Shown: positions 1 through 64,000 of the stretch, piece after piece
How positions within the stretch are numbered: the stretch's first letter is position 1
Layout: the number at the start of each line of letters is the position of its first letter
Assembly (NCBI RefSeq): GCF_025149465.1
Contig: NZ_CP102275.1
Location: 1,054,001 to 1,118,000, forward strand
Reading direction: 5' to 3'
DNA length: 64,000 nt
From: Thomasclavelia spiroformis DSM 1552
GTDB lineage: Bacteria; Bacillota_I; Bacilli_A; Erysipelotrichales; Coprobacillaceae
Made by a program: the position numbers and the translations under genes
The notes under the pieces: model-generated
Database searches by the model: none
What the model was told of the DNA's origin: nothing
The model's input: the letters and a program-made list of their open reading frames with translations, nothing else

Positions 1-341
1 TCGTAAAAACTGGTATCGAAACTTTTAATGATGAAATGAGAAACAATGTTTTAAATAAAAATATTCATTTTGATAAAATCGAAGAAATATTAGAAGATTT
101 TGATTCACCTTGTTTAATGGTAGGTATCCAAGGTCAAACTAAAGAGATGATTAGAAAAGATATTGAAATACTAACCAAATATTTTGATCATGGAACAATT
201 AATATATATCGTAATAATTCTACACCAATAAAAAGAGATGAAGAATTAATAAAATGGTTTGATGAAGAATATCATGATTTAAAAAATAATAGAAAATATG
301 ATTATTTAGGAATCCCTACTGATTTTGGGGTTGGAGATTAA
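1..341 (+). CDS. Radical SAM-like protein, C-terminal fragment cut by window edge
   Basis: The reading frame is open from the first base (frame starting at base 3) and reads VKTGIETFNDEMRNNVLNK, so the gene starts before the window. The phrase KTGIETFND resembles the segment of radical SAM enzymes that follows the cluster-binding half of the barrel; the following residues (LMVGIQGQTKEMIRKDIEI, then STPIKRDEEL and DFGVGD at the end) fit the distal part of such a barrel. No CxxxCxxC cluster motif lies inside the visible part, so the assignment rests on the tail alone. It ends in a normal TAA. The substrate cannot be inferred. It is co-directional with efp but separated by 310 bases with a promoter-like site, so probably a separate transcription unit. 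Confidence 0.5.
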   Translation, partial: VKTGIETFNDEMRNNVLNKNIHFDKIEEILEDFDSPCLMVGIQGQTKEMIRKDIEILTKYFDHGTINIYRNNSTPIKRDEELIKWFDEEYHDLKNNRKYDYLGIPTDFGVGD

Positions 342-585
342 AATTTAGATATAAATTAAATACTGATAGACATATACCAAGAGCATAATTTCTTTAGACT
401 AAAAAAATAGTGGATTGTATATTGGTGGTTTCTTTAAAAGAATTATTAATATTTCTTTATGACAATTATATCTTATTAGCGTTAAAATATGGTTGTTTTA
501 TTAATGAAACTTATGGTTAGATTAAAAGAAGAAGCTATATTAAAGAACTTACTAAAGAAAAACAAGAATACTAGCACATTGTATC
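342..585. other. Gene-poor stretch between the radical SAM gene and efp
   Basis: No supported gene. A 32-codon frame starting ATG at 504 and ending TAA at 600-602 is rich in Lys and Leu, but has no convincing ribosome site and no family I recognise; the alternative frames are broken by stops. It may be a decayed gene or a 5' leader. Confidence 0.4.
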
Positions 586-614
586 TTGAGGAATTAGTAT
601 AAAATTGATAAAAT
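586..614 (+). promoter_or_regulatory. Putative sigma-A promoter of efp
   Basis: TTGAGG (586-591), a 17-base spacer and TAAAAT (609-614) stand about 40 bases before the efp start. An AGGAG ribosome site follows near 640. In such AT-rich DNA the boxes could be fortuitous. Confidence 0.45.
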
Positions 615-651
615 AGGTATGTAAAAAATATTTAGATTAGGAGTTGAATGT

Positions 652-1209
652 ATGGCTATTTTAGCAGGTGATTTTAAAACAGGGTTAACTTTAATTGTTG
701 ATGGTGATCCTTGTCAAGTTTTAGATTTTCAACATGTAAAACCAGGTAAAGGAGCGGCTATCTTAAAAACAAAGATGAGAAACTTAAAAACTGGTGCAAT
801 TCAAGAAAGAAATTTTAATGCTTCTACAAAGTTTGAAGCAGCAAACATTTCTAGAAAAGCAGCACAATATTCATATGAAGCAGATGGTACATATTATTTT
901 ATGGATATGGAAACATATGAAACATATGAATTAGCAGAGGAACAAGTAGGGGATACTAAATACTATATTATTGAAGGTTCAGAGGTATCATTAATGTTCT
1001 TTGAAGGATTATTATTATCTGTATCAGTTCCAGAAAAAGTGGAATTAACAGTTGTAGAAACAGATCCAGCAATCAAAGGAGCACCATCTAACCAAACAAA
1101 AGATGCTGTTACTGATACTGGATTATCATTACGAGTTCCTCAATTCATTGAACCTGGAGAAAAAATTGTAGTGTTTACAGCTGATGGTAAATATGCAGGA
1201 AGAGCTTAA
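652..1209 (+). CDS. efp: Translation elongation factor P
   Basis: EF-P binds between the ribosomal P and E sites and relieves stalling at consecutive prolines. The 185-residue length is normal for the family. The N-terminal KOW-like domain (about 1-65) carries the loop VKPGKGAAILKTK, with the conserved tip lysine at residue 33 that is modified in many bacteria. The two OB-fold domains follow (about 66-125 and 130-185), with the usual end segment TGLSLRVPQFIEPGEKI. The ATG start has AGGAG about 8 bases upstream. No EF-P modification enzyme (EpmA, YmfI or rhamnosyltransferase) is obvious next door; the neighbouring SDR gene is of a family that includes YmfI, but also many others, so a link is only a guess. 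Confidence 0.97.
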   Translation: MAILAGDFKTGLTLIVDGDPCQVLDFQHVKPGKGAAILKTKMRNLKTGAIQERNFNASTKFEAANISRKAAQYSYEADGTYYFMDMETYETYELAEEQVGDTKYYIIEGSEVSLMFFEGLLLSVSVPEKVELTVVETDPAIKGAPSNQTKDAVTDTGLSLRVPQFIEPGEKIVVFTADGKYAGRA

Positions 1210-1223
1210 TTAAGCTCTTTTTT
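1200..1223 (+). terminator. Rho-independent terminator overlapping the efp stop
   Basis: Perfect palindrome AAGAGCTTAATTAAGCTCTT (1200-1219) followed by a T run; the efp stop codon lies in the loop region. The next start codon is only 7 bases further on, so some read-through would be needed to express the SDR gene from the efp promoter. Confidence 0.75.
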
Positions 1224-1229
1224 AAAATT

Positions 1230-1976
1230 ATGAATAAGGTTGTATTAATTACAGGTGGAGCTCAGGGAATTGGGAAGGCAATTGCCTTAGAACTTGGAAA
1301 ACAAGGTTATGATATTGTTATAAATTATTTAACATCAAAAAAAGAAGCTGAAATATTAAAAGATAAAATTATCAAGGATTATGGGGTACGATGTATAGCG
1401 ATTCAATGTGATGTTTCTAAGGAAAATGAAGTAGATAAAATGATATCTACTATTGAAGCAAAACTTGGTGGTGTTGATATTTTAATCAATAATGCTGCAA
1501 TTGATTTATCAAACTTATTTCATTTAAAAAATGCTGATGAATTTAAAAAAACATTAGATGTAAATGTAGTAGGGGCATTTAATTGTAGTAAGCGAGTATA
1601 TCGTCATATGATCGATCAAGAATATGGAAGAATAATAAATATTTCTTCGACTAATGGGATTAATACTTATTATCCAATGTGCATTGATTATGATGCAAGT
1701 AAAGCAGCGTTAATTTCAATGACGCATAATCTGGCTTTCGAATTTGCACCATATGTTAATGTAAATTGTATTGCCCCAGGATTCATTGGTACTGAAAATG
1801 AATTGGATGGATATGATGAAGAGTTTTTAAAGGAAGAAACAGAAAAAATAATGGTTAACCGTTATGGTAAACCAGAAGAAGTAGCTTATTTAGTTAAGTT
1901 TTTAATTAGTGATGAAGCAAATTTTATCAATAATACGATTATTCGTATTGATGGTGGACAAAAGGGAAGCTGTTAA
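1230..1976 (+). CDS. Short-chain dehydrogenase/reductase (FabG-like)
   Basis: A classical 248-residue SDR with Rossmann fold. The cofactor motif TGGAQGIG is at residues 8-15, the NNAA motif follows at about 87-90, and the catalytic Ser-Tyr-Lys set is visible as ISSTNG and YDASK (about 137-160). A C-terminal DGG element is present. The family reduces carbonyls with NAD(P)H; FabG (3-oxoacyl-ACP reductase) and the EF-P-modifying YmfI are both members, and the sequence alone does not decide between them. It starts directly behind the efp terminator hairpin with no clear ribosome site, which is unusual and suggests coupling to efp read-through or inefficient translation. Confidence 0.85.
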   Translation: MNKVVLITGGAQGIGKAIALELGKQGYDIVINYLTSKKEAEILKDKIIKDYGVRCIAIQCDVSKENEVDKMISTIEAKLGGVDILINNAAIDLSNLFHLKNADEFKKTLDVNVVGAFNCSKRVYRHMIDQEYGRIINISSTNGINTYYPMCIDYDASKAALISMTHNLAFEFAPYVNVNCIAPGFIGTENELDGYDEEFLKEETEKIMVNRYGKPEEVAYLVKFLISDEANFINNTIIRIDGGQKGSC

Positions 1977-2000
1977 AAATTGTTTAAGATTTATAAATTT

Positions 2001-2032
2001 GGCATAGTCGAGCAAGTCGTCTATGCCTTTTT
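2001..2032 (+). terminator. Terminator after the SDR gene
   Basis: Stem GGCATAG (2001-2007) pairs with CTATGCC (2021-2027) and is followed by TTTTT. Confidence 0.85.
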
Positions 2033-2107
2033 CCTTTAGAGAGAATACTTTAAAATTTGGATAGTTAAAAAGGAGCACAATATTGTATAGTACTCCTTTA
2101 ATTAAAG

Positions 2108-3439
2108 TTATTTTATTACGTGACAGCTTAGAATTCCATAATATTTAAAACATTCAACCGCTTTTTCATTAATTACTTCACCACAAATTAAAATCGGAAC
2201 TGCCGGTGGACAACCAACAGAAGCTTTTGCTAAGACTCTACCAACACATTTATCAATGGGTAATGTTTCAAAAGGTGAAAGCATAGCTTCACGAATTGAC
2301 ATCGATACAGTCGGATAAGAAAATTGAGGTAGTGAAATATTAATTGCTTGCTTACGAGGAATTTTTATTAAACAATCAGTTAAATATTGGATATCCGTTT
2401 CTTTAAGTGAAGGGGTTAACATAAAAACAACATAGTCTGGATCAAAAAATTCCACAATTATATTTTGCTTTGTTAATAGTTCAGCAAATTCATTTCCACT
2501 ATATCCATAATCCTTTGTAGCAATTGTTAATTTAAGTGGTTCATTACCAATAAGCTGATAGCCATTTTCGATAAGCTTTTGCTTCATAGTATCAATAATT
2601 GGAATAAAATCAGTTAATTTATTTGTCAGTTGTTCTAAATATACATTCGCTAAATCCAAAGATTGCAGTATCAAATAAGAAGGACTTGTAGATCCAAATA
2701 ATCGAAAAGCTTCTTTTACATCACTATCCAAAAAAGATAATCGATTTTTTGATAGATGCAGATAGGCTCCGCCAGTTAATACGGGAAGTGTTTTATGAGC
2801 TGAATCACAACACATATCACAACCTAAATCAATTGGATGCAATGAAGTAGGAAGAAACTTCAAATAAGCGCCATGTGCATTATCTACTAGTAATAAGACA
2901 TCATATTTATGACAAACATTTGCTAATTCAAAAACTTTAGCTTGATTACCTAAATAATCCGGTGAAGTAATATAAACAGCCACAGGTAATTGTTTAGCTT
3001 TTTTTAACGCATTATCGAGTGTATTTGGTTCAATTAGACAAGATAGATACGTATTATGGGGCGAATATAACCACTTTACTGAAAAGTCTAATAAAGCAAC
3101 AGCACTAATAAATGTGCTATGTGCATTTCTTGCAGCCCAAATTAAAGGATTTTTAGATTTTTCTTTGGCATATTGTAAAGTCAGTGATAACATCGCACGA
3201 ATAGCGTGTGAAGAACCTTCCGTTGAATAGAAAGTTCGTGAATTAAAAAGTTTGCTTGCATTTAATTCACTTTCTTTGATGATGCCATGGGCTTCATATA
3301 AACTATCCGCTCCAACGATTTCAGTGATATCGTAAGCCTCAAACCCTAAATAGGAAGCTCCTTTATGACCAGGCATATGAAATCGTTTGGGATTTTGCTT
3401 ATTATAACTAACGATAAAATCATGAATTGGTGTTTTCAT
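2108..3439 (-). CDS. Orn/Lys/Arg decarboxylase family PLP enzyme
   Basis: Fold-type I PLP enzyme of the Orn/Lys/Arg decarboxylase group in its short Gram-positive form (443 residues; the long biodegradative enzymes exceed 700). Visible signatures are FHMPGHKG near residue 20, the PLP-site stretch DSAHKTLPVLTGG (the lysine of SAHK forms the Schiff base) and the C-terminal domain with PILICGE. Such enzymes make cadaverine, putrescine or agmatine; the exact substrate cannot be read from sequence. It is the last gene of a leftward operon: its ATG overlaps the stop of the radical SAM maturase by one base (TAATG), so translation is probably coupled. A decarboxylase directly behind a ranthipeptide maturase may only be neighbourhood, but the coupling is tight. 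Confidence 0.88.
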   Translation of the reverse strand: MKTPIHDFIVSYNKQNPKRFHMPGHKGASYLGFEAYDITEIVGADSLYEAHGIIKESELNASKLFNSRTFYSTEGSSHAIRAMLSLTLQYAKEKSKNPLIWAARNAHSTFISAVALLDFSVKWLYSPHNTYLSCLIEPNTLDNALKKAKQLPVAVYITSPDYLGNQAKVFELANVCHKYDVLLLVDNAHGAYLKFLPTSLHPIDLGCDMCCDSAHKTLPVLTGGAYLHLSKNRLSFLDSDVKEAFRLFGSTSPSYLILQSLDLANVYLEQLTNKLTDFIPIIDTMKQKLIENGYQLIGNEPLKLTIATKDYGYSGNEFAELLTKQNIIVEFFDPDYVVFMLTPSLKETDIQYLTDCLIKIPRKQAINISLPQFSYPTVSMSIREAMLSPFETLPIDKCVGRVLAKASVGCPPAVPILICGEVINEKAVECFKYYGILSCHVIK

Positions 3440-4824
3440 TATTCATTTCCTGAAAAAGCTCGATTGATGGCTACCATAATTGCACATTCCATTCTTTTAC
3501 GGAATAACTCACAGCCAGCTTCATAGACACCGGTAATTGATCCGGTAGCATGATATGCGTTTGCTGCACAACCACCTGAGCAATAAAGTCTTGCCCAACA
3601 GTCTTTGCATTCTGGGTGGGCGTAAACGTTGCATGAAGCGAATTCATTTTGAATTTGATGATTTGTCACACCGTTCCAAATATCACCTAATTTAAATTTT
3701 TCATCACCTACGAATTGATGACAAGGATATAAATCACCCCAAGGAGTAACTGCCATATATTCAGTTCCTGAACCACACCCAGAGATTCTTTTATAAATAC
3801 AAGGACCACTAGTAAGATCAATCATATAATGATAGAAAGTGAATGGATCATTTTCTTTATCGTGCTTTAACATAAGTTCAGCGAGTTTTTCATATTGATC
3901 CTTTACAATTTCCATATCTTCTTTAGTTAGGGCAGATGGATCATCGGCTGCACTTACAACCGGCTCCATACTTAGTTCACGGAAACCAAGATCTAACATA
4001 GTTTGAACATCTTTTAAAAAGTCGGGATTTGCATGGGTAAAGGTACCACGCATATAATAGTCTTTGCCACCACGGGCTTCAACAAGCTTTTGGAATTTTG
4101 GGACAATTTTTTCCCAACTTCCCTTGCCAGCATAATCCACACGATAACGATCATGGATTTCTTTACGACCGTCTAAACTCAATACTACATTACTACATTC
4201 ACGATTAGCAAATTCAATAACTTCATCATCAATTAACATTCCGTTTGTTGTTAAGGTAAAACGGAAATTTTTGTTTTTTTCTTTTTCAATTGAACGAGCA
4301 TAAGCCACTAAATCTTTTACCACTTGGAAATTCATTAATGGTTCACCACCAAAAAAGTCAACTTCAAGATTATGACGAGTTCCTGAGTTTTCAACTAAAA
4401 AGTCAAGAGCCTGTTTACCAACCTCAAAACTCATTAATGCACGTTCACCTTTATATTTTCCTTGACTTGCAAAGCAATACGAGCAATTAAGATTACAAGT
4501 ATGAGCGACGTGTAGACACAAGGCTTTTACAACACCTGATGTTTTTTCTTTTAAAGTTCCAGCCATCGATTCAAAGGTATCATCAGCAAAAAGTTTTCCG
4601 GCATCTTTAAGTTCCGTGATTTGTTGATAGCATTCATACAAATCATTTTCACTAATATCCAATCGATCTTTATAAAGTTCTTTCATTTCTGAAATTAATG
4701 TATCTTTATCTTTATCAAGATACTTAGCTATCATTTCATAAGCTACTTCATCAACTGCATGAACAGAGCCTGAACAAACATCAAGTACGATGTTATATCC
4801 ACCTAATTTATATTGATGTATCAT
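3439..4824 (-). CDS. scfB: SCIFF (ranthipeptide) radical SAM maturase
   Basis: A 461-residue radical SAM/SPASM peptide maturase that would install thioether cross-links between Cys sulfurs and residues of the small precursor encoded just upstream. An N-terminal precursor-recognition region (about 1-90, starting YKLGGYNIVLDVCSGSVHAVDE) precedes the SAM domain with the CxxxCxxC cluster motif CNLNCSYC and the GGEP motif (DFFGGEPLMNF). The C-terminal SPASM part has the cysteine-rich segments CHQF and CKDCWARLYCSGGC that bind auxiliary Fe-S clusters. The ATG has AAAGGAG upstream. Family knowledge: the TIGR03974-type maturase is almost always next to a SCIFF peptide, as here. A hairpin separates precursor and maturase and probably sets their expression ratio. 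Confidence 0.95.
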   Translation of the reverse strand: MIHQYKLGGYNIVLDVCSGSVHAVDEVAYEMIAKYLDKDKDTLISEMKELYKDRLDISENDLYECYQQITELKDAGKLFADDTFESMAGTLKEKTSGVVKALCLHVAHTCNLNCSYCFASQGKYKGERALMSFEVGKQALDFLVENSGTRHNLEVDFFGGEPLMNFQVVKDLVAYARSIEKEKNKNFRFTLTTNGMLIDDEVIEFANRECSNVVLSLDGRKEIHDRYRVDYAGKGSWEKIVPKFQKLVEARGGKDYYMRGTFTHANPDFLKDVQTMLDLGFRELSMEPVVSAADDPSALTKEDMEIVKDQYEKLAELMLKHDKENDPFTFYHYMIDLTSGPCIYKRISGCGSGTEYMAVTPWGDLYPCHQFVGDEKFKLGDIWNGVTNHQIQNEFASCNVYAHPECKDCWARLYCSGGCAANAYHATGSITGVYEAGCELFRKRMECAIMVAINRAFSGNE

Positions 4825-4854
4825 ATTTTAATTTCTCCTTTATAATATAAAAAA

Positions 4855-4873
4855 TGTCGCCAAGTTGGCGGCA
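4855..4873 (-). terminator. Hairpin/attenuator between precursor peptide and maturase
   Basis: On the minus strand, inverted arms built on CGCCAA and TTGGCG are followed by a T-rich run, 18 bases after the precursor stop and before the maturase ribosome site. Partial termination here would give more precursor than maturase transcript. Confidence 0.65.
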
Positions 4874-4890
4874 TTATTTTTTGATTTAAA

Positions 4891-5049
4891 TTACTTCTCG
4901 TTTTTCTTGTTTGTGTTTTCACATTTCTGATTAGCAATGCCACAGCTAGTTTTGCAAGCAGATTGACAAGATGTTTGACACTCACCACAACCACCGTTTT
5001 TGGCGCTATCACAAAGATTGCGAGTTTCAAGAGTCATAATGTGTTTCAT
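4891..5049 (-). CDS. scfA: SCIFF ranthipeptide precursor (six cysteines in forty-five)
   Basis: A 52-residue peptide gene that long-ORF scans miss. Translating the minus strand from ATG at 5049 gives MKHIMTLETRNLCDSAK, then the Cys core GGCGECQTSCQSACKTSC, and a Lys/Asn-rich tail ending NEK. Cysteines fall at residues 13, 21, 24, 28, 32, 36 and 43, the typical SCIFF spacing. AGGAGG lies 10 bases upstream. Family knowledge: such peptides are cross-linked by the adjacent radical SAM enzyme into thioether-bridged ranthipeptides, and roles in population signalling have been proposed in clostridia. No dedicated exporter or protease lies in this operon. The extra seventh cysteine (C13) lies ahead of the core. 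Confidence 0.95.
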   Translation of the reverse strand: MKHIMTLETRNLCDSAKNGGCGECQTSCQSACKTSCGIANQKCENTNKKNEK

Positions 5050-5189
5050 AATAATAAACCTCCTAATTTATGATTTTTATAGGTATCGATATTTTATACA
5101 TTATTGAATAATATCTCGGTTAAAGTTTATCATTTTTATAACAAAAAGTCCATAGCTTATTCCCATTTTAAAAAAACGAGAAAATCATT

Positions 5190-6449
5190 TTAATCCAACT
5201 TATTTTTCATATTTGATAGTGCTAGTAAAATCGATAGCTTTCCATATTCAAATGTTAAACCACCTTGTAAGTATAATGTATACGGTTCAATAACCGGGGC
5301 ATCAGCACTTAATTCAATTGTACTACCTTGGGTAAAGCTACCAGCAGCCATAACTTCATCAAACGGATACCCAGGCATTGGTGCCGGTAAAACATGAACA
5401 AAAGAATCAATCGGACTTGTCTGTTGAATACCTTGAGTAAAACTGACTAAATTATCTTTAGTTTTAAGTTCTAAAGTTTGAATAATATCAGTACGAGATT
5501 CATCATAGCGAGGAGACACATTAGAATATCCTAGCTTTTCTAACATATATGCTGTAAATACAGCCGTTTTTAAGGCATTTTTTACAGCATTAGGGGCCAT
5601 AAATATTCCCTTAAAAAAAGTATTGTTTAAATTAAAATTTGCGCCTAAGTCTTTTCCAATTCCCGGAGCAGTTAAACGCTCAGCAACCATGTGAATCAAT
5701 GTTTCATTTCCAGCAACATATCCACCTGTTGGTGCAATTCCACCACCAAGATTTTTCATTAATGATCCAACAACGATATCAGCACCAACATGTCCTGGTT
5801 CTTTAGTTTCTACCAATTCTCCATAACAGTTATCTACCATGATAATAACATCTTGATTAACTGTACGGATCGTATTAATAATTCTTTCAATTTTAGAAAT
5901 AGAAAGTGATTTACGATGAGAATATCCTCTTGATCTTTGAATTTCTACCAATTTAACATTATTCTCTTTCAATCGATTAATAATACTTTCATCATCAAAA
6001 TCATCATTAATCAATTCAATCTGTTCATACTTAACACCATTTGCTTTTAAAGACAGACTAGAATTACCACTGATTCCAATCATTTCTTGTAAAGAATCAT
6101 ATGGAGCTCCAGTTAATGAAATCATCGTATCTCCATGTTTTAATAAAGCAGAAAGTGTTAAATAAATTGCATTTGTTCCACTCATAATTTGTGGGCGTAC
6201 TAAAGCATCTTCACAACCAAGAACAGTAGCAAAAATTTTTTCTAATTTATTTCTTCCTTCATCATAATTTCCATATCCATTAATATCACTAAAATCAGAA
6301 TAAGAAACTTTATTATCAATAAATGCAGATAATATACGGTTAGAATTTGCTAGACAAACCGCATCAATTTCCTTATAGATATCTTGTAAAACTGTATCAG
6401 ATTCCTTAGCTAATTTTAGTAAATCTGGATTAATTTGTTCGAGTATCAA
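5190..6449 (-). CDS. Methionine gamma-lyase family / aluminum resistance protein
   Basis: A 419-residue fold-type I PLP enzyme of the Met_gamma_lyase (YnbB, 'aluminum resistance') family. Clear marks are the phosphate-binding MSGTNAIYLTL region, the VDNCYGE stretch with the cofactor-contacting Asp, and the Schiff-base lysine in GSLMKNLGGGIAPTGGY. The biochemical role of this family is poorly known despite the annotation; a C-S lyase-type reaction on a sulfur amino acid is likely. The start codon is TTG, supported by AGGAGG 8 bases upstream and by the absence of a nearby ATG. It is transcribed leftward, just upstream of the ranthipeptide operon but with its own spacing of about 140 bases. Confidence 0.88.
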   Translation of the reverse strand: MILEQINPDLLKLAKESDTVLQDIYKEIDAVCLANSNRILSAFIDNKVSYSDFSDINGYGNYDEGRNKLEKIFATVLGCEDALVRPQIMSGTNAIYLTLSALLKHGDTMISLTGAPYDSLQEMIGISGNSSLSLKANGVKYEQIELINDDFDDESIINRLKENNVKLVEIQRSRGYSHRKSLSISKIERIINTIRTVNQDVIIMVDNCYGELVETKEPGHVGADIVVGSLMKNLGGGIAPTGGYVAGNETLIHMVAERLTAPGIGKDLGANFNLNNTFFKGIFMAPNAVKNALKTAVFTAYMLEKLGYSNVSPRYDESRTDIIQTLELKTKDNLVSFTQGIQQTSPIDSFVHVLPAPMPGYPFDEVMAAGSFTQGSTIELSADAPVIEPYTLYLQGGLTFEYGKLSILLALSNMKNKLD

Positions 6450-6779
6450 ATATAAAACCTCCTATAAATAATTCATCGTTTATTATACACGAATATTATT
6501 GATTTGTGTTGTTATCTATGAAAGTAAATAATATATTTTATGAAATATTATCGATAGTCATAATAAACTTGATAGGTTTATTGTATTTTTATGAACAAGT
6601 TAAAAAAGCTAAATTAATATTAAATAGATAGATTAACTATTTCATACAATATTATTTTATTAAAAAATTTCCTATAACATTTGCTCATTAAATAGTATAA
6701 TTTATTTAGGTATGATTTATCTTTGTTTTAAAAGATAAAAAACTAAAATCAATTGGAAATGATGAGGGGAATAAGAAAA

Positions 6780-7577
6780 ATGAGTAATAGAGATTATATA
6801 AGAGCAGGTTTTATAGACATAATTAAAGAACAATTAAAAGAAAATTTAGAGCCTAGTACTACTAAGATGTATCAACAAATTATTGATCATGGTATAAGCG
6901 AAACAAGAGCTATTGAATTACTTGCATTTTATTTAGAAGTGTTTGTTAAAGAAAGTTATTTTGCTGATGAGTTTGATAATGAAAAATGGAAAGATTTTTT
7001 AGAAAAAAATAATCATGATTATCATATTCCTGGTGAGTATGGATTTGATGTTCAAGAAGAACGTACTAATTTACGAGCAATTACAAGAAATTATGGTAAA
7101 ATAAAAACAGACGCAGTAGGAAAATGGGAAAATGAACTTTATTCAATCGAATCTTATTTATTAGCACTTTTTGAGCTATTTGAAATTAATAGTTATGAGG
7201 CAAAAAAAATCATTCATATTGTTATCAATCGATTATTCGATTTGAAAAATGGATATACTAGCGACTATACAGATTATACACATGAAGATATTTTATCATT
7301 GGCAGATGGTTTAGAACAAATATGTAACCCTTATGTAAATCCGCATTTGTATAAGTATTTGTCACAATATGTTGACTTAGAAGACAAATCACAATTTTCA
7401 TTTATATTTAAAAGTGTTTTTATATCACTTGCAAATGTATTAGATACTATTATTTATTATGAAAAAAGAGCAGGAAGTGATGGGTATTTTGATTTTATAA
7501 GTCAATTTATTGATATTGAAGAATGTATCAAAGATGGTCCAGTGTTCTTTTTTAATGATGAAACATTAAAAAAATAA
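6780..7577 (+). CDS. Hypothetical helical protein
   Basis: I do not recognise this 265-residue protein with confidence. It is acidic, soluble-looking and largely helical, without signal peptide or membrane segment. The first 70 residues (IIKEQLKENLEPSTTKMYQQ and on) faintly resemble small proteins related to DUF1841, which is only a weak impression. The start is placed at the ATG at 6780, because GAGGGG lies 10 bases upstream; an in-frame TTG at 6753 would add nine residues but has no ribosome site. It lies upstream of the Wadjet operon in the same direction, but a stem-loop and 370 bases separate them, so co-function is not shown. Confidence 0.7.
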   Translation: MSNRDYIRAGFIDIIKEQLKENLEPSTTKMYQQIIDHGISETRAIELLAFYLEVFVKESYFADEFDNEKWKDFLEKNNHDYHIPGEYGFDVQEERTNLRAITRNYGKIKTDAVGKWENELYSIESYLLALFELFEINSYEAKKIIHIVINRLFDLKNGYTSDYTDYTHEDILSLADGLEQICNPYVNPHLYKYLSQYVDLEDKSQFSFIFKSVFISLANVLDTIIYYEKRAGSDGYFDFISQFIDIEECIKDGPVFFFNDETLKK

Positions 7578-7949
7578 TAATTGTTATCATGAAGTTATTT
7601 GCTTGCTAAGTATATTAATCATTTATTAAAAAATCATTCAAGTCAGCAAGCAATAAATTATAGAAATATCAAGAATGAGTAACGATTTTAAGAAGAATAG
7701 CTAAAATTACAGGTGGAAAAAAGAAATCCAAAACATAATGTCTAGAAATAGAAGAGATATTAATGCTTGAAATTATCTTTGTGTGACACTTGTTTGTATA
7801 GTTAGTTCTTCGATTAATGTGATATCGTTACTTTACTTTTTATATAAAAAATATAAACAGGGGAAGAAAAAGATATATCGAGTTATAATAAAAGTATTTT
7901 ATTTTGTATATAACTTATATATAATTTACCATATTGAGAGGTAAAAATA
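7578..7949 (+). other. Intergenic region with long inverted repeat before the Wadjet operon
   Basis: Arms TTGCTTGCT near 7600 and AGCAAGCAA near 7645 can form a long stem-loop, perhaps terminating the upstream gene. The rest contains broken short frames without a recognisable product. A GAGAGG ribosome site precedes jetA at 7950; no strong promoter boxes stand out. Confidence 0.45.
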
Positions 7950-9440
7950 ATGGAAATATCAAACAAGTTGACTAAAGCAATTAAAGAAGTCAATTATTTA
8001 AGAGTAGAAAATGCAGCACGTTATCGTGTTATCATGCGATATTTCTTCTTAGAATATGAAAAAATACATTATTGGCTTCATAAAGAAGATATTTATGAAA
8101 TGATGACAGGTCTTGATGAGTTTCAAAATTATACGATGGATTTATGTCAACAAGACTTGCAAAGTTTAGTAGAGTGGGGCAATTTAACTGCTATTCAAGA
8201 TAGTCAAAAAGTTAAAACTGTTGAGGATTTTAAAAATCGTAAATATCGTTATCAGTTGACAGAATATAGTGTAGAAATTGAACGATTAACTATTCGTCTA
8301 GAAAATTTAGAAATTGAAGGCGCTTCATTAGAACCAACATTATTAGAACGAATTTATCAAAATTTATGTCAGATTAATGAAGTGAAAAATAAAAAAGATA
8401 GTGAAATTCATGCTTGGTTGCAATATTTAATTAATGATTTTATTACTTTAAATCAAAACTATCAGGATTATATTAAAACTTTAAATAGCGCTAAAGCTGA
8501 AGAATTAATGAAAACTGAAGCGTTTTTAGTTTATAAAGATAAATTAATTAGTTATTTAAGGTCATTTGTTAAAACAATGCAAGAAACAGGTAATTTAATT
8601 GCTTTGCAATTAGAAAGTATCGATCAAAATCTTTTAGAGAAATTAATTAATCAAGCAGTTAAATATGAATTATCAATTCCAAGAATTGATGTTGAATTAG
8701 ATGAAAAAAACATATATGACAATTATTGTGGAAAATGGGACAGTTTTTATCGCTGGTTTGTTGGAAAAGAAGGCCAAAATGAAATTGATCGTTTAAATGA
8801 TATTACTAACGAAATCATTCGTAAAATAACTCGATATGCCACTCAGATTGTTGAATTAAATAATCGTGGTTCTAATCGTAAAGAACAATATGAACATTTA
8901 GCGAAAATTTTTTTAAAATGTCGTGATATAAATGAAGCTCATTGTCTAAGTGCTTATGTTTTTGGAGTTAGTGATTGTTTACATTTAAAAAACCTTAGTC
9001 CAAGAGAGACTGATAATATAAATAGTGGCGTTTATGATGAAAAACCAGATACTCTAAAATTTGATAGTCACTCTAGAATTGTGCGTAAAAAAACAATAAG
9101 AAAACCATCAACAGATTATACATTAGAAAAAAGAATGCAGCAGTTAGAAATTGAAGAAAATATCGCCAAACAAAAAGAAAAGATAAATAAATTAATCATC
9201 AATAATCAAATTGCTTTCAATAATTTACCAGTGATTGATGAACAAACGCGTAAAACATTATTATCATGGTTATCAAAAGGGTTAGCTCAGACAAATCGAA
9301 AAGCTAAAACTGATGATGGTAAAGAATTTTACATTGACGAGCAAGAAATTGATGAAGAATGTGTTGTAAAATGTTATGATGGTAATTTTATAATGCCATC
9401 ATATAAAATTGTTTTCTTGGAGGAAACTAATGAATACTAA
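7950..9440 (+). CDS. jetA: Wadjet defence protein JetA (TIGR02677/DUF2397 type)
   Basis: First gene of a four-gene block matching in order, size and overlap the TIGR02677-02678-02680-02679 'four-pack', one of the Wadjet anti-plasmid types. At 496 residues it has the usual JetA length and acts as the kleisin-like bridge of an SMC (condensin-like) complex. The sequence is mainly helical, begins MEISNKLTKAIKEVNYLRVENAARYRVIMR in spirit of a winged-helix N-terminal domain, and has a highly charged C-terminal helix around residues 380-415. No catalytic motif is expected. The start ATG follows GAGAGGTAAAAATA. The stop overlaps the start of jetB. Assignment relies mostly on the operon, since the protein itself is divergent. 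Confidence 0.85.
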   Translation: MEISNKLTKAIKEVNYLRVENAARYRVIMRYFFLEYEKIHYWLHKEDIYEMMTGLDEFQNYTMDLCQQDLQSLVEWGNLTAIQDSQKVKTVEDFKNRKYRYQLTEYSVEIERLTIRLENLEIEGASLEPTLLERIYQNLCQINEVKNKKDSEIHAWLQYLINDFITLNQNYQDYIKTLNSAKAEELMKTEAFLVYKDKLISYLRSFVKTMQETGNLIALQLESIDQNLLEKLINQAVKYELSIPRIDVELDEKNIYDNYCGKWDSFYRWFVGKEGQNEIDRLNDITNEIIRKITRYATQIVELNNRGSNRKEQYEHLAKIFLKCRDINEAHCLSAYVFGVSDCLHLKNLSPRETDNINSGVYDEKPDTLKFDSHSRIVRKKTIRKPSTDYTLEKRMQQLEIEENIAKQKEKINKLIINNQIAFNNLPVIDEQTRKTLLSWLSKGLAQTNRKAKTDDGKEFYIDEQEIDEECVVKCYDGNFIMPSYKIVFLEETNEY

Positions 9441-10545
9441 AGAAATACTATTATCTAAAAGATGGGTTTTAAAAAAAGATGATCGGGATATGTATTATCG
9501 GATTAAAGATGATGCTAAAAATCTAAAAAGAATTTTTCAAGATAATTTTGGATATCCCCTAATTAGCCATCAAAATTTTATAAAAATTGATAAAGTTCCT
9601 GGAAAAGCTGAACCTTGGATGGGAATAACTGAATTTAAAAGTGTCGAAGAATACCGGATTTTATGTTATATTTTAATCTATTTAGAAGATAAAGATGCTG
9701 ATGAACAGTTTATCTTGTCGTATTTGACGGAATTTATTCAAATGCAATTAAATGTTAGTGAAGATTATTGGTTAAAGTTTACTAATCGTAAAATGTTTGT
9801 AAATGTTTTAAAATTTTGTTTAAAAGAACAGCTTTTCATTCAAGATGATGGAGAAATGGAACATTTTATTCAAGATGAAAATGTTGAAGTTTTATTTGAA
9901 AACACTGGGTTATCCAGATATTTTATGCGTAATTTTGTTTATGATATTTTTGAAAATCAAACTCCTCAGGATTTTATGAAAGAAGATTGGATTGGGTTGC
10001 AACAAGATCGTGGAATTGTTAGAAAGCAAAGAATTTATCGAAGACTTATGCTATCGTGTGGAATTTATAAAGAAAATGAAAATAATGATGATTTTGCTTT
10101 TATACGTCATTATCGTAAAAGAATCCAAAGCGATTTTCAAGAAATTTGTCCATGTGAATTGCAGGTTTATAAATCTAGTGCCTATTTGATATTAGATGAA
10201 GAAGTTAGAATTGGAAAAATGTTTCCCAAAAACAATACCTTAGATGAAATGATCATTATTATTATGGCTTATTTAAGAAAAAGAATTAAAAACTCTGATT
10301 TAAAAAAAGATAATAATGAAATGGTCGTTATTTCTATAAGTCGATTAAAAAATACAATTGAAAGAATGATCAAGGAAAATGAAAGCTTTTTACCAGCAAC
10401 ATATCGAAAAAAAAGTCGATCACTATTTATTGAAGAATTATATCAATATTTAATCGAATTAGGGTTTGTACAAGTAATAGACGATAATAATATAGTATTA
10501 TATCCAGTAATTGGAAAGTTAGCTGGGAATTATCAGGAGGGATAG
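9430..10545 (+). CDS. jetB: Wadjet defence protein JetB (TIGR02678/DUF2398 type)
   Basis: A 371-residue protein in the position and size range of JetB, the KITE-like winged-helix subunit of the Wadjet SMC complex. The start is set at ATG 9430, where GGAGG lies 6 bases upstream, although the frame is open a little further upstream; this start overlaps the jetA stop by 11 bases. The N-terminal part NTKEILLSKRWVLKKDDRDM and the middle PWMGITEF region have the look of the DUF2398 family. There are no catalytic motifs. It ends one base before the jetC start, consistent with one polycistronic mRNA. Confidence 0.85.
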   Translation: MNTKEILLSKRWVLKKDDRDMYYRIKDDAKNLKRIFQDNFGYPLISHQNFIKIDKVPGKAEPWMGITEFKSVEEYRILCYILIYLEDKDADEQFILSYLTEFIQMQLNVSEDYWLKFTNRKMFVNVLKFCLKEQLFIQDDGEMEHFIQDENVEVLFENTGLSRYFMRNFVYDIFENQTPQDFMKEDWIGLQQDRGIVRKQRIYRRLMLSCGIYKENENNDDFAFIRHYRKRIQSDFQEICPCELQVYKSSAYLILDEEVRIGKMFPKNNTLDEMIIIIMAYLRKRIKNSDLKKDNNEMVVISISRLKNTIERMIKENESFLPATYRKKSRSLFIEELYQYLIELGFVQVIDDNNIVLYPVIGKLAGNYQEG

Positions 10546-10546
10546 T

Positions 10547-13500
10547 ATGAGTGTAAGTCGATGGAAAATGAATCGTTTAGGATTAGTTGATTTCTGGTGT
10601 TATGAAGATGATGAGTTTGATTTTGAAAACGGTCATATGTTACTTAGAGGTAGTAATGGGAGCGGTAAATCGGTTACAATGCAAAGTATGATTCCTTTAT
10701 TGTTAGATGGAAACCGTAGTAGTGAACGACTAGATCCATTTGGTACCCGCTCTAGAAAAATGGACACTTATCTAATCGATGAAAATTCTGACCGTGATGA
10801 AAGAATTGGTTATTTATATTTAGAATTTAAAAGATTGGCCAGTGATGTTTATAAAACCATTGGAATGGGTATAAGAGCTCGTAAAAATAAGCCACTAGAA
10901 ACCTGGTATTTTGTAATTGAAGATAATCGACGGGTTAATATTGATTTTAAATTAATGGAAAACCATTTTACTTTAACAAAAAAACAATTGGAAAATGTAC
11001 TTGGTAATCAAGTTATTTCTAGTCAAAAAGAATATATGCAAAAAGTAAATGATAGTTTATTTGGATTTGAAAATATTGATGATTATAAAGATGCCATTGA
11101 TTTATTATTACAATTACGATCTCCTAAATTATCTAATTCTTTAAGCCCATCAAAAATTAATGAAATATTAGCTCAATCATTGCAACCACTAAGTGAAGAT
11201 GATTTACGACCAATGAGTGAAGCGATAACCAGTATGGATAATCTGCAAGATGATTTACAAAATTTAAATACCAGTTATGATGCAGCTAAACGCATAAATC
11301 AGGCTTATGATGTTTATAATAAAGTTATTTTAGTTGATAAGTGGCAAAAATTTAATCGTGAAAACGAGCAACAAAATCGTATTATAAAAGAAATCAAAGA
11401 TAAAGAGGTAAATTTAAATAAAATCGATATTGAATATCATCAATTACAAGAAGAATTGCAAAAAAATAAAATTAATTTAGAAATTAAACAAAGCGAAAAG
11501 AAAGATTTGATAAATCCAAACATTGAAAACATGCATAGTGAATTAGTAAATTTAAAAGATCAAAATAAAACAATTTCTATCCAAATTACTCAAAAAGAAG
11601 ACCAGCATGAAAATAAATCTAATAAAGTAATTGATTTACAAAATCAGATTGAAAAATACCAAAATGAAATGTATCAGTTAGAAAAAGAATTCAATCAAAT
11701 TACCAATACATTAAATCGTATTATTGAAGATTTTCCTTTTAGCGAACATAGTGTTCTTAAAGAAGTCTTAGATAATAATGAAAAAATAGACTTTGAGTAC
11801 ACTAAAAAATGTTTAAAACAAGAAAAAAATAACACCCAAAATATTATTAATTTATTTAATCAATACGATTCGATTCAAGAACAAATAAAAGATATTGATG
11901 ATGAAATAACAATATATAATTCTAAATTAGCTAAATGGGATCAAAAATATCAAAATGCAATGAATCAATATTCAAATTGCGTTAATCAATATCAAGAATA
12001 TTTTTATCAATTCAGTCAAACAAACCACATTTTAAAACTTAGCAGTTTAGATATCGAAACAATGACTAGCTACTTGATTGATTATGAATACAATCAAGAA
12101 TATATGTCAATATATAACATTGTTCATAATAATTATCTAAAGCATTTGGAACAATTCACAAATGAGTTGGCTTCATTAAAAACAACGTTAAAATCGCATT
12201 ATGAACAATATCAAACATTAGAAAATGAATATCAAAACTGGCTTAATAAAACTGATATTGAACCTGTTCGTGATGAATTAACAACATTATACCGTCATAA
12301 TTTATCTAAAAAACAAATCGAATATATGCCACTATTTAAATTATTGGAATTTGATCAGAATTTAGACCAAGATGAAAAAAATAAAATAGAAGAATTCTTA
12401 ACACAGATGCATTTATTAGATGCAATTATTATTGAAGAAAAGTGGCAGGAATTATTGCTCAATAATGGTGACTTAGGACATGATTATTATTTATGGACTA
12501 AAAATAGTCTTAGTGATTTAAAACCAGTACTTTTAAAAGTACCATTTGATAAAAATAGTTTATTACAATCATTAGAACAATTAGGAATTCAATTATCAGG
12601 AAATTTAGATATCAATGAAAGATATTTTAAAAATGGTGTTCTCGAAGGTTCTATTGATGGAAACATTAATTCTAGTTATATTGGTTTTCAAAGCCGCGAA
12701 CAATTTCGTCAAAAGAAATTAGAACAATTAAAGCAAGAATTAGAAGATGAAAAGCATCAAATTGAAATAATTGATAATAAAATTAACACTTTAAACGGCT
12801 CAGTTATTTTACTAAAACAAGAAATGCAATCTTTTAAAGATGAAAAAGAACTTAAAATTACATATCTACAAATAGAAAGAACCCAAAAAGAAATTGATTT
12901 TATTCAAGATAAAATCAATCAACTAACTAAGCATAAAAATGAAAAAGAAAAAAATCTTGAAAATATCTATCAACAAATAAAACAAGGCTGTAATGTACTA
13001 TTGATCAATGTTTCTAAAGGTGCATTAATAAATCGACTTGAAAACATTGAAGAATATGATAATAGTTTAGATGAGTTGAAAAATAATCTTGATCATATTA
13101 ATAACATAAACTCACTATTAACAATCAATCAGGATAATTTATTAGAATTTCAAGTGGACGTTGATTTTTTAAATGCAGAAATAATTAAGTTAAAACATAA
13201 CTATCAAATAAATTCAGGTAAGATTAATAATATTGAACAACAACTAAAGGAAGCAGGTTATACCGATTTACAACAAAAATTAGAACAGCTTGATCAAGAA
13301 ATAGTCACTTTGCAACAAGCAATCGAAGATAATGTTTCTTTATCTTCAACAAAAAAAGCTGAACAATCTTATAATAAAGATGAATTAATTAACTTAAAGG
13401 AACAATTAACATTACAAGAAAAATATACTAAAAAATATCATGACATTTTAATGCAGGAAGTTCAATATGGCTTTATTTTTAAAGAAGATGATAATTTGTT

Positions 13501-14542
13501 TAAAAATTTAAAACAATTAACTAGTAAAATAAAAATAAATAAACCTGTTAATGAATATGCAACTAGTTTGCAGGGAGTTTTTTTTGAACAAGCTTCATAT
13601 TTATCACAGTATCATTTGACTCATGAAGTTGATGAATTATGTCATGAAGCTGATGATGTAACTGGTCATTTTATTATTAAAGCTACTTATTTGGGAAAGA
13701 AAATTCCTTTTATTGAATTACTAAATATTCTGCAAGAACGAATTGAATCACAAAAAATGTTAATTCAAGAAGAGGATCGACATATTTTTGAAGAGATTCT
13801 AGTAAATACGATTGGTAAAAAAATAAGGGACCGTATTCAGGCTAGTCGACGCTGGATCGATAAAATGGAACGTTACATTAAAGATATGAATACTAGTAGC
13901 GGATTGCAATTGACTTTAAAATGGCAAAGTAAAAAATCTATAGATGATGATGAATTAGATATTCAAAATTTAGTTAAATTATTAGAAAAAGATTATCGTA
14001 TTTTAAAAGATAGTGATCGTCAAAAAATTTCTCAGCATTTTAGAACCAAAATTGAAAACGCTCGCCGGTTAAGCCTTGATGAAAATATCTCTGCTTCATT
14101 TCATCAATTAATTAGAGAGGTAATGGATTATCGCCAATGGTTCGAATTTGTATTATACGCAAAAAAACCTAATGAAAATCGTAAAGAACTGACTAATCGA
14201 ATCTTTTTTGCTTATAGTGGTGGTGAAAAAGCAATTTCGATGTATGTCCCATTGTTCTCTGCTGTTGCTGCTAAATTTGAAAGTGCTAGATTCGATGCGC
14301 CACATTTAATTGCTTTAGATGAAGCTTTTGCTGGAGTTGACGAAAATAATATTGATAATCTATTTGCATTAATTACTAAATTTGATTTTGATTATATTAT
14401 GAATTCACAGGTTTTATGGGGAGATTATCCATCTTGTCCATCACTAGCTATTTATGAACTATTTAGACCTAATAATGCTCCATTTGTTACTAAAATCGCT
14501 TATAAATGGAATGGTCATGAACGACGGGTTGTTATTAAATGA
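10547..14542 (+). CDS. jetC: Wadjet SMC-like ATPase JetC (TIGR02680 type)
   Basis: A 1331-residue SMC/MukB-like ATPase, the motor of the complex, which in studied Wadjets extrudes DNA loops and recognises small circular DNA. The Walker A motif GSNGSGKS is at residues 35-42. Two very long Gln/Glu/Lys-rich coiled coils (about 255-560 and 725-1000) flank a central globular hinge-like domain near 590-720. The ABC signature YSGGEKA is at about 1222 and Walker B LIALDEAF at about 1254-1261. The start has AGGAGGG 6 bases ahead. The stop overlaps the jetD start in ATGATG, suggesting coupled translation. All ATPase motifs are intact, so the system looks functional. Confidence 0.95.
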   Translation: MSVSRWKMNRLGLVDFWCYEDDEFDFENGHMLLRGSNGSGKSVTMQSMIPLLLDGNRSSERLDPFGTRSRKMDTYLIDENSDRDERIGYLYLEFKRLASDVYKTIGMGIRARKNKPLETWYFVIEDNRRVNIDFKLMENHFTLTKKQLENVLGNQVISSQKEYMQKVNDSLFGFENIDDYKDAIDLLLQLRSPKLSNSLSPSKINEILAQSLQPLSEDDLRPMSEAITSMDNLQDDLQNLNTSYDAAKRINQAYDVYNKVILVDKWQKFNRENEQQNRIIKEIKDKEVNLNKIDIEYHQLQEELQKNKINLEIKQSEKKDLINPNIENMHSELVNLKDQNKTISIQITQKEDQHENKSNKVIDLQNQIEKYQNEMYQLEKEFNQITNTLNRIIEDFPFSEHSVLKEVLDNNEKIDFEYTKKCLKQEKNNTQNIINLFNQYDSIQEQIKDIDDEITIYNSKLAKWDQKYQNAMNQYSNCVNQYQEYFYQFSQTNHILKLSSLDIETMTSYLIDYEYNQEYMSIYNIVHNNYLKHLEQFTNELASLKTTLKSHYEQYQTLENEYQNWLNKTDIEPVRDELTTLYRHNLSKKQIEYMPLFKLLEFDQNLDQDEKNKIEEFLTQMHLLDAIIIEEKWQELLLNNGDLGHDYYLWTKNSLSDLKPVLLKVPFDKNSLLQSLEQLGIQLSGNLDINERYFKNGVLEGSIDGNINSSYIGFQSREQFRQKKLEQLKQELEDEKHQIEIIDNKINTLNGSVILLKQEMQSFKDEKELKITYLQIERTQKEIDFIQDKINQLTKHKNEKEKNLENIYQQIKQGCNVLLINVSKGALINRLENIEEYDNSLDELKNNLDHINNINSLLTINQDNLLEFQVDVDFLNAEIIKLKHNYQINSGKINNIEQQLKEAGYTDLQQKLEQLDQEIVTLQQAIEDNVSLSSTKKAEQSYNKDELINLKEQLTLQEKYTKKYHDILMQEVQYGFIFKEDDNLFKNLKQLTSKIKINKPVNEYATSLQGVFFEQASYLSQYHLTHEVDELCHEADDVTGHFIIKATYLGKKIPFIELLNILQERIESQKMLIQEEDRHIFEEILVNTIGKKIRDRIQASRRWIDKMERYIKDMNTSSGLQLTLKWQSKKSIDDDELDIQNLVKLLEKDYRILKDSDRQKISQHFRTKIENARRLSLDENISASFHQLIREVMDYRQWFEFVLYAKKPNENRKELTNRIFFAYSGGEKAISMYVPLFSAVAAKFESARFDAPHLIALDEAFAGVDENNIDNLFALITKFDFDYIMNSQVLWGDYPSCPSLAIYELFRPNNAPFVTKIAYKWNGHERRVVIK

Positions 14543-15789
14543 TGTTAAAAGAATGTATTGAATATTTTAAACATCCTGGCTTTAAAAGATTCAATCAAGC
14601 TTGGATTAAAAAATATCAAAGTTTGGGACATTTAGGTGGTCAAATTACTTTATTTAATTTATCATCTTTAGAAAAAGAAACAATTGGTGCTTTTCTTGGA
14701 ACTGATTTATCTAATGGAACATTAAAAATAAGTTATAGAAAATTTAATCAATTATTACAAGAAACAAAATTTGAAGGAATAGATTATCTTGATGTTTTAA
14801 ATCATTTAGATAATAAACCAATTATTACCAATAAAGAAATAAAATCTAAAAAAATACTATTAATTGAAAACTTTAAAGAGTATTTTTTGACCAAGTATAG
14901 TCAAGATCACTGTTATCCGTGGTTATTAGCATATTTAAATAATGATGCTCAAGTAAATCGGTATATTTATAAAAATAAAAATGAGTTTTTAAAAGAATTA
15001 GATAAGATTGCTACAGCATTAAATAACTTACCAGTTTATCAAAATCAATATCTTTTATTACCAGTTTTTAGTCAGAGAATCACTGGAGATCCACATTTTT
15101 TTGATCAGGATTTTCATAAAAAACTATTAATAGATGGAATCACAGTATTATTAAAAACTGATAAACAAAAACTCACATTACATAATATAAACGATATATT
15201 ATTTCAAGCAGGATTACTAAAAGACGATTTGTCAAATAACTGTTATATTTGCCATCTTAAGCCGGACACTGCTTCAAATTGGGAAGGGTTTTATCAAAAC
15301 TATGAGCCATGGAATATGAATCTCTATAATTTGATGCAAGTAAAACAAAAGTTTAAAGCAATGAATGTTTATATTGTTGAAAATCCATCAGTTTTTCGGG
15401 TCTTAGTAAATTATATTAAAGATAAGCAGCTAGATGTAGGATTGATTTGTAGTAATGGACAAATTAATCTATGTACGTATATGTTATTAGATTATTTAAG
15501 CCAAAGTGGATGTATCCTATATTATGCAGGTGATTTTGATCCAGAGGGATTACTAATTAGTGATAAATTGAAACAAAGATATTTAGATACACTTAATTTG
15601 TGGGGATATAGTAAAGAAAATTTTTATCAAATTTTATCTAAGCAACAACATCTTTTTAGTAAAAGAATGAAAAAGCTTTATAATCTTCAAACTCCTGTAT
15701 TAAAAGATATTGCTGATTTAATAATTAAAAATGCTGCTTTTGGCTATCAGGAAGGTCTAATTTCTTTCTATAAAAAAACAATTAGGTAA
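14539..15789 (+). CDS. jetD: Wadjet nuclease JetD (TIGR02679, DUF3323/DUF2399, TOPRIM fold)
   Basis: A 416-residue protein with an N-terminal DUF3323-like arm domain and a C-terminal TOPRIM nuclease domain (about 270-400). The catalytic glutamate is visible in VENPSVFRVL (E281), and the DxD-like motif in AGDFDPEGLL (residues 332-337). In Wadjet, JetD cleaves plasmid DNA after loop extrusion by JetABC. The start ATG overlaps the jetC stop and has no strong ribosome site of its own, so it probably depends on translational coupling. The gene closes the operon and is followed directly by a strong terminator. Confidence 0.92.
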   Translation: MMLKECIEYFKHPGFKRFNQAWIKKYQSLGHLGGQITLFNLSSLEKETIGAFLGTDLSNGTLKISYRKFNQLLQETKFEGIDYLDVLNHLDNKPIITNKEIKSKKILLIENFKEYFLTKYSQDHCYPWLLAYLNNDAQVNRYIYKNKNEFLKELDKIATALNNLPVYQNQYLLLPVFSQRITGDPHFFDQDFHKKLLIDGITVLLKTDKQKLTLHNINDILFQAGLLKDDLSNNCYICHLKPDTASNWEGFYQNYEPWNMNLYNLMQVKQKFKAMNVYIVENPSVFRVLVNYIKDKQLDVGLICSNGQINLCTYMLLDYLSQSGCILYYAGDFDPEGLLISDKLKQRYLDTLNLWGYSKENFYQILSKQQHLFSKRMKKLYNLQTPVLKDIADLIIKNAAFGYQEGLISFYKKTIR

Positions 15790-15790
15790 A

Positions 15791-15842
15791 AGGGGCTGTA
15801 ACGAATAAAGATTTTTAATCTTTAGACGTTACGCCTTTTTTT
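15791..15842 (+). terminator. Terminator of the jetABCD operon
   Basis: GGC-GTAACG and CGTTACGCC arms, with an inner AAAGATT/AATCTTT hairpin, are followed by eight T residues directly behind jetD. Confidence 0.85.
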
Positions 15843-15874
15843 GCCTGATATCGTATATTTAGAAAAAAAATAAA

Positions 15875-15940
15875 GTTATCCGTATTTAGATAACTTTTTT
15901 GGTACTATAAAAACAACATGTATTTTTTACATGTTTTTAT
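15875..15940. terminator. Two further terminator-like hairpins
   Basis: AGTTATC/GATAACT followed by TTTTTT, then ACATGTA/ACATGT with T runs on both sides. They separate the jet operon from the IS debris that reads toward it and may act in both directions. Confidence 0.55.
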
Positions 15941-15948
15941 TTAGTTTT

Positions 15949-16341
15949 TTAGGAAATTGACATCTCCTTCTTTTTCATCTTTTTATTGTGGTATTTTCGT
16001 ATATTATAGGCAATCCCTATTAACAGCAGTTCTGTTTTTACATTTATGTTCCCTCTTCTTTTTAATCGGACATAATCCATATTCTGCTTTATTATTCCAA
16101 ATGTCCCTTCTGACTGTATACTTCTTTGCTTTTTCATCTCTTTTCCTTCTTCGGTTCCAAGATTTTCATCTACTTTATCCTGCATTTCATTTAAGGCATA
16201 ATTTATCTGTATTTTTCTTTGCTCCTTTGCCTTTGTACATTTTTCTTTTACTTTACAGTCATGACATTTACCACACTCGAATACTCTGCTGATTGTTAAT
16301 GTCAATATAAAATTCACCAAAAGTGTTAGTTTAACTTTCAC
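15949..16341 (-). pseudogene. IS1182-family transposase, C-terminal remnant
   Basis: The readable part starts at a cysteine cluster (CGKCHDCKVKEKCTK) and continues to QRSIQSEGTFGIIKQN, which holds the final catalytic Glu of the DDE set, and ends in a basic tail. This is the last quarter of a typical IS1182 transposase. The first 20 or so residues of the open frame (MKVKLTLLVNFILT) are not of the family, so the element was cut here and joined to the IstB remnant. It cannot be active. Confidence 0.8.
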
Positions 16342-16760
16342 CAGTTCTGGTTGTTATGATCTTTATCTTCAATCATGGACATCTTATCCTTTGTTCGATA
16401 TGACCTTCCTGTGATATTTATGATATGTGAATGATGGATAAGTCTGTCTAAGATTGCATTCGCTAATACATTATCACCAAAAACCTCTCCCCAGTGTGAC
16501 AGTGATTTGTTGGTTGTTATGATTGTTGAATGTTTCTCATACCTTTTTGTTATCAGCTGAAAAAGAAGATTCGATGATTCGCTATCCAGTGGAAGAAATC
16601 CTACCTCATCTATGATAAGAAGCTTATATTTTGCGAAGAATTTCAGTCGTGTTTCTAGCCTGTTTTCTAGATGGGCTCTTTTTAGCTGCAGAATGAGATC
16701 GTTGCAGTTTATGAAATATTTTATATAGAGAAGAGTGGTAACGTACGAATCACTGTTCAC
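16338..16760 (-). pseudogene. istB: IS21-family helper ATPase IstB, truncated
   Basis: Matches the second half of IstB: LIIDEVGFLPLDSE (Walker B), then NLLFQLITKRYEKHSTIITTNKSL, GDNVLANAILDRLIHHSHI and GRSYRTKDK. The N-terminal domain and Walker A motif are missing, because the frame runs into group II intron sequence at about 16750. Its stop overlaps the start of the IS1182 remnant frame. No istA partner is seen nearby. Confidence 0.85.
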
Positions 16761-17165
16761 AAGAAATCTAAAGAAAAGATGAAAAAGAGAATAAAGGAAA
16801 TCACCAAAAGGAACCGACCAATATCAAGTAAGGAATTAGCTAAAGAGTTAAAAGAATACATTACAGGTTGGGTGAATTACTATAGGATAGCGAATATGAG
16901 TAAACATCTAAGGGAAATAGACTCATGGATGAGAAGAAGAATACGAATGATATATTGGAAAAGATGGAAGTTAGTAAGAACAAGGTATAGAAATTTACAA
17001 AAACTAGGTATTAATAAAAGTAAGGCATGGGAATGGGCAAACACAAGAAAAAGCTACTGGCACATCGCCAATAGCTTCATACTAAAAAGGACACTTACAA
17101 ATGAAGTATTAAAAATATACGGATTTATAAGTGCACTAGATTATTACAACTCTATAAACTTATGA
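16755..17165 (+). pseudogene. ltrA: Group II intron reverse transcriptase/maturase, C-terminal fragment
   Basis: The frame reads from VHKKSKEKMKKR through the maturase (domain X) segment YITGWVNYYRIANM and SWMRRRIRMIYWKRWK to KSYWHIANSFILKRTL, the normal C-terminus of bacterial group II intron proteins. All reverse transcriptase motifs, including YADD, are missing upstream, where the frame meets the IstB remnant. The ribozyme 3' end follows immediately. Confidence 0.88.
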
Positions 17166-17230
17166 AACGCCGTGTAGGGAACCCTACGCACGGTGTTGTG
17201 AAAGGGGCGAAAGATTTTAATTCTTAGCCC
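17166..17230 (+). ncRNA. Group II intron domains V and VI (3' end)
   Basis: Just after the maturase stop, CGCCGTG-TAGGG-AACC-CCTACG-CACGG folds as the compact catalytic domain V hairpin. It is followed by a GGGGC...GCCCC stem around 17204-17233 that fits domain VI. It marks the right edge of a truncated intron. Confidence 0.75.
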
Positions 17231-17426
17231 CTATTCAATTATTAAAAATATTTTTAATATAAATAAATTTTTATAGCTGTTTATACTATGAAATAAAACT
17301 TATAATTAATAAACATAAAAAATAATTATTATAAATTAAATAGAAAATTTTAAACTAAAAGAATATAAGATGAAATTATTTTTTACAAATGCTATAATTT
17401 TTATATAAAGAAAGTTGGTGAAAATA

Positions 17427-18080
17427 GTGAATAATTATAAAATATTAATTGTTGATGATGATAAAGAAATTTGTATAGCACTAAAAGAAATATTGGAAAA
17501 ACAATAATATATTGTTGTAGAAGCATCTAATGGTGATGAAGCAATTAGCAAAATAAATAATGATATCGATTTGATCATTTTAGATATTATGATGCCTAAT
17601 AGAGGTGGAATAACAACATGTATTGAAATTAGAGAAAATTATGACATGCTGATATTATTTTTAACTGTTAAGAGTACTGAATATGACAAATATATTGGTT
17701 TATCTATGGGTGGTGATGATTATTTATCAAAACCATTTTCAAAAATAGAATTACTTGCACGAATTTCTTCTTTGATTAAAAGATATCAAGTATATCAAAA
17801 TAAGCAAAGTAAAAACTCACCATTAAAAAATAATTACATATATATCAAAGATTTACGAATTGATAAATATGCTTCAAGAGTTTATAAAAACAATCAAGAA
17901 ATAACTCTTACAAATATCGGATATAAAATATTAATGTTATTAGCACAGCATAAAAATAAAATATTTACTTTAGAAAATTTGTATGAAAGTATTTGGCATG
18001 AATCATATGATTCTTCAAAAAGTTCTCAATATATAAAGAATGTGTGGGGAAGGGGATATTGCATTGAAGAGGATAAATAA
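17427..18080 (+). pseudogene. OmpR-family response regulator with nonsense codon and internal deletion
   Basis: Starting at GTG 17427 (a GGTGA-like ribosome site precedes it) the frame reads NNYKILIVDDDKEICIALKEILEKQ and then hits TAA at 17505-17507. After it the same frame resumes as YIVVEASNGDEAI, the phosphorylation site LIILDIMMPN, and LTVKSTEYDKYIGLSMGGDDYLSKPF. The single stop could come from a CAA-to-TAA change. The winged-helix output domain is also damaged: HESYDSSKSSQYIKNVWGRGY lacks about 18-20 residues usually present between the recognition helix and VWGRGY, an in-frame deletion. An internal start could yield a truncated protein at most, probably without normal DNA binding. The kinase gene downstream is intact. 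Confidence 0.85.
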
Positions 18081-19374
18081 ATTTAGAACACTTAAAATGG
18101 AATTATTTTTATTATGTGCAGTAGCATTTATTATCTGTCTATTCTTTTATGCGATTACTTCTACTGTTGCTAGTGGACTAATTGATTCATATTTTAATGA
18201 TCGTCAAAATATTGAAGCAATTGAAAAAAGAAATCTCAAGTCGCTACAAAAATATGTTACAGATAAAGAAGTCACCCTTAAGGAAATAGAACAAATAAAA
18301 TCATGGTCACTTCATCAAGAAAATGTTCTTTTAAAAGTATATTTTAATGGATATTTGATATATGATAGTATTTATGGAATGACTGAAAATAGCAATTTAG
18401 CATTGGAAAATGAAAATGATTATTCAAAATTAAATTTATATAATTTAACTTTAAAAGATGCAAAAGTAAATGTAAATTTGTTATGTTTTGATTATACTCT
18501 TCAAAATAATGTAAGTACAGTCATTTCAATTATTACAATCTTACTATTTTTTTTCATAATAATTGCTGGAGTAAGAAAAAAAATTAAATATCTTGTTCAA
18601 TTATACAATGATCTAAATGGATTATCTAATAATTTAAATCATGAAGTTCATATTGAAGGATGTGATGAAATAACACAAGTTGCTTATGGAATAGATTCCT
18701 TAAGAAAGTCAGTTATTGAAAAAATCGAAAATGAAAAAAGAGCTTATGATGCAAATATGCAACTTATAACTACTTTATCGCACGATATCAAAACTCCATT
18801 AACGTCAATTATTGCTTTTATTGAATTAGCTAAAGGTCAAGTTCAAAAAGACGATATAACATATAACTATTTAAATACAGCATATGAAAAATCATTTCAT
18901 TTAAACAATTTAATCAATGAATTATTTTCGCATTTTTTATTACATTCAAATTCATATGAAATTAAATTTGAAAAAGTAGATTCTGATATTTTAGTTAGTC
19001 AAATCTTAGAAGAAAATCTTTATGAATTAGAATCAAAAGGAACTATAATAAAAAAAGAAACCAGTGATATTTCTTCTTATATTTATGTAAACATAACTTT
19101 ATTTCATCGATTATTCAATAATATTTTTTCAAACATTAATAAATATGCTGACTTAAAAAAACCTATTTTAATCAAATATTATCTAATAGATAATGATTTA
19201 ATTATCATAATTAAAAATACAAAAAAGAAAGAAAAAAGTTTTAAACAATCATCAACAAAAATAGGATTAAATAATTGTAAAGCGATTATGAAAAAACATA
19301 ATGGGCAATTCATCACGCATGAAGATAATAATATATTTATAATAGAATTACATTTTCCTATTCATAAAAAATAA
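18064..19374 (+). CDS. Sensor histidine kinase
   Basis: A membrane kinase of about 436 residues. The likely start is TTG at 18064, as GGGGAAGGGG lies about 8 bases upstream; it overlaps the end of the response regulator. Segments in order are a first membrane helix (about 10-32), an extracytoplasmic domain of about 120 residues, a second helix (VISIITILLFFFIIIAGV), a HAMP-like linker, the HisKA box TLSHDIKTPLTSII with the phosphorylated His, and a HATPase domain with the N box LFNNIFSNINKYAD. The ATP-lid part is weak: no clear DxGxG is visible, only GLNNCKAIMKKHNG. Its partner regulator is broken, so signalling is probably lost or redirected. Confidence 0.85.
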   Translation: MKRINKFRTLKMELFLLCAVAFIICLFFYAITSTVASGLIDSYFNDRQNIEAIEKRNLKSLQKYVTDKEVTLKEIEQIKSWSLHQENVLLKVYFNGYLIYDSIYGMTENSNLALENENDYSKLNLYNLTLKDAKVNVNLLCFDYTLQNNVSTVISIITILLFFFIIIAGVRKKIKYLVQLYNDLNGLSNNLNHEVHIEGCDEITQVAYGIDSLRKSVIEKIENEKRAYDANMQLITTLSHDIKTPLTSIIAFIELAKGQVQKDDITYNYLNTAYEKSFHLNNLINELFSHFLLHSNSYEIKFEKVDSDILVSQILEENLYELESKGTIIKKETSDISSYIYVNITLFHRLFNNIFSNINKYADLKKPILIKYYLIDNDLIIIIKNTKKKEKSFKQSSTKIGLNNCKAIMKKHNGQFITHEDNNIFIIELHFPIHKK

Positions 19375-19416
19375 TCTAGTAAAAATATCAAACATAAATT
19401 AAAAGGGGGTGTTAAA

Positions 19417-19626
19417 ATGAGAAAATGTATACGATGTAATAATGAAATGGTAACTGGTTATACTTTAAAAGTTTCCAATTTAACAGCAATGGGTACTATG
19501 TTATTGGCTAAGGGAAATAGTATATTTAGTGATGAACTAGGAAAAGTAAAAGTTGCAATATGTCCTAAATGTGGTGAAATATCGTTGTATTTTGATAATT
19601 TTGATAAAATAAAATATTATAGATAA
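19417..19626 (+). CDS. Small zinc-ribbon protein
   Basis: A 69-residue protein with two CxxC knuckles, CIRCN at the start and CPKCG at residues 50-54, expected to bind one zinc ion. This is a common family of small cytosolic zinc-ribbon proteins of unknown role. AAGGGGGTG lies 7 bases before the ATG. It is 42 bases behind the kinase gene and may share its transcript. Confidence 0.75.
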   Translation: MRKCIRCNNEMVTGYTLKVSNLTAMGTMLLAKGNSIFSDELGKVKVAICPKCGEISLYFDNFDKIKYYR

Positions 19627-19728
19627 AAGTTATTTTATATGCGGGTTGATTTTTTTAACAGTTTTTGTTATGTGTATGGTTTTATTAAAATCATTATGAT
19701 ATATAAATATAATCAATAAAATATGTAT

Positions 19729-20029
19729 TTAATTAGATGATTGTGATTTTTTCCATTGATTATAAACTTTAACACTGAAAACTAAAAGTATCGACAATAA
19801 TAAAGATGTGACAATTCCCATTTTAATTGCCAATGTTTTATCAAATTGAATTGATGATATTGTAATAAAAAGTGATATTGCAAAAATACTAAGATATACA
19901 ATAAATATTAGCGATATTAAAATTAATCTTATTAGTCGTCTTTTTTTTTGAAGTTTTAGGATGAGAAGGATTAAAAATTAATATATCTAAAAATACCGTA
20001 AGTAAATCACTTAAAATAGATTCTATCAT
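19729..20029 (-). pseudogene. Small membrane protein gene frameshifted in a run of nine A
   Basis: From ATG 20029 (AAGGAG upstream) the minus strand reads MIESILSDLLTVFLDILIF and on to KTSKKK, then meets a run of nine A (nine T at 19941-19949 on the plus strand). In the original frame a stop follows soon. In the next frame it continues as RRLIRLILISLIFIVYLSIF and on through a second hydrophobic segment to KKSQSSN and TAA at 19729-19731. Removing one A gives one open frame of 99 residues with two membrane segments. The tract could slip and switch the gene on and off, or the gene is simply broken. I do not recognise the family. Confidence 0.65.
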
Positions 20030-20234
20030 ATGTCTAACTCCTTATTTATATTTTAGTTTTATTGGTATAATCATTTTTATATTAATTCTAAATATCAAAT
20101 ATGATTATATTGATTTTTGAGTTGGAATTGATAAATATGTAATTATAACATCATACATATTTATTTTAATTTATAATTCTTAATTTTTTAAGTAATAAAA
20201 TATAAAGAATTAGTTAGTATTTTTAATATAAATA

Positions 20235-20525
20235 TTATTTTTTAGGAATAATATTTCCTAATATAACCCCAATAATTAATATAAATATACTAATAATGAT
20301 CATATCGGTAAAACTTAATATTTTCATAGCCCCTAAGATTAAAACAATTGATGTGAAGAACAAAGTTATTGCTAGTATCTTACATAATTTTGCTTCATCA
20401 TATTGTTCTTTTTCTTTTGCACTTAATGTATTATATCCTGCAATCATATTACTAAGTTTTCCTATATATAATAAAATAGCTAAAATAAATAAAAATAAAG
20501 CACAAATTAATAAAGTTATATCCAT
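20235..20525 (-). CDS. DUF3784 membrane protein
   Basis: A 96-residue protein with three hydrophobic segments (about 3-20, 50-68 and 74-92). The signature IAGYNTLSAKEKEQYD between the first and second is that of the DUF3784 family of small Firmicute membrane proteins with unknown function. The start has AGGAG upstream. Confidence 0.85.
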   Translation of the reverse strand: MDITLLICALFLFILAILLYIGKLSNMIAGYNTLSAKEKEQYDEAKLCKILAITLFFTSIVLILGAMKILSFTDMIIISIFILIIGVILGNIIPKK

Positions 20526-20544
20526 TTTTCATTTCTCCTGATTT

Positions 20545-20805
20545 CTAAATGTATAAAAATATGTAATTAGCGATTCTAGTCAATATAATATTATTGTAGT
20601 TAAATTCATTTTTCAATAATATAAGATTATAAAATTTCTTACAATCATTTTTATAAAATGTTTCAACTCCAGGCTGTGTTCTAAAATAATAACTGTCAGT
20701 AAGAATTTTCAAACAGCCAATAAGTGTGTTTTCATTATATGCGTTATATTTATTGTTTTAGATAAAGTACTATTAGTTTTATTTAAATCATAATTACCTG
20801 ATTTC
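20545..20805 (-). pseudogene. Decayed duplicate of the GNAT gene at 30.5 kb
   Basis: The stretch from TGTATAAAAATATGTAATTAG onward is nearly the same as 30478-30840, covering the downstream flank and the C-terminal half of the acetyltransferase. Relative to that copy about 110 bases are missing between two CCAAAATA-like repeats, and the frame is broken. Homology stops near 20805, so the N-terminal part is absent. Confidence 0.8.
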
Positions 20806-20882
20806 CTAAAAATTTTAGTTTCATCATTATAATAATCTTTGACCCAGCAATGGAGAGAATTAATTAAAATATCAAGCTTATC

Positions 20883-20917
20883 AACAGTCTATAGCATGTT
20901 AGTTTAGACTGTTTTTT
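20883..20917 (+). terminator. Orphan terminator-like hairpin
   Basis: AACAGTCTA pairs with TAGACTGTT and is followed by TTTTTT. No intact plus-strand gene lies upstream, so it may be a leftover of a deleted gene. The rest of 20806-21067 shows nothing supportable. Confidence 0.5.
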
Positions 20918-21070
20918 AATAATTAATTGCTTCAATTTTAAACTACTTGTCTATTTTTATAGTGTTACACTTCAATTTTAATTTTTTGTCCTTGTTTATT
21001 AATTATATAAGTTATTACTTCTTTTACTGTTTTCAAGTAATATTATATATCAATAGTTTTTTTATTTATC

Positions 21071-21100
21071 TGGTACACTATTTATATTAGTATCAATTTG
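21071..21100 (-). repeat. Diverged end of the IS3-family element found at 56 and 59 kb
   Basis: CTGGTACACTATTTATATTAG followed by TATCAATTT closely matches the left end (read outward) of the two full IS copies, CTGGTACAGTTTTTATTCTAG and GCATCAATTT. Only about 30 bases remain. It supports TGATGCTA as part of the true IS terminus. Confidence 0.55.
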
Positions 21101-21982
21101 TTAAAGAAGTTCATCAAATAAGCTCAACTGGATACTTCTATTTTTTTCTTCAAATTCACTTAAATATTCAAAGATAATTTTGTTGTCATGTACTATTCCG
21201 TTATCTTCACATAATTGATGAAAAAGTTTCATCAATGTTGTATTATTTGGACTATTTATCTGATATTGCATACCATAAGTTTGTATATATTTGTCTTTCA
21301 TATATGGAAATGATTGATCTAATTGACTATAAAAATATTCTCTATTTCCCTCACGAAGCGTTAGTCCCATTCCAAAACAAATTACACCATAAACTTTTGC
21401 TTCAATACAATAATTTAAAATACCCTTAATGTTTTCTTCCGTATCATTGATAAAAGGAAGAATAGGACAAAGCCAAACAACTGTAGGAATACCAGCATCA
21501 TGTAGCTTTTTTAGAACTTCGACTCTTTCTTTTGTAGTACTAACATTTGGTTCAATCTTTTTGCATAAATCCTCGTCATAAGTTGTTAATGTCATTTGTA
21601 CTACACATTTTGTCTTGTCATTGATAGCTTTTAATAAATCTAAATCCTTTAATACACGATTAGATTTTGTAATCAAAGTAAAGCCAAACCCATACTTATA
21701 TGCTAACGATAATGCTTTTCTAACACTGCCAAATTCATCTTCAAGAGGAAGATAAGGATCTGTCATAGAACCAGTGCTCAACATACATTTTAATCGTTTC
21801 CTTTTTAAAGCATTTTCTAAAAGGACAATAGCATTTTCTTTGACTTCAACATCTTCAAAAGCATGTTCCATGTGGTAACATTTGCTCCTTGAGTCACAAT
21901 ATATACAGCCGTGAGTACAACCTCGATATAAGTTCATTCCATTTGATGAAGATAAAATCCCTTTCACCTTTTTTAAGTGCAT
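21101..21982 (-). CDS. SPL-like radical SAM protein (SplB/COG1533 group)
   Basis: A 293-residue radical SAM protein with the cluster motif in GCTHGCIYCDSRS near residues 20-30 and an early NLYRGCTHGC phrase typical of the spore-photoproduct-lyase-like (COG1533) family. Members use S-adenosylmethionine radicals; the substrate of this subgroup is unknown, and real spore photoproduct lyases are larger. The C-terminal end LSLFDELL is also usual for the group. It follows the GNAT-YoaP gene by 11 bases with GAGGTATAG upstream, so the two are probably cotranscribed under the palindromic operator at 22795. Confidence 0.88.
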   Translation of the reverse strand: MHLKKVKGILSSSNGMNLYRGCTHGCIYCDSRSKCYHMEHAFEDVEVKENAIVLLENALKRKRLKCMLSTGSMTDPYLPLEDEFGSVRKALSLAYKYGFGFTLITKSNRVLKDLDLLKAINDKTKCVVQMTLTTYDEDLCKKIEPNVSTTKERVEVLKKLHDAGIPTVVWLCPILPFINDTEENIKGILNYCIEAKVYGVICFGMGLTLREGNREYFYSQLDQSFPYMKDKYIQTYGMQYQINSPNNTTLMKLFHQLCEDNGIVHDNKIIFEYLSEFEEKNRSIQLSLFDELL

Positions 21983-21993
21983 ATACTATACCT

Positions 21994-22743
21994 CTATAAT
22001 TGAAATTTCTTTTTCAAAAAAGTTTCATTCAAAAGATGATTAGTCACAAAATCACCATTATAAAAAACAGCCCAATTATTGAAAATGCAAGGAACATTTT
22101 TAGCTTTTTCTAAAGTATCTACAGCAATTAAATTTAATGGTATATTATTTTTATTACAGTATTCCTGTACTTGTTTAATACAATTAGGAATATATGGACA
22201 TTGCAACCCATAATAGATTGTCAGTTCCTTTTGATCGATTGTCATTTTCTTTACATTTTTAGAAAAACTAGGCTTATTCCCATCAAAAGACAATGATAAT
22301 AACTCAAAATCATTCCCAGCCGTATCTACCACTTCAAAACCATATTTCAAAAAAAATTTCTTATCCGATAAAAAAGGCTTTTTCTTTTTTGAGCTGAGAA
22401 CGCATACACCAGATTTTTCAGTTTCCTTTGCGTCATGAATACAATATTCAAGTAAAGATTTTGCATACCCTTTTTTCTTAAAAGAGCCTGCTACCCAAAG
22501 GCAGTAAATATACAGATAGTTTTCTCCAGAAACAGGAACCCATGCTGTTTCTATTGGAGCATATTCAATAAATACTTTTCCTTTTTGATCAAGTTTACGG
22601 AAAACATGACCTTCTTCAATTCGTTTTTTAAGCCATTGTTTTTTTACTGATACTCCAACTTGATGTTTTTTATCCGAAATTGCACAACATATATGTTCTG
22701 TATCCAGATTATCCAGCGTTAAGTTCATAAATGTTTCATTCAT
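21994..22743 (-). CDS. GNAT acetyltransferase fused to a YoaP-like domain
   Basis: The N-terminal half (about 1-150) is a GNAT N-acetyltransferase with the acetyl-CoA loop around SFKKKGYAKSLLEYC. The C-terminal part (about 165-245) reads as a YoaP-like domain, thioredoxin-like in style, with GLQCPYIPNC containing a CxxxxxC pair. YoaP-type proteins are widespread in Firmicutes and their substrate is unknown. A ribosome site AGGGGTGA precedes the ATG. The promoter region carries the inverted repeat TGACA/TGTCA also found at the WYL regulator promoter, so this gene is a likely target of that regulator. Confidence 0.85.
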   Translation of the reverse strand: MNETFMNLTLDNLDTEHICCAISDKKHQVGVSVKKQWLKKRIEEGHVFRKLDQKGKVFIEYAPIETAWVPVSGENYLYIYCLWVAGSFKKKGYAKSLLEYCIHDAKETEKSGVCVLSSKKKKPFLSDKKFFLKYGFEVVDTAGNDFELLSLSFDGNKPSFSKNVKKMTIDQKELTIYYGLQCPYIPNCIKQVQEYCNKNNIPLNLIAVDTLEKAKNVPCIFNNWAVFYNGDFVTNHLLNETFLKKKFQL

Positions 22744-22776
22744 TAATAGGTCACCCCTTAATACTTTTTCATCTGT

Positions 22777-22809
22777 ATTATATCACAATAACCTTGACAA
22801 CATATGTCA
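22777..22809 (-). promoter_or_regulatory. Extended -10 promoter with palindromic operator before GNAT-YoaP
   Basis: On the minus strand TGA-TATAAT (TATAAT at 22777-22782) forms an extended -10 box. Upstream, TGACA-N5-TGTCA occupies 22795-22809 and overlaps the WYL gene stop codon. The same half-sites occur in the WYL gene's own promoter. Confidence 0.6.
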
Positions 22810-23700
22810 TGGTTTATTTTGTTCGCATATTTTTTTTGCTTCATTGTAGACAATTTTTTTTAAATACTTTGGTTCTATGATATAAACCTTTGAACCAAAA
22901 GAAAGCAGATAACCAATCAGCCATTCATCTATAGGCATTGGAGCACAAATTATAAAATCTCCATTATCATCTTGATTGATTTCATCAACTTCAAATTCAT
23001 CATAAATCCGATAAGCCATTTCTTGAGGAAAACGCAGTATAACATTTTCATAATTTACTTTTGTTTCCTTCTTTTCTTGTGGAAATTCCATAGGACTAAA
23101 ATTTTTTTCCATATTCCTTGCTTGTATAATACGTGTCAATTTAAAAATACGGAAGTCGGACTTATTCATACAGAAGGCTTTTATATACCAGCTTTTCGCT
23201 TTATACACCATTTTGAGTGGACAGATTACTCTTTCAATCACTTCTCCACGAGTATTTGCATAAACAATACAAAGCATTTTGTGTGATATGATTGCTTCCT
23301 TTATCTTTTGAAACATAGTATTATCTTGCGATTTATTCCCCCAGCGTGAAAAGTCAACCTCAAGCCAGTTTTCACTTTTTGTATTAAAAATCGCTGATAG
23401 CTTTGATAGTGTATCACGGTTATGATCATCCACAATAGATACACTTCTTAATGCCGTTATTATATCTTCTTTTTCTTTATCAGATAAAAGCAACCTATCT
23501 AAAACAAAACTGTCTGCTATCTGTATACCACCATTTCTTCCCGTTGTCACATATATAGGTACGCCCGCACTACTAATAATATCAATATCCCTATAAACAG
23601 TTCTTACTGATACTTCTAATTTTTCTGCTAACTCTGGAGCAGTAGATTTTCCATTTTCCATTAAGTGATAAATAATTCTAAATAATCTGCTTTCTTTCAT
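22807..23700 (-). CDS. YafY-type transcriptional regulator (HTH + WYL domain)
   Basis: A DeoR-like helix-turn-helix at residues 1-55 (STAPELAEKLEVSVRTVYRD) is followed by a WYL domain (about 130-215; here SWYIKAFC and FRIFKLTRI) and a C-terminal WCX-like segment. The start is set at ATG 23700, giving 297 residues and the normal N-terminus MKESRLFRIIYHLM; an upstream in-frame ATG at 23748 would overlap the promoter. WYL proteins sense ligands and often regulate defence or DNA-damage genes. Here the palindrome in its promoter suggests autoregulation, and a matching one controls the next genes. Confidence 0.88.
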   Translation of the reverse strand: MKESRLFRIIYHLMENGKSTAPELAEKLEVSVRTVYRDIDIISSAGVPIYVTTGRNGGIQIADSFVLDRLLLSDKEKEDIITALRSVSIVDDHNRDTLSKLSAIFNTKSENWLEVDFSRWGNKSQDNTMFQKIKEAIISHKMLCIVYANTRGEVIERVICPLKMVYKAKSWYIKAFCMNKSDFRIFKLTRIIQARNMEKNFSPMEFPQEKKETKVNYENVILRFPQEMAYRIYDEFEVDEINQDDNGDFIICAPMPIDEWLIGYLLSFGSKVYIIEPKYLKKIVYNEAKKICEQNKP

Positions 23701-23730
23701 ATAGCCACTCACTCCCTTGCTTCTCATGTT

Positions 23731-23759
23731 ATCATATAAATATGACATTTATATGTCAA
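23731..23759 (-). promoter_or_regulatory. Strong promoter with operator of the WYL regulator
   Basis: On the minus strand TTGACA (23754-23759), a 17-base spacer and TATGAT (23731-23736) form a near-consensus promoter. The perfect inverted repeat TGACAT-N4-ATGTCA (23743-23758) covers the -35 box and spacer, placed to block RNA polymerase. Confidence 0.75.
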
Positions 23760-23760
23760 G

Positions 23761-24481
23761 ATTTATGGTGATTTTGAGGTTTATTGAATTTCTAAATTAG
23801 ATAAGTCTCTATTTATAGATTTGTATTTTCTAATTTGAATAATCAATAGTTTAGAAAGATATATTACTAAGTATGTATTTAAAATTATTTTTCATTATAT
23901 TGTTGATGATTTTATATTGATGAACAACAGTTTTTTCTGTTTTTGATATAATAGGTAGTAATTAAATATGAAATTTATCCATGGAAAATTGGTTTTTTGT
24001 CCAAAATCAACAAGTCTATCTGGTATGGAAAATTTCACAGGTAAGGAAAGATATTTTGATGCAACAATAATTAAAATGATCGTTTCTAATAAAAAAACAA
24101 TTGATTACTTTCTTTATACTTTATGCTTTTTTAGTAAATACACTTTACTTATATGTAGGATGTCATATTATAACTTTTTGATTGTTTATAAGTAATATCA
24201 AAAAATAGTGTGTGTCTTTAGAAAAATAGATATTGCTTTTTGTAACCTTAATTGTCAACTGTTAAGTTTAATTGTTTTTGATATTTTCTTATCGCCATTT
24301 ATCAAATGCTTGTCTATTATTTTTGCTAAATTTTAACACAGGTTATTTTAAAATGATTTTATCAAAGTAAATATTTAGTAAAGAATGTATAAAAGATAAT
24401 TAACGTAAAAATTACTTGGCTTTAACATACTTCGATGATGGTTCTGTTACAATACTCTTGTAATATCAGGGGGATGAAAAA
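23761..24481. other. Long intergenic region before the giant surface protein
   Basis: About 720 AT-rich bases. A 75-codon frame at 23968-24195 (MKFIHGKLVFCPKSTSLSGM...) has no ribosome site and no family I know, so it is not called as a gene. The end of the region holds the GGGGGATG ribosome site of the next gene. Nothing else is supportable. Confidence 0.4.
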
Positions 24482-27400
24482 ATGACGAAGAAAAAATCAA
24501 ATAAAGTAATTAAGGTCACAATGGCAACCTTGGCAACAGCTCTTGTAGTAGGTAGCAATAGTGTTATTTCATTACAAGCAGTTAATAATGATAATAGTAA
24601 TGCGATTTTTTTAGATGAAAATAGTATTACATCGCCAATTATTATTAGTGAAATAGTTGCAGATAGTCATCAAAGTGATATGATAACAGCCAATGGAAGC
24701 GATGCTTTTGAATATTTTGAATTATATAACACTAGTAATCAAAGTATTAATCTAGATGATTACCAAGTGCTATATGATAATGGAAGTACTATTAGTGAGT
24801 GGAATTTACCGGTTAATACTATTTTACCAGCTAATCAAGCTTTGATTGTTTGGATTCAAAATGAAGAAAGTAAAGATTTAGATTTAGCTTTGTTTAGAGA
24901 ATATTATAATTTATCAGCTGATGAAGGTCAGATTGTTAAAACTGAAAATATTGTTAGTGGTTTTTCTAATAGCGGTCAAAGAGAACTACAGGTTACAGTA
25001 AAAAACACTAAACAAATTTTAAGTTCAGTAATTTATAATGATGAAGATGTAAAAGCCCAGACAAAAAAAGGAATTAACTTTATTTATAATTCCGGTAGAG
25101 TTCAAGAAAGTACTTATAGTTATGATTTAGATCCTACACCAGGTAGTTTGATTGAACAACAAGAATTAGAAAGTAAGTATCAATTTGTAACAGTAAATGA
25201 TGGAATTGTTACCGTTAATACTGCTCAAGAAATCAATGCTGGCGAAGCTTTGGTTGTAAAAGCTACAACTAATTTACCAGGAGTTATTTTAAAAGCAACT
25301 TTAAAGGTAAATGATAAAGAATATGATATGACATATGACAATGACGGTAATTATGTTTATAGTGTTCCTGCTAGTGAAATTAGTAATGAGGAGCTTTTAA
25401 ATATTAGTGCTACTTTTAATGATGGTATCAATGAAATTATTAGTGCAACGCAAACAGTCACTGTTAATAAAGGAACAGTTGAATTTGCTTCACCACTATT
25501 AATTAGTGAATTATCACCAAACAGCGCTAATGTTTCTGGTAGTGATGCTTATGAATATTTACAGATATTTAATGTTAGTGACCAAAAGGTGGCTGTAAAT
25601 AATTATCAGCTAGTTTATGTTAATGGTAATAAAAAAACAGTTTGGAAATTAGATGATGATATTGTCTTAGAAGCTAAAGAAGTGTTAACTGTTTGGATTG
25701 TTAATGATGCTGTAGAACAAGCAGGTTTAACAGTTGCAGATTTTAATAATAATTATGGTACTAATTTTGTTGCTGGTGATAATTTTACAACTATTCATAG
25801 CGATGGAATGAGCAATAGTGGTACACGAGGATTTAAAATTGTTACTAACACCAATCAAGAATTAACAGCTGTAGATTATACTGCTGGTGATTCTAGTAAT
25901 GGTAAAATCGACACCGATGAAGCTATTTATTATAATTACACTTCAAATTCTGGAGTACCCGTTTATAATAATGAAGTAACATTAGGAAAGTTAAATAGTC
26001 AACAATTAATTACTGGTAAATATTTAACACCAGCAATTGTCGAAAACCCTGAAGTTGAAGTAGTGGCTGATAGTTTTGTAAGTGCCAATGATAATTTTAC
26101 TGTAAGGTTAGAAAATACTAATCTTACTAAGATGATTATTGATGCTAAGTTAAATCTATATCAAGATGAAAATATCGTAGCTAGCTATGATTTATTATAT
26201 ACTGATGGAATTTTGAAGGTAGATGTACCAGCTCAAGATTTAACAGGTTATTCAAATTTAACATATGATGTTTCTATTACTGATGGTCTTAATAAAGCAA
26301 CTTCTGCTAAGAACACGGTAGTAATCGAACAACCAGGGATGATTGATCAAAGTAAGGTCGCTCCTTTGGTTATTAGTGAAATTATGCCTGATAGTTCTAA
26401 TGTTGGTGGCAGTGATGGTTATGAATTTATTGAAATTTATAATAATTCAAATTTGGATATTAATTTAAAAGATTATAAATTGTATTATAATTATCCTGAT
26501 CAAGGTGTAGATGGTGATGTTATCTGGTATGAAACTAATGAAGATAAAATTATCAAATCACATGATACATTAGTTTTCTGGATTAAAAACGGTGCTAATG
26601 ATGATTTGCAAATTAGTGATTTTAATAATAAATTTAATACTAATCTAGACAGTGATCATTTAATTTCAATCTATAATGCAGGAATGGCTAATGGTTCAGC
26701 TCGTGGGTTGAAAATAACTTCTAATATTAAAGATGTTTTAGATTATGTTTTATATAATATGGATGGTGTTGATGATACTACAGCTGATAAATCAATTGTA
26801 TATCAAAATAGATATGATGGTTTAACTTTTACTAGTGTACTAGTTGATAATGATGCTAAGCCATCACCTGGAACAGTGAGCGAAAAACCAATGTATGAAG
26901 CTGTTTTACCAGAAATTGTTTCTTTGCCGGTATATCAAGATCATACACCAACTACTTTTAATGAAGCTAGTGATTTAACTTTTTTACTTGATGCTAAATC
27001 TAACGAAACAACAATTAAAAGTGTTTATTTGTATTTAAAAGATAATAATAGTGAAGATTATGAAGTTTATAATTTATTACGTAATTCTGGCGATAATTTT
27101 TCTAAAACATTACCGGCAATAGATTTATATAATAAATCCTCATATACATATTATTTTGTTATTAGTGATGGCTATCAACAAATAACCACACCTGTTAACA
27201 CAGTTAATAATGAAAATCCAGTATCTACTGGTGATCAAATCAATATTAGTGAAGGTGCAATTATTAACCAGACTGAACAAATTATAGGTACTGGTAATAA
27301 TTTAATAATTGATGATCAGGATGTAACTAATAAAGCAGTTAAATCAATTAATGGAAACGCAAGAATTGTGTTTGATACTACTCAAACTGATGTTTTCTTT

Positions 27401-30280
27401 AAAAATGCAGTTGCTATTGGAAATGATGTAATTGGTGTTTTCAATGAAGGTACTTATAGTGATTGGCGAACATATGCTTATGATATAAATGCCAGCTACT
27501 TTGATAGTGAAACAAAAACAATTACAGTTGCCTTCCATGCGGGTAATAAAGCTAACGCTTTAGAACACAATGTTGAAAATAACGATGATTTTACTTTAAA
27601 AAATATTAGATTAACATTACCAGATGGTACAACTTTAAGAGCTAGTCAATATAGTGCTGTTTATGGTTTAGGAGCAGTTGAACATACTGAAGATAACTGG
27701 AAACCAGATAGTCCTGTTGAAGTGAATGATATTACTCCTGAAAAAGAAATTAGTATGGGTGATGGTACAAGCAAAGTTGAAATTTTATATGCTACTTTCA
27801 CATTAGATGAACAAAACTTTAACGCTTTACGTTATGATCTTGATACAACTATGTTAGAAGATGGTACTCATAGTGTAACAAGTGGTAGTAAGACAGTATC
27901 ATTTGTTAGTGATAATACGGCCCCTGTTATTGAAACTAATATGGTTGAAGGTCAAATTTATCATAATGGAACTGTTGAAGCTAGTGCACAAGATGCTATT
28001 TGTGATACAAGTACTTTAATTGCTACCCTTGATGGACAAGGAATTGAATTGCCTTATGATTTTCGTTCATTAGAAATGACTCCTGGTAATCATCAATTAG
28101 TATTAACTGCTTCAGATATGATTGGAAATGTTACTAGCAAGGTAATAAACTTTGTAACTCCAGAAGAGAATGCAGCAATTAATGGGGAAATAACACCAGT
28201 AAGTGGGACAACTATTAATGGTGATCCAACATTTAAAGTTACTGTAAGTGATAGTACTGATGATTTGATGCAGGTTGCTTTCAAAAGGGGTGAACGTTAC
28301 CTATTAGGTGATGCTAATATTACTTTGTCTAGTGGTGTTAGTCAGATTTCTGGTAATAATACTCAAGATTTCAGTGGTGATTCTGGTGATGGTTTCCCTT
28401 ATCAACAGTTTGATGTTAAAGTAAGTGGTAATATTAGTGATGAGGCAACTGTTAAGATTGATTGGGAAGGTAAATCTAATAATCAAAAGACTTTTATGTA
28501 TGCATATAATTATACAACTAACACTTTTGATAAATTAGATACGATTATGGAAATTGATGATGAAACCATGAAATTAACCGGTGAAGTAATATTGAAAGAT
28601 CACTTATTTGATCAAACAATTAAAATTATGGTTCAAAATGGTGAAGGATATACTCCTAATCAATATGGAGAAGATGTTACTGGTACAATGTCTAATCCAG
28701 CAGATACTCCAAGAGAAAACTATGATTTTACATTTGCAATTGAAAGTGATACTCAATATTATAATGAAGACTTTGATGGTAATCCGGTTCAAGATGTTGA
28801 TGGAAACTATCAATATCAATTAGATATTCATAATTGGTTGATAGCTAATCGTGAACGAATGAATATTCAGTATTTATTCCATGATGGTGATATTATTGAT
28901 GACGAAGATCAAGGACAAGAATGGATCAATGCTGATAATGCTTATAAAATGCTTGATGATGCTAATATACCTTATGGTGTTTTAGCTGGTAATCATGATG
29001 TTGGTCATTTAAGTGGTGATTATACTTCTTTCTCTAAATATTTTGGTGAAGATCGATATAATCAAACCCCATGGTATGGTGAAAGTTATCAAGATAATCG
29101 TGGGCATTATGATTTAATTACTGTTGATGGTATTGATTTTATCATGTTATATATGGGATGGGGTATTGGTGACCAAGAGATTCAATGGATGAATGATGTT
29201 TTGGCTAAATATCCAGAAAGAAAAGCAATTTTGAATTTCCATGAATACCTATTAGCTAGTGGTGGCTTAGGTGAAGAACCACAACGAATCTATAATGAAG
29301 TCGTAGCTGTTAATCCTAATGTTTGTATGGTTTTATCTGGCCATTATCATAATGCTCAAACAGTAGTATCGCAGTTTGATGATAATCATGATGGTGTTAA
29401 TGATCGTAATGTTTATCAGATGTTATTTGATTATCAAGGCTTAGCCCAAGGTGGTATGGGTTATATGCGATTGATGCATTTTGATAATACTAATGGACAA
29501 ATAATTATTAGAACATATTCACCTTCATTAGATGATTATAACGCTAAAGATGAAAGTAACATTGGTGATGTAGCTAATATTAATGGCGAAGAAGAATTTA
29601 TAATTAATTATAGTGATTTAGGAATTACACCAGTTCAAAAACAAATTGAAACAACAAATTTAGATGTCAATATTTATACAAATGATACTTTTGGTATAGT
29701 TGATGGTGTAAAAAGTAATCAGGAAGTTAGTTATACATTAGAAAATGCTCCTCATGGACTATTTGGCTGGTATGTTGAAATTAGTGATGCTAATGGTGGT
29801 TTAACAAGATCAAATGTTAATTATGTTAATATTGATAAACAAAATATCAAACCAACGATTGTATTACCTGATGATGAATTTAATAAGGTTGCTGTAGGAA
29901 CAGATTTTGATCCATTGAAAGATGTTAAAGCTTATGACAGCCAAGGTAATGATTTAACTAGTCAAATTGTTGTATTAGGGAGTGTCGATGTTGATAAAGC
30001 TGGTAGATATAAGTTGGTATATCAAGTAACTGATAGCTTTAATAATGTTACTATTGTAACTAGAATAGTAGAAGTTGTTGAAAATGATGATGATCAAGAT
30101 ATCAATGTTCAACCAGAAAATGATAGTAATACAAATGGAACTACTAGTACATCTGACAATACACCATTTACAGGGGATCTTGTAAATATTAATTATTTAA
30201 CATTGGCAATTGTAAGCTTAATGGCTTTTATAATAACGATTAAAAAATATTTAAAAAATCTAAAAAATAATCATAAATAA
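24482..30280 (+). CDS. Wall-anchored multidomain protein: lamin-tail domains and metallophosphoesterase
   Basis: A 1932-residue exported protein. A signal peptide (1-33; KKKSNKVIKVTMATLATALV) is followed by three lamin-tail domains beginning at SPIIISEI (about 48), SPLLISEL (about 337) and APLVISEI (about 632), each with a GSDAFEYFELYN-like core. Further beta-rich regions lead to a calcineurin-like phosphoesterase (about 1414-1690) with metal-ligand motifs SDTQ (D1423), GDIIDD (D1470), GNHD (1503-1506), NFHEY (H1587) and GHYH (H1621, H1623). A bacterial Ig-like domain (about 1795-1870) precedes the anchor TPFTGD (1894-1899), a membrane helix and a Lys-rich tail. It probably hydrolyses an extracellular phosphoester on the cell surface; the substrate is unknown. 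The sorting motif lacks the Leu of LPxTG. The start has GGGGGATG upstream. Confidence 0.93.
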   Translation: MTKKKSNKVIKVTMATLATALVVGSNSVISLQAVNNDNSNAIFLDENSITSPIIISEIVADSHQSDMITANGSDAFEYFELYNTSNQSINLDDYQVLYDNGSTISEWNLPVNTILPANQALIVWIQNEESKDLDLALFREYYNLSADEGQIVKTENIVSGFSNSGQRELQVTVKNTKQILSSVIYNDEDVKAQTKKGINFIYNSGRVQESTYSYDLDPTPGSLIEQQELESKYQFVTVNDGIVTVNTAQEINAGEALVVKATTNLPGVILKATLKVNDKEYDMTYDNDGNYVYSVPASEISNEELLNISATFNDGINEIISATQTVTVNKGTVEFASPLLISELSPNSANVSGSDAYEYLQIFNVSDQKVAVNNYQLVYVNGNKKTVWKLDDDIVLEAKEVLTVWIVNDAVEQAGLTVADFNNNYGTNFVAGDNFTTIHSDGMSNSGTRGFKIVTNTNQELTAVDYTAGDSSNGKIDTDEAIYYNYTSNSGVPVYNNEVTLGKLNSQQLITGKYLTPAIVENPEVEVVADSFVSANDNFTVRLENTNLTKMIIDAKLNLYQDENIVASYDLLYTDGILKVDVPAQDLTGYSNLTYDVSITDGLNKATSAKNTVVIEQPGMIDQSKVAPLVISEIMPDSSNVGGSDGYEFIEIYNNSNLDINLKDYKLYYNYPDQGVDGDVIWYETNEDKIIKSHDTLVFWIKNGANDDLQISDFNNKFNTNLDSDHLISIYNAGMANGSARGLKITSNIKDVLDYVLYNMDGVDDTTADKSIVYQNRYDGLTFTSVLVDNDAKPSPGTVSEKPMYEAVLPEIVSLPVYQDHTPTTFNEASDLTFLLDAKSNETTIKSVYLYLKDNNSEDYEVYNLLRNSGDNFSKTLPAIDLYNKSSYTYYFVISDGYQQITTPVNTVNNENPVSTGDQINISEGAIINQTEQIIGTGNNLIIDDQDVTNKAVKSINGNARIVFDTTQTDVFFKNAVAIGNDVIGVFNEGTYSDWRTYAYDINASYFDSETKTITVAFHAGNKANALEHNVENNDDFTLKNIRLTLPDGTTLRASQYSAVYGLGAVEHTEDNWKPDSPVEVNDITPEKEISMGDGTSKVEILYATFTLDEQNFNALRYDLDTTMLEDGTHSVTSGSKTVSFVSDNTAPVIETNMVEGQIYHNGTVEASAQDAICDTSTLIATLDGQGIELPYDFRSLEMTPGNHQLVLTASDMIGNVTSKVINFVTPEENAAINGEITPVSGTTINGDPTFKVTVSDSTDDLMQVAFKRGERYLLGDANITLSSGVSQISGNNTQDFSGDSGDGFPYQQFDVKVSGNISDEATVKIDWEGKSNNQKTFMYAYNYTTNTFDKLDTIMEIDDETMKLTGEVILKDHLFDQTIKIMVQNGEGYTPNQYGEDVTGTMSNPADTPRENYDFTFAIESDTQYYNEDFDGNPVQDVDGNYQYQLDIHNWLIANRERMNIQYLFHDGDIIDDEDQGQEWINADNAYKMLDDANIPYGVLAGNHDVGHLSGDYTSFSKYFGEDRYNQTPWYGESYQDNRGHYDLITVDGIDFIMLYMGWGIGDQEIQWMNDVLAKYPERKAILNFHEYLLASGGLGEEPQRIYNEVVAVNPNVCMVLSGHYHNAQTVVSQFDDNHDGVNDRNVYQMLFDYQGLAQGGMGYMRLMHFDNTNGQIIIRTYSPSLDDYNAKDESNIGDVANINGEEEFIINYSDLGITPVQKQIETTNLDVNIYTNDTFGIVDGVKSNQEVSYTLENAPHGLFGWYVEISDANGGLTRSNVNYVNIDKQNIKPTIVLPDDEFNKVAVGTDFDPLKDVKAYDSQGNDLTSQIVVLGSVDVDKAGRYKLVYQVTDSFNNVTIVTRIVEVVENDDDQDINVQPENDSNTNGTTSTSDNTPFTGDLVNINYLTLAIVSLMAFIITIKKYLKNLKNNHK

Positions 30281-30347
30281 TTAATGACTTTATATCACAT
30301 AGAAATAAAATCAATCTAGAATAACATGCAATTATATGACTCATTTA

Positions 30348-30380
30348 ATACGGAGTGATTAATCACTCCGTATTTTTTAA
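30348..30380 (+). terminator. Strong terminator after the surface protein
   Basis: ATACGGAGTGA and TCACTCCGTAT form an 11-base-pair stem with a TTAA loop, followed by six T. Confidence 0.92.
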
Positions 30381-30534
30381 ATAAAAAAAGTGCCCCTATA
30401 TATTTGAGGATACGTTAAAATCTTATGAAACTTTATAATTCTATATAGTAATAAAAATAAAGTATTCTCGATTTTTAAATGTATAAAAATATGTAATTAG
30501 CAGTTTTAGTTAATATAATATTATTGTAGTTAAA

Positions 30535-30912
30535 TTATTTTTCAATAATATAAGATTGTAAGCTTTTTTTACAATTATTTTTTTCATAAAATGTTTCTAC
30601 TCCTGGTTGGGCTCCAAAATATAATAGAGTAGGTGTATTATCTTTTGCAAGTTGAAGAAGTTTACTACCAACTCCTTGTTTTTGATATTTTGGAAGAACA
30701 AGTAATTCTGTAATAGTTCCAAAATAATAACCATCACTAAGAATTCTTAAACAGCCAATAAGTGTATTTCCATCATATGCAGTTATATTTATTGTTTTAG
30801 ATAAAGCATCAGTAGTTTTATTTAAATCATAATTACCTTTCCATATTTGATTAACAAACAAAATAAATTTATCAGCTAAAAGCTTTGTATCATTAACTTT
30901 ATATTCAATCAT
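30535..30912 (-). CDS. GNAT family N-acetyltransferase
   Basis: A 125-residue minimal GNAT protein. The acetyl-CoA-binding loop is visible in VLPKYQKQGVGSKLLQLAK (about residues 72-90), preceded by the beta strand YFGTITELLV and followed by FYEKNNC. The substrate is unknown. It is the last gene of a leftward four-gene unit with small gaps. A truncated duplicate of its 3' half and downstream flank lies at 20545-20805. Confidence 0.88.
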   Translation of the reverse strand: MIEYKVNDTKLLADKFILFVNQIWKGNYDLNKTTDALSKTINITAYDGNTLIGCLRILSDGYYFGTITELLVLPKYQKQGVGSKLLQLAKDNTPTLLYFGAQPGVETFYEKNNCKKSLQSYIIEK

Positions 30913-30938
30913 AAACTATATTCCTTTCGTTAATAATA

Positions 30939-31367
30939 TCATTCATTTTTTTCATAACGATATATTCCCCACCAATCAGGTAAAAGCTTTCCTAAAGTTA
31001 TAATTTCACGATTTTTATAATCGACCATTATTTCTGTATCTTTATTTTTTATATTTAACTGCATTAAAAATTCTCTACATGCTCCACAAGGTATTCCGCT
31101 ACCTTTACCAAAAGGTGCTTTATCGCGAAAGGCTATTAATCTTTTAATAACTGTTTGGCCACTGTTTATATACATATTTAATGCAGCAGTTCTTTCAGCA
31201 CATAAATCAAGGACACCACAACAACTTTCGATACAAAAACCAGTATATATTTCACCGTTTTCACTTTCCAAAGCACAAACAACATGATGTGCATAAATAA
31301 ATGGTGATACTTCTTCTGGATGATATTGTTCTTTTGCTTTTAAATATAACTTTTCCCAAATATCCAT
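30939..31367 (-). CDS. Cytidine deaminase family protein
   Basis: A 142-residue zinc deaminase. The motifs LCAERTAA (zinc Cys and the proton-shuttling Glu) and PCGACREFL (two zinc Cys) are intact, and the length fits the small tetrameric cytidine deaminases; blasticidin-S deaminase-like members share them. It probably converts cytidine or deoxycytidine to uridine forms for salvage. AAAGGAG precedes the start. It lies between a VOC protein and a GNAT protein in one operon, which looks like a mix of detoxification-type genes. Confidence 0.88.
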   Translation of the reverse strand: MDIWEKLYLKAKEQYHPEEVSPFIYAHHVVCALESENGEIYTGFCIESCCGVLDLCAERTAALNMYINSGQTVIKRLIAFRDKAPFGKGSGIPCGACREFLMQLNIKNKDTEIMVDYKNREIITLGKLLPDWWGIYRYEKNE

Positions 31368-31381
31368 ATAATTTTACTCCT

Positions 31382-31810
31382 TTAAACTTCATATTTTCCA
31401 GTTATTTCCAAAATATTACCATCTGGATCAGTAATATTAAAATAATAATATGGTAAGTGTACATTAACATATAAAATTTCTGATACATCACCAATAGCTA
31501 AATCTTTGATGCGTTTATATTCTTCTTTTAAATTATTAACTTCAAAATTCAATATTACTACATTATTCTTTTTAGGTAAAACAAGTTTATTAAAATCATC
31601 TAAATAAGCTTGATTAAAATGAATTGTATCTGTTTCTTTAATTAACTTTTCATCATATTTTCTATTATAAAGAGAAATTAAATTGCCACAATCAAATGTT
31701 ACCCAGCGATCATCATTGCAATAAAGTGGTTCTTGTTGCAATAATGCTTTATAAAAATTTAATGATTTTTCAATATCATCAACACAGATATAAGTTGTTG
31801 CTAGTTTCAT
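31382..31810 (-). CDS. VOC (glyoxalase/bleomycin-resistance fold) family protein
   Basis: A 142-residue protein with two beta-alpha-beta-beta-beta modules: YICVDDIEKSLNFYKALLQ at the start and INFEV-type second half ending DPDGNILEITGKYEV, which is the typical VOC C-terminus. Members bind metal and act on thiol adducts, antibiotics or other small molecules. Substrate unknown. GGGGGAT ribosome site. Part of the leftward operon 30535-32093. Confidence 0.85.
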   Translation of the reverse strand: MKLATTYICVDDIEKSLNFYKALLQQEPLYCNDDRWVTFDCGNLISLYNRKYDEKLIKETDTIHFNQAYLDDFNKLVLPKKNNVVILNFEVNNLKEEYKRIKDLAIGDVSEILYVNVHLPYYYFNITDPDGNILEITGKYEV

Positions 31811-31835
31811 AAAATATCCCCCAAATTTAATTTTT

Positions 31836-32093
31836 TTAAAATACTTTTAAAATAATTTCAATAATTATAGTTATGATACATAAAGTAATTAAAAGTATCA
31901 TCATACAAACTGAATCTAAATTTAAATAATTAAATAAGATGATTGATAAACTTGCTAATAATATAGCACATCCTTCAATACGACAATGTAAAGAAATATT
32001 TTTAATTCCTGAATATTTAGTAATAAATGGCATTTTTCCATTAATTATTGTAAATAAACCATATATTAACATGATTATTCCTAAAACTATCAT
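31836..32093 (-). CDS. Small membrane protein of unknown family
   Basis: Three hydrophobic segments (about 1-16, 40-57 and 64-83) in 85 residues. The start is set at ATG 32093, which has GGAAGTG about 9 bases upstream; an ATG at 32108 lacks a site. First gene of a leftward operon with the VOC, deaminase and GNAT genes. No function can be given. Confidence 0.65.
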   Translation of the reverse strand: MIVLGIIMLIYGLFTIINGKMPFITKYSGIKNISLHCRIEGCAILLASLSIILFNYLNLDSVCMMILLITLCIITIIIEIILKVF

Positions 32094-32131
32094 ACATATC
32101 ACTTCCATATATCATAATATCTTTTATTTTA

Positions 32132-32160
32132 ATTATAGTGGTTTTATAAAGTTTGTTCAA
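32132..32160 (-). promoter_or_regulatory. Promoter of the leftward operon 30535-32093
   Basis: TTGAAC (32155-32160), exactly 17 bases, TATAAT (32132-32137) on the minus strand, placed about 40 bases before the first start codon. Confidence 0.7.
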
Positions 32161-32276
32161 TTAAAGATGAGTTATTAAAATAATATTTTAATATAAAAGA
32201 AAAAACTATAAATTTATTTAGTTTTTATAACCGATATAATCTATTTTTATTATTATGATATAATTAAGGCATGTTA

Positions 32277-32306
32277 TTGATCTTCAAATCAAAATTGAAG
32301 TATTAT
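32277..32306 (+). promoter_or_regulatory. Putative promoter of the sugar acetyltransferase gene
   Basis: TTGATC (32277-32282), 18 bases, TATTAT (32301-32306), about 60 bases before the start. Moderate match. Confidence 0.4.
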
Positions 32307-32367
32307 TTTAAAGCAATATAAATTATATCTTTATTTTTGAATAATGAAGATATAAATGGAGGAAAAA

Positions 32368-32934
32368 ATGAAAAGTGAAAAAGAAAAGATGATTTCTGGA
32401 GAAATATATAATCCAGCTAATCCACGATTAGTATTAGATCGAGCACGAGCAAATAGAATATGTACAAAATATAATAAAAAATGCTTTAATGAAATAAATA
32501 TGCGTTCAAGATTATTAAAAAAGTTAATAAATACTGAGGGTAATTTTTGGATAAAACCACCTTTTTATTGTGATTATGGATATAATATTTTTATTGGTAA
32601 AAATGTAATGCTTAATTATGGCTGTGTTATTTTGGATGTGTGTCTTGTTAAAATAGGGGAACATACGTTAATTGGACCAAATACTCATATATATACTGCT
32701 TGTCATTGCCTAGATCCTAAAAAAAGATTAAATGATATTGAATATGGAAAAGCAGTTACAATTGGTAAAAATGTATGGATAGGAGGTAATTGTTGTATAT
32801 TACCAGGAATCACGATAAAAGATAATGCTGTAATTGGGGCGGGTAGTGTTGTAACAAAAGATGTACCGGCTAATGTTGTAGTAGCAGGAAATCCAGCTAA
32901 AATCATTAAAACAATTGATAAAATTGGAAAGTGA
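32368..32934 (+). CDS. Maltose/galactoside O-acetyltransferase (left-handed beta-helix)
   Basis: A 188-residue acetyltransferase with an N-terminal Mac domain (EKEKMISGEIYNPANPRL) and a hexapeptide-repeat beta-helix (about 70-180) with IGKNVMLNYG, the catalytic histidine region THIYTACHCLDP, and the closing IGAGSVVTKDVPANVVVAGNPAK. It transfers acetyl groups from acetyl-CoA to sugars such as maltose or glucose. The start is placed at ATG 32368, because GGAGG, which includes part of an upstream in-frame ATG at 32356, lies 6 bases before it. Confidence 0.9.
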   Translation: MKSEKEKMISGEIYNPANPRLVLDRARANRICTKYNKKCFNEINMRSRLLKKLINTEGNFWIKPPFYCDYGYNIFIGKNVMLNYGCVILDVCLVKIGEHTLIGPNTHIYTACHCLDPKKRLNDIEYGKAVTIGKNVWIGGNCCILPGITIKDNAVIGAGSVVTKDVPANVVVAGNPAKIIKTIDKIGK

Positions 32935-32984
32935 TATACAAATTATAGATGATAATTGAAAATCGATAAATATTTTATTTTTAT

Positions 32985-34046
32985 TTAACTTTTATGTTTG
33001 ATGTTGATTACAACATATTCACTATGATTTTGAGTTCGAATTGGAAATCCCCAACCACCAATACCAGATGAATTTATTGCAGTCATGTCGTCAATTTTTT
33101 CTTTTCCATAATTTAATTCATTAATATTAAATAACTCAAATATATAGTATGCCGGAAAAACTTGTCCAGCATGAGTATGACCTGATAAATGAAGGTCGAT
33201 ATTAGATTTAGCACTAGCTTTTAAATCTTTTGGATGATGATCTAAAACAATATTAAATTGATTATCATCTATAGATTTTGTTAGTTGTAAAATATCTTTT
33301 CTATATGGTTGATGAAGATCTTTTCTACCAATTATTGTTAGATTATCAAGCGTAACTGATTTATCTGCTAATACTTCAATACCATAAGATTCAATTAATT
33401 TTTTTAAATAATCATAAGAACTATGATTATTTAAAGAATACTCACCAGTATCGTGATTACCAAATATATAAAAAACAGGGGTTGTTTTTGATAGTCTACC
33501 AAGAGTTTGGAAGACTTCTTTTTTTTCGTTATTTGTTGTATATTCATCAATAATATCGCCATTTAAGATAATCGCATCAGAATTTTCATTTTCTATTTTA
33601 TTTACGATTTCAAGTAATTCTTTTTTATCAGTGGAACATGGATAATGTAAATCGGAAATCATCGTTAATTTAAATTCTTTATCTAATTTTTTATTCGTGT
33701 AAATTGTATATTCTGTTTTTCTAATATCTTTTATATTCATATAGCCATAAGTTAAAATAGAACTTGAAATAAAGATGGGGATGATAATAATAAAAAGTAA
33801 TCTTAATTTAGTTTTATCTTGTTTTTTTATTATATATTTCATTAATTTTGTCATTAAAAAAGAAATTAAAATAAAGTGAACTTCAAAAATAAATAATATA
33901 CTATTGGGCTTTAAACAGGGAATTGAACAAAGACATGCTAATAATAGAATAATTTTCTTATTGAATGAAAAACAAAGATTAAATAAATATCGAAAATATA
34001 AAACAAAAACTAAAAAAAGAACAATACTCATTATTAAAAATTGCAT
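32985..34046 (-). CDS. Membrane-anchored metallophosphoesterase (YkuE/YaeI-like)
   Basis: A 353-residue protein with about four N-terminal membrane segments (roughly 1-110) and a calcineurin-like phosphoesterase domain. The metal motifs are SDLHYP, NGDIIDE, GNHDTGEYS, DHHPKD and SGHTHAGQVFP, all intact. Relatives hydrolyse lipid-linked phosphates such as UDP-diacylglucosamine or remain uncharacterised. The ATG has GGAGG upstream. It is unrelated in layout to the surface phosphoesterase at 24.5 kb. Confidence 0.88.
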   Translation of the reverse strand: MQFLIMSIVLFLVFVLYFRYLFNLCFSFNKKIILLLACLCSIPCLKPNSILFIFEVHFILISFLMTKLMKYIIKKQDKTKLRLLFIIIIPIFISSSILTYGYMNIKDIRKTEYTIYTNKKLDKEFKLTMISDLHYPCSTDKKELLEIVNKIENENSDAIILNGDIIDEYTTNNEKKEVFQTLGRLSKTTPVFYIFGNHDTGEYSLNNHSSYDYLKKLIESYGIEVLADKSVTLDNLTIIGRKDLHQPYRKDILQLTKSIDDNQFNIVLDHHPKDLKASAKSNIDLHLSGHTHAGQVFPAYYIFELFNINELNYGKEKIDDMTAINSSGIGGWGFPIRTQNHSEYVVINIKHKS

Positions 34047-34353
34047 AGATTATACCTCCATAATCATATTTTACAAAATAAAAATATATACAAACTTTAA
34101 AAATAATTAAATATTTCTAAAATATCAAAAATAAAATCATTAACTTTAATAAATGTATTAATATCATATATAACATTTTTTGTTTTAATAGTAAATTAAT
34201 AATTTTTTGGATATTATAGAAAATTAAGTACTAATAATATATATTTTTAATAGATATATTTAAATTTATTAATAAGTTATCATGCTATTTTTATTTATTT
34301 TATAATTTTAATTTGATAATATTAGTTTAAATAAAAATAGATGGGGTGAAAAA
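34047..34353. other. Divergent intergenic region
   Basis: About 300 very AT-rich bases between the divergently transcribed phosphoesterase and the response regulator. No clear palindrome or promoter could be chosen with confidence; a GGGGTGA ribosome site precedes the GTG at 34354. Confidence 0.4.
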
Positions 34354-35025
34354 GTGGAAAATACTAATATTTTGATTATTGAAGATAATAATGATATCAA
34401 CGAAATGATTTATAATTATTTAAATAAAAATGGTTTTAAATGTTATCAGGCCTATTCTGGAACAGAAGGGCTTTTATATTGTAAAGATGATAATTATGAT
34501 CTTATTATTTTAGATTTAATGCTTCCAGGTATGGATGGCAAATCAGTTCTTGTTAAAATTAGAGAAAAATCAGATATTCCTGTTATTGTTTTAACAGCAA
34601 AAGATTCTCTTAATAGTAAAGTAGAAATATTAGAAATAGGGGCTTATGATTATTTATGCAAACCATTTGAATTAGAAGAATTACTAGCAAGAATTCATGT
34701 TCAATTAAGAAAAAGCAATAAAAAAACTAATAATATGACTTTTAAAAAATTAACTTTAGATAATCAAATCTATGATGCAATCATTAATAATCAACTGCTT
34801 CAATTAACTAGACACGAATATTATATTCTTGAATTATTAATACAAAATCCTAAACGAGTTTTTACAAAACAAGAGATATACGCATATGCTTGGAATGATG
34901 ATTATCTTAGTGATGATAAAACAATTAATGTTCATATAAGTAATATTAGAAAAAAAATTAGTAAACAAACTGATGAAGACTATATTAAAACAGTGTGGGG
35001 CATTGGATTTAAGATGGCTGAATAA
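34354..35025 (+). CDS. OmpR-family response regulator
   Basis: A 223-residue regulator with an intact receiver domain (acidic pair E10-D11, phospho-acceptor D54 in LIILDLMLPG, switch T in VLTAKD, K in CKPFE) and a winged-helix domain (TRHEYYILELLIQNPKRVFT ... DKTINVHISNIRKKI ... YIKTVWGIGFK). GTG start with GGGGTGA upstream. It heads a block of regulator, ABC ATPase, permease and kinase, the usual layout of peptide-antibiotic sensing and resistance modules, and probably activates the transporter genes directly through the repeats at 35037-35057. Confidence 0.92.
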   Translation: MENTNILIIEDNNDINEMIYNYLNKNGFKCYQAYSGTEGLLYCKDDNYDLIILDLMLPGMDGKSVLVKIREKSDIPVIVLTAKDSLNSKVEILEIGAYDYLCKPFELEELLARIHVQLRKSNKKTNNMTFKKLTLDNQIYDAIINNQLLQLTRHEYYILELLIQNPKRVFTKQEIYAYAWNDDYLSDDKTINVHISNIRKKISKQTDEDYIKTVWGIGFKMAE

Positions 35026-35039
35026 TAATTCAGCTTTTT
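35017..35039 (+). terminator. Intra-operon terminator/attenuator at the regulator stop
   Basis: GCTGAA-TAATAA-TTCAGC followed by TTTTT overlaps the stop codon of the response regulator. It separates its transcript from the transporter genes. Confidence 0.65.
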
Positions 35040-35094
35040 CTTTATACTTTCTTTATAATTACTTTGTACTTTTTAAAACTTTAATATTTATAAT
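35037..35094 (+). promoter_or_regulatory. Putative regulator-binding direct repeats and transporter promoter
   Basis: TTTCTTTATA occurs at 35037-35046 and again at 35048-35057, an 11-base period typical of OmpR-type binding. TTGTAC (35064-35069) and TATAAT (35089-35094) follow with a 19-base spacer, which is long and would fit an activated promoter. Confidence 0.5.
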
Positions 35095-35121
35095 AAAAAA
35101 TGTAATCAAGGAGGGAGCAAG

Positions 35122-36021
35122 ATGAATGAAAATGTTGTAGAAATCAATAATTTATGTAAAACATACAAAGATACAAAAGCAGTATCACATGTAAATATGA
35201 CAATTAAAAAAGGAGACGTTTATGGTTTTATTGGCAGAAATGGGGCAGGGAAGTCAACAACTTTAAAAATGATAGTGGGTCTTATTTTTCCTACATCTGG
35301 TCAAATTAAATTATTTGGTGAGTCAAGAAATAAATTTACTGATAGAAGAATTGGCTCATTAATTGAAAATCCGGGTTTATATCCTAATTTATCAGCATAT
35401 GACAATATGGAATTAAAAGCGATTGCGATGGGACTTAAAGATAAAGAAAAAATTATTGAATTATTAAATCTAGTAAAACTTGATTTTAAAAGTAAAAAGA
35501 TTGTTAAGAAATTTTCTCTTGGAATGAAACAAAGATTAGCAATTGCATTAGCTCTGTTAGGTAATCCAGATTTATTGATTCTTGATGAACCAATTAATGG
35601 TCTTGATCCCGAAGGAATCAGACAGATCCGCGAAGTTATTCAATATCTCAATGAAAATAAAAAAATGACAATTATTATTAGTAGCCATATTCTTGGAGAA
35701 CTAAGTAAAGTTGCAACACGATATGGAATTATTCGTGATGGTCAAATTATTGAAGAAATTAGTGCTAAAGAACTTGATCAAAAATGTCGAGATTATTTGT
35801 TATTAAAAGTTGAACAAGTAGAAAAAGCTATCCCATTATTAGAAAATGATTTAGGAATTTATGATTATATTGTTCATGAAAATAATGAAATAAGAATATA
35901 TGATAATATCGAAAGTTCAAAAATCAATCTAGTATTAACAAAACATAATATTAAAATAAATCAAATATATTATCAAAAACAAGACTTAGAATCATACTTT
36001 TTAGAAAAGATCGGAGGCTAA
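35122..36021 (+). CDS. ABC transporter ATP-binding protein (bacitracin/lantibiotic type)
   Basis: A 299-residue ATPase: Walker A GRNGAGKS (about 38-45), signature FSLGMKQRLAIALALL, Walker B LLILDEPINGLDPEG, switch His in IISSHIL. The first 215 residues are the nucleotide-binding domain, followed by an accessory tail. The arrangement with one ABC-2 type permease is that of BcrA/NatA-like exporters involved in self-protection or resistance to peptide antibiotics. AGGAGGG ribosome site; only two bases separate it from the permease gene. Confidence 0.92.
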   Translation: MNENVVEINNLCKTYKDTKAVSHVNMTIKKGDVYGFIGRNGAGKSTTLKMIVGLIFPTSGQIKLFGESRNKFTDRRIGSLIENPGLYPNLSAYDNMELKAIAMGLKDKEKIIELLNLVKLDFKSKKIVKKFSLGMKQRLAIALALLGNPDLLILDEPINGLDPEGIRQIREVIQYLNENKKMTIIISSHILGELSKVATRYGIIRDGQIIEEISAKELDQKCRDYLLLKVEQVEKAIPLLENDLGIYDYIVHENNEIRIYDNIESSKINLVLTKHNIKINQIYYQKQDLESYFLEKIGG

Positions 36022-36023
36022 AT

Positions 36024-36809
36024 ATGTTTAATATTATAAAATCAGAAATAACAAGACTATCAAAAAGTAAAGGTTTTTGGGTTTCTATAGGCATCTTTAT
36101 TTTCATATATATAGTATGTATAGTAATGCAAACATCAACTCAAAATACAAGTAATTTCAATTCAACTAATATTATTAATGAACCAGGTTTTTATATTCAA
36201 GTTGATACTGTTGTTAAATCACTTAATGGTTATGCTACAACGTTTGGACATTCATTTGGAGTATTGATTTTAGGAATATATCTTAGTTTATTTGTTTGTC
36301 ATGAATATAGCAGTGGCTATGTTAAAAATGTAGCAACTTTACCTAATGGTAGAAATGCAATGATTATTTCAAAAGTCGTTGTTTCAATAATTATGTCATT
36401 AGTTATTTTATTTATTTGTTATAGTCTAAGTTTTATATTAGGAAATATTTTGATTGAAGGCTTTGAAATTGAGTCATTATCAATAATTTTAAAATCTATA
36501 ATAGTAATGTTTTTATTATCTATGGCAATGTTTAGTTTAATTATTTTTGTATCAACATTATTTAAAAACAAAACAGCTGGAATTATTTTATTATTTTTAA
36601 TTGCTTCAGGAATGCTATTTCCTTTTATTAATGGGATTCTTGAATTTATTCATCTTTCAAATTTAGCAAAATATTCACTTTCCTATCTTTTTACAAATAT
36701 TATCTCATTTAATCATAGTACCATGATAAAAACAATTTTCATTTCAATCATTTATATTATAGTGTATACTATTATTAGTATTAAAATTATTCAAAAAAGA
36801 GATTTGTAA
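36024..36809 (+). CDS. ABC-2 type transporter permease
   Basis: A 261-residue integral membrane protein with six hydrophobic segments: FWVSIGIFIFIYIVCIVM at the start, then FGVLILGIYLSLFVC, IIMSLVILFICYSLSFI, MFLLSMAMFSLIIFVS, IILLFLIASGMLFPF and ISIIYIIVYTIISI. The first extracytoplasmic loop is large and Asn/Ser rich. It forms the membrane part of the transporter with the preceding ATPase. The likely substrate is a bacteriocin-like or lipid-II-binding peptide, by analogy only. Confidence 0.88.
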   Translation: MFNIIKSEITRLSKSKGFWVSIGIFIFIYIVCIVMQTSTQNTSNFNSTNIINEPGFYIQVDTVVKSLNGYATTFGHSFGVLILGIYLSLFVCHEYSSGYVKNVATLPNGRNAMIISKVVVSIIMSLVILFICYSLSFILGNILIEGFEIESLSIILKSIIVMFLLSMAMFSLIIFVSTLFKNKTAGIILLFLIASGMLFPFINGILEFIHLSNLAKYSLSYLFTNIISFNHSTMIKTIFISIIYIIVYTIISIKIIQKRDL

Positions 36810-36827
36810 ATATGGAGGTGTTAAGTA

Positions 36828-37709
36828 GTGATGATCTTGTGTGCTATTTTTTGCATTATAACAATCATTAGCTTAAGCCTTCTTTTTATTTTGATAAATG
36901 ATATTAAAAAAATTAATGAACAAATTGATTATAAAAACGAACATGAAAGTCATTTTGAAATATCGATTCAAAGTAATTTAAAACAAATTAAATATTTACA
37001 AAAGAAAATAAATTCTTTATACAAAAAAACTCAAGAAATCGAAGAACTAGCATTAAAAAAAGAAAAAGAAATGCAAACGTTAATGTCAGGAATATCTCAC
37101 GATATTAGAACACCGCTTACTAGTATGCAAGGATACTTAAAATTAATTGAGGAAACTAGTGATGAAGAAGAAAAGAAAAAGTATTTAGATACAATTGAGT
37201 ATCGTTTAGAAACATTAAAAACAATTTTAGAAGATTTATTTTTACACTCAAAAATAAATGACAGCGATTATCAAATCAAAAAAGAAGAATTTGAAATATA
37301 TCCCCTTATTTGTAAAGTATTAGCATCATTTTATTATGATTTTGATTCAAAAAATATTGAACCTGTTATTTTATTTTCAAATGAACATCTTTTGCTTAAT
37401 GCAAATCAAGAAATGACTATGCGAATGCTTCAAAATTTAGTAAATAATGCACTTAAACATGGTAAAAACTATTTTGAAATTAATGAAGAAAACGGAATCA
37501 TTAGTTTTATTAATAATATAGATAATAATAAACAATTTGATCTTGAAAGTATCTTTGATCGCTTTTATAAAGGTGACCAAGCAAGACATCAAAATTCTAC
37601 CGGACTAGGATTATCAATTGTAAAAAAGATTGTTGAAATTCATAATTGGTCAATTAAAGCAACATTGGATAATGATATTTTAATAATAACAATAAATACA
37701 AACATATAA
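36828..37709 (+). CDS. Sensor histidine kinase with short N-terminal membrane helix
   Basis: A 293-residue kinase. One N-terminal hydrophobic segment (about 2-24) and no extracellular domain; then a coiled coil (about 30-85), HisKA box GISHDIRTPLTSMQGY, N box LVNNALKHGKN and G2-type STGLGLSIVKKIVEIHN. The kinase may sense through the transporter, as in other peptide-sensing modules. GTG start behind GGAGGTG. The pairing with the regulator at 34354 is inferred from the operon. Confidence 0.9.
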   Translation: MMILCAIFCIITIISLSLLFILINDIKKINEQIDYKNEHESHFEISIQSNLKQIKYLQKKINSLYKKTQEIEELALKKEKEMQTLMSGISHDIRTPLTSMQGYLKLIEETSDEEEKKKYLDTIEYRLETLKTILEDLFLHSKINDSDYQIKKEEFEIYPLICKVLASFYYDFDSKNIEPVILFSNEHLLLNANQEMTMRMLQNLVNNALKHGKNYFEINEENGIISFINNIDNNKQFDLESIFDRFYKGDQARHQNSTGLGLSIVKKIVEIHNWSIKATLDNDILIITINTNI

Positions 37710-37728
37710 AATAAAGGAGATGTAAATA

Positions 37729-39154
37729 ATGAAATGGGAACATTTATTTAGAGGGTGCCGTAGTTAATGAACATATTTCAAAAAATAATATTAGTGCAAA
37801 ATAATGATTACGATGTTGAAATAATTTTTGATGATGACGAAATAATTGAGATGTATTGTTCTTGTCCATATGCTATGGATGGGCATAATTGTAAGCATAT
37901 AACAGCAGTTTTATATACATATCAGGAGCATATAGAATACAAATAATCAATAAACAATTATATTTCCAATAATTCTTCTACACTTGATGAAATCATTGAA
38001 AAAGCTAGTGATAAACAAGTACGTGATTTTCTTTTTAATGTTTTAAAAGATGATGATAAACTTTTATTGAAGTTTAAAATGTTAGTAGACAAGTCGAAGA
38101 TAGATATAAAGCAATATAAAAAAACAAATCAATAAAACAATTAAATCATTTTTAGGACGAGATTATTTTATTTCATATCATCAAGCTGGTAAGTTTATAA
38201 TGGCTATGGAAAAATACTTAGATGAAAGTGTTAATATGATGATTGATGCTGGTAATTACTTAGAAGCTTTTGAGTTAACTAGTTATTTATTTTTAAGTGT
38301 ATTTAATGTCGAGATGGATGATTCTGATGATGGCCTTGGAATGTTTGCTAGTAAGTGTTATTAAGTGTGGAATAAAATTTCAGATCAAGCTAATGAGCAA
38401 ATTGAAGCTAAAATATATCAATGGTTTATTAAATATTTGATGGTCCGTTATTGATTACATTGAAGAGTATTTAGAAGAGATTTTAATGGAACAATTTAAA
38501 AGTGAAAAAAGTTTAAAAGATAAATTATTATATACAGAAAATAAGGTAATGCTTGAAAAAAATCAGAAAGTTGGACAACAAATTATAATATTGAAAATTG
38601 GGCTTTAAATCACATTAAAATAATGGAAGAATTAAAATTTTCATTTGATGATATTGATAAATATTGTAAAGAAAACTGTAAATATCCAAGAATTCGAGAA
38701 TATTATATTTCAACATGTATTAATAAAAAAATAATATAACCAAGCAATCAAAGTTTTAAAAGAATCATTAAAGTTAGGTGCAGATAAATTAGGATTAGTT
38801 AAAGAACATAACTTAAAATTAAAGGAGTTATATTGATCATTTATATAAAGAAGGAAAACTCTATGATCGATTATTAGATTATGTTTTGAAATCACCAGGC
38901 TTAAATTATGTATTTAAATATGAAAATATTTTAAAAGATGATTATTTTCAAGAACTATTACAAAAATATACTGAAGAATTAAATAAGATGGCTACTTATA
39001 TAGTTAATCAAAAAATATAAGGAATAGATAATGATCCTAAAAAAAAATGACGAAAATCAAAGCTGGTGATAAAACTGTTCGAGATATAGTTAAAAATTGG
39101 AAAATTATGTATAGTAAAAGAAAAACAACGATGGAAGAATTAGAAAGATTATAG
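37729..39154 (+). pseudogene. SWIM zinc-finger protein, decayed
   Basis: An intact ribosome site (AAAGGAGATG) and start MKWEHLFRGCRS stop at once at TAA. Downstream frames together spell a SWIM-family protein: YCSCPYAMDGHNCKHITAVLY is the CxC...CxH zinc motif, followed by recognisable pieces such as NNSSTLDEIIEKASDKQVRD, GRDYFISYHQAGKFIMAMEK, YCKENCKYPRI and a Lys-rich end TTMEELERL, with several frameshifts and stops between. It follows the kinase gene by 19 bases and was probably once in that operon or just behind it. Confidence 0.8.
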
Positions 39155-39166
39155 AAGATAGTTGTT

Positions 39167-39385
39167 ATGGAAAAAATTACGGCTAAAGAAGCGATGAAAG
39201 AACTTACGATGGTGTTAATGTATTTATCTAGATTTGAAAATGATAGTGCTTTTAATCAAGATAAAGATTATTATGCATGGAGAGGTTATGATTTTGATGT
39301 TATTAATAAATTATGGGATAAAGCGTATATATTACCAAAAATGCTGAATTCAGCGGTTTTATTCGTAAATAAATGTAACTATTGA
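39167..39385 (+). CDS. Small DUF6429-like protein, probably truncated
   Basis: The first 55 of 72 residues (AKEAMKELTMVLMYLSRFEN ... YAWRGYDFDVINKL) look like the small helical DUF6429 group. The expected C-terminal part is replaced by an unrelated tail ending FVNKCNY. The ribosome site is poor. Its stop codon lies inside the -35 box of the next promoter. It may be a broken gene. Confidence 0.45.
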   Translation: MEKITAKEAMKELTMVLMYLSRFENDSAFNQDKDYYAWRGYDFDVINKLWDKAYILPKMLNSAVLFVNKCNY

Positions 39386-39421
39386 CATTACAACAAAGAG
39401 ATATTATACTAATGTTGTAAT
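39382..39421 (+). promoter_or_regulatory. Consensus promoter with palindromic operator of the macrodomain/sirtuin operon
   Basis: TTGACA (39382-39387), exactly 17 bases, TATACT (39405-39410). Perfect 9-base arms ATTACAACA (39387-39395) and TGTTGTAAT (39413-39421) bracket the -10 region, the shape of a repressor site that would hold this operon silent until induced. Confidence 0.75.
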
Positions 39422-39459
39422 GATTATAGTTACATTTATAAAATAAAGAGGTAAGAAAC

Positions 39460-40221
39460 ATGTTACAACAAGAACGAAGAATTTACTTAATAAAAGAACT
39501 TTTAAAAGAACAACAAGAAAAAATAAAAATTCCTAAAACACCTACATTACAAAAACAATTATTACGAGCATTATTCAATATTCGTCTTCCCAAAGAAGCA
39601 TCTAATGAATTTTTAAAAATACAAGACGAATATTTACAAGAAGAAATTGCTAAAAAGGGGATTACAGATTGTCATTTACTTACACCAATAAAAAAAGGAA
39701 TATATTTATGGCAAGGGGATATTACTACGCTTTGTCGTGATGCGATTGTAAATGCTGCTAATAGTCAGATGTTAGGGTGTTTTTATCCTAACCATGGTTG
39801 TATTGATAATGCAATTCATAGTTATGCTGGAATTCAATTACGACTAGCTTGTGCTAAGCTAATGGCTCAACAAGGCCATGATGAAGCAACTGGAAAAGCA
39901 AAAATCACTCCAGCATTTAATCTACCAAGTAAATATATTTTACATACAGTTGGCCCAATTATAATTAATAAGTTAAAAAAATCAGATTGTGAAAAATTAC
40001 GATCTTGTTATAATTCATGTTTAAAATTAGCTAGTGAAAAGGGACTTAATAGTATTGCATTTTGTTGTATTTCAACTGGTGAGTTTCATTTTCCTAATGA
40101 TATAGCTGCTAAAATTGCAATTCAAACTGTTTATGAATATCAAAAAGATCATGAAATAGAGGTGATTTTTAATGTTTTTACAAAAAACGATTATGACATC
40201 TACGCAAGTTTACTTAGATAA
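39460..40221 (+). CDS. Zinc-containing macrodomain protein-ADP-ribose hydrolase
   Basis: A 253-residue macrodomain protein of the Zn-macro class that accompanies SirTM sirtuins. The N-terminal helical extension (about 1-75) is followed by the macrodomain with the ADP-ribose strand QGDITTLCRDAIVNAAN and the zinc-ligand loop MLGCFYPNHGCIDNAIH (Cys, His, Cys), then TGKAKITPAFNLPSKYILHTVGP and FCCISTGEFHFP. Family knowledge: it removes ADP-ribose placed by the partner sirtuin. AGAGGTAAG ribosome site. Its 3' end overlaps the sirtuin start by 50 bases. Confidence 0.92.
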   Translation: MLQQERRIYLIKELLKEQQEKIKIPKTPTLQKQLLRALFNIRLPKEASNEFLKIQDEYLQEEIAKKGITDCHLLTPIKKGIYLWQGDITTLCRDAIVNAANSQMLGCFYPNHGCIDNAIHSYAGIQLRLACAKLMAQQGHDEATGKAKITPAFNLPSKYILHTVGPIIINKLKKSDCEKLRSCYNSCLKLASEKGLNSIAFCCISTGEFHFPNDIAAKIAIQTVYEYQKDHEIEVIFNVFTKNDYDIYASLLR

Positions 40222-41068
40222 TATATATAAATTAAAAAATGCTTTTTTACAAGCTGATGCAATAATTATTGGAGCTGGTGCAGGATTATCTACGGCTGCT
40301 GGATTTACATATGATGGAAAACGTTTTATGAAATATTTCAGTGATTTTCATGAAAAATATGGGATTGCTAACATGTATGCTGGAGGCTTTTATCCCTTTG
40401 ATTCTTTAGAAGAGTATTGGGCATATTGGAGCCGTTATATTTATATTAATCGTTATCAAGAGCCATTAAAACCGGTATATCAAAAATTGTATCAGTTAGT
40501 TAAAGATAAAGATTATTTTGTTCTTACTACAAATGTTGATCATTGTTTTCAAAAAGCTGGATTTGATAAACAACGGTTATTTTACAGTCAAGGAGATTAT
40601 GGTTTGTTTCAATGTTCCAAAGCCTGTCAGCCAATAACTTATGATAATGAAAAAGAAATTTTAAATATGGTATCAAAACAAAAAGAGATGAAAATACCGA
40701 CTCAAGCGATTCCTTATTGTCCTCACTGTGGTGCATTGATGACAATGAATTTACGCATTGATGATACATTTGTTGAAGATAAAGGATGGCATCAAGCAGC
40801 CAAATGTTATCATGAATTTTTAAAATCACATAAAAAACAGCATATTTTATTTTTAGAACTAGGAGTAGGAAATAATACTCCAGGCATTATTAAATACCCT
40901 TTTTGGAATATGACACTTAAAAATAAAAATGCATTATATGCCTGTATAAATGTTCAAGATACCTACTATCCAAAAGAAATAAAAAAGCAAACAATTTGTA
41001 TTCAAGAAGACATTTATAAAGTAATTAAAGATTTACAAACCATGTTAGCTAAAGATACTAATAATTAG
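40172..41068 (+). CDS. Class M sirtuin (SirTM), protein ADP-ribosyltransferase
   Basis: A 298-residue Sir2-fold protein: NAD-binding GAGAGLSTAAGFTY, TTNVDHCFQKAG replacing the usual TQNID, a zinc module with CSKAC and CPHCG, and LELGVGNNTPGIIKYPFW near the end. These features are those of microbial SirTM enzymes, which ADP-ribosylate rather than deacylate. The start at 40172 has GAGGTGA 6 bases upstream, so translation begins inside the macrodomain gene. In staphylococci and streptococci the target is a lipoylated GcvH-like protein made in the same operon; no GcvH-L or lipoate ligase gene is visible here. Confidence 0.9.
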   Translation: MFLQKTIMTSTQVYLDNIYKLKNAFLQADAIIIGAGAGLSTAAGFTYDGKRFMKYFSDFHEKYGIANMYAGGFYPFDSLEEYWAYWSRYIYINRYQEPLKPVYQKLYQLVKDKDYFVLTTNVDHCFQKAGFDKQRLFYSQGDYGLFQCSKACQPITYDNEKEILNMVSKQKEMKIPTQAIPYCPHCGALMTMNLRIDDTFVEDKGWHQAAKCYHEFLKSHKKQHILFLELGVGNNTPGIIKYPFWNMTLKNKNALYACINVQDTYYPKEIKKQTICIQEDIYKVIKDLQTMLAKDTNN

Positions 41069-41186
41069 TATCTTTTTATTGGTTATGGTATTTAGTTGAG
41101 TGATTTATAAATCAGATACTTTATATGTTTATTTTGCTGATTTTATAGTATATACTAATATTAATAAGTTATAAGAAGGTGAAAAA

Positions 41187-41666
41187 ATGTCTTTTGAAGA
41201 TGTAAAACAATATTTTGAAAATGTTGGAATGGAAGATAGAGTTATCGAACTTGAAAAATCAAGTGCTACAGTAAAAGAGGCAGCAAAAGTAATTGGCTGT
41301 AAGCCATGTCAAATTGCTAAAACACTGTCTTTTTTAGTTGATGGAAAACCAATTTTAATTGTTGCAGCAGGGGATAGTAAAGTTGACAATAGAAAATATA
41401 AAAATACCTTTAATGAAAAGGCAAAGATGATTCCAGCTTGTCAAGTAGAAACTCTTATTGGTCACGCACCAGGAGGAGTATGTCCTTTTGCAATTAACAA
41501 AGAAGTAGCCGTGTATCTTGATATATCACTAAAACGTTTTGAAAAAGTTTATCCTGCAGGTGGAAATGATTATAGTACAGTATATCTATCATTAGCTAAA
41601 TTAGAAATTCATTCTCATTTTATCGATTGGGTAGATGTTTGCAAAGATTGGTCTGTAGATGTTTAG
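41187..41666 (+). CDS. YbaK/EbsC-family aminoacyl-tRNA deacylase
   Basis: A 159-residue single-domain editing protein. Recognisable segments are VKEAAKVIGCKPCQIAKTLSF, the catalytic-lysine-type strand VAAGDSKVDNRKYKN, and GHAPGGVCPFAI. Family members hydrolyse mischarged tRNA, for example Cys-tRNA(Pro) or Ala-tRNA(Pro); which one cannot be said. The stop is followed by a bidirectional terminator. It is separated from the sirtuin by about 120 bases and is probably independent. Confidence 0.9.
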   Translation: MSFEDVKQYFENVGMEDRVIELEKSSATVKEAAKVIGCKPCQIAKTLSFLVDGKPILIVAAGDSKVDNRKYKNTFNEKAKMIPACQVETLIGHAPGGVCPFAINKEVAVYLDISLKRFEKVYPAGGNDYSTVYLSLAKLEIHSHFIDWVDVCKDWSVDV

Positions 41667-41721
41667 TAATATTAAAATAGAAATTATTGCTTTTATTTAG
41701 TTATTACATATATGGATAATA

Positions 41722-41764
41722 AAAATGGTAGTGATAAAACAATACTTTATCACTACCATTTTAA
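41722..41764. terminator. Bidirectional terminator
   Basis: AAAATGGTAGTGATAAA and its complement, with loop ACAATAC, sit between convergent genes, with A and T runs on the two sides. Confidence 0.88.
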
Positions 41765-42183
41765 ATTGATTTTTTATTATAGATATTACTTAAATATAAA
41801 ACAAAAATAAACAATATAATAGTAAGTATTAAACTTATAAATAAATTATTCATACCATTAGCTAATGATATTATCGATGTATATAAAACATAAAGAGGGA
41901 TAAATATTTTTGTTAAATTAGCTACAGTCTTATTAATTAGTGCATCAGCTAATTTAATGATAAATAATTCAATGATAAGCATTATCAAAGGATAAATAAA
42001 AATAATTTCAAACTTACTACCTGTTCCACTCATTGAAGCAGTTACCGTGTTCCAGCAAATAAGCTTATCTGGCAACCATATCCATAAACATATCCCTGCT
42101 ATAATTGGAATAATACAACATAATAAACAAATAAAATTAATTTTTTTAGTATTTTTGATTAAGTATAAATATAATTTTTTCAT
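41761..42183 (-). CDS. DUF1648-like membrane protein
   Basis: A 140-residue protein with four membrane segments. The WLPDKLICWNT stretch behind the first segment resembles the DUF1648 (SdpI-like) motif LPDKIPxHWN. SdpI-type relatives give immunity to toxic peptides in Bacillus, but the short DUF1648 proteins are uncharacterised. It is convergent with the YbaK gene and shares its terminator. Confidence 0.7.
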   Translation of the reverse strand: MKKLYLYLIKNTKKINFICLLCCIIPIIAGICLWIWLPDKLICWNTVTASMSGTGSKFEIIFIYPLIMLIIELFIIKLADALINKTVANLTKIFIPLYVLYTSIISLANGMNNLFISLILTIILFIFVLYLSNIYNKKSI

Positions 42184-42304
42184 GAATATTAAACCTCCAT
42201 GGATATATAATTCAGATATATTTAAAAGATATAATAAAATTCATAAATTAGTATTAAATATTAGTTTAAACAAAAGTTTAATATAAATACCTTCACTACA
42301 GTAA

Positions 42305-42346
42305 GTATACTCTTATTAATTTTTATTTTCAATTAATAAGAGTATA
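42305..42346 (+). terminator. Terminator-like hairpin upstream of brnQ
   Basis: ATACTCTTATTAAT pairs with ATTAATAAGAGTAT. It lies in the divergent region before brnQ with no plus-strand gene ahead, so it may be an attenuator in a brnQ leader or a structural relic. No known amino-acid riboswitch or T-box motif was recognised. Confidence 0.45.
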
Positions 42347-42479
42347 TTTGTTTTAGCTTTGTTTAAAGGTATGATGAAATTTATTAATTCGACATTAAAC
42401 ATAAAATTTTTAAATTTAAAGTAGGCAGGTTATAAATATTTTGATATAGTAAGTATGCTATGTTTAAAAGGAGTTAATT

Positions 42480-43580
42480 ATGGATAAATTATCATTAAAA
42501 AATACTTTGATTATTGGAATAACTTTATTTTCAATGTTTTTTGGTGCGGGAAATTTAATTTTCCCACCATTAATAGGTGCCAAAAGTGGCGAACAGTTTG
42601 TACTAGCAATACTAGGTTTTATTTTAACTGCGGTTGTTATACCAACTGTTGCAGTAATTGTTGTATCAAAACATCGTGGTTTAAAAAATATAACTGACCG
42701 TTTTCATCCAAAATTTACACTAATTTTTATTACATTAGTCTATTTACTAATTGGACCATGTGTTGCTATTCCTAGAACTGCATCTACTTCATTTGAAATG
42801 ACATTAGCTCCATTTATTTCGAGTTCTTTTTTGTCACAAATGATTTATGCTTTTTTATTTTTTATTTTGGCAGGGTATGCTGCATTACATCCTAATCGTT
42901 TAAAAGATTTACTTGGAAAAATAACTGCACCAATATTATTAATATTGATTGGTATTCTTTTTCTAGGAACAATATTTATCGTTCCTTTTGGTTTATCACC
43001 AGCAACTGATTCTTATGCAAATAATGCTTTTATAACGGGTTTTGTCGAGGGATATCAAACTATGGATATTTTAGCAGCCTTGAATTTTGGAATTATTATT
43101 ACTTTAAATATTCAGGCTTTAGGTATAAAAAAACCAGGACAGATTGCTAAAGAAAGTATGAAAGCTGGAGTCATTGCCGGGATTTTATTAGGAACTGTTT
43201 ATATAATTACTGGCTATATTGGAATGCATACTTCTTCGGTTATGTCTACTTCAAATAATGGTGCAGAAGTTTTATCTTATGCAATTAATAGTGCGTTTGG
43301 TTCATGGGGTCAATGGATTGTCGGAGCAATTTTCTTTATCGCATGTTTTAATGTAGCAGCAGGATTATTATCTTGCTGTTCAGAATATTTTCATGAACTT
43401 GCCCCAAAAATTTCTTATAAAAATTGGCTACTTATATTTACAGTATTTAGTTTTGTAGTTTCAAGTTTTGGATTGGATTTTATTTTAGAATTTTCTGTTC
43501 CAATTCTATCAATTATGTGTCCAATTTCAATTATTATTGTTTTGATCGGAATTATTTTGCCATATAAAGAAAATAAATAA
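42480..43580 (+). CDS. brnQ: Branched-chain amino acid transporter (LIVCS family)
   Basis: A 366-residue sodium-coupled Leu/Ile/Val carrier. The N-terminal FSMFFGAGNLIFPPLIGAKSG and the GPCVAIPRTASTSFEM segment are diagnostic. About ten membrane segments are visible. The protein stops at LPYKENK, roughly 60-80 residues earlier than the usual 430-450, so the last membrane helices appear to be missing or naturally short here. AAAGGAG ribosome site. A terminator follows. Confidence 0.9.
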   Translation: MDKLSLKNTLIIGITLFSMFFGAGNLIFPPLIGAKSGEQFVLAILGFILTAVVIPTVAVIVVSKHRGLKNITDRFHPKFTLIFITLVYLLIGPCVAIPRTASTSFEMTLAPFISSSFLSQMIYAFLFFILAGYAALHPNRLKDLLGKITAPILLILIGILFLGTIFIVPFGLSPATDSYANNAFITGFVEGYQTMDILAALNFGIIITLNIQALGIKKPGQIAKESMKAGVIAGILLGTVYIITGYIGMHTSSVMSTSNNGAEVLSYAINSAFGSWGQWIVGAIFFIACFNVAAGLLSCCSEYFHELAPKISYKNWLLIFTVFSFVVSSFGLDFILEFSVPILSIMCPISIIIVLIGIILPYKENK

Positions 43581-43584
43581 TTTA

Positions 43585-43610
43585 AAGAGTGAGTGAATTC
43601 TCACTTTTTA
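43585..43610 (+). terminator. Terminator after brnQ
   Basis: AGTGAG-TGAATT-CTCACT followed by TTTTT. Confidence 0.75.
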
Positions 43611-43769
43611 TAATATAAAAATTCATAATATGTTATAGGTATATTAAAAAAGGAGAGAGATATCTTCCATACAATTAAATTTTTTATGAACCTGAATTAA
43701 TGGGGCTATAAAGATTAAAACTAGATAAATTTCTAAACATTTCTTAGAAAAAGAATTTATTTTAATTAA

Positions 43770-44116
43770 ATTTAGAAAATTTAAAGAACAAACATTTTTT
43801 TGTGGCAATGTATTTAGGATTTCTAATTCTCATTATAGTATAATCAGTATTCATTTTTTAGTCATTAAACAATTTATAATATTAATCTCATCACTTGAAG
43901 TTAATGCGATTACTAAATATACTTGATTAACTTGAACTTTTTTAATACATCATAGTTGATATATCATTTTCCCGTTTTCAACAACGTCTAAAAACAGCTA
44001 TTGTTAAATTCGATATTTGTGGTTTATTTTCAATGATTGTTATATCATATCCTTCCTGACTTAGCTGTTTGAATAGCAAAATCAACTTTACCATCACCAA
44101 TAATTACAATTTTCAT
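43770..44116 (-). pseudogene. trkA: trkA-like potassium uptake regulator, decayed
   Basis: ATG 44116 (TGGAGGAAA upstream) begins MKIVIIGDGKV, an NAD-binding Rossmann start. Shifted frames continue LSQEGYDITIIENKPQ, then LVIALTSSDEINIINCLMTKK and IRNPKYIATK, the order of TrkA/KtrA proteins. Several frameshifts, stops and an apparent deletion make it inactive. The segment 43611-43770 shows nothing clear. Confidence 0.75.
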
Positions 44117-44248
44117 ATTTTCCTCCAGTAATTTTTATAAATCAATGTAATAACATGCTTTTCTACTACAACAAATAAAATTGTCTATAGTAAAATACAA
44201 AAATTGTCAGATTAAAGAAATGACTCAAGGATTTTGAAAATGATATAT

Positions 44249-44956
44249 TTAATAGAACAAATCTTTTTTAACAGAAAGAAAATAAATCTCATAGGGTAAT
44301 TGATTCTTTAATAAATATAACAAAGAAAAATCTTTTAAAACATCTATTTGATTAATTATAACAATCTTACGTTTAGCCGCAACTTTATTAAAATTATATA
44401 TAATTATTTGTTTAAGAATTAAAAGATCAACGATTGGATCATCTTGCCAATTAAAATACTTTTTTGCAAGTAAATAGCGATGCAGAACTTCATTAGCTTT
44501 TTTATTGATTGCATTTGCGCCTACAACTTGAATTACACAGTTACAAAAACTAGGCACGACAGGTTCATTTTCTTTTTCAAATTTTAAAGGATAATGCTTA
44601 GAACCATCAGCTTCAATAATCATTTTATCGCATTGTAATAATACATTTGATAAAAATTCAAAAGACATAGATTGTATTTTATTATTAATATATGGTTTAG
44701 CTAAAAATAATAAATTTAAAGACTTTAGTTTTTGTTTTATTTCTAAAATATCTTCGTGTAAACAAAGTTGTTGTTTATCTAAATGATCAGGATAGAGCAT
44801 ATGTGTAGTTGTTGTTAAAATAGTTTTTTCGTCTTTACAAAAAACATCACCGAGTTCAAAAACAAGCGTGGTTTTGCCTCCACCACCAATTAAAGATATA
44901 CAATGTTCATGATCAAGTTTGGCGTTTTTAATTAATTTTAAAATAGCTGTTTTCAT
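44249..44956 (-). CDS. yqeC: Selenium cofactor biosynthesis protein YqeC
   Basis: A 235-residue P-loop protein with SLIGGGGKTTLVFEL (Walker A-like), TTTTHMLYP, and the central IIEADGSKHYPLKFEKENEPVVP, which marks the YqeC family. It belongs to the putative pathway that builds a labile selenium cofactor for molybdenum hydroxylases, together with SelD and YqeB. Here the adjacent divergent selD is only half a gene and no hydroxylase is visible, so YqeC is probably without a partner. GGAAGTGATG precedes the start. Confidence 0.88.
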   Translation of the reverse strand: MKTAILKLIKNAKLDHEHCISLIGGGGKTTLVFELGDVFCKDEKTILTTTTHMLYPDHLDKQQLCLHEDILEIKQKLKSLNLLFLAKPYINNKIQSMSFEFLSNVLLQCDKMIIEADGSKHYPLKFEKENEPVVPSFCNCVIQVVGANAINKKANEVLHRYLLAKKYFNWQDDPIVDLLILKQIIIYNFNKVAAKRKIVIINQIDVLKDFSLLYLLKNQLPYEIYFLSVKKDLFY

Positions 44957-45127
44957 TACATCACTTCCTAAAAGTAGTATAAAATAAATCAGATATATTG
45001 TAAAATAATGTTGTGAAAAATTTTTTAATTGCTAAATGTAATTTTTGGAAGAAAATAAAGACAAGTAATCATAAGAATAGTTTGGTTTATAGTTGGAAAA
45101 AAATATATAGAAGATATGGAGATAATT

Positions 45128-45616
45128 ATGGAAAAGAAAATATTTTGTAAAAGCGGAGGCTGTAGTGCTAAATTAGGTGCTGGAGTGCTAGATCATGTGT
45201 TAGCTAAACTACCAAGAAAAGAAGATAAAAATTTATTAGTTGGTTATGATACTAAGGATGATGCTTCAGTATATAAATTACGTGATGATCTTGCGATTGT
45301 AACGACTTTGGATTTTTTCCCAGCGATGGTTGAAGATCCTTATATATTTGGACAAATTGCTGCGACAAATGCGTTAAGTGATATTTATGCAATGGGTGGC
45401 GAGGTAATTAGTGCTTTAAATATTGTATGTTTTCCTGAAAATGATGATTTAAACGTATTAGGTGAAATTTTAATGGGTGGCGCTAAAAAAGTAGAAGAAG
45501 CCGGTGGAATATTAGTTGGCGGTCATTCGATTCAAGATGAAGATATTAAATATGGTTTAAGTGTTACTGGAAAAATACATCCTGATAAAATTTATCAAAA
45601 TTGTAATGTAAAATAA
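45128..45616 (+). pseudogene. selD: Selenide, water dikinase, N-terminal half only
   Basis: The frame starts [19 protein letters not shown] (start at ATG 45128, GGAG 6 bases upstream) and matches SelD through [45 protein letters not shown] and [19 protein letters not shown]. It stops at [13 protein letters not shown] after 163 residues, whereas SelD is about 340. The C-terminal kinase half is absent; a VOC gene follows directly. The protein could not make selenophosphate. The Cys of the active-site loop is replaced in spacing but a GGCSAKLG core remains. Confidence 0.88.
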
Positions 45617-45657
45617 GAATGTTTTTTGATGTTAAATTAGGGGGTTAGTAAAGAGTT

Positions 45658-46008
45658 ATGCAATGTCATATTAGATCATTATATTTATGTGTAAAAGATA
45701 TGTATAGGGCAATTGAATTTTATGAGAATTTTTTTGAAAAAGAAGTTTTTATAAAAGATGATATTTATAGTGTTTTTGATATTGATGGGTTTAGATTAGG
45801 ATTATTTGCTTTTAAAAAAGTAGATGAAACTCATGTATATGGCAGTAATTGTTTACCTAGTATAGATGTTGAAAATTTAGATGTATTAAAAAACAAGATT
45901 AAAAATTTAAAACTATGTTTTCCACTAACAAAAATAAATAATAATTGGGTTGTAGAATTTATTGATTCAGAAGGTAATCATATTGAACTAACAGCACCGA
46001 TTAAATAA
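45658..46008 (+). CDS. VOC family protein
   Basis: A 116-residue glyoxalase-fold protein: SLYLCVKDMYRAIEFYENFF at the start, FDIDGFRLGLF, and the end VVEFIDSEGNHIELTAPI. Short members of this superfamily dimerise to form one metal site; substrate unknown. GGGGGTTAG lies upstream but somewhat far from the ATG. It sits behind the broken selD and has no related neighbours. Confidence 0.8.
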   Translation: MQCHIRSLYLCVKDMYRAIEFYENFFEKEVFIKDDIYSVFDIDGFRLGLFAFKKVDETHVYGSNCLPSIDVENLDVLKNKIKNLKLCFPLTKINNNWVVEFIDSEGNHIELTAPIK

Positions 46009-46047
46009 AAGTGATTTAATAATAGAAATAACAAACTAATGCTTTAG

Positions 46048-46076
46048 TTGATAAACAATTAATAATATGATAAAAT
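46048..46076 (+). promoter_or_regulatory. Promoter of the yjdF riboswitch
   Basis: TTGATA (46048-46053), 17 bases, TAAAAT (46071-46076), just ahead of the structured leader. Confidence 0.65.
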
Positions 46077-46090
46077 CAAAATACAAAGAT

Positions 46091-46196
46091 AAAAACGCAA
46101 CGTAAGAAATGTGATCTTACAGAGTCGGTAGGTAGCCCGGTCGCACCAATTGGTGTAAGTAACCCTCCCTCCTTAGGGTCGTCCATTCTTTGCTTA
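46091..46196 (+). ncRNA. yjdF motif RNA (azaaromatic-sensing riboswitch)
   Basis: The leader directly before a yjdF gene contains the GCAACGTAAG...CTTAC stem, a GTCGGTAGGTAGCCC junction and the CACCAATTGGTG hairpin. Location plus sequence fit the yjdF riboswitch class, known to bind diverse azaaromatic compounds. Its end carries CCTCCTTA (46168-46175), which is complementary to the TAAGGAGG ribosome site at 46208-46215, so ligand-dependent control of translation start is likely. Confidence 0.8.
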
Positions 46197-46222
46197 GTAT
46201 TATTATTTAAGGAGGAATTGTC

Positions 46223-46639
46223 ATGGACAAAGTATCAATCAAAGTGACAGTATTTTTTGAAATGCCATTTTGGGTAGGTGTTTTTGAACAGATATCGCAA
46301 GAAAAATTATCTGTATGTAAAGTTACATTTAAAACGGAGCCAAAAGATTATGAGGTATATCATTTTATTTTGAAAAACTACTATCGCTTGCACTTTAGTC
46401 TGGCTGTGGCAACTGATGTAAAAGAGGTAAATTATAATCCAAAACGAATGCAACGTGAAGTACGCAAACAAATGCATAATACTGGATTAGCAACAAAATC
46501 TAGGCAAGCTTTAAAATTACAGCAGGAGCAGTTTAAAATTGAACGTAAGATGAAAAACCGCAAACAACAAGAAATAAATAAAAAGCGTAAATTTGAACTG
46601 AAACAGCAAAAAAGAAAGGAAAAGCATAGGGGCAGATAA
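46223..46639 (+). CDS. yjdF: YjdF family protein (DUF2992)
   Basis: A 138-residue protein with the family start SIKVTVFFEMPFWVGVFEQ and the motif FKTEPKDYEVYHFILKNYYRLHFS, followed by a long, very basic Lys/Arg/Gln helix to the end. Function unknown; its usual riboswitch suggests a part in handling toxic aromatic nitrogen compounds. AAGGAGG lies 7 bases before the ATG and can be masked by the riboswitch. Confidence 0.92.
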   Translation: MDKVSIKVTVFFEMPFWVGVFEQISQEKLSVCKVTFKTEPKDYEVYHFILKNYYRLHFSLAVATDVKEVNYNPKRMQREVRKQMHNTGLATKSRQALKLQQEQFKIERKMKNRKQQEINKKRKFELKQQKRKEKHRGR

Positions 46640-46659
46640 TAATTACCCCTACGCTTTTT
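46623..46659 (+). terminator. Terminator after yjdF
   Basis: GCATAGGGG pairs, with one mismatch, with CCCCTACGC, followed by TTTTTT. Confidence 0.82.
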
Positions 46660-46689
46660 TAATAAAGTTTAATTTTATATTTTAAAGTT

Positions 46690-47040
46690 TTTTATTATTC
46701 TAATTCTATTAATCGATATGGTTTGATTTCATATTCTCCACTCTTATTTATTGTAATCAAAGTTGCACCTCTTTGTTTTGTATCTTCTTTAATACCTGGC
46801 ATAGCTAAATAGTCAATACTATACTATATCCATAAGTTAATATATTTGACGAACAGATTATTATAATCAAAACATAGCTTTTGTACTTCCTAATTCTAAA
46901 GCGGTATTAAAGAGTTTGCTTGAATATTTAGAACAACAAATCTTATCTATTGTTGTTTCACCAATTTCTCCATAATAATATTGTACTTATTACAGCTGCT
47001 TTCATATAACTCATAAACTTCTTTATATTTTTGCAAGAAT
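46690..47040 (-). pseudogene. Metallophosphoesterase, decayed C-terminal part
   Basis: Minus-strand frames give GEIGETTIDKICCSKYSSKL, LELGSTKAMF (where GHDH is expected next, now lost), YINL and SIDYLAMPGIKEDTKQRGA followed by LITINKSGEYEIKPYRL and a stop at about 46697. This order is that of a calcineurin-like phosphoesterase C-terminus. Stops and shifts interrupt it. Confidence 0.6.
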
Positions 47041-47115
47041 ATAATAATGATTGTTCAAGAATTGAAAAGATAGTATGGTAGTAAACTTCTGATACCAGAA
47101 AAGAAAAATTGGTGT
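47035..47115 (+). pseudogene. Integrase gene tail, degenerate copy
   Basis: GATAGTATGGTAGTAAACTT and AAAGAAAAATTGGTGTCAAAT closely match the end of the tyrosine recombinase remnant and its 3' flank at 57874-57926, with a small deletion. It represents the end of an ICE or phage-like element. Confidence 0.6.
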
Positions 47116-47373
47116 CAAATAACCTTAATTTGAGATTTTGATGAGTAACACGTCAGTATAAAAAATTGAATATTTCATAGACTTTGGAACGCCTAAAATG
47201 ACGTTCCTTTTCTATTTCCAGCCGTTCTTATTGGACGGCTATTTTATTACCCAAAATGAAAGGAGCATTAGATTTATGAAAAAGTAATGAATGACGGTTC
47301 GATTGGTTCTACCTTTAATGAGGGGCATTTGACCGTTGAGGGTGAGGACGCTTATATTTGCTAACATAAATAT
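47116..47373. other. ICE-derived leader-like region
   Basis: Two hairpins (GGAACG...CGTTCC and GCCG...CGGC, about 47188-47250) are followed by AAAGGAG and a short broken frame (MKK*, then NDGSIGSTFNEGHLTVEGED in another phase). Base composition is richer in GC than the neighbours. It looks like a conjugative element remnant; no intact gene. Confidence 0.45.
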
Positions 47374-48330
47374 GGCTCTTTCCAATGTTGGTTGAAATTA
47401 CTTAATTATATTCATCATTAACGTTTTTGATTTAAGTAATTCAAAACTACATCTACTATACATTATTCTTTTAACAAGTTTAAGTTTATTAACTGATACT
47501 TCAACAACACCATTACTTTCTTAATATAAAATACTATTTTTGACCGCATCATAATCTTCCCTTATTCCAGTGATAAAAATAATAATATGACCAAAACTAT
47601 CTATACTTACTTTCTTTATCCAAGATTCTAATGCATGAACTGATTTCATACTATGTAAGATGCTTTTAAACTCATAAAAAGTTCTAAAAGTATCTTCACT
47701 TTTGGATATAATTGATAGACTTTACGTAATTTATCTTTACTTAACCCATCAATTTTATCTAACTGTTTATATAAAAGTTTAATCACATACTTGCGAGGTA
47801 AAACAATCTTATATTGAAATTGTCCTGTTTTTTTATTTGAGCTACAGTTTGTTTAATATTCCCATACTTACCTTCATACCCTTTAGTTACAATATGTTTG
47901 TATATTTCTTTGATAGTATAATGATTATCTACCATATTTTGAATTTCTGTATGATATTTTTCGCAACTGTTTGTTCGATGGCATGATATATTTTCGATTG
48001 TAAATAAAAATCCATCTGTTGCATATTTCTTTGCAGTTTTTCGACTACTATTAAGCAACTCAGATATTTTTGTATATGACATTCCTTTATTTCTCATTTG
48101 TTTTACTTCGTTTACAAGCTTATTTTTTTCTTCAATTCGTGCCATCCTTTGAGTCATTTTTTCATCTTCAAAGTATGAAACTATTTCATATTCATTCGTC
48201 TCCATTAGTTTTTTCATTGTTTTATAATGAATATTATTATTTGAACATGCAGCTTTTAATGACGCAACATTATTTATATCATTTTTCTCACTGTAAAATC
48301 GTTCTGGCACTTTTTCTTGACATAGTACCA
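47374..48330 (-). mobile_element. ISL3-family element, right half with transposase C-terminal part
   Basis: The end GGCTCTTTCCAATGTTGGTT (47374-47393) matches 18 of 20 bases of the start of the half element at 55803. The minus strand encodes the rest of an ISL3 transposase: ERFYSEKND, a helix-turn-helix (KGMSYTKISELLNSSRKTAKKY), and after frameshifts FITGIREDYDAVKNSILY and VNKLKLVKRIMYSRCSFELL. The open part is 47783-48331. The zinc-finger N-terminal half is missing here and lies inverted at 55803-56121. Confidence 0.8.
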
Positions 48331-48522
48331 CTTCCGATAATACAGGAGAAGCAGACCTGTTGGAAGGTGTTGAATTAACAGTAAAAGCACAGAAAGATAT
48401 TTATAAATATGGCTCATTGGAAAAAGCACCGATTACTAAAAATGCAAAAGGAGAAACAGCAAAAGTTCTGGTAACCGACAAGAAAGGTTACGCAGTATCA
48501 GATGAATTACCGTTTGGTACGT
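48331..48522 (+). pseudogene. Cna-B/SpaA-type surface adhesin fragment
   Basis: The frame NTGEADLLEGVELTVKAQKD ... TDKKGYAVSDELPFGTY is a piece of a prealbumin-like (Cna-B/SpaA) repeat as in large adhesins carried by ICEs. It starts at the IS-end junction at 48330 and is joined after FGTY to a conjugation gene. More GC-rich than its surroundings. Confidence 0.65.
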
Positions 48523-49067
48523 ATAGTCAGAGAAACGAAAACACTAGATGACAAATGGACAGTGCCTGTAGAATTATATAAATTTTGCATATCATTGCAG
48601 ACACAAATGACTGGGGGAATGACTTCGTTTATTGGTGGAGAAATTGGAGAAATGTCGAATAATGCACAGGAGATCATCATGAATCTCAATATGGGGATAC
48701 TGATTACCCAGGTCATGATCATCATGATTGGATACTGTGTCATCAAAGTGTTTTTTGCAAACTTGAAACATGGAGGAATATTGCTAATCCAAGTTGCAGT
48801 AGCAAGTTTGTATATGTTCAGTGTTCCTAGAGGATTTACGGATGGTTTCATATCATGGTGCGAGCAGACGATTGCAAAATGTTTTACAGCATTTTTGTAG
48901 ACAGAATTGCTATTAGGACTAGGAATGTTATTTGCGGATGCAGAAGTACCAAGAATCGCGCAACAGTTTGGATTAGAAACATCAACGAAAGGAAATTTGA
49001 TGAGCTCGGTATATGGAATGCAGTCGGCAGTGATGATTACCAAGACAGTAATGAATTCAGTGAAATA
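48520..49067 (+). pseudogene. ICE conjugation membrane protein (TrbL/VirB6-like), broken
   Basis: Reads VRETKTLDDKWTVPVELYKF, QTQMTGGMTSFIGGEIGEMS, then hydrophobic segments (MGILITQVMIIMIGYCVIKV, GGILLIQVAVASLYMF), stop at 48898; the continuation LLGLGMLFADAEVPRIAQQFG and TSTKGNLMSSVYGMQSAV lies in another frame after a deletion. The protein resembles the polytopic channel component of Tn1549-like conjugative elements. Not functional. Confidence 0.65.
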
Positions 49068-49235
49068 GTTGAGATAGTATCTCTATTGAATTTAAGCATA
49101 TTAAGCGCAAAGTAGTTACATTTTTTTTGCCAAGTATGTGTACATAAATAACATAACATAATATTAAAAGAATTTGATAAAAAATATAAAAAGTATATTA
49201 AAAAATATAAATCTTTTTTTCTTTTTTAAATTATA

Positions 49236-49289
49236 ATGTAAGCGGTTAATCATGTATACTGCTTTAATATGTTATTGAGAGTATACATG
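49236..49289 (+). promoter_or_regulatory. cre-like site and long inverted repeat before the glycosidase gene
   Basis: ATGTAAGCGGTTAATC (49236-49251) fits the catabolite-repression cre consensus at most positions. CATGTATACT (49251-49260) and AGTATACATG (49280-49289) form a perfect 10-base inverted repeat immediately after. Both lie about 200-250 bases before the start codon and could repress the gene when better sugars are present. Confidence 0.5.
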
Positions 49290-49487
49290 AACTTATTTTT
49301 ATAAAGAAGGTGATATTAATCAGAAAGAAAATTATTATATACTTTGATTTTAGACAATATTAAAAAGGAGAAGCTTAATAGCTTAACAAATCAGTATTTG
49401 TACTTGAAAAAAGTTTATTATTTAAGGCGGAAATATAAAGAATAATGGGAGTACAATTCATTTATTAATGTAAGAAGGGAAAATAAA

Positions 49488-52400
49488 ATGATAAAAAAAT
49501 TTTTTAAGGTTTTAGTGAGTAGTATGATGGCCTTTATGTATGTTATGCCATCAGTAGCAACTACAACATTTGCAAAAGAAGACTATCTAGTAGTAGATGA
49601 CAATGTAACATCCACTACTCTTCAAAATTATTTTATTTATAGTGAAAGCGAAGATGATGCGGGATTAACTGGTTGGTCCAATTCAGATGCTAAAATCGGT
49701 GAAGGCGAATTAAAAACACAGCACTGGGTTTGGAATGAGAATAATACCGAAGCAAGTAAACATAGTTATCAGTTTACTTTCGTAGGTACAGGTGTTGAAT
49801 TAATTGGAATAACTCCGACTGGTTCATCAAAAAATATTTACAAACTTGATGAAGGGGAATCAGAGGAAGTTACACTTGAAACTACAGGGGTAGCAAAAGA
49901 ACAAGTTTTATATTCCGTTAAAAATTTAGCGTATGGAACTCATACTATAACTGTATTATTACCAAATGATGGAAGTCAAAAAGGTTTACAAGTTAGTTAT
50001 GCTAAAGTGTATGGTTCTAGAGCAGAAATAGAAGAAACAACTACAATTTCTCATAAAAAAACTTCAGGAACTAGCAATAAATTTACTTTCTCAGATGGAC
50101 ATTGGTTAGGTGATAGTGATGAGCATACTTGGTCAACAATTCCTCCAAAAGATAATCCAAAAGAAGTTTATTATACTGTAGATTTTGTTGGACATGCTAT
50201 TGATATCTATGCTGGAAAAAACAAACCAATGGGTTATGTTGCATATTATGTAGATGATATTTTTTATGGAGAATATAGTTTATATAATAAGGAGAATATT
50301 AACTCTACGTTGATAAAAAAAATCGATGGATTAAGTGAAGGTAAACATACTTTAAAAGCTGTTGCTACAGGTAAGAAAGAAGATGCTGCAACAAACACAG
50401 GAATAGACTGTGCTAAGGTAGTTGTATATCATGCTCCATATGCTGTAAATGGTATTGAGATTGCAGATAAAAATATCACCTTAATTGAGGGTGCAACACA
50501 TCAAATTACTTATTCAGTTACACCAGATTACGCTGACTTAAAAGATGTACGTTATGAAACAGCTGATTCAAATATTGCTTCAGTTAATGCAAAGGGCGAA
50601 ATTATTGCCGAAGGAGTAGGAGACACTATAATTACTGTAATTTCTGATGCATATAGCATTAAAGAAGAAATAAATGTTACGGTTGAGCAAGGGACTTTAA
50701 GTTTACATGGTAGTATTGTAGATATTGATACTCAATATACTCAAGAAACTTATGATAAAGTTAATGAGCTAGGATTAACATCAAAAAAATTATTTGGGTG
50801 GAAAAATGATAGATTATTATCAGAAATTGCATTAATTACAAAAGGATGTTCGTTGAAAAATGTGAAAGTTACTGCAACGGATTTAGTAAGTGGAGATAAT
50901 ACTATTAGTAAAGATAATATTACTACTACGTTTATTAAATCGACGAAAGCTTATAATGGACCATTTTTAGGATATGGTAGCACAACACGTCCTGTACCTG
51001 AAGATAATGGGAAAAATAGAGGAGAAAGTTCTGATATTTTATATCAAACATCCCCAATTAATGTTGGATTCAATAAAGTTCAACCAGTTTGGGTTGAACT
51101 TTATATTCCAAAAAACGCTGTAGCTGGTAAATATACAACAACTTTAACAGTGGAAGCTGATGGCTTAGATAACCCATTAACATTTACTTATATAGTTGAT
51201 ATTAAAGATGTAACTTTAAAAGATGCTGACGAATATAGGGATTCATTTGATATTGAATTATGGCAATATCCTTATGCGTCTGCTGAGTATTATGGTGTAG
51301 TTCCTTTCAGTGATGAACATTTAGAAATCATGAAATCTGGAATGGAACTATATAAAAGTATTGGTGGTCATGCAATCACAACCACAATTGTAGAAGAAGC
51401 ATGGGGTGGACAAACTTATAGTAAAAATGATGTTCATTACCCATCAATGGTTAAATGGACTAAAAATACAGATGGTTCATTTAATTATGATTATACAGAT
51501 TTTGATAAATGGGTTGAATTTAATAAATCATTGGGAATTGGAGATAAAATCGTACTTTATAGTATTGCGCCGTGGCATAATTCATTTGCTTACTGGGAAG
51601 GAAATAAATTGACTTACGAATCATACACAGTTGGAAGTGATCGTTATAAAAAAGTTTGGGGAGATTTCCTAAAAGATTTGATTGATCATCTAATGGAAAA
51701 AGGTTGGTTTTATGATTCATATATTGGAATTGATGAAAGAGGATTTGATGGAAGAGCATTTGATTTAATTGATTCAGTTGTAAATATTAATGATGTTCCT
51801 TTAAAAACTGCTGGAGCAATGGATCATTTCACAACTAAAAAAGATTTAGCTCTAAGAGTTACTGATTTAAATGTTGGGGACACTGCAGCGGCAGCAAATC
51901 CAGAAGCGTTTAGTGAATTAGTAAAAGAACGTGAAGCTTTAGGATATAAAACTACGTTATATTCTTGTACTGAACATCAACCAGGAAATTTCTCTTTAAG
52001 TGCACCAGTAGAAAGTTATTGGTCACTAATTAATGCTGGTCAAGAAACTGGAGGATTCTTACGTTGGGCATATGATGCATGGGTTGAAGATCCATTAAAT
52101 GACGCAACTCATAACGCATTTGAGCCTGGCGATTGTTTCTTAATCTATCCAGATGTAAAAGGTACTGAAAACCCTGTTTCAAAAAGTTCTGTTCGTTTAG
52201 AAAGAATGGGGGAAGGGGTTCGTGATGTTAACAAAATTAAACAAATATTAGCTGAAATTCCTAGGCTACAAACTGATGTTGACGTAATGTATTCTAAAGT
52301 TACCCAAATTGCCAGAACGGTTAATAATAGATACATGACAGAAGCAGAAATCGAAAAATTAGCTGAAGAAATGAATACCTTCAAATCTGATTTAAATGAC

Positions 52401-55379
52401 TTAACTGATAAATATATCAAATTAAAAGAAAATGGTACTAATGACGTTGAAAGTGTTGAGATTAATGAAAATAATGTAGAAGTTACATTAAACGGTACAA
52501 AACAATTAACTGCAAAAGTATTACCTGAAAATGTATTAAATTCAAACGTTTACTGGGAAAGTTCGAATGAAAAAATTGTCTCAGTAGACAAAAATGGAGT
52601 TGTTACAGGAAATAAATTAGGCTCTGCAACAATTAAAGCAGTATCATCACAAGATAAAACCAAGTTTGATACAATAAAAGTGACTGTTACTACAGTTAAA
52701 ATAGATGAAGAATCTCAAGAATACTATTATCCATTTGAGGGAAATGCTGATGATTCTTGGGGTGATAGAAATGGTACAGTAAATGAAGCACAATTTAAAG
52801 ATGGAAAGTCCGGAAATGCATTATATATTGACAATGAAAAACAGAATGTTACTTTTGAAGAAGATAATAAATTTAATCAAGATTCTTCATGGTCAGTAAG
52901 TTACTGGGTGAATTGTACTGCAGAATTAAATAAACGTGTTTCCGTATTAATGGATCGAGGTTTAGATTTCTCATTCGACTTAAAAATGTCTCCAACACGT
53001 GATGCGGGATTCCATGTTGGTAAAAAAGATGGAGATGTTTTAACATTTGCATATCCATTTAAAGAAAATAATTGGTACCACATTGTCTGGACTCAAAGTA
53101 AGCAAGACGGTTTATCAATGTATGTAAATGGTAAATTTTTTGCGAATAATAACTGGACAAAAACTGGAAAAACATTAGCTCCTATTGATGTTATTGGTGG
53201 AACAGGATTTACTGGATATATTGATGAATTAAAAGTTTATAATCGAGTATTAAGTCAAGCTGAAGTTACTTCTGATATGTTATTAAAAGGTTTAAATGTT
53301 AGTGAAAAAAATGTTAATATGTTCTTAAATGAAACTTATCAAATTGAAACTAATTTAATTAGTGATAATGTTGATAAAACAATTACATATAAATCATTAA
53401 ACCCTCTAGTTGCTACTGTAAATGATGAAGGAACTGTAACAGCAGTAGCAAAAGGTAAAGCAATCATTGTTGTTGAAAATAAAGCTGGTGGATTTAGAGA
53501 AGAAGTTGAAATTAATGTTGAAAAGAAAATTAATATTAAAAACGTGTTGAAAACATATGAACTTCCAGAAAAATACTTAAGTGATGTTGAAAAGGCACCA
53601 GGTACTGATCGTCAATATTTAGGTCAACCAGATATGGTTAGAACTAAATCTGGTCGCTTAATTACGGCTTATCCTAAAGGACATGGAAAAGGACCTATCA
53701 TCATGAAAATTAGTGATGATAATGGAGAAACATGGACTGAAAAAGAAAACACTCCAAAATCATGGGTTGGATCTCAAGAAACACCTACTATGTATGTCTT
53801 AAATCTCGAAGATGGAACTGAACGTATTATGTTGATTACTGCTTGTCCTGGATGGGGGACTGACAACGATGGCAATACTTATGGATGGAATACTAGTTAT
53901 TCTGATGATAATGGAGAAACATGGACAGAATACAAACATTTCTATGAGAAGATTCGTGGAAATGATGATAATGATGCAATCGTTGCGATGGCAAGTTTAG
54001 TGCAACTTAAAGATAAAGATGGAAATTATATCCAAAAATGGATGGGTATTTATCATAACTATGCTTATGAAAACTTCAAAACATACTTAACATTTGATGA
54101 AAATGGTAATGAGGTATGGAGTGAACCAGAGACTTTTTTACAAGATTATCGGTCAATTGAAAAAGAATATCAAATGTGTGAAATTGGAATGTTTAGATCT
54201 CCTGACGGTGAACGTATCGTTGGTCTTGCTAGAAGCCAATCACATAAAAATCCAACAACATTAATTTATTCAGATGATGAAGGTGAAACATGGTCTAAGC
54301 CAATAGATTTACCAGGTTCTTTAGCTGGAGAACGTCATAAAGCTACTTACGATCCAATTAGTGGGAGATTGTTAATTACTTTCCGAGAAATTCAATATGA
54401 TTTAAACGACAATGGTAAATTTGATGGCGGTAATGACTGGCACTGTGGTGAATGGGTTGCGTGGGTTGGAACTTATGAAGATTTAATGAACCAAGAAGAT
54501 GGTGATTATGTTATCCAATTAGAAGAAGATTGGGCTCAAAATACATATTCTGGTGATACAGGATATACTGGTGTAGTTGTCCTAGAAGACGGTACATTTA
54601 TCATGGATTCTTATGGTCACTGGAATCGTGAATTCTCTGAAAATTGGGGATGGGGTAAAGTAACAACTGACTTATGTTATATCAAACAAGCAAAATTTAA
54701 AATTGGTCATTTAGAAAATGCCTATGGATTAGTAAATCGAGATTCATTAAACGAATACATTGAGAAAGTGAAAAAAGAATTATTACCAGAAGATTCTTAT
54801 ACTGAAAAATCATATGCAGAATTCATAGAAGCATATAATCATGCTTTAGATGTACAGGATGATGATTTCTCACAACAAGTTCAAGTTGATAAAACTTTAG
54901 ATGTATTAAAAAAAGGTTTTGAATCATTGGTAAAGAAACCAGTAGTAGATTTTAATAAATTTTATAAACTATTAAAAGAAGCAAACGCACTAAATAAAGA
55001 TGATTATACAAAAGAATCATTTGATGTATTACGTGCTGCTATAAGCGTAGCAGAAAAAATTGATGAAAATGCTACACAAGAACAAGTTGATTCAGCTACT
55101 AAATTACTACTAGACGCTATGGATGGTTTAGTTAAAGTGAATAAACTTCCTTGGACTCCACTTGAACCAAGTAAACCACTTGAACCAAGTAAACCACTTG
55201 AACCAAGTAAACCAATAAAACCTGCAGAACCTATTGAAGATGAAAAGGAAGATAATGCTAATCCAATAACAGGTAATACAAACAATGTTGCGTTATATAG
55301 TACATTTGCAGTGATATCATTAATTGCTCTTGGTGCTATAATCATTAAACAAAGAATAACGAATAATCAAAATTATTAA
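49488..55379 (+). CDS. Wall-anchored glycosidase: GH123-like plus Asp-box sialidase-like domains
   Basis: A 1963-residue exported protein. Signal peptide (1-30), two beta-sandwich modules (about 35-305), Big_2 domain (about 320-400), a DUF4091/GH123-like catalytic region (about 400-910) with the adjacent acid pair D749-E750 in YIGIDERGFDG, Big_2 (about 985-1075), LamG-like domain (about 1078-1260), Big_2-like (about 1266-1345), and a beta-propeller (about 1360-1740) with three Asp boxes (SDDNGETW near 1408 and 1471, SDDEGETW near 1594). Two FIVAR modules, PLEPSK repeats, the sorting motif NPITGN (about 1925), a membrane helix and a short tail follow. GH123 enzymes remove beta-GalNAc; with a sialidase-like fold this suggests attack on mucin or glycolipid glycans. 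A sialidase FRIP motif is not obvious, so the second activity is uncertain. Confidence 0.9.
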   Translation: MIKKFFKVLVSSMMAFMYVMPSVATTTFAKEDYLVVDDNVTSTTLQNYFIYSESEDDAGLTGWSNSDAKIGEGELKTQHWVWNENNTEASKHSYQFTFVGTGVELIGITPTGSSKNIYKLDEGESEEVTLETTGVAKEQVLYSVKNLAYGTHTITVLLPNDGSQKGLQVSYAKVYGSRAEIEETTTISHKKTSGTSNKFTFSDGHWLGDSDEHTWSTIPPKDNPKEVYYTVDFVGHAIDIYAGKNKPMGYVAYYVDDIFYGEYSLYNKENINSTLIKKIDGLSEGKHTLKAVATGKKEDAATNTGIDCAKVVVYHAPYAVNGIEIADKNITLIEGATHQITYSVTPDYADLKDVRYETADSNIASVNAKGEIIAEGVGDTIITVISDAYSIKEEINVTVEQGTLSLHGSIVDIDTQYTQETYDKVNELGLTSKKLFGWKNDRLLSEIALITKGCSLKNVKVTATDLVSGDNTISKDNITTTFIKSTKAYNGPFLGYGSTTRPVPEDNGKNRGESSDILYQTSPINVGFNKVQPVWVELYIPKNAVAGKYTTTLTVEADGLDNPLTFTYIVDIKDVTLKDADEYRDSFDIELWQYPYASAEYYGVVPFSDEHLEIMKSGMELYKSIGGHAITTTIVEEAWGGQTYSKNDVHYPSMVKWTKNTDGSFNYDYTDFDKWVEFNKSLGIGDKIVLYSIAPWHNSFAYWEGNKLTYESYTVGSDRYKKVWGDFLKDLIDHLMEKGWFYDSYIGIDERGFDGRAFDLIDSVVNINDVPLKTAGAMDHFTTKKDLALRVTDLNVGDTAAAANPEAFSELVKEREALGYKTTLYSCTEHQPGNFSLSAPVESYWSLINAGQETGGFLRWAYDAWVEDPLNDATHNAFEPGDCFLIYPDVKGTENPVSKSSVRLERMGEGVRDVNKIKQILAEIPRLQTDVDVMYSKVTQIARTVNNRYMTEAEIEKLAEEMNTFKSDLNDLTDKYIKLKENGTNDVESVEINENNVEVTLNGTKQLTAKVLPENVLNSNVYWESSNEKIVSVDKNGVVTGNKLGSATIKAVSSQDKTKFDTIKVTVTTVKIDEESQEYYYPFEGNADDSWGDRNGTVNEAQFKDGKSGNALYIDNEKQNVTFEEDNKFNQDSSWSVSYWVNCTAELNKRVSVLMDRGLDFSFDLKMSPTRDAGFHVGKKDGDVLTFAYPFKENNWYHIVWTQSKQDGLSMYVNGKFFANNNWTKTGKTLAPIDVIGGTGFTGYIDELKVYNRVLSQAEVTSDMLLKGLNVSEKNVNMFLNETYQIETNLISDNVDKTITYKSLNPLVATVNDEGTVTAVAKGKAIIVVENKAGGFREEVEINVEKKINIKNVLKTYELPEKYLSDVEKAPGTDRQYLGQPDMVRTKSGRLITAYPKGHGKGPIIMKISDDNGETWTEKENTPKSWVGSQETPTMYVLNLEDGTERIMLITACPGWGTDNDGNTYGWNTSYSDDNGETWTEYKHFYEKIRGNDDNDAIVAMASLVQLKDKDGNYIQKWMGIYHNYAYENFKTYLTFDENGNEVWSEPETFLQDYRSIEKEYQMCEIGMFRSPDGERIVGLARSQSHKNPTTLIYSDDEGETWSKPIDLPGSLAGERHKATYDPISGRLLITFREIQYDLNDNGKFDGGNDWHCGEWVAWVGTYEDLMNQEDGDYVIQLEEDWAQNTYSGDTGYTGVVVLEDGTFIMDSYGHWNREFSENWGWGKVTTDLCYIKQAKFKIGHLENAYGLVNRDSLNEYIEKVKKELLPEDSYTEKSYAEFIEAYNHALDVQDDDFSQQVQVDKTLDVLKKGFESLVKKPVVDFNKFYKLLKEANALNKDDYTKESFDVLRAAISVAEKIDENATQEQVDSATKLLLDAMDGLVKVNKLPWTPLEPSKPLEPSKPLEPSKPIKPAEPIEDEKEDNANPITGNTNNVALYSTFAVISLIALGAIIIKQRITNNQNY

Positions 55380-55420
55380 TTACTATTTTATCTTAAAATG
55401 AATATTGAGCTATCATAATT

Positions 55421-55445
55421 TTGGGTTACCCAAATTTTTAAGGGG
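55421..55445 (+). terminator. Terminator after the glycosidase gene
   Basis: TTTGGGT and ACCCAAA arms directly adjoining, followed by TTTTTAA. A second hairpin with AAGGAACA/TGTTCCTT lies at about 55533-55572. Confidence 0.6.
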
Positions 55446-55606
55446 AACCGTCAGAAATTTGGGGGCAAATTGGAGGGGCCTTAAAATGAAATAAAAAAGT
55501 TAAGACTCCCAAAGTCAAAAATATGAAAGAAGGAACAGTAATCTCAACAGGAGAAAATTGTTCCTTTCTTTTGGTTATACTTCATATGTTTTATATTTTA
55601 ATTGGG

Positions 55607-55790
55607 ATTTTAAATAATCCAGTGGTTGAGCTATAACGATTTGTGTGGTCAAGCTATGACACAAGAGTAGTTGAACTTTCACAAATCAGTGGTTAAGCAA
55701 TAAACTGAATGTGGTTTAAGGTATTCAAAAAGATGGAAACAACCATCTTTAAGAGGGGTTTATAAATAATCCTGTGGTAGATATAAAAGT
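55607..55790. repeat. Imperfect direct repeats, possible IS21-type terminal repeats
   Basis: GTGGTTGAGCTATAAC, GTGGTCAAGCTATGAC and GTGGTTAAGCAATAAAC recur at spacings of roughly 23-65 bases, and TAAATAATCC-GTGGT appears at both 55612 and 55768. IS21-family elements carry such multiple terminal repeats. No transposase is here; an IstB fragment lies far away at 16.3 kb. Family assignment is a guess. Confidence 0.35.
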
Positions 55791-55802
55791 TAAAATAAGA
55801 TT

Positions 55803-56121
55803 GGTTCTTTCCAATATTGGTTAAATATAATAAAAAATAATGTACAATGTTGGTAAAGGTGATAGATAAATATGCAGGAATTTATTAATATGCTGAGTCC
55901 TGATTTAGAATTTGTTTCAATGCATTCAAATGATGATTGTATTATTTTTCAAGTACAGTCTAAAATAAAAGATCCTATATGTCCTTACTGTGGGACACCA
56001 TCACAAAAATGTCATTTAAAATATAAAAAATCCTTTAACAATCTACCTGTGCATGGTAAAAATGTTGTAATTGAAATTATTAATCGAAAAATATTTTGTA
56101 ACAATTTGGTACTATGTCAAG
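55803..56121 (+). mobile_element. ISL3-family element, left half with transposase N-terminal part
   Basis: The end GGTTCTTTCCAATATTGGTT (55803-55822) is followed by a transposase start at ATG 55872 (AGGTGATAG upstream) encoding MQEFINMLSPDLEFVS and the zinc-ribbon ICPYCGTPSQKCH, LPVHGKNVVIEI and RKIFCNN, the normal ISL3 N-terminal domain. It breaks at 56107 at a 15-base IS terminus. The remainder of an ISL3 transposase lies inverted at 47374-48330, and together they would make a full element of about 1.25 kb. Confidence 0.82.
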
Positions 56122-56291
56122 AAAAAGTACCAGATTACACAAACATGAAACAAGTGACGATATAAATTATGTTGTTTCTGGTACAGGGAAAGCCATTTGT
56201 GACGGAAAAGAAGAATTGTTAAATGCGGGTACTTGTCATATCTGCAAGAAAGGTTCCAAACACAGCATTATCAATACTGGAAATGAAGATT
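56122..56291 (+). pseudogene. Cupin-domain fragment
   Basis: The frame RLHKHETSDDINYVVSGTG, DGKEELLNAGTCHICKKGS and KHSIINTGNEDL is the metal-binding core of a small cupin (His pattern HKH ... H). It is bounded by IS termini on both sides, so both ends of the gene are lost. Confidence 0.75.
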
Positions 56292-56337
56292 TGGTACTAT
56301 GTCAAGATTTTGGACTACATAAATGTAAGAAATTTAA

Positions 56338-57153
56338 TTAATTGATACTAATTAAATAATCATGCTCATATTCATTAGGTGATTTATAATCACAATGTGA
56401 ATGTACTCTTATTGTATTATAAAATCCTTCTATGTATTCAAATACCAGCTTATATGCATGATTATAATTTATAATCTTAAATCTGTTCAGCCATTCCCTT
56501 TTTATCAATGCATGATATGATTCTATACACGCATTATCCCACGGTGTTCCTTTTTGTGAATAGCTTCTTTTCATCTGCTTAGTTAATCTTTTGTATTTCT
56601 TCGATGTATAGTGCACTCCGCGATCTGCATGGATTACTATTGGTTTTGCGCTTTTTCTTCTTTTTTTAGCTGTTTCCAGACATTTTAATACTTCATCTAC
56701 TTCTAATGTTTTGCTTAATGTCCATGCTATTATTTTTCTTGAATAGAGATCCATTATACTGGTTAAATATACAAATCCTTCATCTGCTGTCCAGATATAT
56801 GTTATATCAGTACACCATGCCTGATTTGGTGCTTTTGGATTAAAATCTCGGTTTAGAATATTTTTTAGTTTATTTGAAAAATCACAGTCTTTTGTTGTTA
56901 TTGTATATGGTTTGATATAATGAGCTTTAATATTGTTTTCCCTCATTATGTTTCCTACATATTTTTCACTTATTTTTTCTCCCTCTTTTTTTAGTATTTC
57001 AGTTATTTTAGGAGCTCCATATATTTCTTTTGAATCCTTATAGATTTTCTTGATTCTTTCTGTGATTCTAGCTTTTCTGATTTTTTGTTTACATGGTTTT
57101 CTTTTCAAATATTCATAATATCCTGATTTACTCAGTTGTAATTTTTTTAGCAT
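56338..57153 (-). CDS. IS3-family transposase OrfB, copy 1
   Basis: A 271-residue DDE integrase-core protein (longer when fused to OrfA). HTH_21-like region ITERIKKIYKDSKEIYGAPK, then the catalytic residues in WCTDITYIWT (D), HADRGVHYTS (D) and NACIESYHALIKREW (E). All three are intact, so the copy may be active. It is read as an OrfAB fusion after -1 slippage at 57246-57252 on the minus strand. Confidence 0.95.
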   Translation of the reverse strand: MLKKLQLSKSGYYEYLKRKPCKQKIRKARITERIKKIYKDSKEIYGAPKITEILKKEGEKISEKYVGNIMRENNIKAHYIKPYTITTKDCDFSNKLKNILNRDFNPKAPNQAWCTDITYIWTADEGFVYLTSIMDLYSRKIIAWTLSKTLEVDEVLKCLETAKKRRKSAKPIVIHADRGVHYTSKKYKRLTKQMKRSYSQKGTPWDNACIESYHALIKREWLNRFKIINYNHAYKLVFEYIEGFYNTIRVHSHCDYKSPNEYEHDYLISIN

Positions 57154-57221
57154 ACCGGTAACTGAAGTCTGTTTATCTTTTTTAGATTTTTCTTTTATCC
57201 TTTTATAAAGATCCTGCTTAG

Positions 57222-57518
57222 TTAATTGCCCAGTATGCCAATAGCCTTTTTTAGGACTTCTAAAGCATCCTGTGTATCTTTCAGTTCTTTTTTTAATCTG
57301 GCAATTTCTTTAGCTTCGTCACTTGAATAATTACCGCTTCCTCTTGAATTAATTACGCCGTCATTACTACTGGCATCTTTAAGCCATTTATGAACAGTGC
57401 TATCAGCAATACCAAACTGTTTAGCTATAGCTACTTTAGATTCATCAGGATGTTCTAAAACATATTGAACAACTCCCTGTTTAAATTCATCTGTAAATGT
57501 TGGTTTAGTCATCATCAT
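57222..57518 (-). CDS. IS3-family transposase OrfA, copy 1
   Basis: A 98-residue HTH protein starting MMMTKPTFTDEFKQGVVQY, with an HTH (VAIAKQFGIADSTVHKWLK) and a leucine-zipper-like end (ARLKKELKDTQDALEVLKKA). The start is chosen at the ATG run at 57518, because AAAAGGGG lies just upstream. Near its end, CTAAAAAAGGCT has the slippery AAAAAAG (57246-57252, minus strand) that would give the OrfAB fusion. Confidence 0.92.
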   Translation of the reverse strand: MMMTKPTFTDEFKQGVVQYVLEHPDESKVAIAKQFGIADSTVHKWLKDASSNDGVINSRGSGNYSSDEAKEIARLKKELKDTQDALEVLKKAIGILGN

Positions 57519-57682
57519 ATACCCCTTTTCTATTTTTGATTTAAGCTTATGACATTGTATCATATACTAGCTAGTTCTTCCATTTAACTGGTACAGTTTT
57601 TATTCTAGCATCAATTTAATCTTGTTGACGGTCGTTGTGGAACGATAAATCTCAAAGTTTACAATTATATCCAATGTTACAT

Positions 57683-57719
57683 AAAGCGGTTATTAGTTAA
57701 TATGATTTACCGCTTTTTC
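57683..57719 (+). terminator. Terminator-like hairpin
   Basis: AAAGCGGT and ACCGCTTT with a T run follow the IS copy. No intact gene lies upstream on this strand. Confidence 0.55.
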
Positions 57720-57762
57720 TATATCTAGAAAGAGATGTTTATAAACTTATACAAATACAAAG

Positions 57763-57897
57763 GAAAGCGAATCAAGTAAGCGTATCATAGGACACGCTCA
57801 TTTTGATGTGACTATGGAAGTGTATAATCACTTGGGCGACAGGGCAAGGATTGAAAACGAGATAGCAAAGCTGGATAGTATGACGGTAAACTTCTGA
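57763..57897 (+). pseudogene. Tyrosine recombinase (integrase) C-terminal remnant
   Basis: The frame ESSKRIIGHAHFDVTMEVYN, HLGDRARIENEIAKLDSMTV and stop matches the end of phage/ICE integrases, including the GHxxxxxTMxVY segment with the nucleophilic tyrosine. All upstream domains are gone. GTGTCAAATTGGTGTCAAA follows. A degenerate relative of this end and flank is at 47035-47115. Confidence 0.8.
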
Positions 57898-58019
57898 CAC
57901 CGGAAAAGAAAAAATTGGTGTCAAATTGGTGTCAAACCTAAGAAAAATGACAATTTCAAGAGTGGAAAATGCTTGCAAACCATTGATTTTACTGGGTTTG
58001 CAAAAAAATATAAAAATTA

Positions 58020-58062
58020 TTAGCACTTACCTCTTGACAGTGCTAAAAAATAAGGCTATAAT
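58020..58062 (+). promoter_or_regulatory. CIRCE operator and consensus promoter of hsp20
   Basis: TTAGCACTT (58020-58028), 9 bases, CAGTGCTAA (58038-58046) match the CIRCE element bound by HrcA. TTGACA (58034-58039), exactly 17 bases and TATAAT (58057-58062) form a perfect promoter whose -35 lies within CIRCE. Heat-shock repression by HrcA is strongly suggested. Confidence 0.92.
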
Positions 58063-58170
58063 ATAGTTAGAAATTAGGAAAGAGAAAAAACCTAGTTTCT
58101 CATATAACATTGCATCTTCAACAATGCTAATATGATCTAAGTGTCAAACAACAGAAAGGGGTAATGACTT

Positions 58171-58611
58171 ATGATGATGCCTAGTATTTTTGGAGAAAAT
58201 TTATTTGATGATTGGATGGATTCTTTTGAAGAAGAATTTTTTGGAAGAAAAAATCCACTATATGGTAAACATGCAAAGAATATGATGAAAACAGATGTGC
58301 GTGAAACAGATGGCACATACGAAGTAGATATTGATTTACCTGGTTTTAAAAAAGAAGATATTTCAGTTTCATTTGAAAATGGATATTTAACTGTATCTAC
58401 AAATAAAACTCTTGATCGAGATGATAAAGATAAAGACGGTAAATATATTCGCCAAGAAAGATATGCAGGAAGCATGTCAAGAAGCTTTTTTATCGGAAAG
58501 AATATTCCTAAAGAAGATATCAAAGCTAAATATGAAGATGGTGTATTGAGATTATCAGTACCTAAAAAAGATATCAAGGTTATTGAAAACAATACAATTA
58601 GTATTGAATAA
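58171..58611 (+). CDS. hsp20: Small heat shock protein Hsp20
   Basis: A 146-residue alpha-crystallin-type holdase chaperone. The short Phe/Asp-rich N-terminal arm (FGENLFDDWMDSFEEEFFG) leads to the alpha-crystallin domain (about 40-135: DVRETDGTYEVDIDLPGFKK, ENGYLTVSTNK, GVLRLSVPKK) and the end with IEVIENN-type IxI element ISIE. GAAAGGGG ribosome site. The leader of about 100 bases can form GAGAAA/TTTCTC and CATTG/CAATG hairpins. Expression is governed by CIRCE; no other chaperone gene is nearby. It is an intact gene inside a region of mobile debris. Confidence 0.96.
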   Translation: MMMPSIFGENLFDDWMDSFEEEFFGRKNPLYGKHAKNMMKTDVRETDGTYEVDIDLPGFKKEDISVSFENGYLTVSTNKTLDRDDKDKDGKYIRQERYAGSMSRSFFIGKNIPKEDIKAKYEDGVLRLSVPKKDIKVIENNTISIE

Positions 58612-58618
58612 TAGATTA

Positions 58619-58645
58619 GAGATTGCTTAGGCAATCTCTTTTTTA
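58619..58645 (+). terminator. Terminator of hsp20
   Basis: GAGATTGC-TTAG-GCAATCTC followed by six T. The group II intron 5' end begins immediately after, a target choice known for class C introns. Confidence 0.92.
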
Positions 58646-59113
58646 GTGTGCCACGCATGACATAAGACTAGGTGGTGAAAGTCCACTGTGGGGGTTTCGT
58701 ACTACCAACCACTAGCCGAAGACAAGGTATCCATCGTAAGGTGTGAACGGGAGGAAGTTGGAGGCAAAGTCCTGACCCAAGGAATACGAACTATTTTAGG
58801 CAGAAGCTTATCGGATGAGATTGCTAAACAAATCGAAGTCCAATAGTACGACGGAATAAGCAGTGTAAAGATAGTGGGTACATAGGATGAAAGTGTTATG
58901 TCTTACCGTGGGAGGTCCTAGGAACATGATGAAAATGTAATCATGGTGGAAACGTTTGTCCTAGGAAGTCAGCCGAGGTCATAGTAGTGATGATGATAAC
59001 TGTAATGGTTATCTAGCGAAGGACCGAACATAAGGAGGTGAACTGGAAATGAAAGATACTCAAGATAAAATAGGATACTGTCAACTATCATTAGGCTTAC
59101 TCTATGAAGATAG
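58646..59113 (+). mobile_element. Group II intron, 5' part (ribozyme domains and start of its protein)
   Basis: Begins GTGTGCCACGCATGACATAA, the GUGYG-type 5' splice end, and continues with the highly structured domain I sequence (GGTGGTGAAAGTCCACTG, ACCAACCACTAGCCGAAG, GGAGGCAAAGTCCTGACC). At ATG 59049 the intron protein starts (KDTQDKIGYCQLSLGLLYED) and is cut by IS copy 2 at 59114. No 3' part follows; a 3' fragment of a similar intron is at 16755-17230. The insertion point directly behind a terminator stem is that favoured by class C introns; the class is inference. Confidence 0.82.
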
Positions 59114-59208
59114 TGATGCTAGAATAAAAACTGTACCAGTTAAATGGAAGAACTAGCTAGTATATGATACAATGTCATAAGCTTAAATCAAAAATAGAAA
59201 AGGGGTAT

Positions 59209-59505
59209 ATGATGATGACTAAACCAACATTTACAGATGAATTTAAACAGGGAGTTGTTCAATATGTTTTAGAACATCCTGATGAATCTAAAGTAGCTAT
59301 AGCTAAACAGTTTGGTATTGCTGATAGCACTGTTCATAAATGGCTTAAAGATGCCAGTAGTAATGACGGCGTAATTAATTCAAGAGGAAGCGGTAATTAT
59401 TCAAGTGACGAAGCTAAAGAAATAGCCAGATTAAAAAAAGAACTGAAAGATACACAGGATGCTTTAGAAGTCCTAAAAAAGGCTATTGGCATACTGGGCA
59501 ATTAA
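59209..59505 (+). CDS. IS3-family transposase OrfA, copy 2
   Basis: Apparently the same protein as the copy 1 OrfA: N-terminal HTH for end recognition and C-terminal leucine-zipper-like helix. Start at ATG 59209 behind AAAAGGGG. The slippery AAAAAAG at 59475-59481 in the phase A-AAA-AAG permits a -1 shift into the orfB frame (KKGYWHTGQLTKQDLYKRIK), making the full OrfAB transposase. Confidence 0.92.
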   Translation: MMMTKPTFTDEFKQGVVQYVLEHPDESKVAIAKQFGIADSTVHKWLKDASSNDGVINSRGSGNYSSDEAKEIARLKKELKDTQDALEVLKKAIGILGN

Positions 59506-59573
59506 CTAAGCAGGATCTTTATAAAAGGATAAAAGAAAAATCTAAAAAAGATAAACAGACTTCAGTTACCGGT

Positions 59574-60389
59574 ATGCTAAAAAAATTACAACTGAGTAAA
59601 TCAGGATATTATGAATATTTGAAAAGAAAACCATGTAAACAAAAAATCAGAAAAGCTAGAATCACAGAAAGAATCAAGAAGATCTATAAGGATTCAAAAG
59701 AAATATATGGAGCTCCTAAAATAACTGAAATACTAAAAAAAGAGGGAGAAAAAATAAGTGAAAAATATGTAGGAAACATAATGAGGGAAAACAATATTAA
59801 AGCTCATTATATCAAACCATATACAATAACAACAAAAGACTGTGATTTTTCAAATAAACTAAAAAATATTCTAAACCGAGATTTTAATCCAAAAGCACCA
59901 AATCAGGCATGGTGTACTGATATAACATATATCTGGACAGCAGATGAAGGATTTGTATATTTAACCAGTATAATGGATCTCTATTCAAGAAAAATAATAG
60001 CATGGACATTAAGCAAAACATTAGAAGTAGATGAAGTATTAAAATGTCTGGAAACAGCTAAAAAAAGAAGAAAAAGCGCAAAACCAATAGTAATCCATGC
60101 AGATCGCGGAGTGCACTATACATCGAAGAAATACAAAAGATTAACTAAGCAGATGAAAAGAAGCTATTCACAAAAAGGAACACCGTGGGATAATGCGTGT
60201 ATAGAATCATATCATGCATTGATAAAAAGGGAATGGCTGAACAGATTTAAGATTATAAATTATAATCATGCATATAAGCTGGTATTTGAATACATAGAAG
60301 GATTTTATAATACAATAAGAGTACATTCACATTGTGATTATAAATCACCTAATGAATATGAGCATGATTATTTAATTAGTATCAATTAA
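59574..60389 (+). CDS. IS3-family transposase OrfB, copy 2
   Basis: Apparently identical to copy 1 OrfB, with intact DDE residues (WCTDITY, HADRGVHY, NACIESYH). The orfB frame is open upstream of its first ATG back to the slippery site, as needed for OrfAB fusion. As both copies match base for base where compared, they moved or were duplicated recently. Confidence 0.95.
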   Translation: MLKKLQLSKSGYYEYLKRKPCKQKIRKARITERIKKIYKDSKEIYGAPKITEILKKEGEKISEKYVGNIMRENNIKAHYIKPYTITTKDCDFSNKLKNILNRDFNPKAPNQAWCTDITYIWTADEGFVYLTSIMDLYSRKIIAWTLSKTLEVDEVLKCLETAKKRRKSAKPIVIHADRGVHYTSKKYKRLTKQMKRSYSQKGTPWDNACIESYHALIKREWLNRFKIINYNHAYKLVFEYIEGFYNTIRVHSHCDYKSPNEYEHDYLISIN

Positions 60390-60441
60390 TTAAATTTCTT
60401 ACATTTATGTAGTCCAAAATCTTGACATAGTACCAGATATT

Positions 60442-62604
60442 ATGGATAAAAAATATGATGTTTATTATGCTAAATCTATCAATGAAAACATATCTATTAA
60501 AGAGCATACGCAGATGGTATTAGATTCATACCATGAGCTAATGAAATTGAAAAAAATATATTTTAATGAAAAATTTGATAAAATGATCGAACTTTCAATA
60601 AAATATCATGATATTGGGAAAGTAAATACAATTTTTCAAGAAAAAATGCGAGGTCACTATACTAATGATGAGATTCCACATGGTTATTTAAGTGTATTAG
60701 CAGTTGATTTTAAAAAAATAGGATTTTCTAGAAAAGAAATTAAAGAATTTAAAATAATTATAAACTCAGTATTTTATCATCATCGTCGAGGTGAATTTTT
60801 AAAAGATAGAATTAAAGAGTTTTCAAAAGCCTATTATGAAGAGCAACTTTCAAATTATTTAGGTGATAATTATTATAATTTAAGTTATGCAAACTTAAAT
60901 TTAATTTATCCAAGAAATCCAACAAGTACAATTACCGATGAAGAATGGATTGAATTTGTAATAGTTAAAGGAATATTGAATCGCTGTGATTGGTCAGCAA
61001 GTGGTAATTTAGCTATTGAAATCGAAGCCGAGCAATCAATGAAAGATAATATATTAAAACGTTTTGATCTAAATAGTGTTCAAAAATTTATGATGGAAAA
61101 CTACAATGAAAATGTAGCTATTGTTGCAAGTACAGGTGCTGGTAAAACAGAAGCAGCATTATTATGGCTTAATGATGAAAAAGGCTTTTTTACTTTACCG
61201 ATGAAAGTTTCTGCTAATGCTATTTATCAAAGAATTAAAGAACATTATTTATTACCAATTAATAATCAAAATAGAGTTGCAATATTACATGGTGATTGTT
61301 ATAAGTTGTATGATAATGATTTAGCTAATTATCATAATGCTAGAAATTTGGCTTACCCACTAACAGTTTGTACTATTGATCAAATATTTAAATTTGCTTA
61401 TAAAGCTTTGGGAACTGAACATCTATTAGCCACTTTAAAATACAGTAAGGTAATTATTGATGAATTACAAGCTTATTCACCTGATATGCTAGCTACGATT
61501 ATTACAGCTTTGAAATACATCCATAAAATCGGTGGAAAATTTGCAATTATTACAGCTACATTACCACAGTTTATTTTAGATGAATTATCGACATGTAATA
61601 TCAAATACAAGAGATTTATTGGAAATATTAATAATCGTCATAAAATAACGATTCATGAAGATGATATGTTAAATGATTTAGATAATATTTTAGATGATGC
61701 TAAAACAAAAAAAATTTTAGTTATTTGTAATACTGTTAATTCAGCACAAAAATTATACACAAAACTTTTAGAACTCGATAGTAATACAGAAATTCATTTG
61801 TTACATAGTAGATATACTAAAAAACATCGTCAAATTCTTGAAGATGATGTAATTGAATTTTCAAAAAGTAATCGAACAGGAATATGTGTATCGACTCAAA
61901 TTGTCGAAGCTAGTTTAGATATTGATTTTGATGTTTTATATACATATCTTTCATCGATTGACAGTCTCATCCAACGAATGGGAAGAGTTTATCGTAAAAG
62001 AGAAAACATTAATCAATTAATTAATGTTAATATTTATACTTTTAAAGATGGGATTGGCTGTGTCTATGATAAAATAATTTATGAAAGAACATTAGATATT
62101 TTAAAAGATTATCATAATCAAATGTTTTTAGAAGAAGAAAAAATTAAGTGCATGGATAGGGTTTATGATCGAAAAGAATTAGAAAAAACAAGATATATGA
62201 AAATATATAATGAAAAGAAGGAGTATTTAAAAGATCTTATTGCTTTGCAAGTTGAAAAAAGTGAAGTAGATAATAAATTTAGAAATATTAATAGTATTTA
62301 TATCTTACCTGAACGTTTTTATAATTTAAAAGAAGTTGAAAAGTTAATTGATTGTATTAAAAGTGGTGAAAGTCAGACTACAAAAAAATATGAATTATTA
62401 AATAATTTAATTGATTACTGTATACCATATACAATTTATAAACCATTGAAAAGTAGTGATTATATTGATATAAAAAGTTGTATTAAAGGAGAAGCTATTC
62501 ATCGAGCACGTTGTAAATATGATTTTGATGATAAAATACATAAAGGTATTGGATTAGTTATTAATGAAATTGATGATAATGAATTAAATGATAAGTATGT
62601 TTAA
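60442..62604 (+). CDS. cas3: CRISPR-associated helicase/nuclease Cas3 (type I, HD fusion)
   Basis: A 720-residue Cas3. The N-terminal HD nuclease domain has H22 (IKEHTQM), the HD pair H56-D57 in KYHDIGK and YHHRRGE; the helicase has Walker A STGAGKTEAAL (about 229-239), DELQ box VIIDELQAY (about 336-344), ITATLP, and motif VI QRMGRVYRKR (about 510-519). It degrades target DNA recruited by Cascade. Size and the following cas4-cas1 order suggest subtype I-B. The ATG is 6 bases from the IS right end and has no ribosome site, and the effector genes (cas6, cas8, cas7, cas5) normally ahead are absent. Translation may thus be weak. Confidence 0.92.
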   Translation: MDKKYDVYYAKSINENISIKEHTQMVLDSYHELMKLKKIYFNEKFDKMIELSIKYHDIGKVNTIFQEKMRGHYTNDEIPHGYLSVLAVDFKKIGFSRKEIKEFKIIINSVFYHHRRGEFLKDRIKEFSKAYYEEQLSNYLGDNYYNLSYANLNLIYPRNPTSTITDEEWIEFVIVKGILNRCDWSASGNLAIEIEAEQSMKDNILKRFDLNSVQKFMMENYNENVAIVASTGAGKTEAALLWLNDEKGFFTLPMKVSANAIYQRIKEHYLLPINNQNRVAILHGDCYKLYDNDLANYHNARNLAYPLTVCTIDQIFKFAYKALGTEHLLATLKYSKVIIDELQAYSPDMLATIITALKYIHKIGGKFAIITATLPQFILDELSTCNIKYKRFIGNINNRHKITIHEDDMLNDLDNILDDAKTKKILVICNTVNSAQKLYTKLLELDSNTEIHLLHSRYTKKHRQILEDDVIEFSKSNRTGICVSTQIVEASLDIDFDVLYTYLSSIDSLIQRMGRVYRKRENINQLINVNIYTFKDGIGCVYDKIIYERTLDILKDYHNQMFLEEEKIKCMDRVYDRKELEKTRYMKIYNEKKEYLKDLIALQVEKSEVDNKFRNINSIYILPERFYNLKEVEKLIDCIKSGESQTTKKYELLNNLIDYCIPYTIYKPLKSSDYIDIKSCIKGEAIHRARCKYDFDDKIHKGIGLVINEIDDNELNDKYV

Positions 62605-62616
62605 AAGCAGGTGAAA

Positions 62617-63105
62617 ATGATGAAGAAAATATCAGGAACTATGTATGCGTATAGTTATTTATGTTGGCGAAAACTATGGTTTTTTGCTAAAGATATTGTA
62701 ATGGAGCAAGAAAATGAAAATGTTATGATTGGTAAACTAATAGATGAAGAAAGTTATAAACGAGATAAAAAACATATTTATTTAGATGATCTTGTTTGTA
62801 TTGATATTGTAAGAGATAATGTTATTTGTGAAATAAAGAAAAGTTCATCGAAGCTAGAAATGGCAGAACAACAATTAAAATATTATTTATATTTATTAAA
62901 TAAAAAAGGAATAGAATGTAAAGGAGAGCTATTGATTCCCAAAGAAAACCGTAAAGAGATGATAGTACTTAATGAAAATGATAAAATAATGATAGAAAAT
63001 AGATTAAAAGATATTAATGAGCTATGCAATAAAGTTACTCCACCAGAAGTTATTAATAGTAAAATATGCAAAAAATGTGCATATTATGAGTTGTGTTATA
63101 TTTAA
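62617..63105 (+). CDS. cas4: CRISPR-associated exonuclease Cas4
   Basis: A 162-residue RecB-like nuclease used in spacer acquisition to trim prespacers and select PAM. It has an N-terminal Cys (SYLCWRKLWFF), the RecB motifs GKLIDEESYKR and DNVICEIKKSS, and the C-terminal Fe-S cysteines in CKKCAYYELC. The start is placed at the ATG pair at 62617-62620, where AGGTGA lies just upstream; a GTG at 62611 is also possible. It follows cas3 by about 12 bases and is two bases from cas1, so one operon. Confidence 0.92.
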   Translation: MMKKISGTMYAYSYLCWRKLWFFAKDIVMEQENENVMIGKLIDEESYKRDKKHIYLDDLVCIDIVRDNVICEIKKSSSKLEMAEQQLKYYLYLLNKKGIECKGELLIPKENRKEMIVLNENDKIMIENRLKDINELCNKVTPPEVINSKICKKCAYYELCYI

Positions 63106-63107
63106 TA

Positions 63108-64000
63108 ATGGAGCAATCATATTATATTTTTACAAGTGGAGAACTTCGCCGAAAAGATGATTCATTAGTATTAATAAACGAAAAAGGTAAAAAAGATATT
63201 CCAATTGAAAGAGTATACGATTTATACATATTTTCTACAGTAAGTATTAATTCTACTTTACTATCGTTTTTATCACAAAAAGGTATTTGTGTGCATTTTT
63301 ACAATTATTATGATTTCTATATTGGTTCTTTTTATCCTAAAGAAACATTAGTGTCAGGTAGTTTATTAGTAAAACAAGTTGAAAAGTATCAAGAATATGA
63401 ATCAAGATTATTAATTGCTCAGCAAATTATAGAAGCTGCATCATATAATATTTTAAGAAATTTAAAATATTATAATTCTAGAGACAAAGATTTAAAACAG
63501 TATATTATGCAAATAGAAGAACTTAGAAAAGAAATATATTCTACTAGAAATATCTCTTCATTAATGGGTGTAGAAGGAAATATACGTAAAGTATATTATG
63601 AATCATGGAAAATAATAATTGATCAAGATATTGATTTTGAAAAAAGAGTTAAGCGACCACCTGATAATCTTGTTAATACACTTATTTCTTTTATGAATAC
63701 TATTATATATACAAAAACATTATCAGAAATATATAGAACGCAATTAAATCCAACTATTAGTTATTTACATGAACCATCAGATAAACGTTTTTCCCTTTGT
63801 TTAGATCTATCTGAAGTATTTAAACCATTGATTGTAGACAGAACTATATTTTCATTATTAAATAAAAATATGATAACAGAAAATGATTTTTATATTGATG
63901 ATGGTGGCTATTATCGAATGAAAGATTCAACTATAAAAGTTGTTGTTAGTGCATTGGAAAATACCCTAACAAGAAGCATTAAACATAAAGATTTAAATAG
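63108..64000 (+). CDS. cas1: CRISPR-associated endonuclease Cas1, cut by window end
   Basis: The integrase of spacer acquisition. Open from ATG 63108 to the window end (about 297 codons of an expected 330). N-terminal beta domain (YYIFTSGELRRKDDSLVLIN ... PIERVYDLYIFS) and helical catalytic domain with E156 in GVEGNIRKVYYESW and H221 in YLHEPSDKRFSLCLDLSEVF. The pattern is that of Cas1 of type I-B systems. It has no ribosome site of its own except the end of cas4. cas2 and the array would be expected just beyond the window. Confidence 0.95.
   Translation, partial: MEQSYYIFTSGELRRKDDSLVLINEKGKKDIPIERVYDLYIFSTVSINSTLLSFLSQKGICVHFYNYYDFYIGSFYPKETLVSGSLLVKQVEKYQEYESRLLIAQQIIEAASYNILRNLKYYNSRDKDLKQYIMQIEELRKEIYSTRNISSLMGVEGNIRKVYYESWKIIIDQDIDFEKRVKRPPDNLVNTLISFMNTIIYTKTLSEIYRTQLNPTISYLHEPSDKRFSLCLDLSEVFKPLIVDRTIFSLLNKNMITENDFYIDDGGYYRMKDSTIKVVVSALENTLTRSIKHKDLN

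Follow-up and report, generated by a model that had tools for sequence, protein, structure and literature searches.

Our analyses have identified, in a window of 64,000 nucleotides from Thomasclavelia spiroformis DSM 1552 (NZ_CP102275.1, positions 1,054,001 to 1,118,000), a set of four genes (viz. jetA, jetB, jetC and jetD) which, judged by the sequences of its products, is a chromosomal type II Wadjet, a known kind of bacterial system which draws in small circular plasmids and cuts them. The operon is a textbook type II Wadjet, and the more interesting part is the biology of its locus, a hotspot for defence genes that in some relatives holds a type I Wadjet instead.

The four genes lie in the order listed on a single strand (+) and are all uninterrupted (7950-15789 of the window). 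They encode a kleisin-like protein of 496 aa (jetA, 7950..9440; DUF2397/TIGR02677), a KITE-like protein of 371 aa (jetB, 9430..10545; DUF2398/TIGR02678), an SMC/MukB-like ATPase of 1331 aa (jetC, 10547..14542) and a TOPRIM nuclease of 416 aa (jetD, 14539..15789; DUF3323 and DUF2399). A sequence-only reading of this DNA had described four overlapping genes, which is correct for jetA/jetB (11 nt) and jetC/jetD (4 nt) but not for jetB and jetC, which are separated by a gap of 1 nt. Ribosome-binding sites are located 5' of jetA, jetB and jetC, that of jetB being a GGAGG ahead of an ATG start, and the operon is present as a single copy in the one-contig genome of 2.53 Mb. The same reading held the operon to be isolated by strong terminators. 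This applies on the downstream side, where an intrinsic terminator (15788..15842, + strand; -22.6 kcal/mol, z -6.0 against shuffled sequences) is followed by a U run, whereas upstream of jetA an inverted repeat (7599-7653) has no greater folding stability than shuffled sequences (z -0.3) and is without a U tract. The insertion sequence and intron wrecks reported after the operon are recognized by Pfam (PF13751, PF01695 and PF08388 across 15949..17165) as fragments of a DDE transposase (15949-16341, - strand), of IstB (16338-16760, - strand) and of a group II intron maturase (16779-17165, + strand), and these remnants close the island. A two-component system is found beside the island (17430-19374), its response regulator carrying an in-frame TAA near the start, at about 17505. 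Elsewhere in the window, group II intron RNA domains are located between two identical genes for 271-aa integrase-like transposases in opposite orientation (56338-60389), and a yjdF azaaromatic riboswitch (46079-46639) lies directly upstream of a gene for a 138-aa protein at 46223.

The family identity of the four proteins is indicated by searches against NCBIfam (curated bit-score cut-offs of 166, 124.65, 196 and 463 for TIGR02677, TIGR02678, TIGR02679 and TIGR02680, respectively), Pfam, PADLOC and PDB. The best PADLOC models for all four proteins are those of type II Wadjet, far ahead of the type I and type III models, in agreement with the earlier description of a complete Wadjet operon. 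JetA matches TIGR02677 with 318 bits, PADLOC JetA2 (1e-194) and PF09660 (DUF2397, 1e-138), and its alignment with the JetA chain of PDB 9qe0 (1e-79) is near full-length; JetB matches TIGR02678 with 129.7 bits, PADLOC JetB2 (8e-130) and PF09661 (DUF2398, 3e-81), and aligns with the JetB chain of 9qe0 (7e-53) over residues 5-311 of 371. The proposed match of JetA and JetB to DUF2397 and DUF2398 is thus seen in both proteins. JetC matches TIGR02680 with 704 bits, PADLOC JetC2 with an E-value of 0 and Pfam SbcC_Walker_B, and is aligned near full-length with the JetC chain of 9qe0 (1e-181), while its match to the Pfam MukB N-terminus is weak and below the cut-off. The proposed assignment to TIGR02677-02680 holds for the first two and the last of these families, whereas JetD matches TIGR02679 (146 bits, E 2e-42) under the NCBI cut-off of 196. 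Despite this score JetD is, by its sequence matches, a clear JetD2, as it matches PADLOC JetD2 (1e-112) and, both over the cut-off, PF11796 (DUF3323, 4e-31) and PF09664 (DUF2399, 8e-21). With E-values from 1e-37 down to 0 in NCBIfam, Pfam and PADLOC, these matches cannot be due to chance, and a type I JetA (PF18982) has no match anywhere in the whole genome (G000).

The catalytic motifs of JetC and JetD, which had been described as intact, are also retained in their relatives. The Walker A (GSNGSGKS, residues 35-42), signature (SGGEK, from residue 1224) and Walker B (LIALDEA, from residue 1254) motifs of JetC are identical or near-identical across 10 JetC proteins, and the TOPRIM residues E281 and D332-x-D334 of JetD are invariant across 8 JetD proteins. 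The alternation of strands and helices predicted at residues 276-354 of JetD fits a TOPRIM domain (model mean pLDDT 65.7, poor in the middle), the fold expected of a type II JetD being a CAP domain with a TOPRIM dimer; a fold search with this low-confidence model gave topoisomerase VI A as its best match (E 0.1, not significant). A search of PDB sequences matched no JetD of this type, the JetD profile giving a weak match to topoisomerase VI A alone (E 0.02 with the whole sequence), and an hhalign comparison of JetD2 with JetD1 was not significant, the Glu and DxD regions being aligned. In comparison with the sister genome G036, jetA-D are without stops or frameshifts and show dN/dS of 0.04-0.14 at dS of 0.60-0.83, indicating that selection has maintained the proteins while these two copies diverged. 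These open genes, intact motifs and signs of purifying selection suggest an operon that is well preserved and apparently working.

The locus itself varies among relatives. The gene order efp-fabG-lysdc-rSAM-alr-orf6753 is common to G036 and the window, and genes of the MKVKEL, SWIM and CRISPR kinds are located between orf6753 and the Wadjet in G036; the MKVKEL gene is absent from the G000 genome. In G042, the stretch after the SWIM gene is without CRISPR or Wadjet genes and leads to the same p174-TetR-NADH oxidoreductase genes. Between the window and G036, the core genes from efp to alr show dS of 0.15-0.35, and orf6753 shows 0.99. Because the silent-site divergence of jetA-D exceeds that of the five flanking core genes (by about 2-5x), the sequences fit a separate acquisition of the Wadjet operons of the two sister species, or their replacement by recombination. 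In a second genus, the equivalent junction, which runs from orf6753 to an SNF2 gene, holds a type II Wadjet in G001 and a type I Wadjet plus one gene for a 495-aa protein in G002; in G003 it is empty, orf6753 directly adjoining SNF2, and a type II Wadjet lies a few kb off on the other side. Two loci of relatives (L056:5324-9324 and L049:14298-18208) hold a TOTE conflict-system primase/helicase gene, which is broken into pieces in L049, followed by an uncharacterised 320-aa MKVKEL gene and orf6753 adjoining a Wadjet. The window also contains a broken SWIM zinc-finger gene (37788-39151), related to the intact one by orf6753 in G036 and G042, and the start of a CRISPR-Cas locus with Cas3-like and Cas4-like genes (60442-63105), 80% identical to the cas3 of G042.

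The uncharacterised gene orf6753 (6753..7577, + strand; 274 aa) is a flank of the hotspot rather than a member of the operon. It matches no Pfam, NCBIfam or PADLOC family over the cut-off, its likelier start is the ATG at 6780 (after AGGGG) and not the TTG at 6753, and a six-frame reading of the 372 nt between it and jetA revealed no hidden gene. Homologues are found in 16 of the 43 family genomes, near a type I or type II Wadjet in G001, G018, G002 and G003, and also in contexts unrelated to Wadjet. The reading of orf6753 as a fifth gene of the Wadjet was discarded as the default, since G028 and G033 carry it behind an elongation-factor-G-like gene without a Wadjet in the vicinity, and G003 and G036 have other genes separating it from the Wadjet.

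Type II JetC has a patchy distribution, being found in 11 of the 43 family genomes and broken or split in two of these (G023 and G024). All plasmid matches to JetC are below 60% identity, and searches of phage and viral contigs with JetC gave no match, hence no sign of a phage-borne copy. Within the family, strong JetC1 matches are present in 15 genomes, JetC2 in 11 and both in none (P under independence 0.004, the related genomes being non-independent); at the level of the order, JetA1 is present in 32 genomes, JetC2 in 24 and both in none (P 0.07, with the same non-independence). As the genomes are related, the co-occurrence test was conceived after the data were seen and draft genomes can miss genes, the exclusivity of types I and II is a lead only. 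As the two types substitute for each other at an equivalent junction and share none of these genomes, one may ask whether they interfere or are merely redundant. One rather doubtful possibility is that the two types are redundant or mutually incompatible and exchange at the shared locus by orf6753, which would then be an accessory of the locus and not a passive flank.

A type II Wadjet acting by extrusion and cleavage of circles is very probably the best explanation for this operon. In the proposed mechanism, JetA, JetB and JetC would form an SMC-type loop-extruding motor acting as a pair of joined units, which would load on DNA without sequence preference and then reel it in, driven by ATP. 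If the DNA is a small closed circle, this extrusion would be completed and the motors would stall, which would activate the TOPRIM nuclease JetD to cut the circle; the chromosome and linear DNA would be spared because extrusion there never completes. If so, the operon may be one reason that plasmids are hard to keep in this gut genus.

Two other explanations have been considered for the same genes. The operon could be a silent or non-functional remnant, having the right sequence but no expression or activity in this strain. Its neighbourhood gives this some plausibility, as the insertion sequence and intron fragments, the response regulator with its in-frame stop (about 17505) and the split SWIM gene (37.8-39.2 kb) are all broken, and jetC is itself broken or split in the two relatives noted above; the four genes of the operon, however, are open with intact motifs and low dN/dS against the sister species, and they retain ribosome-binding sites before jetA, jetB and jetC and a strong terminator, so that we regard a remnant as improbable. 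The complex could also be a chromosome organiser of the condensin kind (MukBEF/MksBEF-like) and not a defence system, a reading suggested by the MukB-like character of JetC and its weak, sub-threshold match to the MukB N-terminus. A nuclease with intact catalytic residues as the last gene of the operon argues against such a role, as do the patchy occurrence of jetC2 sequences in the family and the placement of the locus among CRISPR and TOTE genes in relatives, which make it very improbable. Returning to the Wadjet explanation, its steps in this host, from extrusion of DNA and sensing of circles to their cleavage and the exclusion of plasmids, are assigned by analogy with work on other Wadjets.

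In characterised Wadjets, JetABC extrudes DNA and JetD cuts once extrusion of the circle is complete (PMC10586767, PMC12647877). According to PMC12647877, which cites a separate paper for the structure, a type II Wadjet from Neobacillus vireti cuts naked circular DNA in vitro; we infer that PDB 9qe0/9qe1 represent this system (nvJET), the code being absent from the text of PMC12647877 that was searched. Deletion of jetABCD in Clostridium cellulovorans led to higher plasmid uptake by conjugation, and the Wadjet of that species was compared with that of Bacillus cereus Q1 (PMC12287153). No paper naming both Wadjet and Thomasclavelia was found in the literature searched.

The JetA, JetB and JetC families are common to the type II Wadjet of PDB 9qe0/9qe1 and the window operon, although the sequences have diverged and the JetB match stops at residue 311 of 371. 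Type I Wadjet shares the four-gene architecture and the presumed mechanism, but its JetA (PF18982) and JetB (DUF4194) belong to other families than those of the window operon and its JetC, of about 1080 aa, is shorter. The nearest named JetC relatives are those of Erysipelatoclostridium sp. An173 (87% identity) and of a Thomasclavelia MAG (65%). The type II Wadjet of An173 (L004), whose sequences G036 also carries, shows 85-94% aa identity to the window operon in all four proteins; it differs in its position, which is about 17 kb downstream of the alr/orf6753 junction after the MKVKEL, SWIM and CRISPR genes, whereas the window operon follows this junction without these genes between.

Follow-up and report, generated by a model that had tools for sequence, protein, structure and literature searches.

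The protein encoded at this locus of Thomasclavelia spiroformis DSM 1552 carries a GH123-like domain and an Asp-box sialidase-like propeller on one secreted polypeptide, which raised the questions of whether it acts as a single surface enzyme on mucin or ganglioside glycans and what a propeller without a FRIP motif would do. The window, the whole analysed stretch of 64,000 nucleotides, was taken from a genome consisting of a single contig of 2.53 Mb. Judged from its sequence, the window protein is predicted to be a bifunctional enzyme of the SiaBb3 type, with a probability of about 0.9, which would be secreted, anchored by sortase, and remove Neu5Ac and then GalNAc from Sda and GM2.

The domain matches of the window protein (Table 1) were far beyond chance. 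The GH123 catalytic domain scored 284 bits against a curated Pfam cut-off of 23.1, Big_2 was matched over three stretches (E 3.4e-31), and the propeller region matched BNR_2 above the cut-off (E 6.4e-11) as well as BNR/Asp-box (E 4.7e-07). The FIVAR match (E 6.6e-05) reached 23.9 bits, below the curated cut-off of 29.2. Exactly three Asp boxes were counted with the strict pattern [ST].D.G.[TS][WFY], and the FRIP place of the propeller read GQPD. The initial annotation had placed both catalytic-type domains, LamG, Big_2, and FIVAR modules, and a P-x-T-G anchor on one protein, with three Asp boxes and no FRIP motif, and this layout was borne out by Pfam and the PITG motif, with FIVAR below cut-off. 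Modules A and B, which were additional to the domains listed there, gave no clear family match. The model of the N-terminal modules (pTM 0.56) yielded no clear fold, and Foldseek returned mixed matches, including several carbohydrate-binding modules, with a query-normalised TM of at most 0.34. The anchor motif was PITG in place of LPxTG, and the genome contained four sortase matches.

Table 1. Features of the window protein and its gene (window coordinates).
Feature	Coordinates	Strand	Basis or remark
Whole gene, predicted SiaBb3-type bifunctional alpha-sialidase / GH123 beta-N-acetylgalactosaminidase	49488..55379	+	single uninterrupted ORF, ATG start, 1963 aa
Signal peptide, about aa 1-29	49488..49574	+	judged by eye from a basic start and hydrophobic core
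N-terminal module A, aa 35-182	49590..50033	+	beta-rich; putative CBM-like jelly roll
N-terminal module B, aa 186-318	50043..50441	+	beta-rich; also in the SiaBb3-like ortholog
Big_2 module, about aa 322-400	50451..50687	+	Pfam
GH123 N-terminal domain, aa 411-556	50718..51155	+	PF22680, E 5.4e-27
GH123 catalytic domain, aa 592-918	51261..52241	+	PF13320 GH123_cat, E 2.3e-84; 5fqe match, E 1.5e-94
Predicted catalytic pair D749-E750 (SiaBb3 D617-E618)	51732..51737	+	alignment; SiaBb3 mutants in PMC12856340
Big_2 module, aa 987-1057	52446..52658	+	Pfam
LamG (Laminin_G_3) module, aa 1116-1260	52833..53267	+	Pfam, E 1e-16
Big-like module, about aa 1265-1345	53280..53522	+	PF22359, under its cut-off
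Asp-box propeller (predicted sialidase domain), aa 1375-1745	53610..54722	+	alignment to L095, structure model, fold comparison
Asp box 1, aa 1409-1416	53712..53735	+	strict pattern
Asp box 2, aa 1472-1479	53901..53924	+	strict pattern
Asp box 3, aa 1595-1602	54270..54293	+	strict pattern
E1565 (SiaBb3 E1430), on Glu of the GH33 Glu/Tyr pair	54180..54182	+	alignment
Y1693 (SiaBb3 Y1558), predicted nucleophile	54564..54566	+	alignment
Y1709 (SiaBb3 Y1574), essential in SiaBb3	54612..54614	+	alignment
FIVAR-type repeats, about aa 1750-1885	54735..55142	+	Pfam
P-I-T-G sortase-type anchor motif, aa 1926-1929	55263..55274	+	membrane stretch (about 55287-55346) and positively charged tail lie downstream

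SiaBb3 of Bifidobacterium bifidum (homolog BBPR_1596) was described by Katoh et al. in December 2025 as a bifunctional sialidase and beta-GalNAcase (PMC12856340). According to that report, SiaBb3 cleaved both 4MU-Neu5Ac and pNP-beta-GalNAc, converted GM2 to lactosylceramide (LacCer), and stripped Neu5Ac first and GalNAc second from GM2 and from the Sda glycans of mouse fecal mucin, and a sialidase-dead mutant freed neither sugar from this mucin (PMC12856340). Its sialidase domain was reported as diverged, with only three Asp boxes, and mutation of three propeller residues, singly or as a pair, was reported to abolish the sialidase activity (PMC12856340). SiaBb3 favoured 6'-sialyllactose over 3'-sialyllactose 20-fold and also cut non-Sda glycans, so that its Sda specificity is not absolute; Sda is given there as abundant on human colonic mucin (PMC12856340). 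In a literature search for further work on this enzyme, the name SiaBb3 was found only in PMC12856340.

When the window propeller was searched against 112 genomes of the genus Bifidobacterium, 3 showed a match. L095, an ORF of 1831 aa in a 2.2-Mb genome of the Bifidobacterium group (G083), carried residues D617, E618, Y1241, E1430, Y1558, and Y1574 at exactly the SiaBb3 numbers. Therefore, L095 was taken, by numbering and not by accession, as SiaBb3 or an allele of it; the published length is 1753 aa, and the net length difference must fall after residue 1574. All six mutated residues of SiaBb3 were kept in the window protein (D749, E750, Y1377, E1565, Y1693, and Y1709), and the loss of catalytic residues from both domains, which the initial annotation had named as the case against its own reading, was thus not seen. 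Identity between the window protein and L095 was 76.8% in the propeller, 65.7% in GH123, and 49.3% in LamG; counted across every aligned position, it was 56.7%. By sequence, the window protein is an ortholog of SiaBb3. Both have a core of GH123 followed by the propeller, three Asp boxes, and an xTG-type wall-anchor motif, whereas the window protein differs in its PITG motif, which is not of the class-E type, in the additional module A, which is absent from L095, and in belonging to another phylum. The proposal of a single surface machine acting on glycans of mucins or gangliosides is well supported by this characterised ortholog, which acts on Sda and GM2 (PMC12856340), and for SiaBb3 the idea is already in print.

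Over most of its length, the GH123 domain matched the solved GH123 beta-N-acetylgalactosaminidases (5fqe, 5l7r) with the Asp-Glu pair kept, and D749-E750 fell on the residue pair in which 5fqe and 5fqg differ. The solved chains, of up to 610 aa, have no propeller, unlike the window protein. Since the GH123 domain was less similar to that of L095 than the propeller was, its linkage preference could differ. An independent GH123 was reported to act on aGM2 and not on GM2 (PMC7531118).

The propeller was modelled by AlphaFold2 from 23 sequences, with a mean pLDDT of 92.0 and a pTM of 0.91. Comparison of the model by Foldseek and VIA-align returned mostly sialidases, including NanA (2vvz; Z 29.0, 3.1 Å over 329 residues) and NanI (2bf6; Z 27.8, 3.3 Å over 326 residues). 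The top fold match was Dfer_1899, a protein of unknown function (5hx0, Z 29.1). No close relative with a solved structure was found for the propeller; the best profile matches were Asp-box stretches of NanJ and NanB (E ~1e-4). The GH93 arabinofuranosidases were nearly as close in fold (2w5n, Z 27.3), as was a Pseudomonas pseudaminidase (2w38, Z 26.9); the substrate is therefore not named by the fold alone. That the propeller cleaves another sugar, for instance an arabinofuranoside or a different ulosonic acid, and is only marginally active as a sialidase in this branch, would fit these neighbours and an active site that departs from GH33, but it is very improbable given the propeller identity to L095 and the cleavage of Neu5Ac glycosides by SiaBb3. 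The suggestion in the initial annotation that the propeller activity may be new was not supported, since the propeller of the ortholog is an alpha-sialidase.

The arginine triad of GH33 sialidases begins with the (F/Y)RIP motif. The active site was compared with those of eight canonical GH33 domains, a set chosen for having RIP, in a global profile alignment. In this alignment, the GH33 Glu coincided with E1565 and the nucleophile Tyr with Y1693; one triad Arg was next to R1582, and the third had no counterpart. None of the 23 propeller sequences had Arg at the RIP position. At the loop of the GH33 acid/base Asp, the propellers had a GHG motif with His (H1399) in 22 of 23; no Asp was aligned at this loop, which was shorter. 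Residues Y1377, E1431, H1523, C1564, E1565, R1616, R1633, D1690, Y1693, and Y1709 were invariant in all 23 among the positions listed. The window propeller thus shared the fold, the Asp boxes, the Glu/Tyr pair, and one Arg equivalent with canonical GH33 (NanI, NanA, and L100), whereas the FRIP arginine was replaced and the acid/base Asp and third Arg had no aligned counterpart. A lectin for sialic acid or galactose, catalytically dead and serving only to target the GH123 enzyme, could also lack these groups and have only three Asp boxes, but this is highly unlikely because E1565, Y1693, and Y1709 are kept in all 23 sequences, their mutation in SiaBb3, singly or as a pair, is reported to abolish sialidase activity, and the ortholog with a closely similar propeller is an active sialidase. 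The absence of FRIP indicates that the active site is unusual rather than that the activity is new. The authors of SiaBb3 were likewise unable to assign residues from alignment, and its homolog is described there as missing from the CAZy GH33 list of March 2025 (PMC12856340).

Among 60 genomes, including that of the window and its relatives, 6 matched the propeller, one of them (G004) by a 52-residue fragment only. In this genome, of Thomasclavelia saccharogumia, the propeller was reduced to a 63-aa open remnant (L038:9001-9165). A scan of genome contigs with the propeller gave 61 loci, and 18 of these (L016-L033) had 53–81% identity over most of the domain. In 12 of the 18 close relatives, the locus also contained GH123 upstream of the propeller, with broken frames in L029 and L033; two were cut by a contig end, and four, from Actinobaculum suis and three Actinotignum, had no GH123 partner in the locus. 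GH123 was sought genome-wide in three of these four genomes and was absent from all three, so the pairing is not obligatory. Relatives occurred in Clostridium, Roseburia, Ruminococcus torques, Allobaculum, and Collinsella, the GH123 part being not visible in the last. Distant relatives in other bacteria (L034-L037, 26–35% identity) were without these partner domains, and a plasmid search for propeller relatives gave nothing beyond two haloarchaeal records at 25% identity. In a tree of the 23 propellers, Bifidobacterium, Actinotignum, Actinobaculum, and Collinsella were placed with Firmicutes within a well-supported set (97/99). The window propeller was in a fork that the tree did not resolve, and no transfer direction between Firmicutes and Actinobacteria is therefore claimed.

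The R. torques protein RUMTOR_01211 appears under both GH123 and GH33 in a published list (PMC12834350), and Allo_01388 of Allobaculum mucolyticum is listed as GH123,GH33 (PMC8409761). Judging from species and domains, the loci L026 and L028 probably represent these two proteins, respectively. Both had the core order of the window protein without its module A, and L026 differed further in an SGNH/GDSL esterase domain before GH123; the B. leontopitheci protein had an SGNH/GDSL domain at the same place as the R. torques one. On two polypeptides, L026:4858-11331 (R. torques) and L017:3338-9883, the SGNH/GDSL domain was N-terminal to GH123 and the propeller, perhaps giving three enzymes in one. 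On the protein of L022:7603-12603 (Actinobaculum suis), a SiaBb3-type propeller was combined with a canonical RIP-bearing GH33 domain. In two Bacteroidales contigs (L047:6961-8124 and L053:6967-8130), a GH123 gene and a distant Asp-box relative of the propeller were separated by about 1 kb.

The T. spiroformis genome also encoded a second GH123 protein (33% identity over aa 3-975, with only the N-terminal half and the FIVAR region of the query matched), a canonical sialidase (L077), and a NanE match, which are in line with host glycan use. Neither a scan of ten window ORFs nor one of three showed a glycan gene cluster. Elsewhere in the window, positions 24482-30277 encoded a protein of 1932 aa in which three stretches of lamin-tail domain were combined with a metallophosphoesterase domain and a surface Ig-like domain. 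Two perfectly identical, inverted IS3-type copies of 1328 bp (56286-57613 and 59114-60441) were 1500 bp apart, and between them was a small ORF (58171-58611) that resembled an Hsp20 heat-shock protein by eye. Starting one base past the right copy, positions 60442-63998 contained cas3 (with an HD domain), cas4, and a type I-B cas1. Neither TIGR01875 nor PF05107 gave a Cas7 match in the genome, so interference genes may be missing.

By analogy with SiaBb3, for which both activities and their order were reported, the window protein would be secreted and then anchored to the wall by sortase. On mucin O-glycans, the propeller would take the alpha2-3-linked Neu5Ac off the Sda trisaccharide, GalNAcb1-4(Neu5Aca2-3)Gal; GM2 would be an alternative substrate. 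The GH123 domain would be blocked until the adjacent sialic acid is gone, and would then remove the beta1-4 GalNAc. The LamG, Big, and N-terminal modules may serve as domain spacers, perhaps as glycan binders.

With somewhat less than even confidence, we further propose that these propellers form a separate sialidase family, or a clear subfamily, with an active site rebuilt without the FRIP arginine and the classical acid/base Asp. Residues R1616, R1633, R1582, E1431, and H1399, which are invariant or nearly so, would hold the carboxylate and protonate the leaving group, perhaps with His for Asp, in a site shaped to reach the Neu5Ac that is crowded in Sda and GM2. Such a propeller would move between gut phyla mostly joined to GH123; some species would add an SGNH esterase, which could remove O-acetyl groups first.

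The unusual active site is the part of the window protein that deserves the attention of specialists. A dedicated Sda degrader would also be carried by Thomasclavelia-like Firmicutes, and the invariant propeller residues would be direct targets for learning the mechanism of a sialidase that lacks the FRIP arginine.
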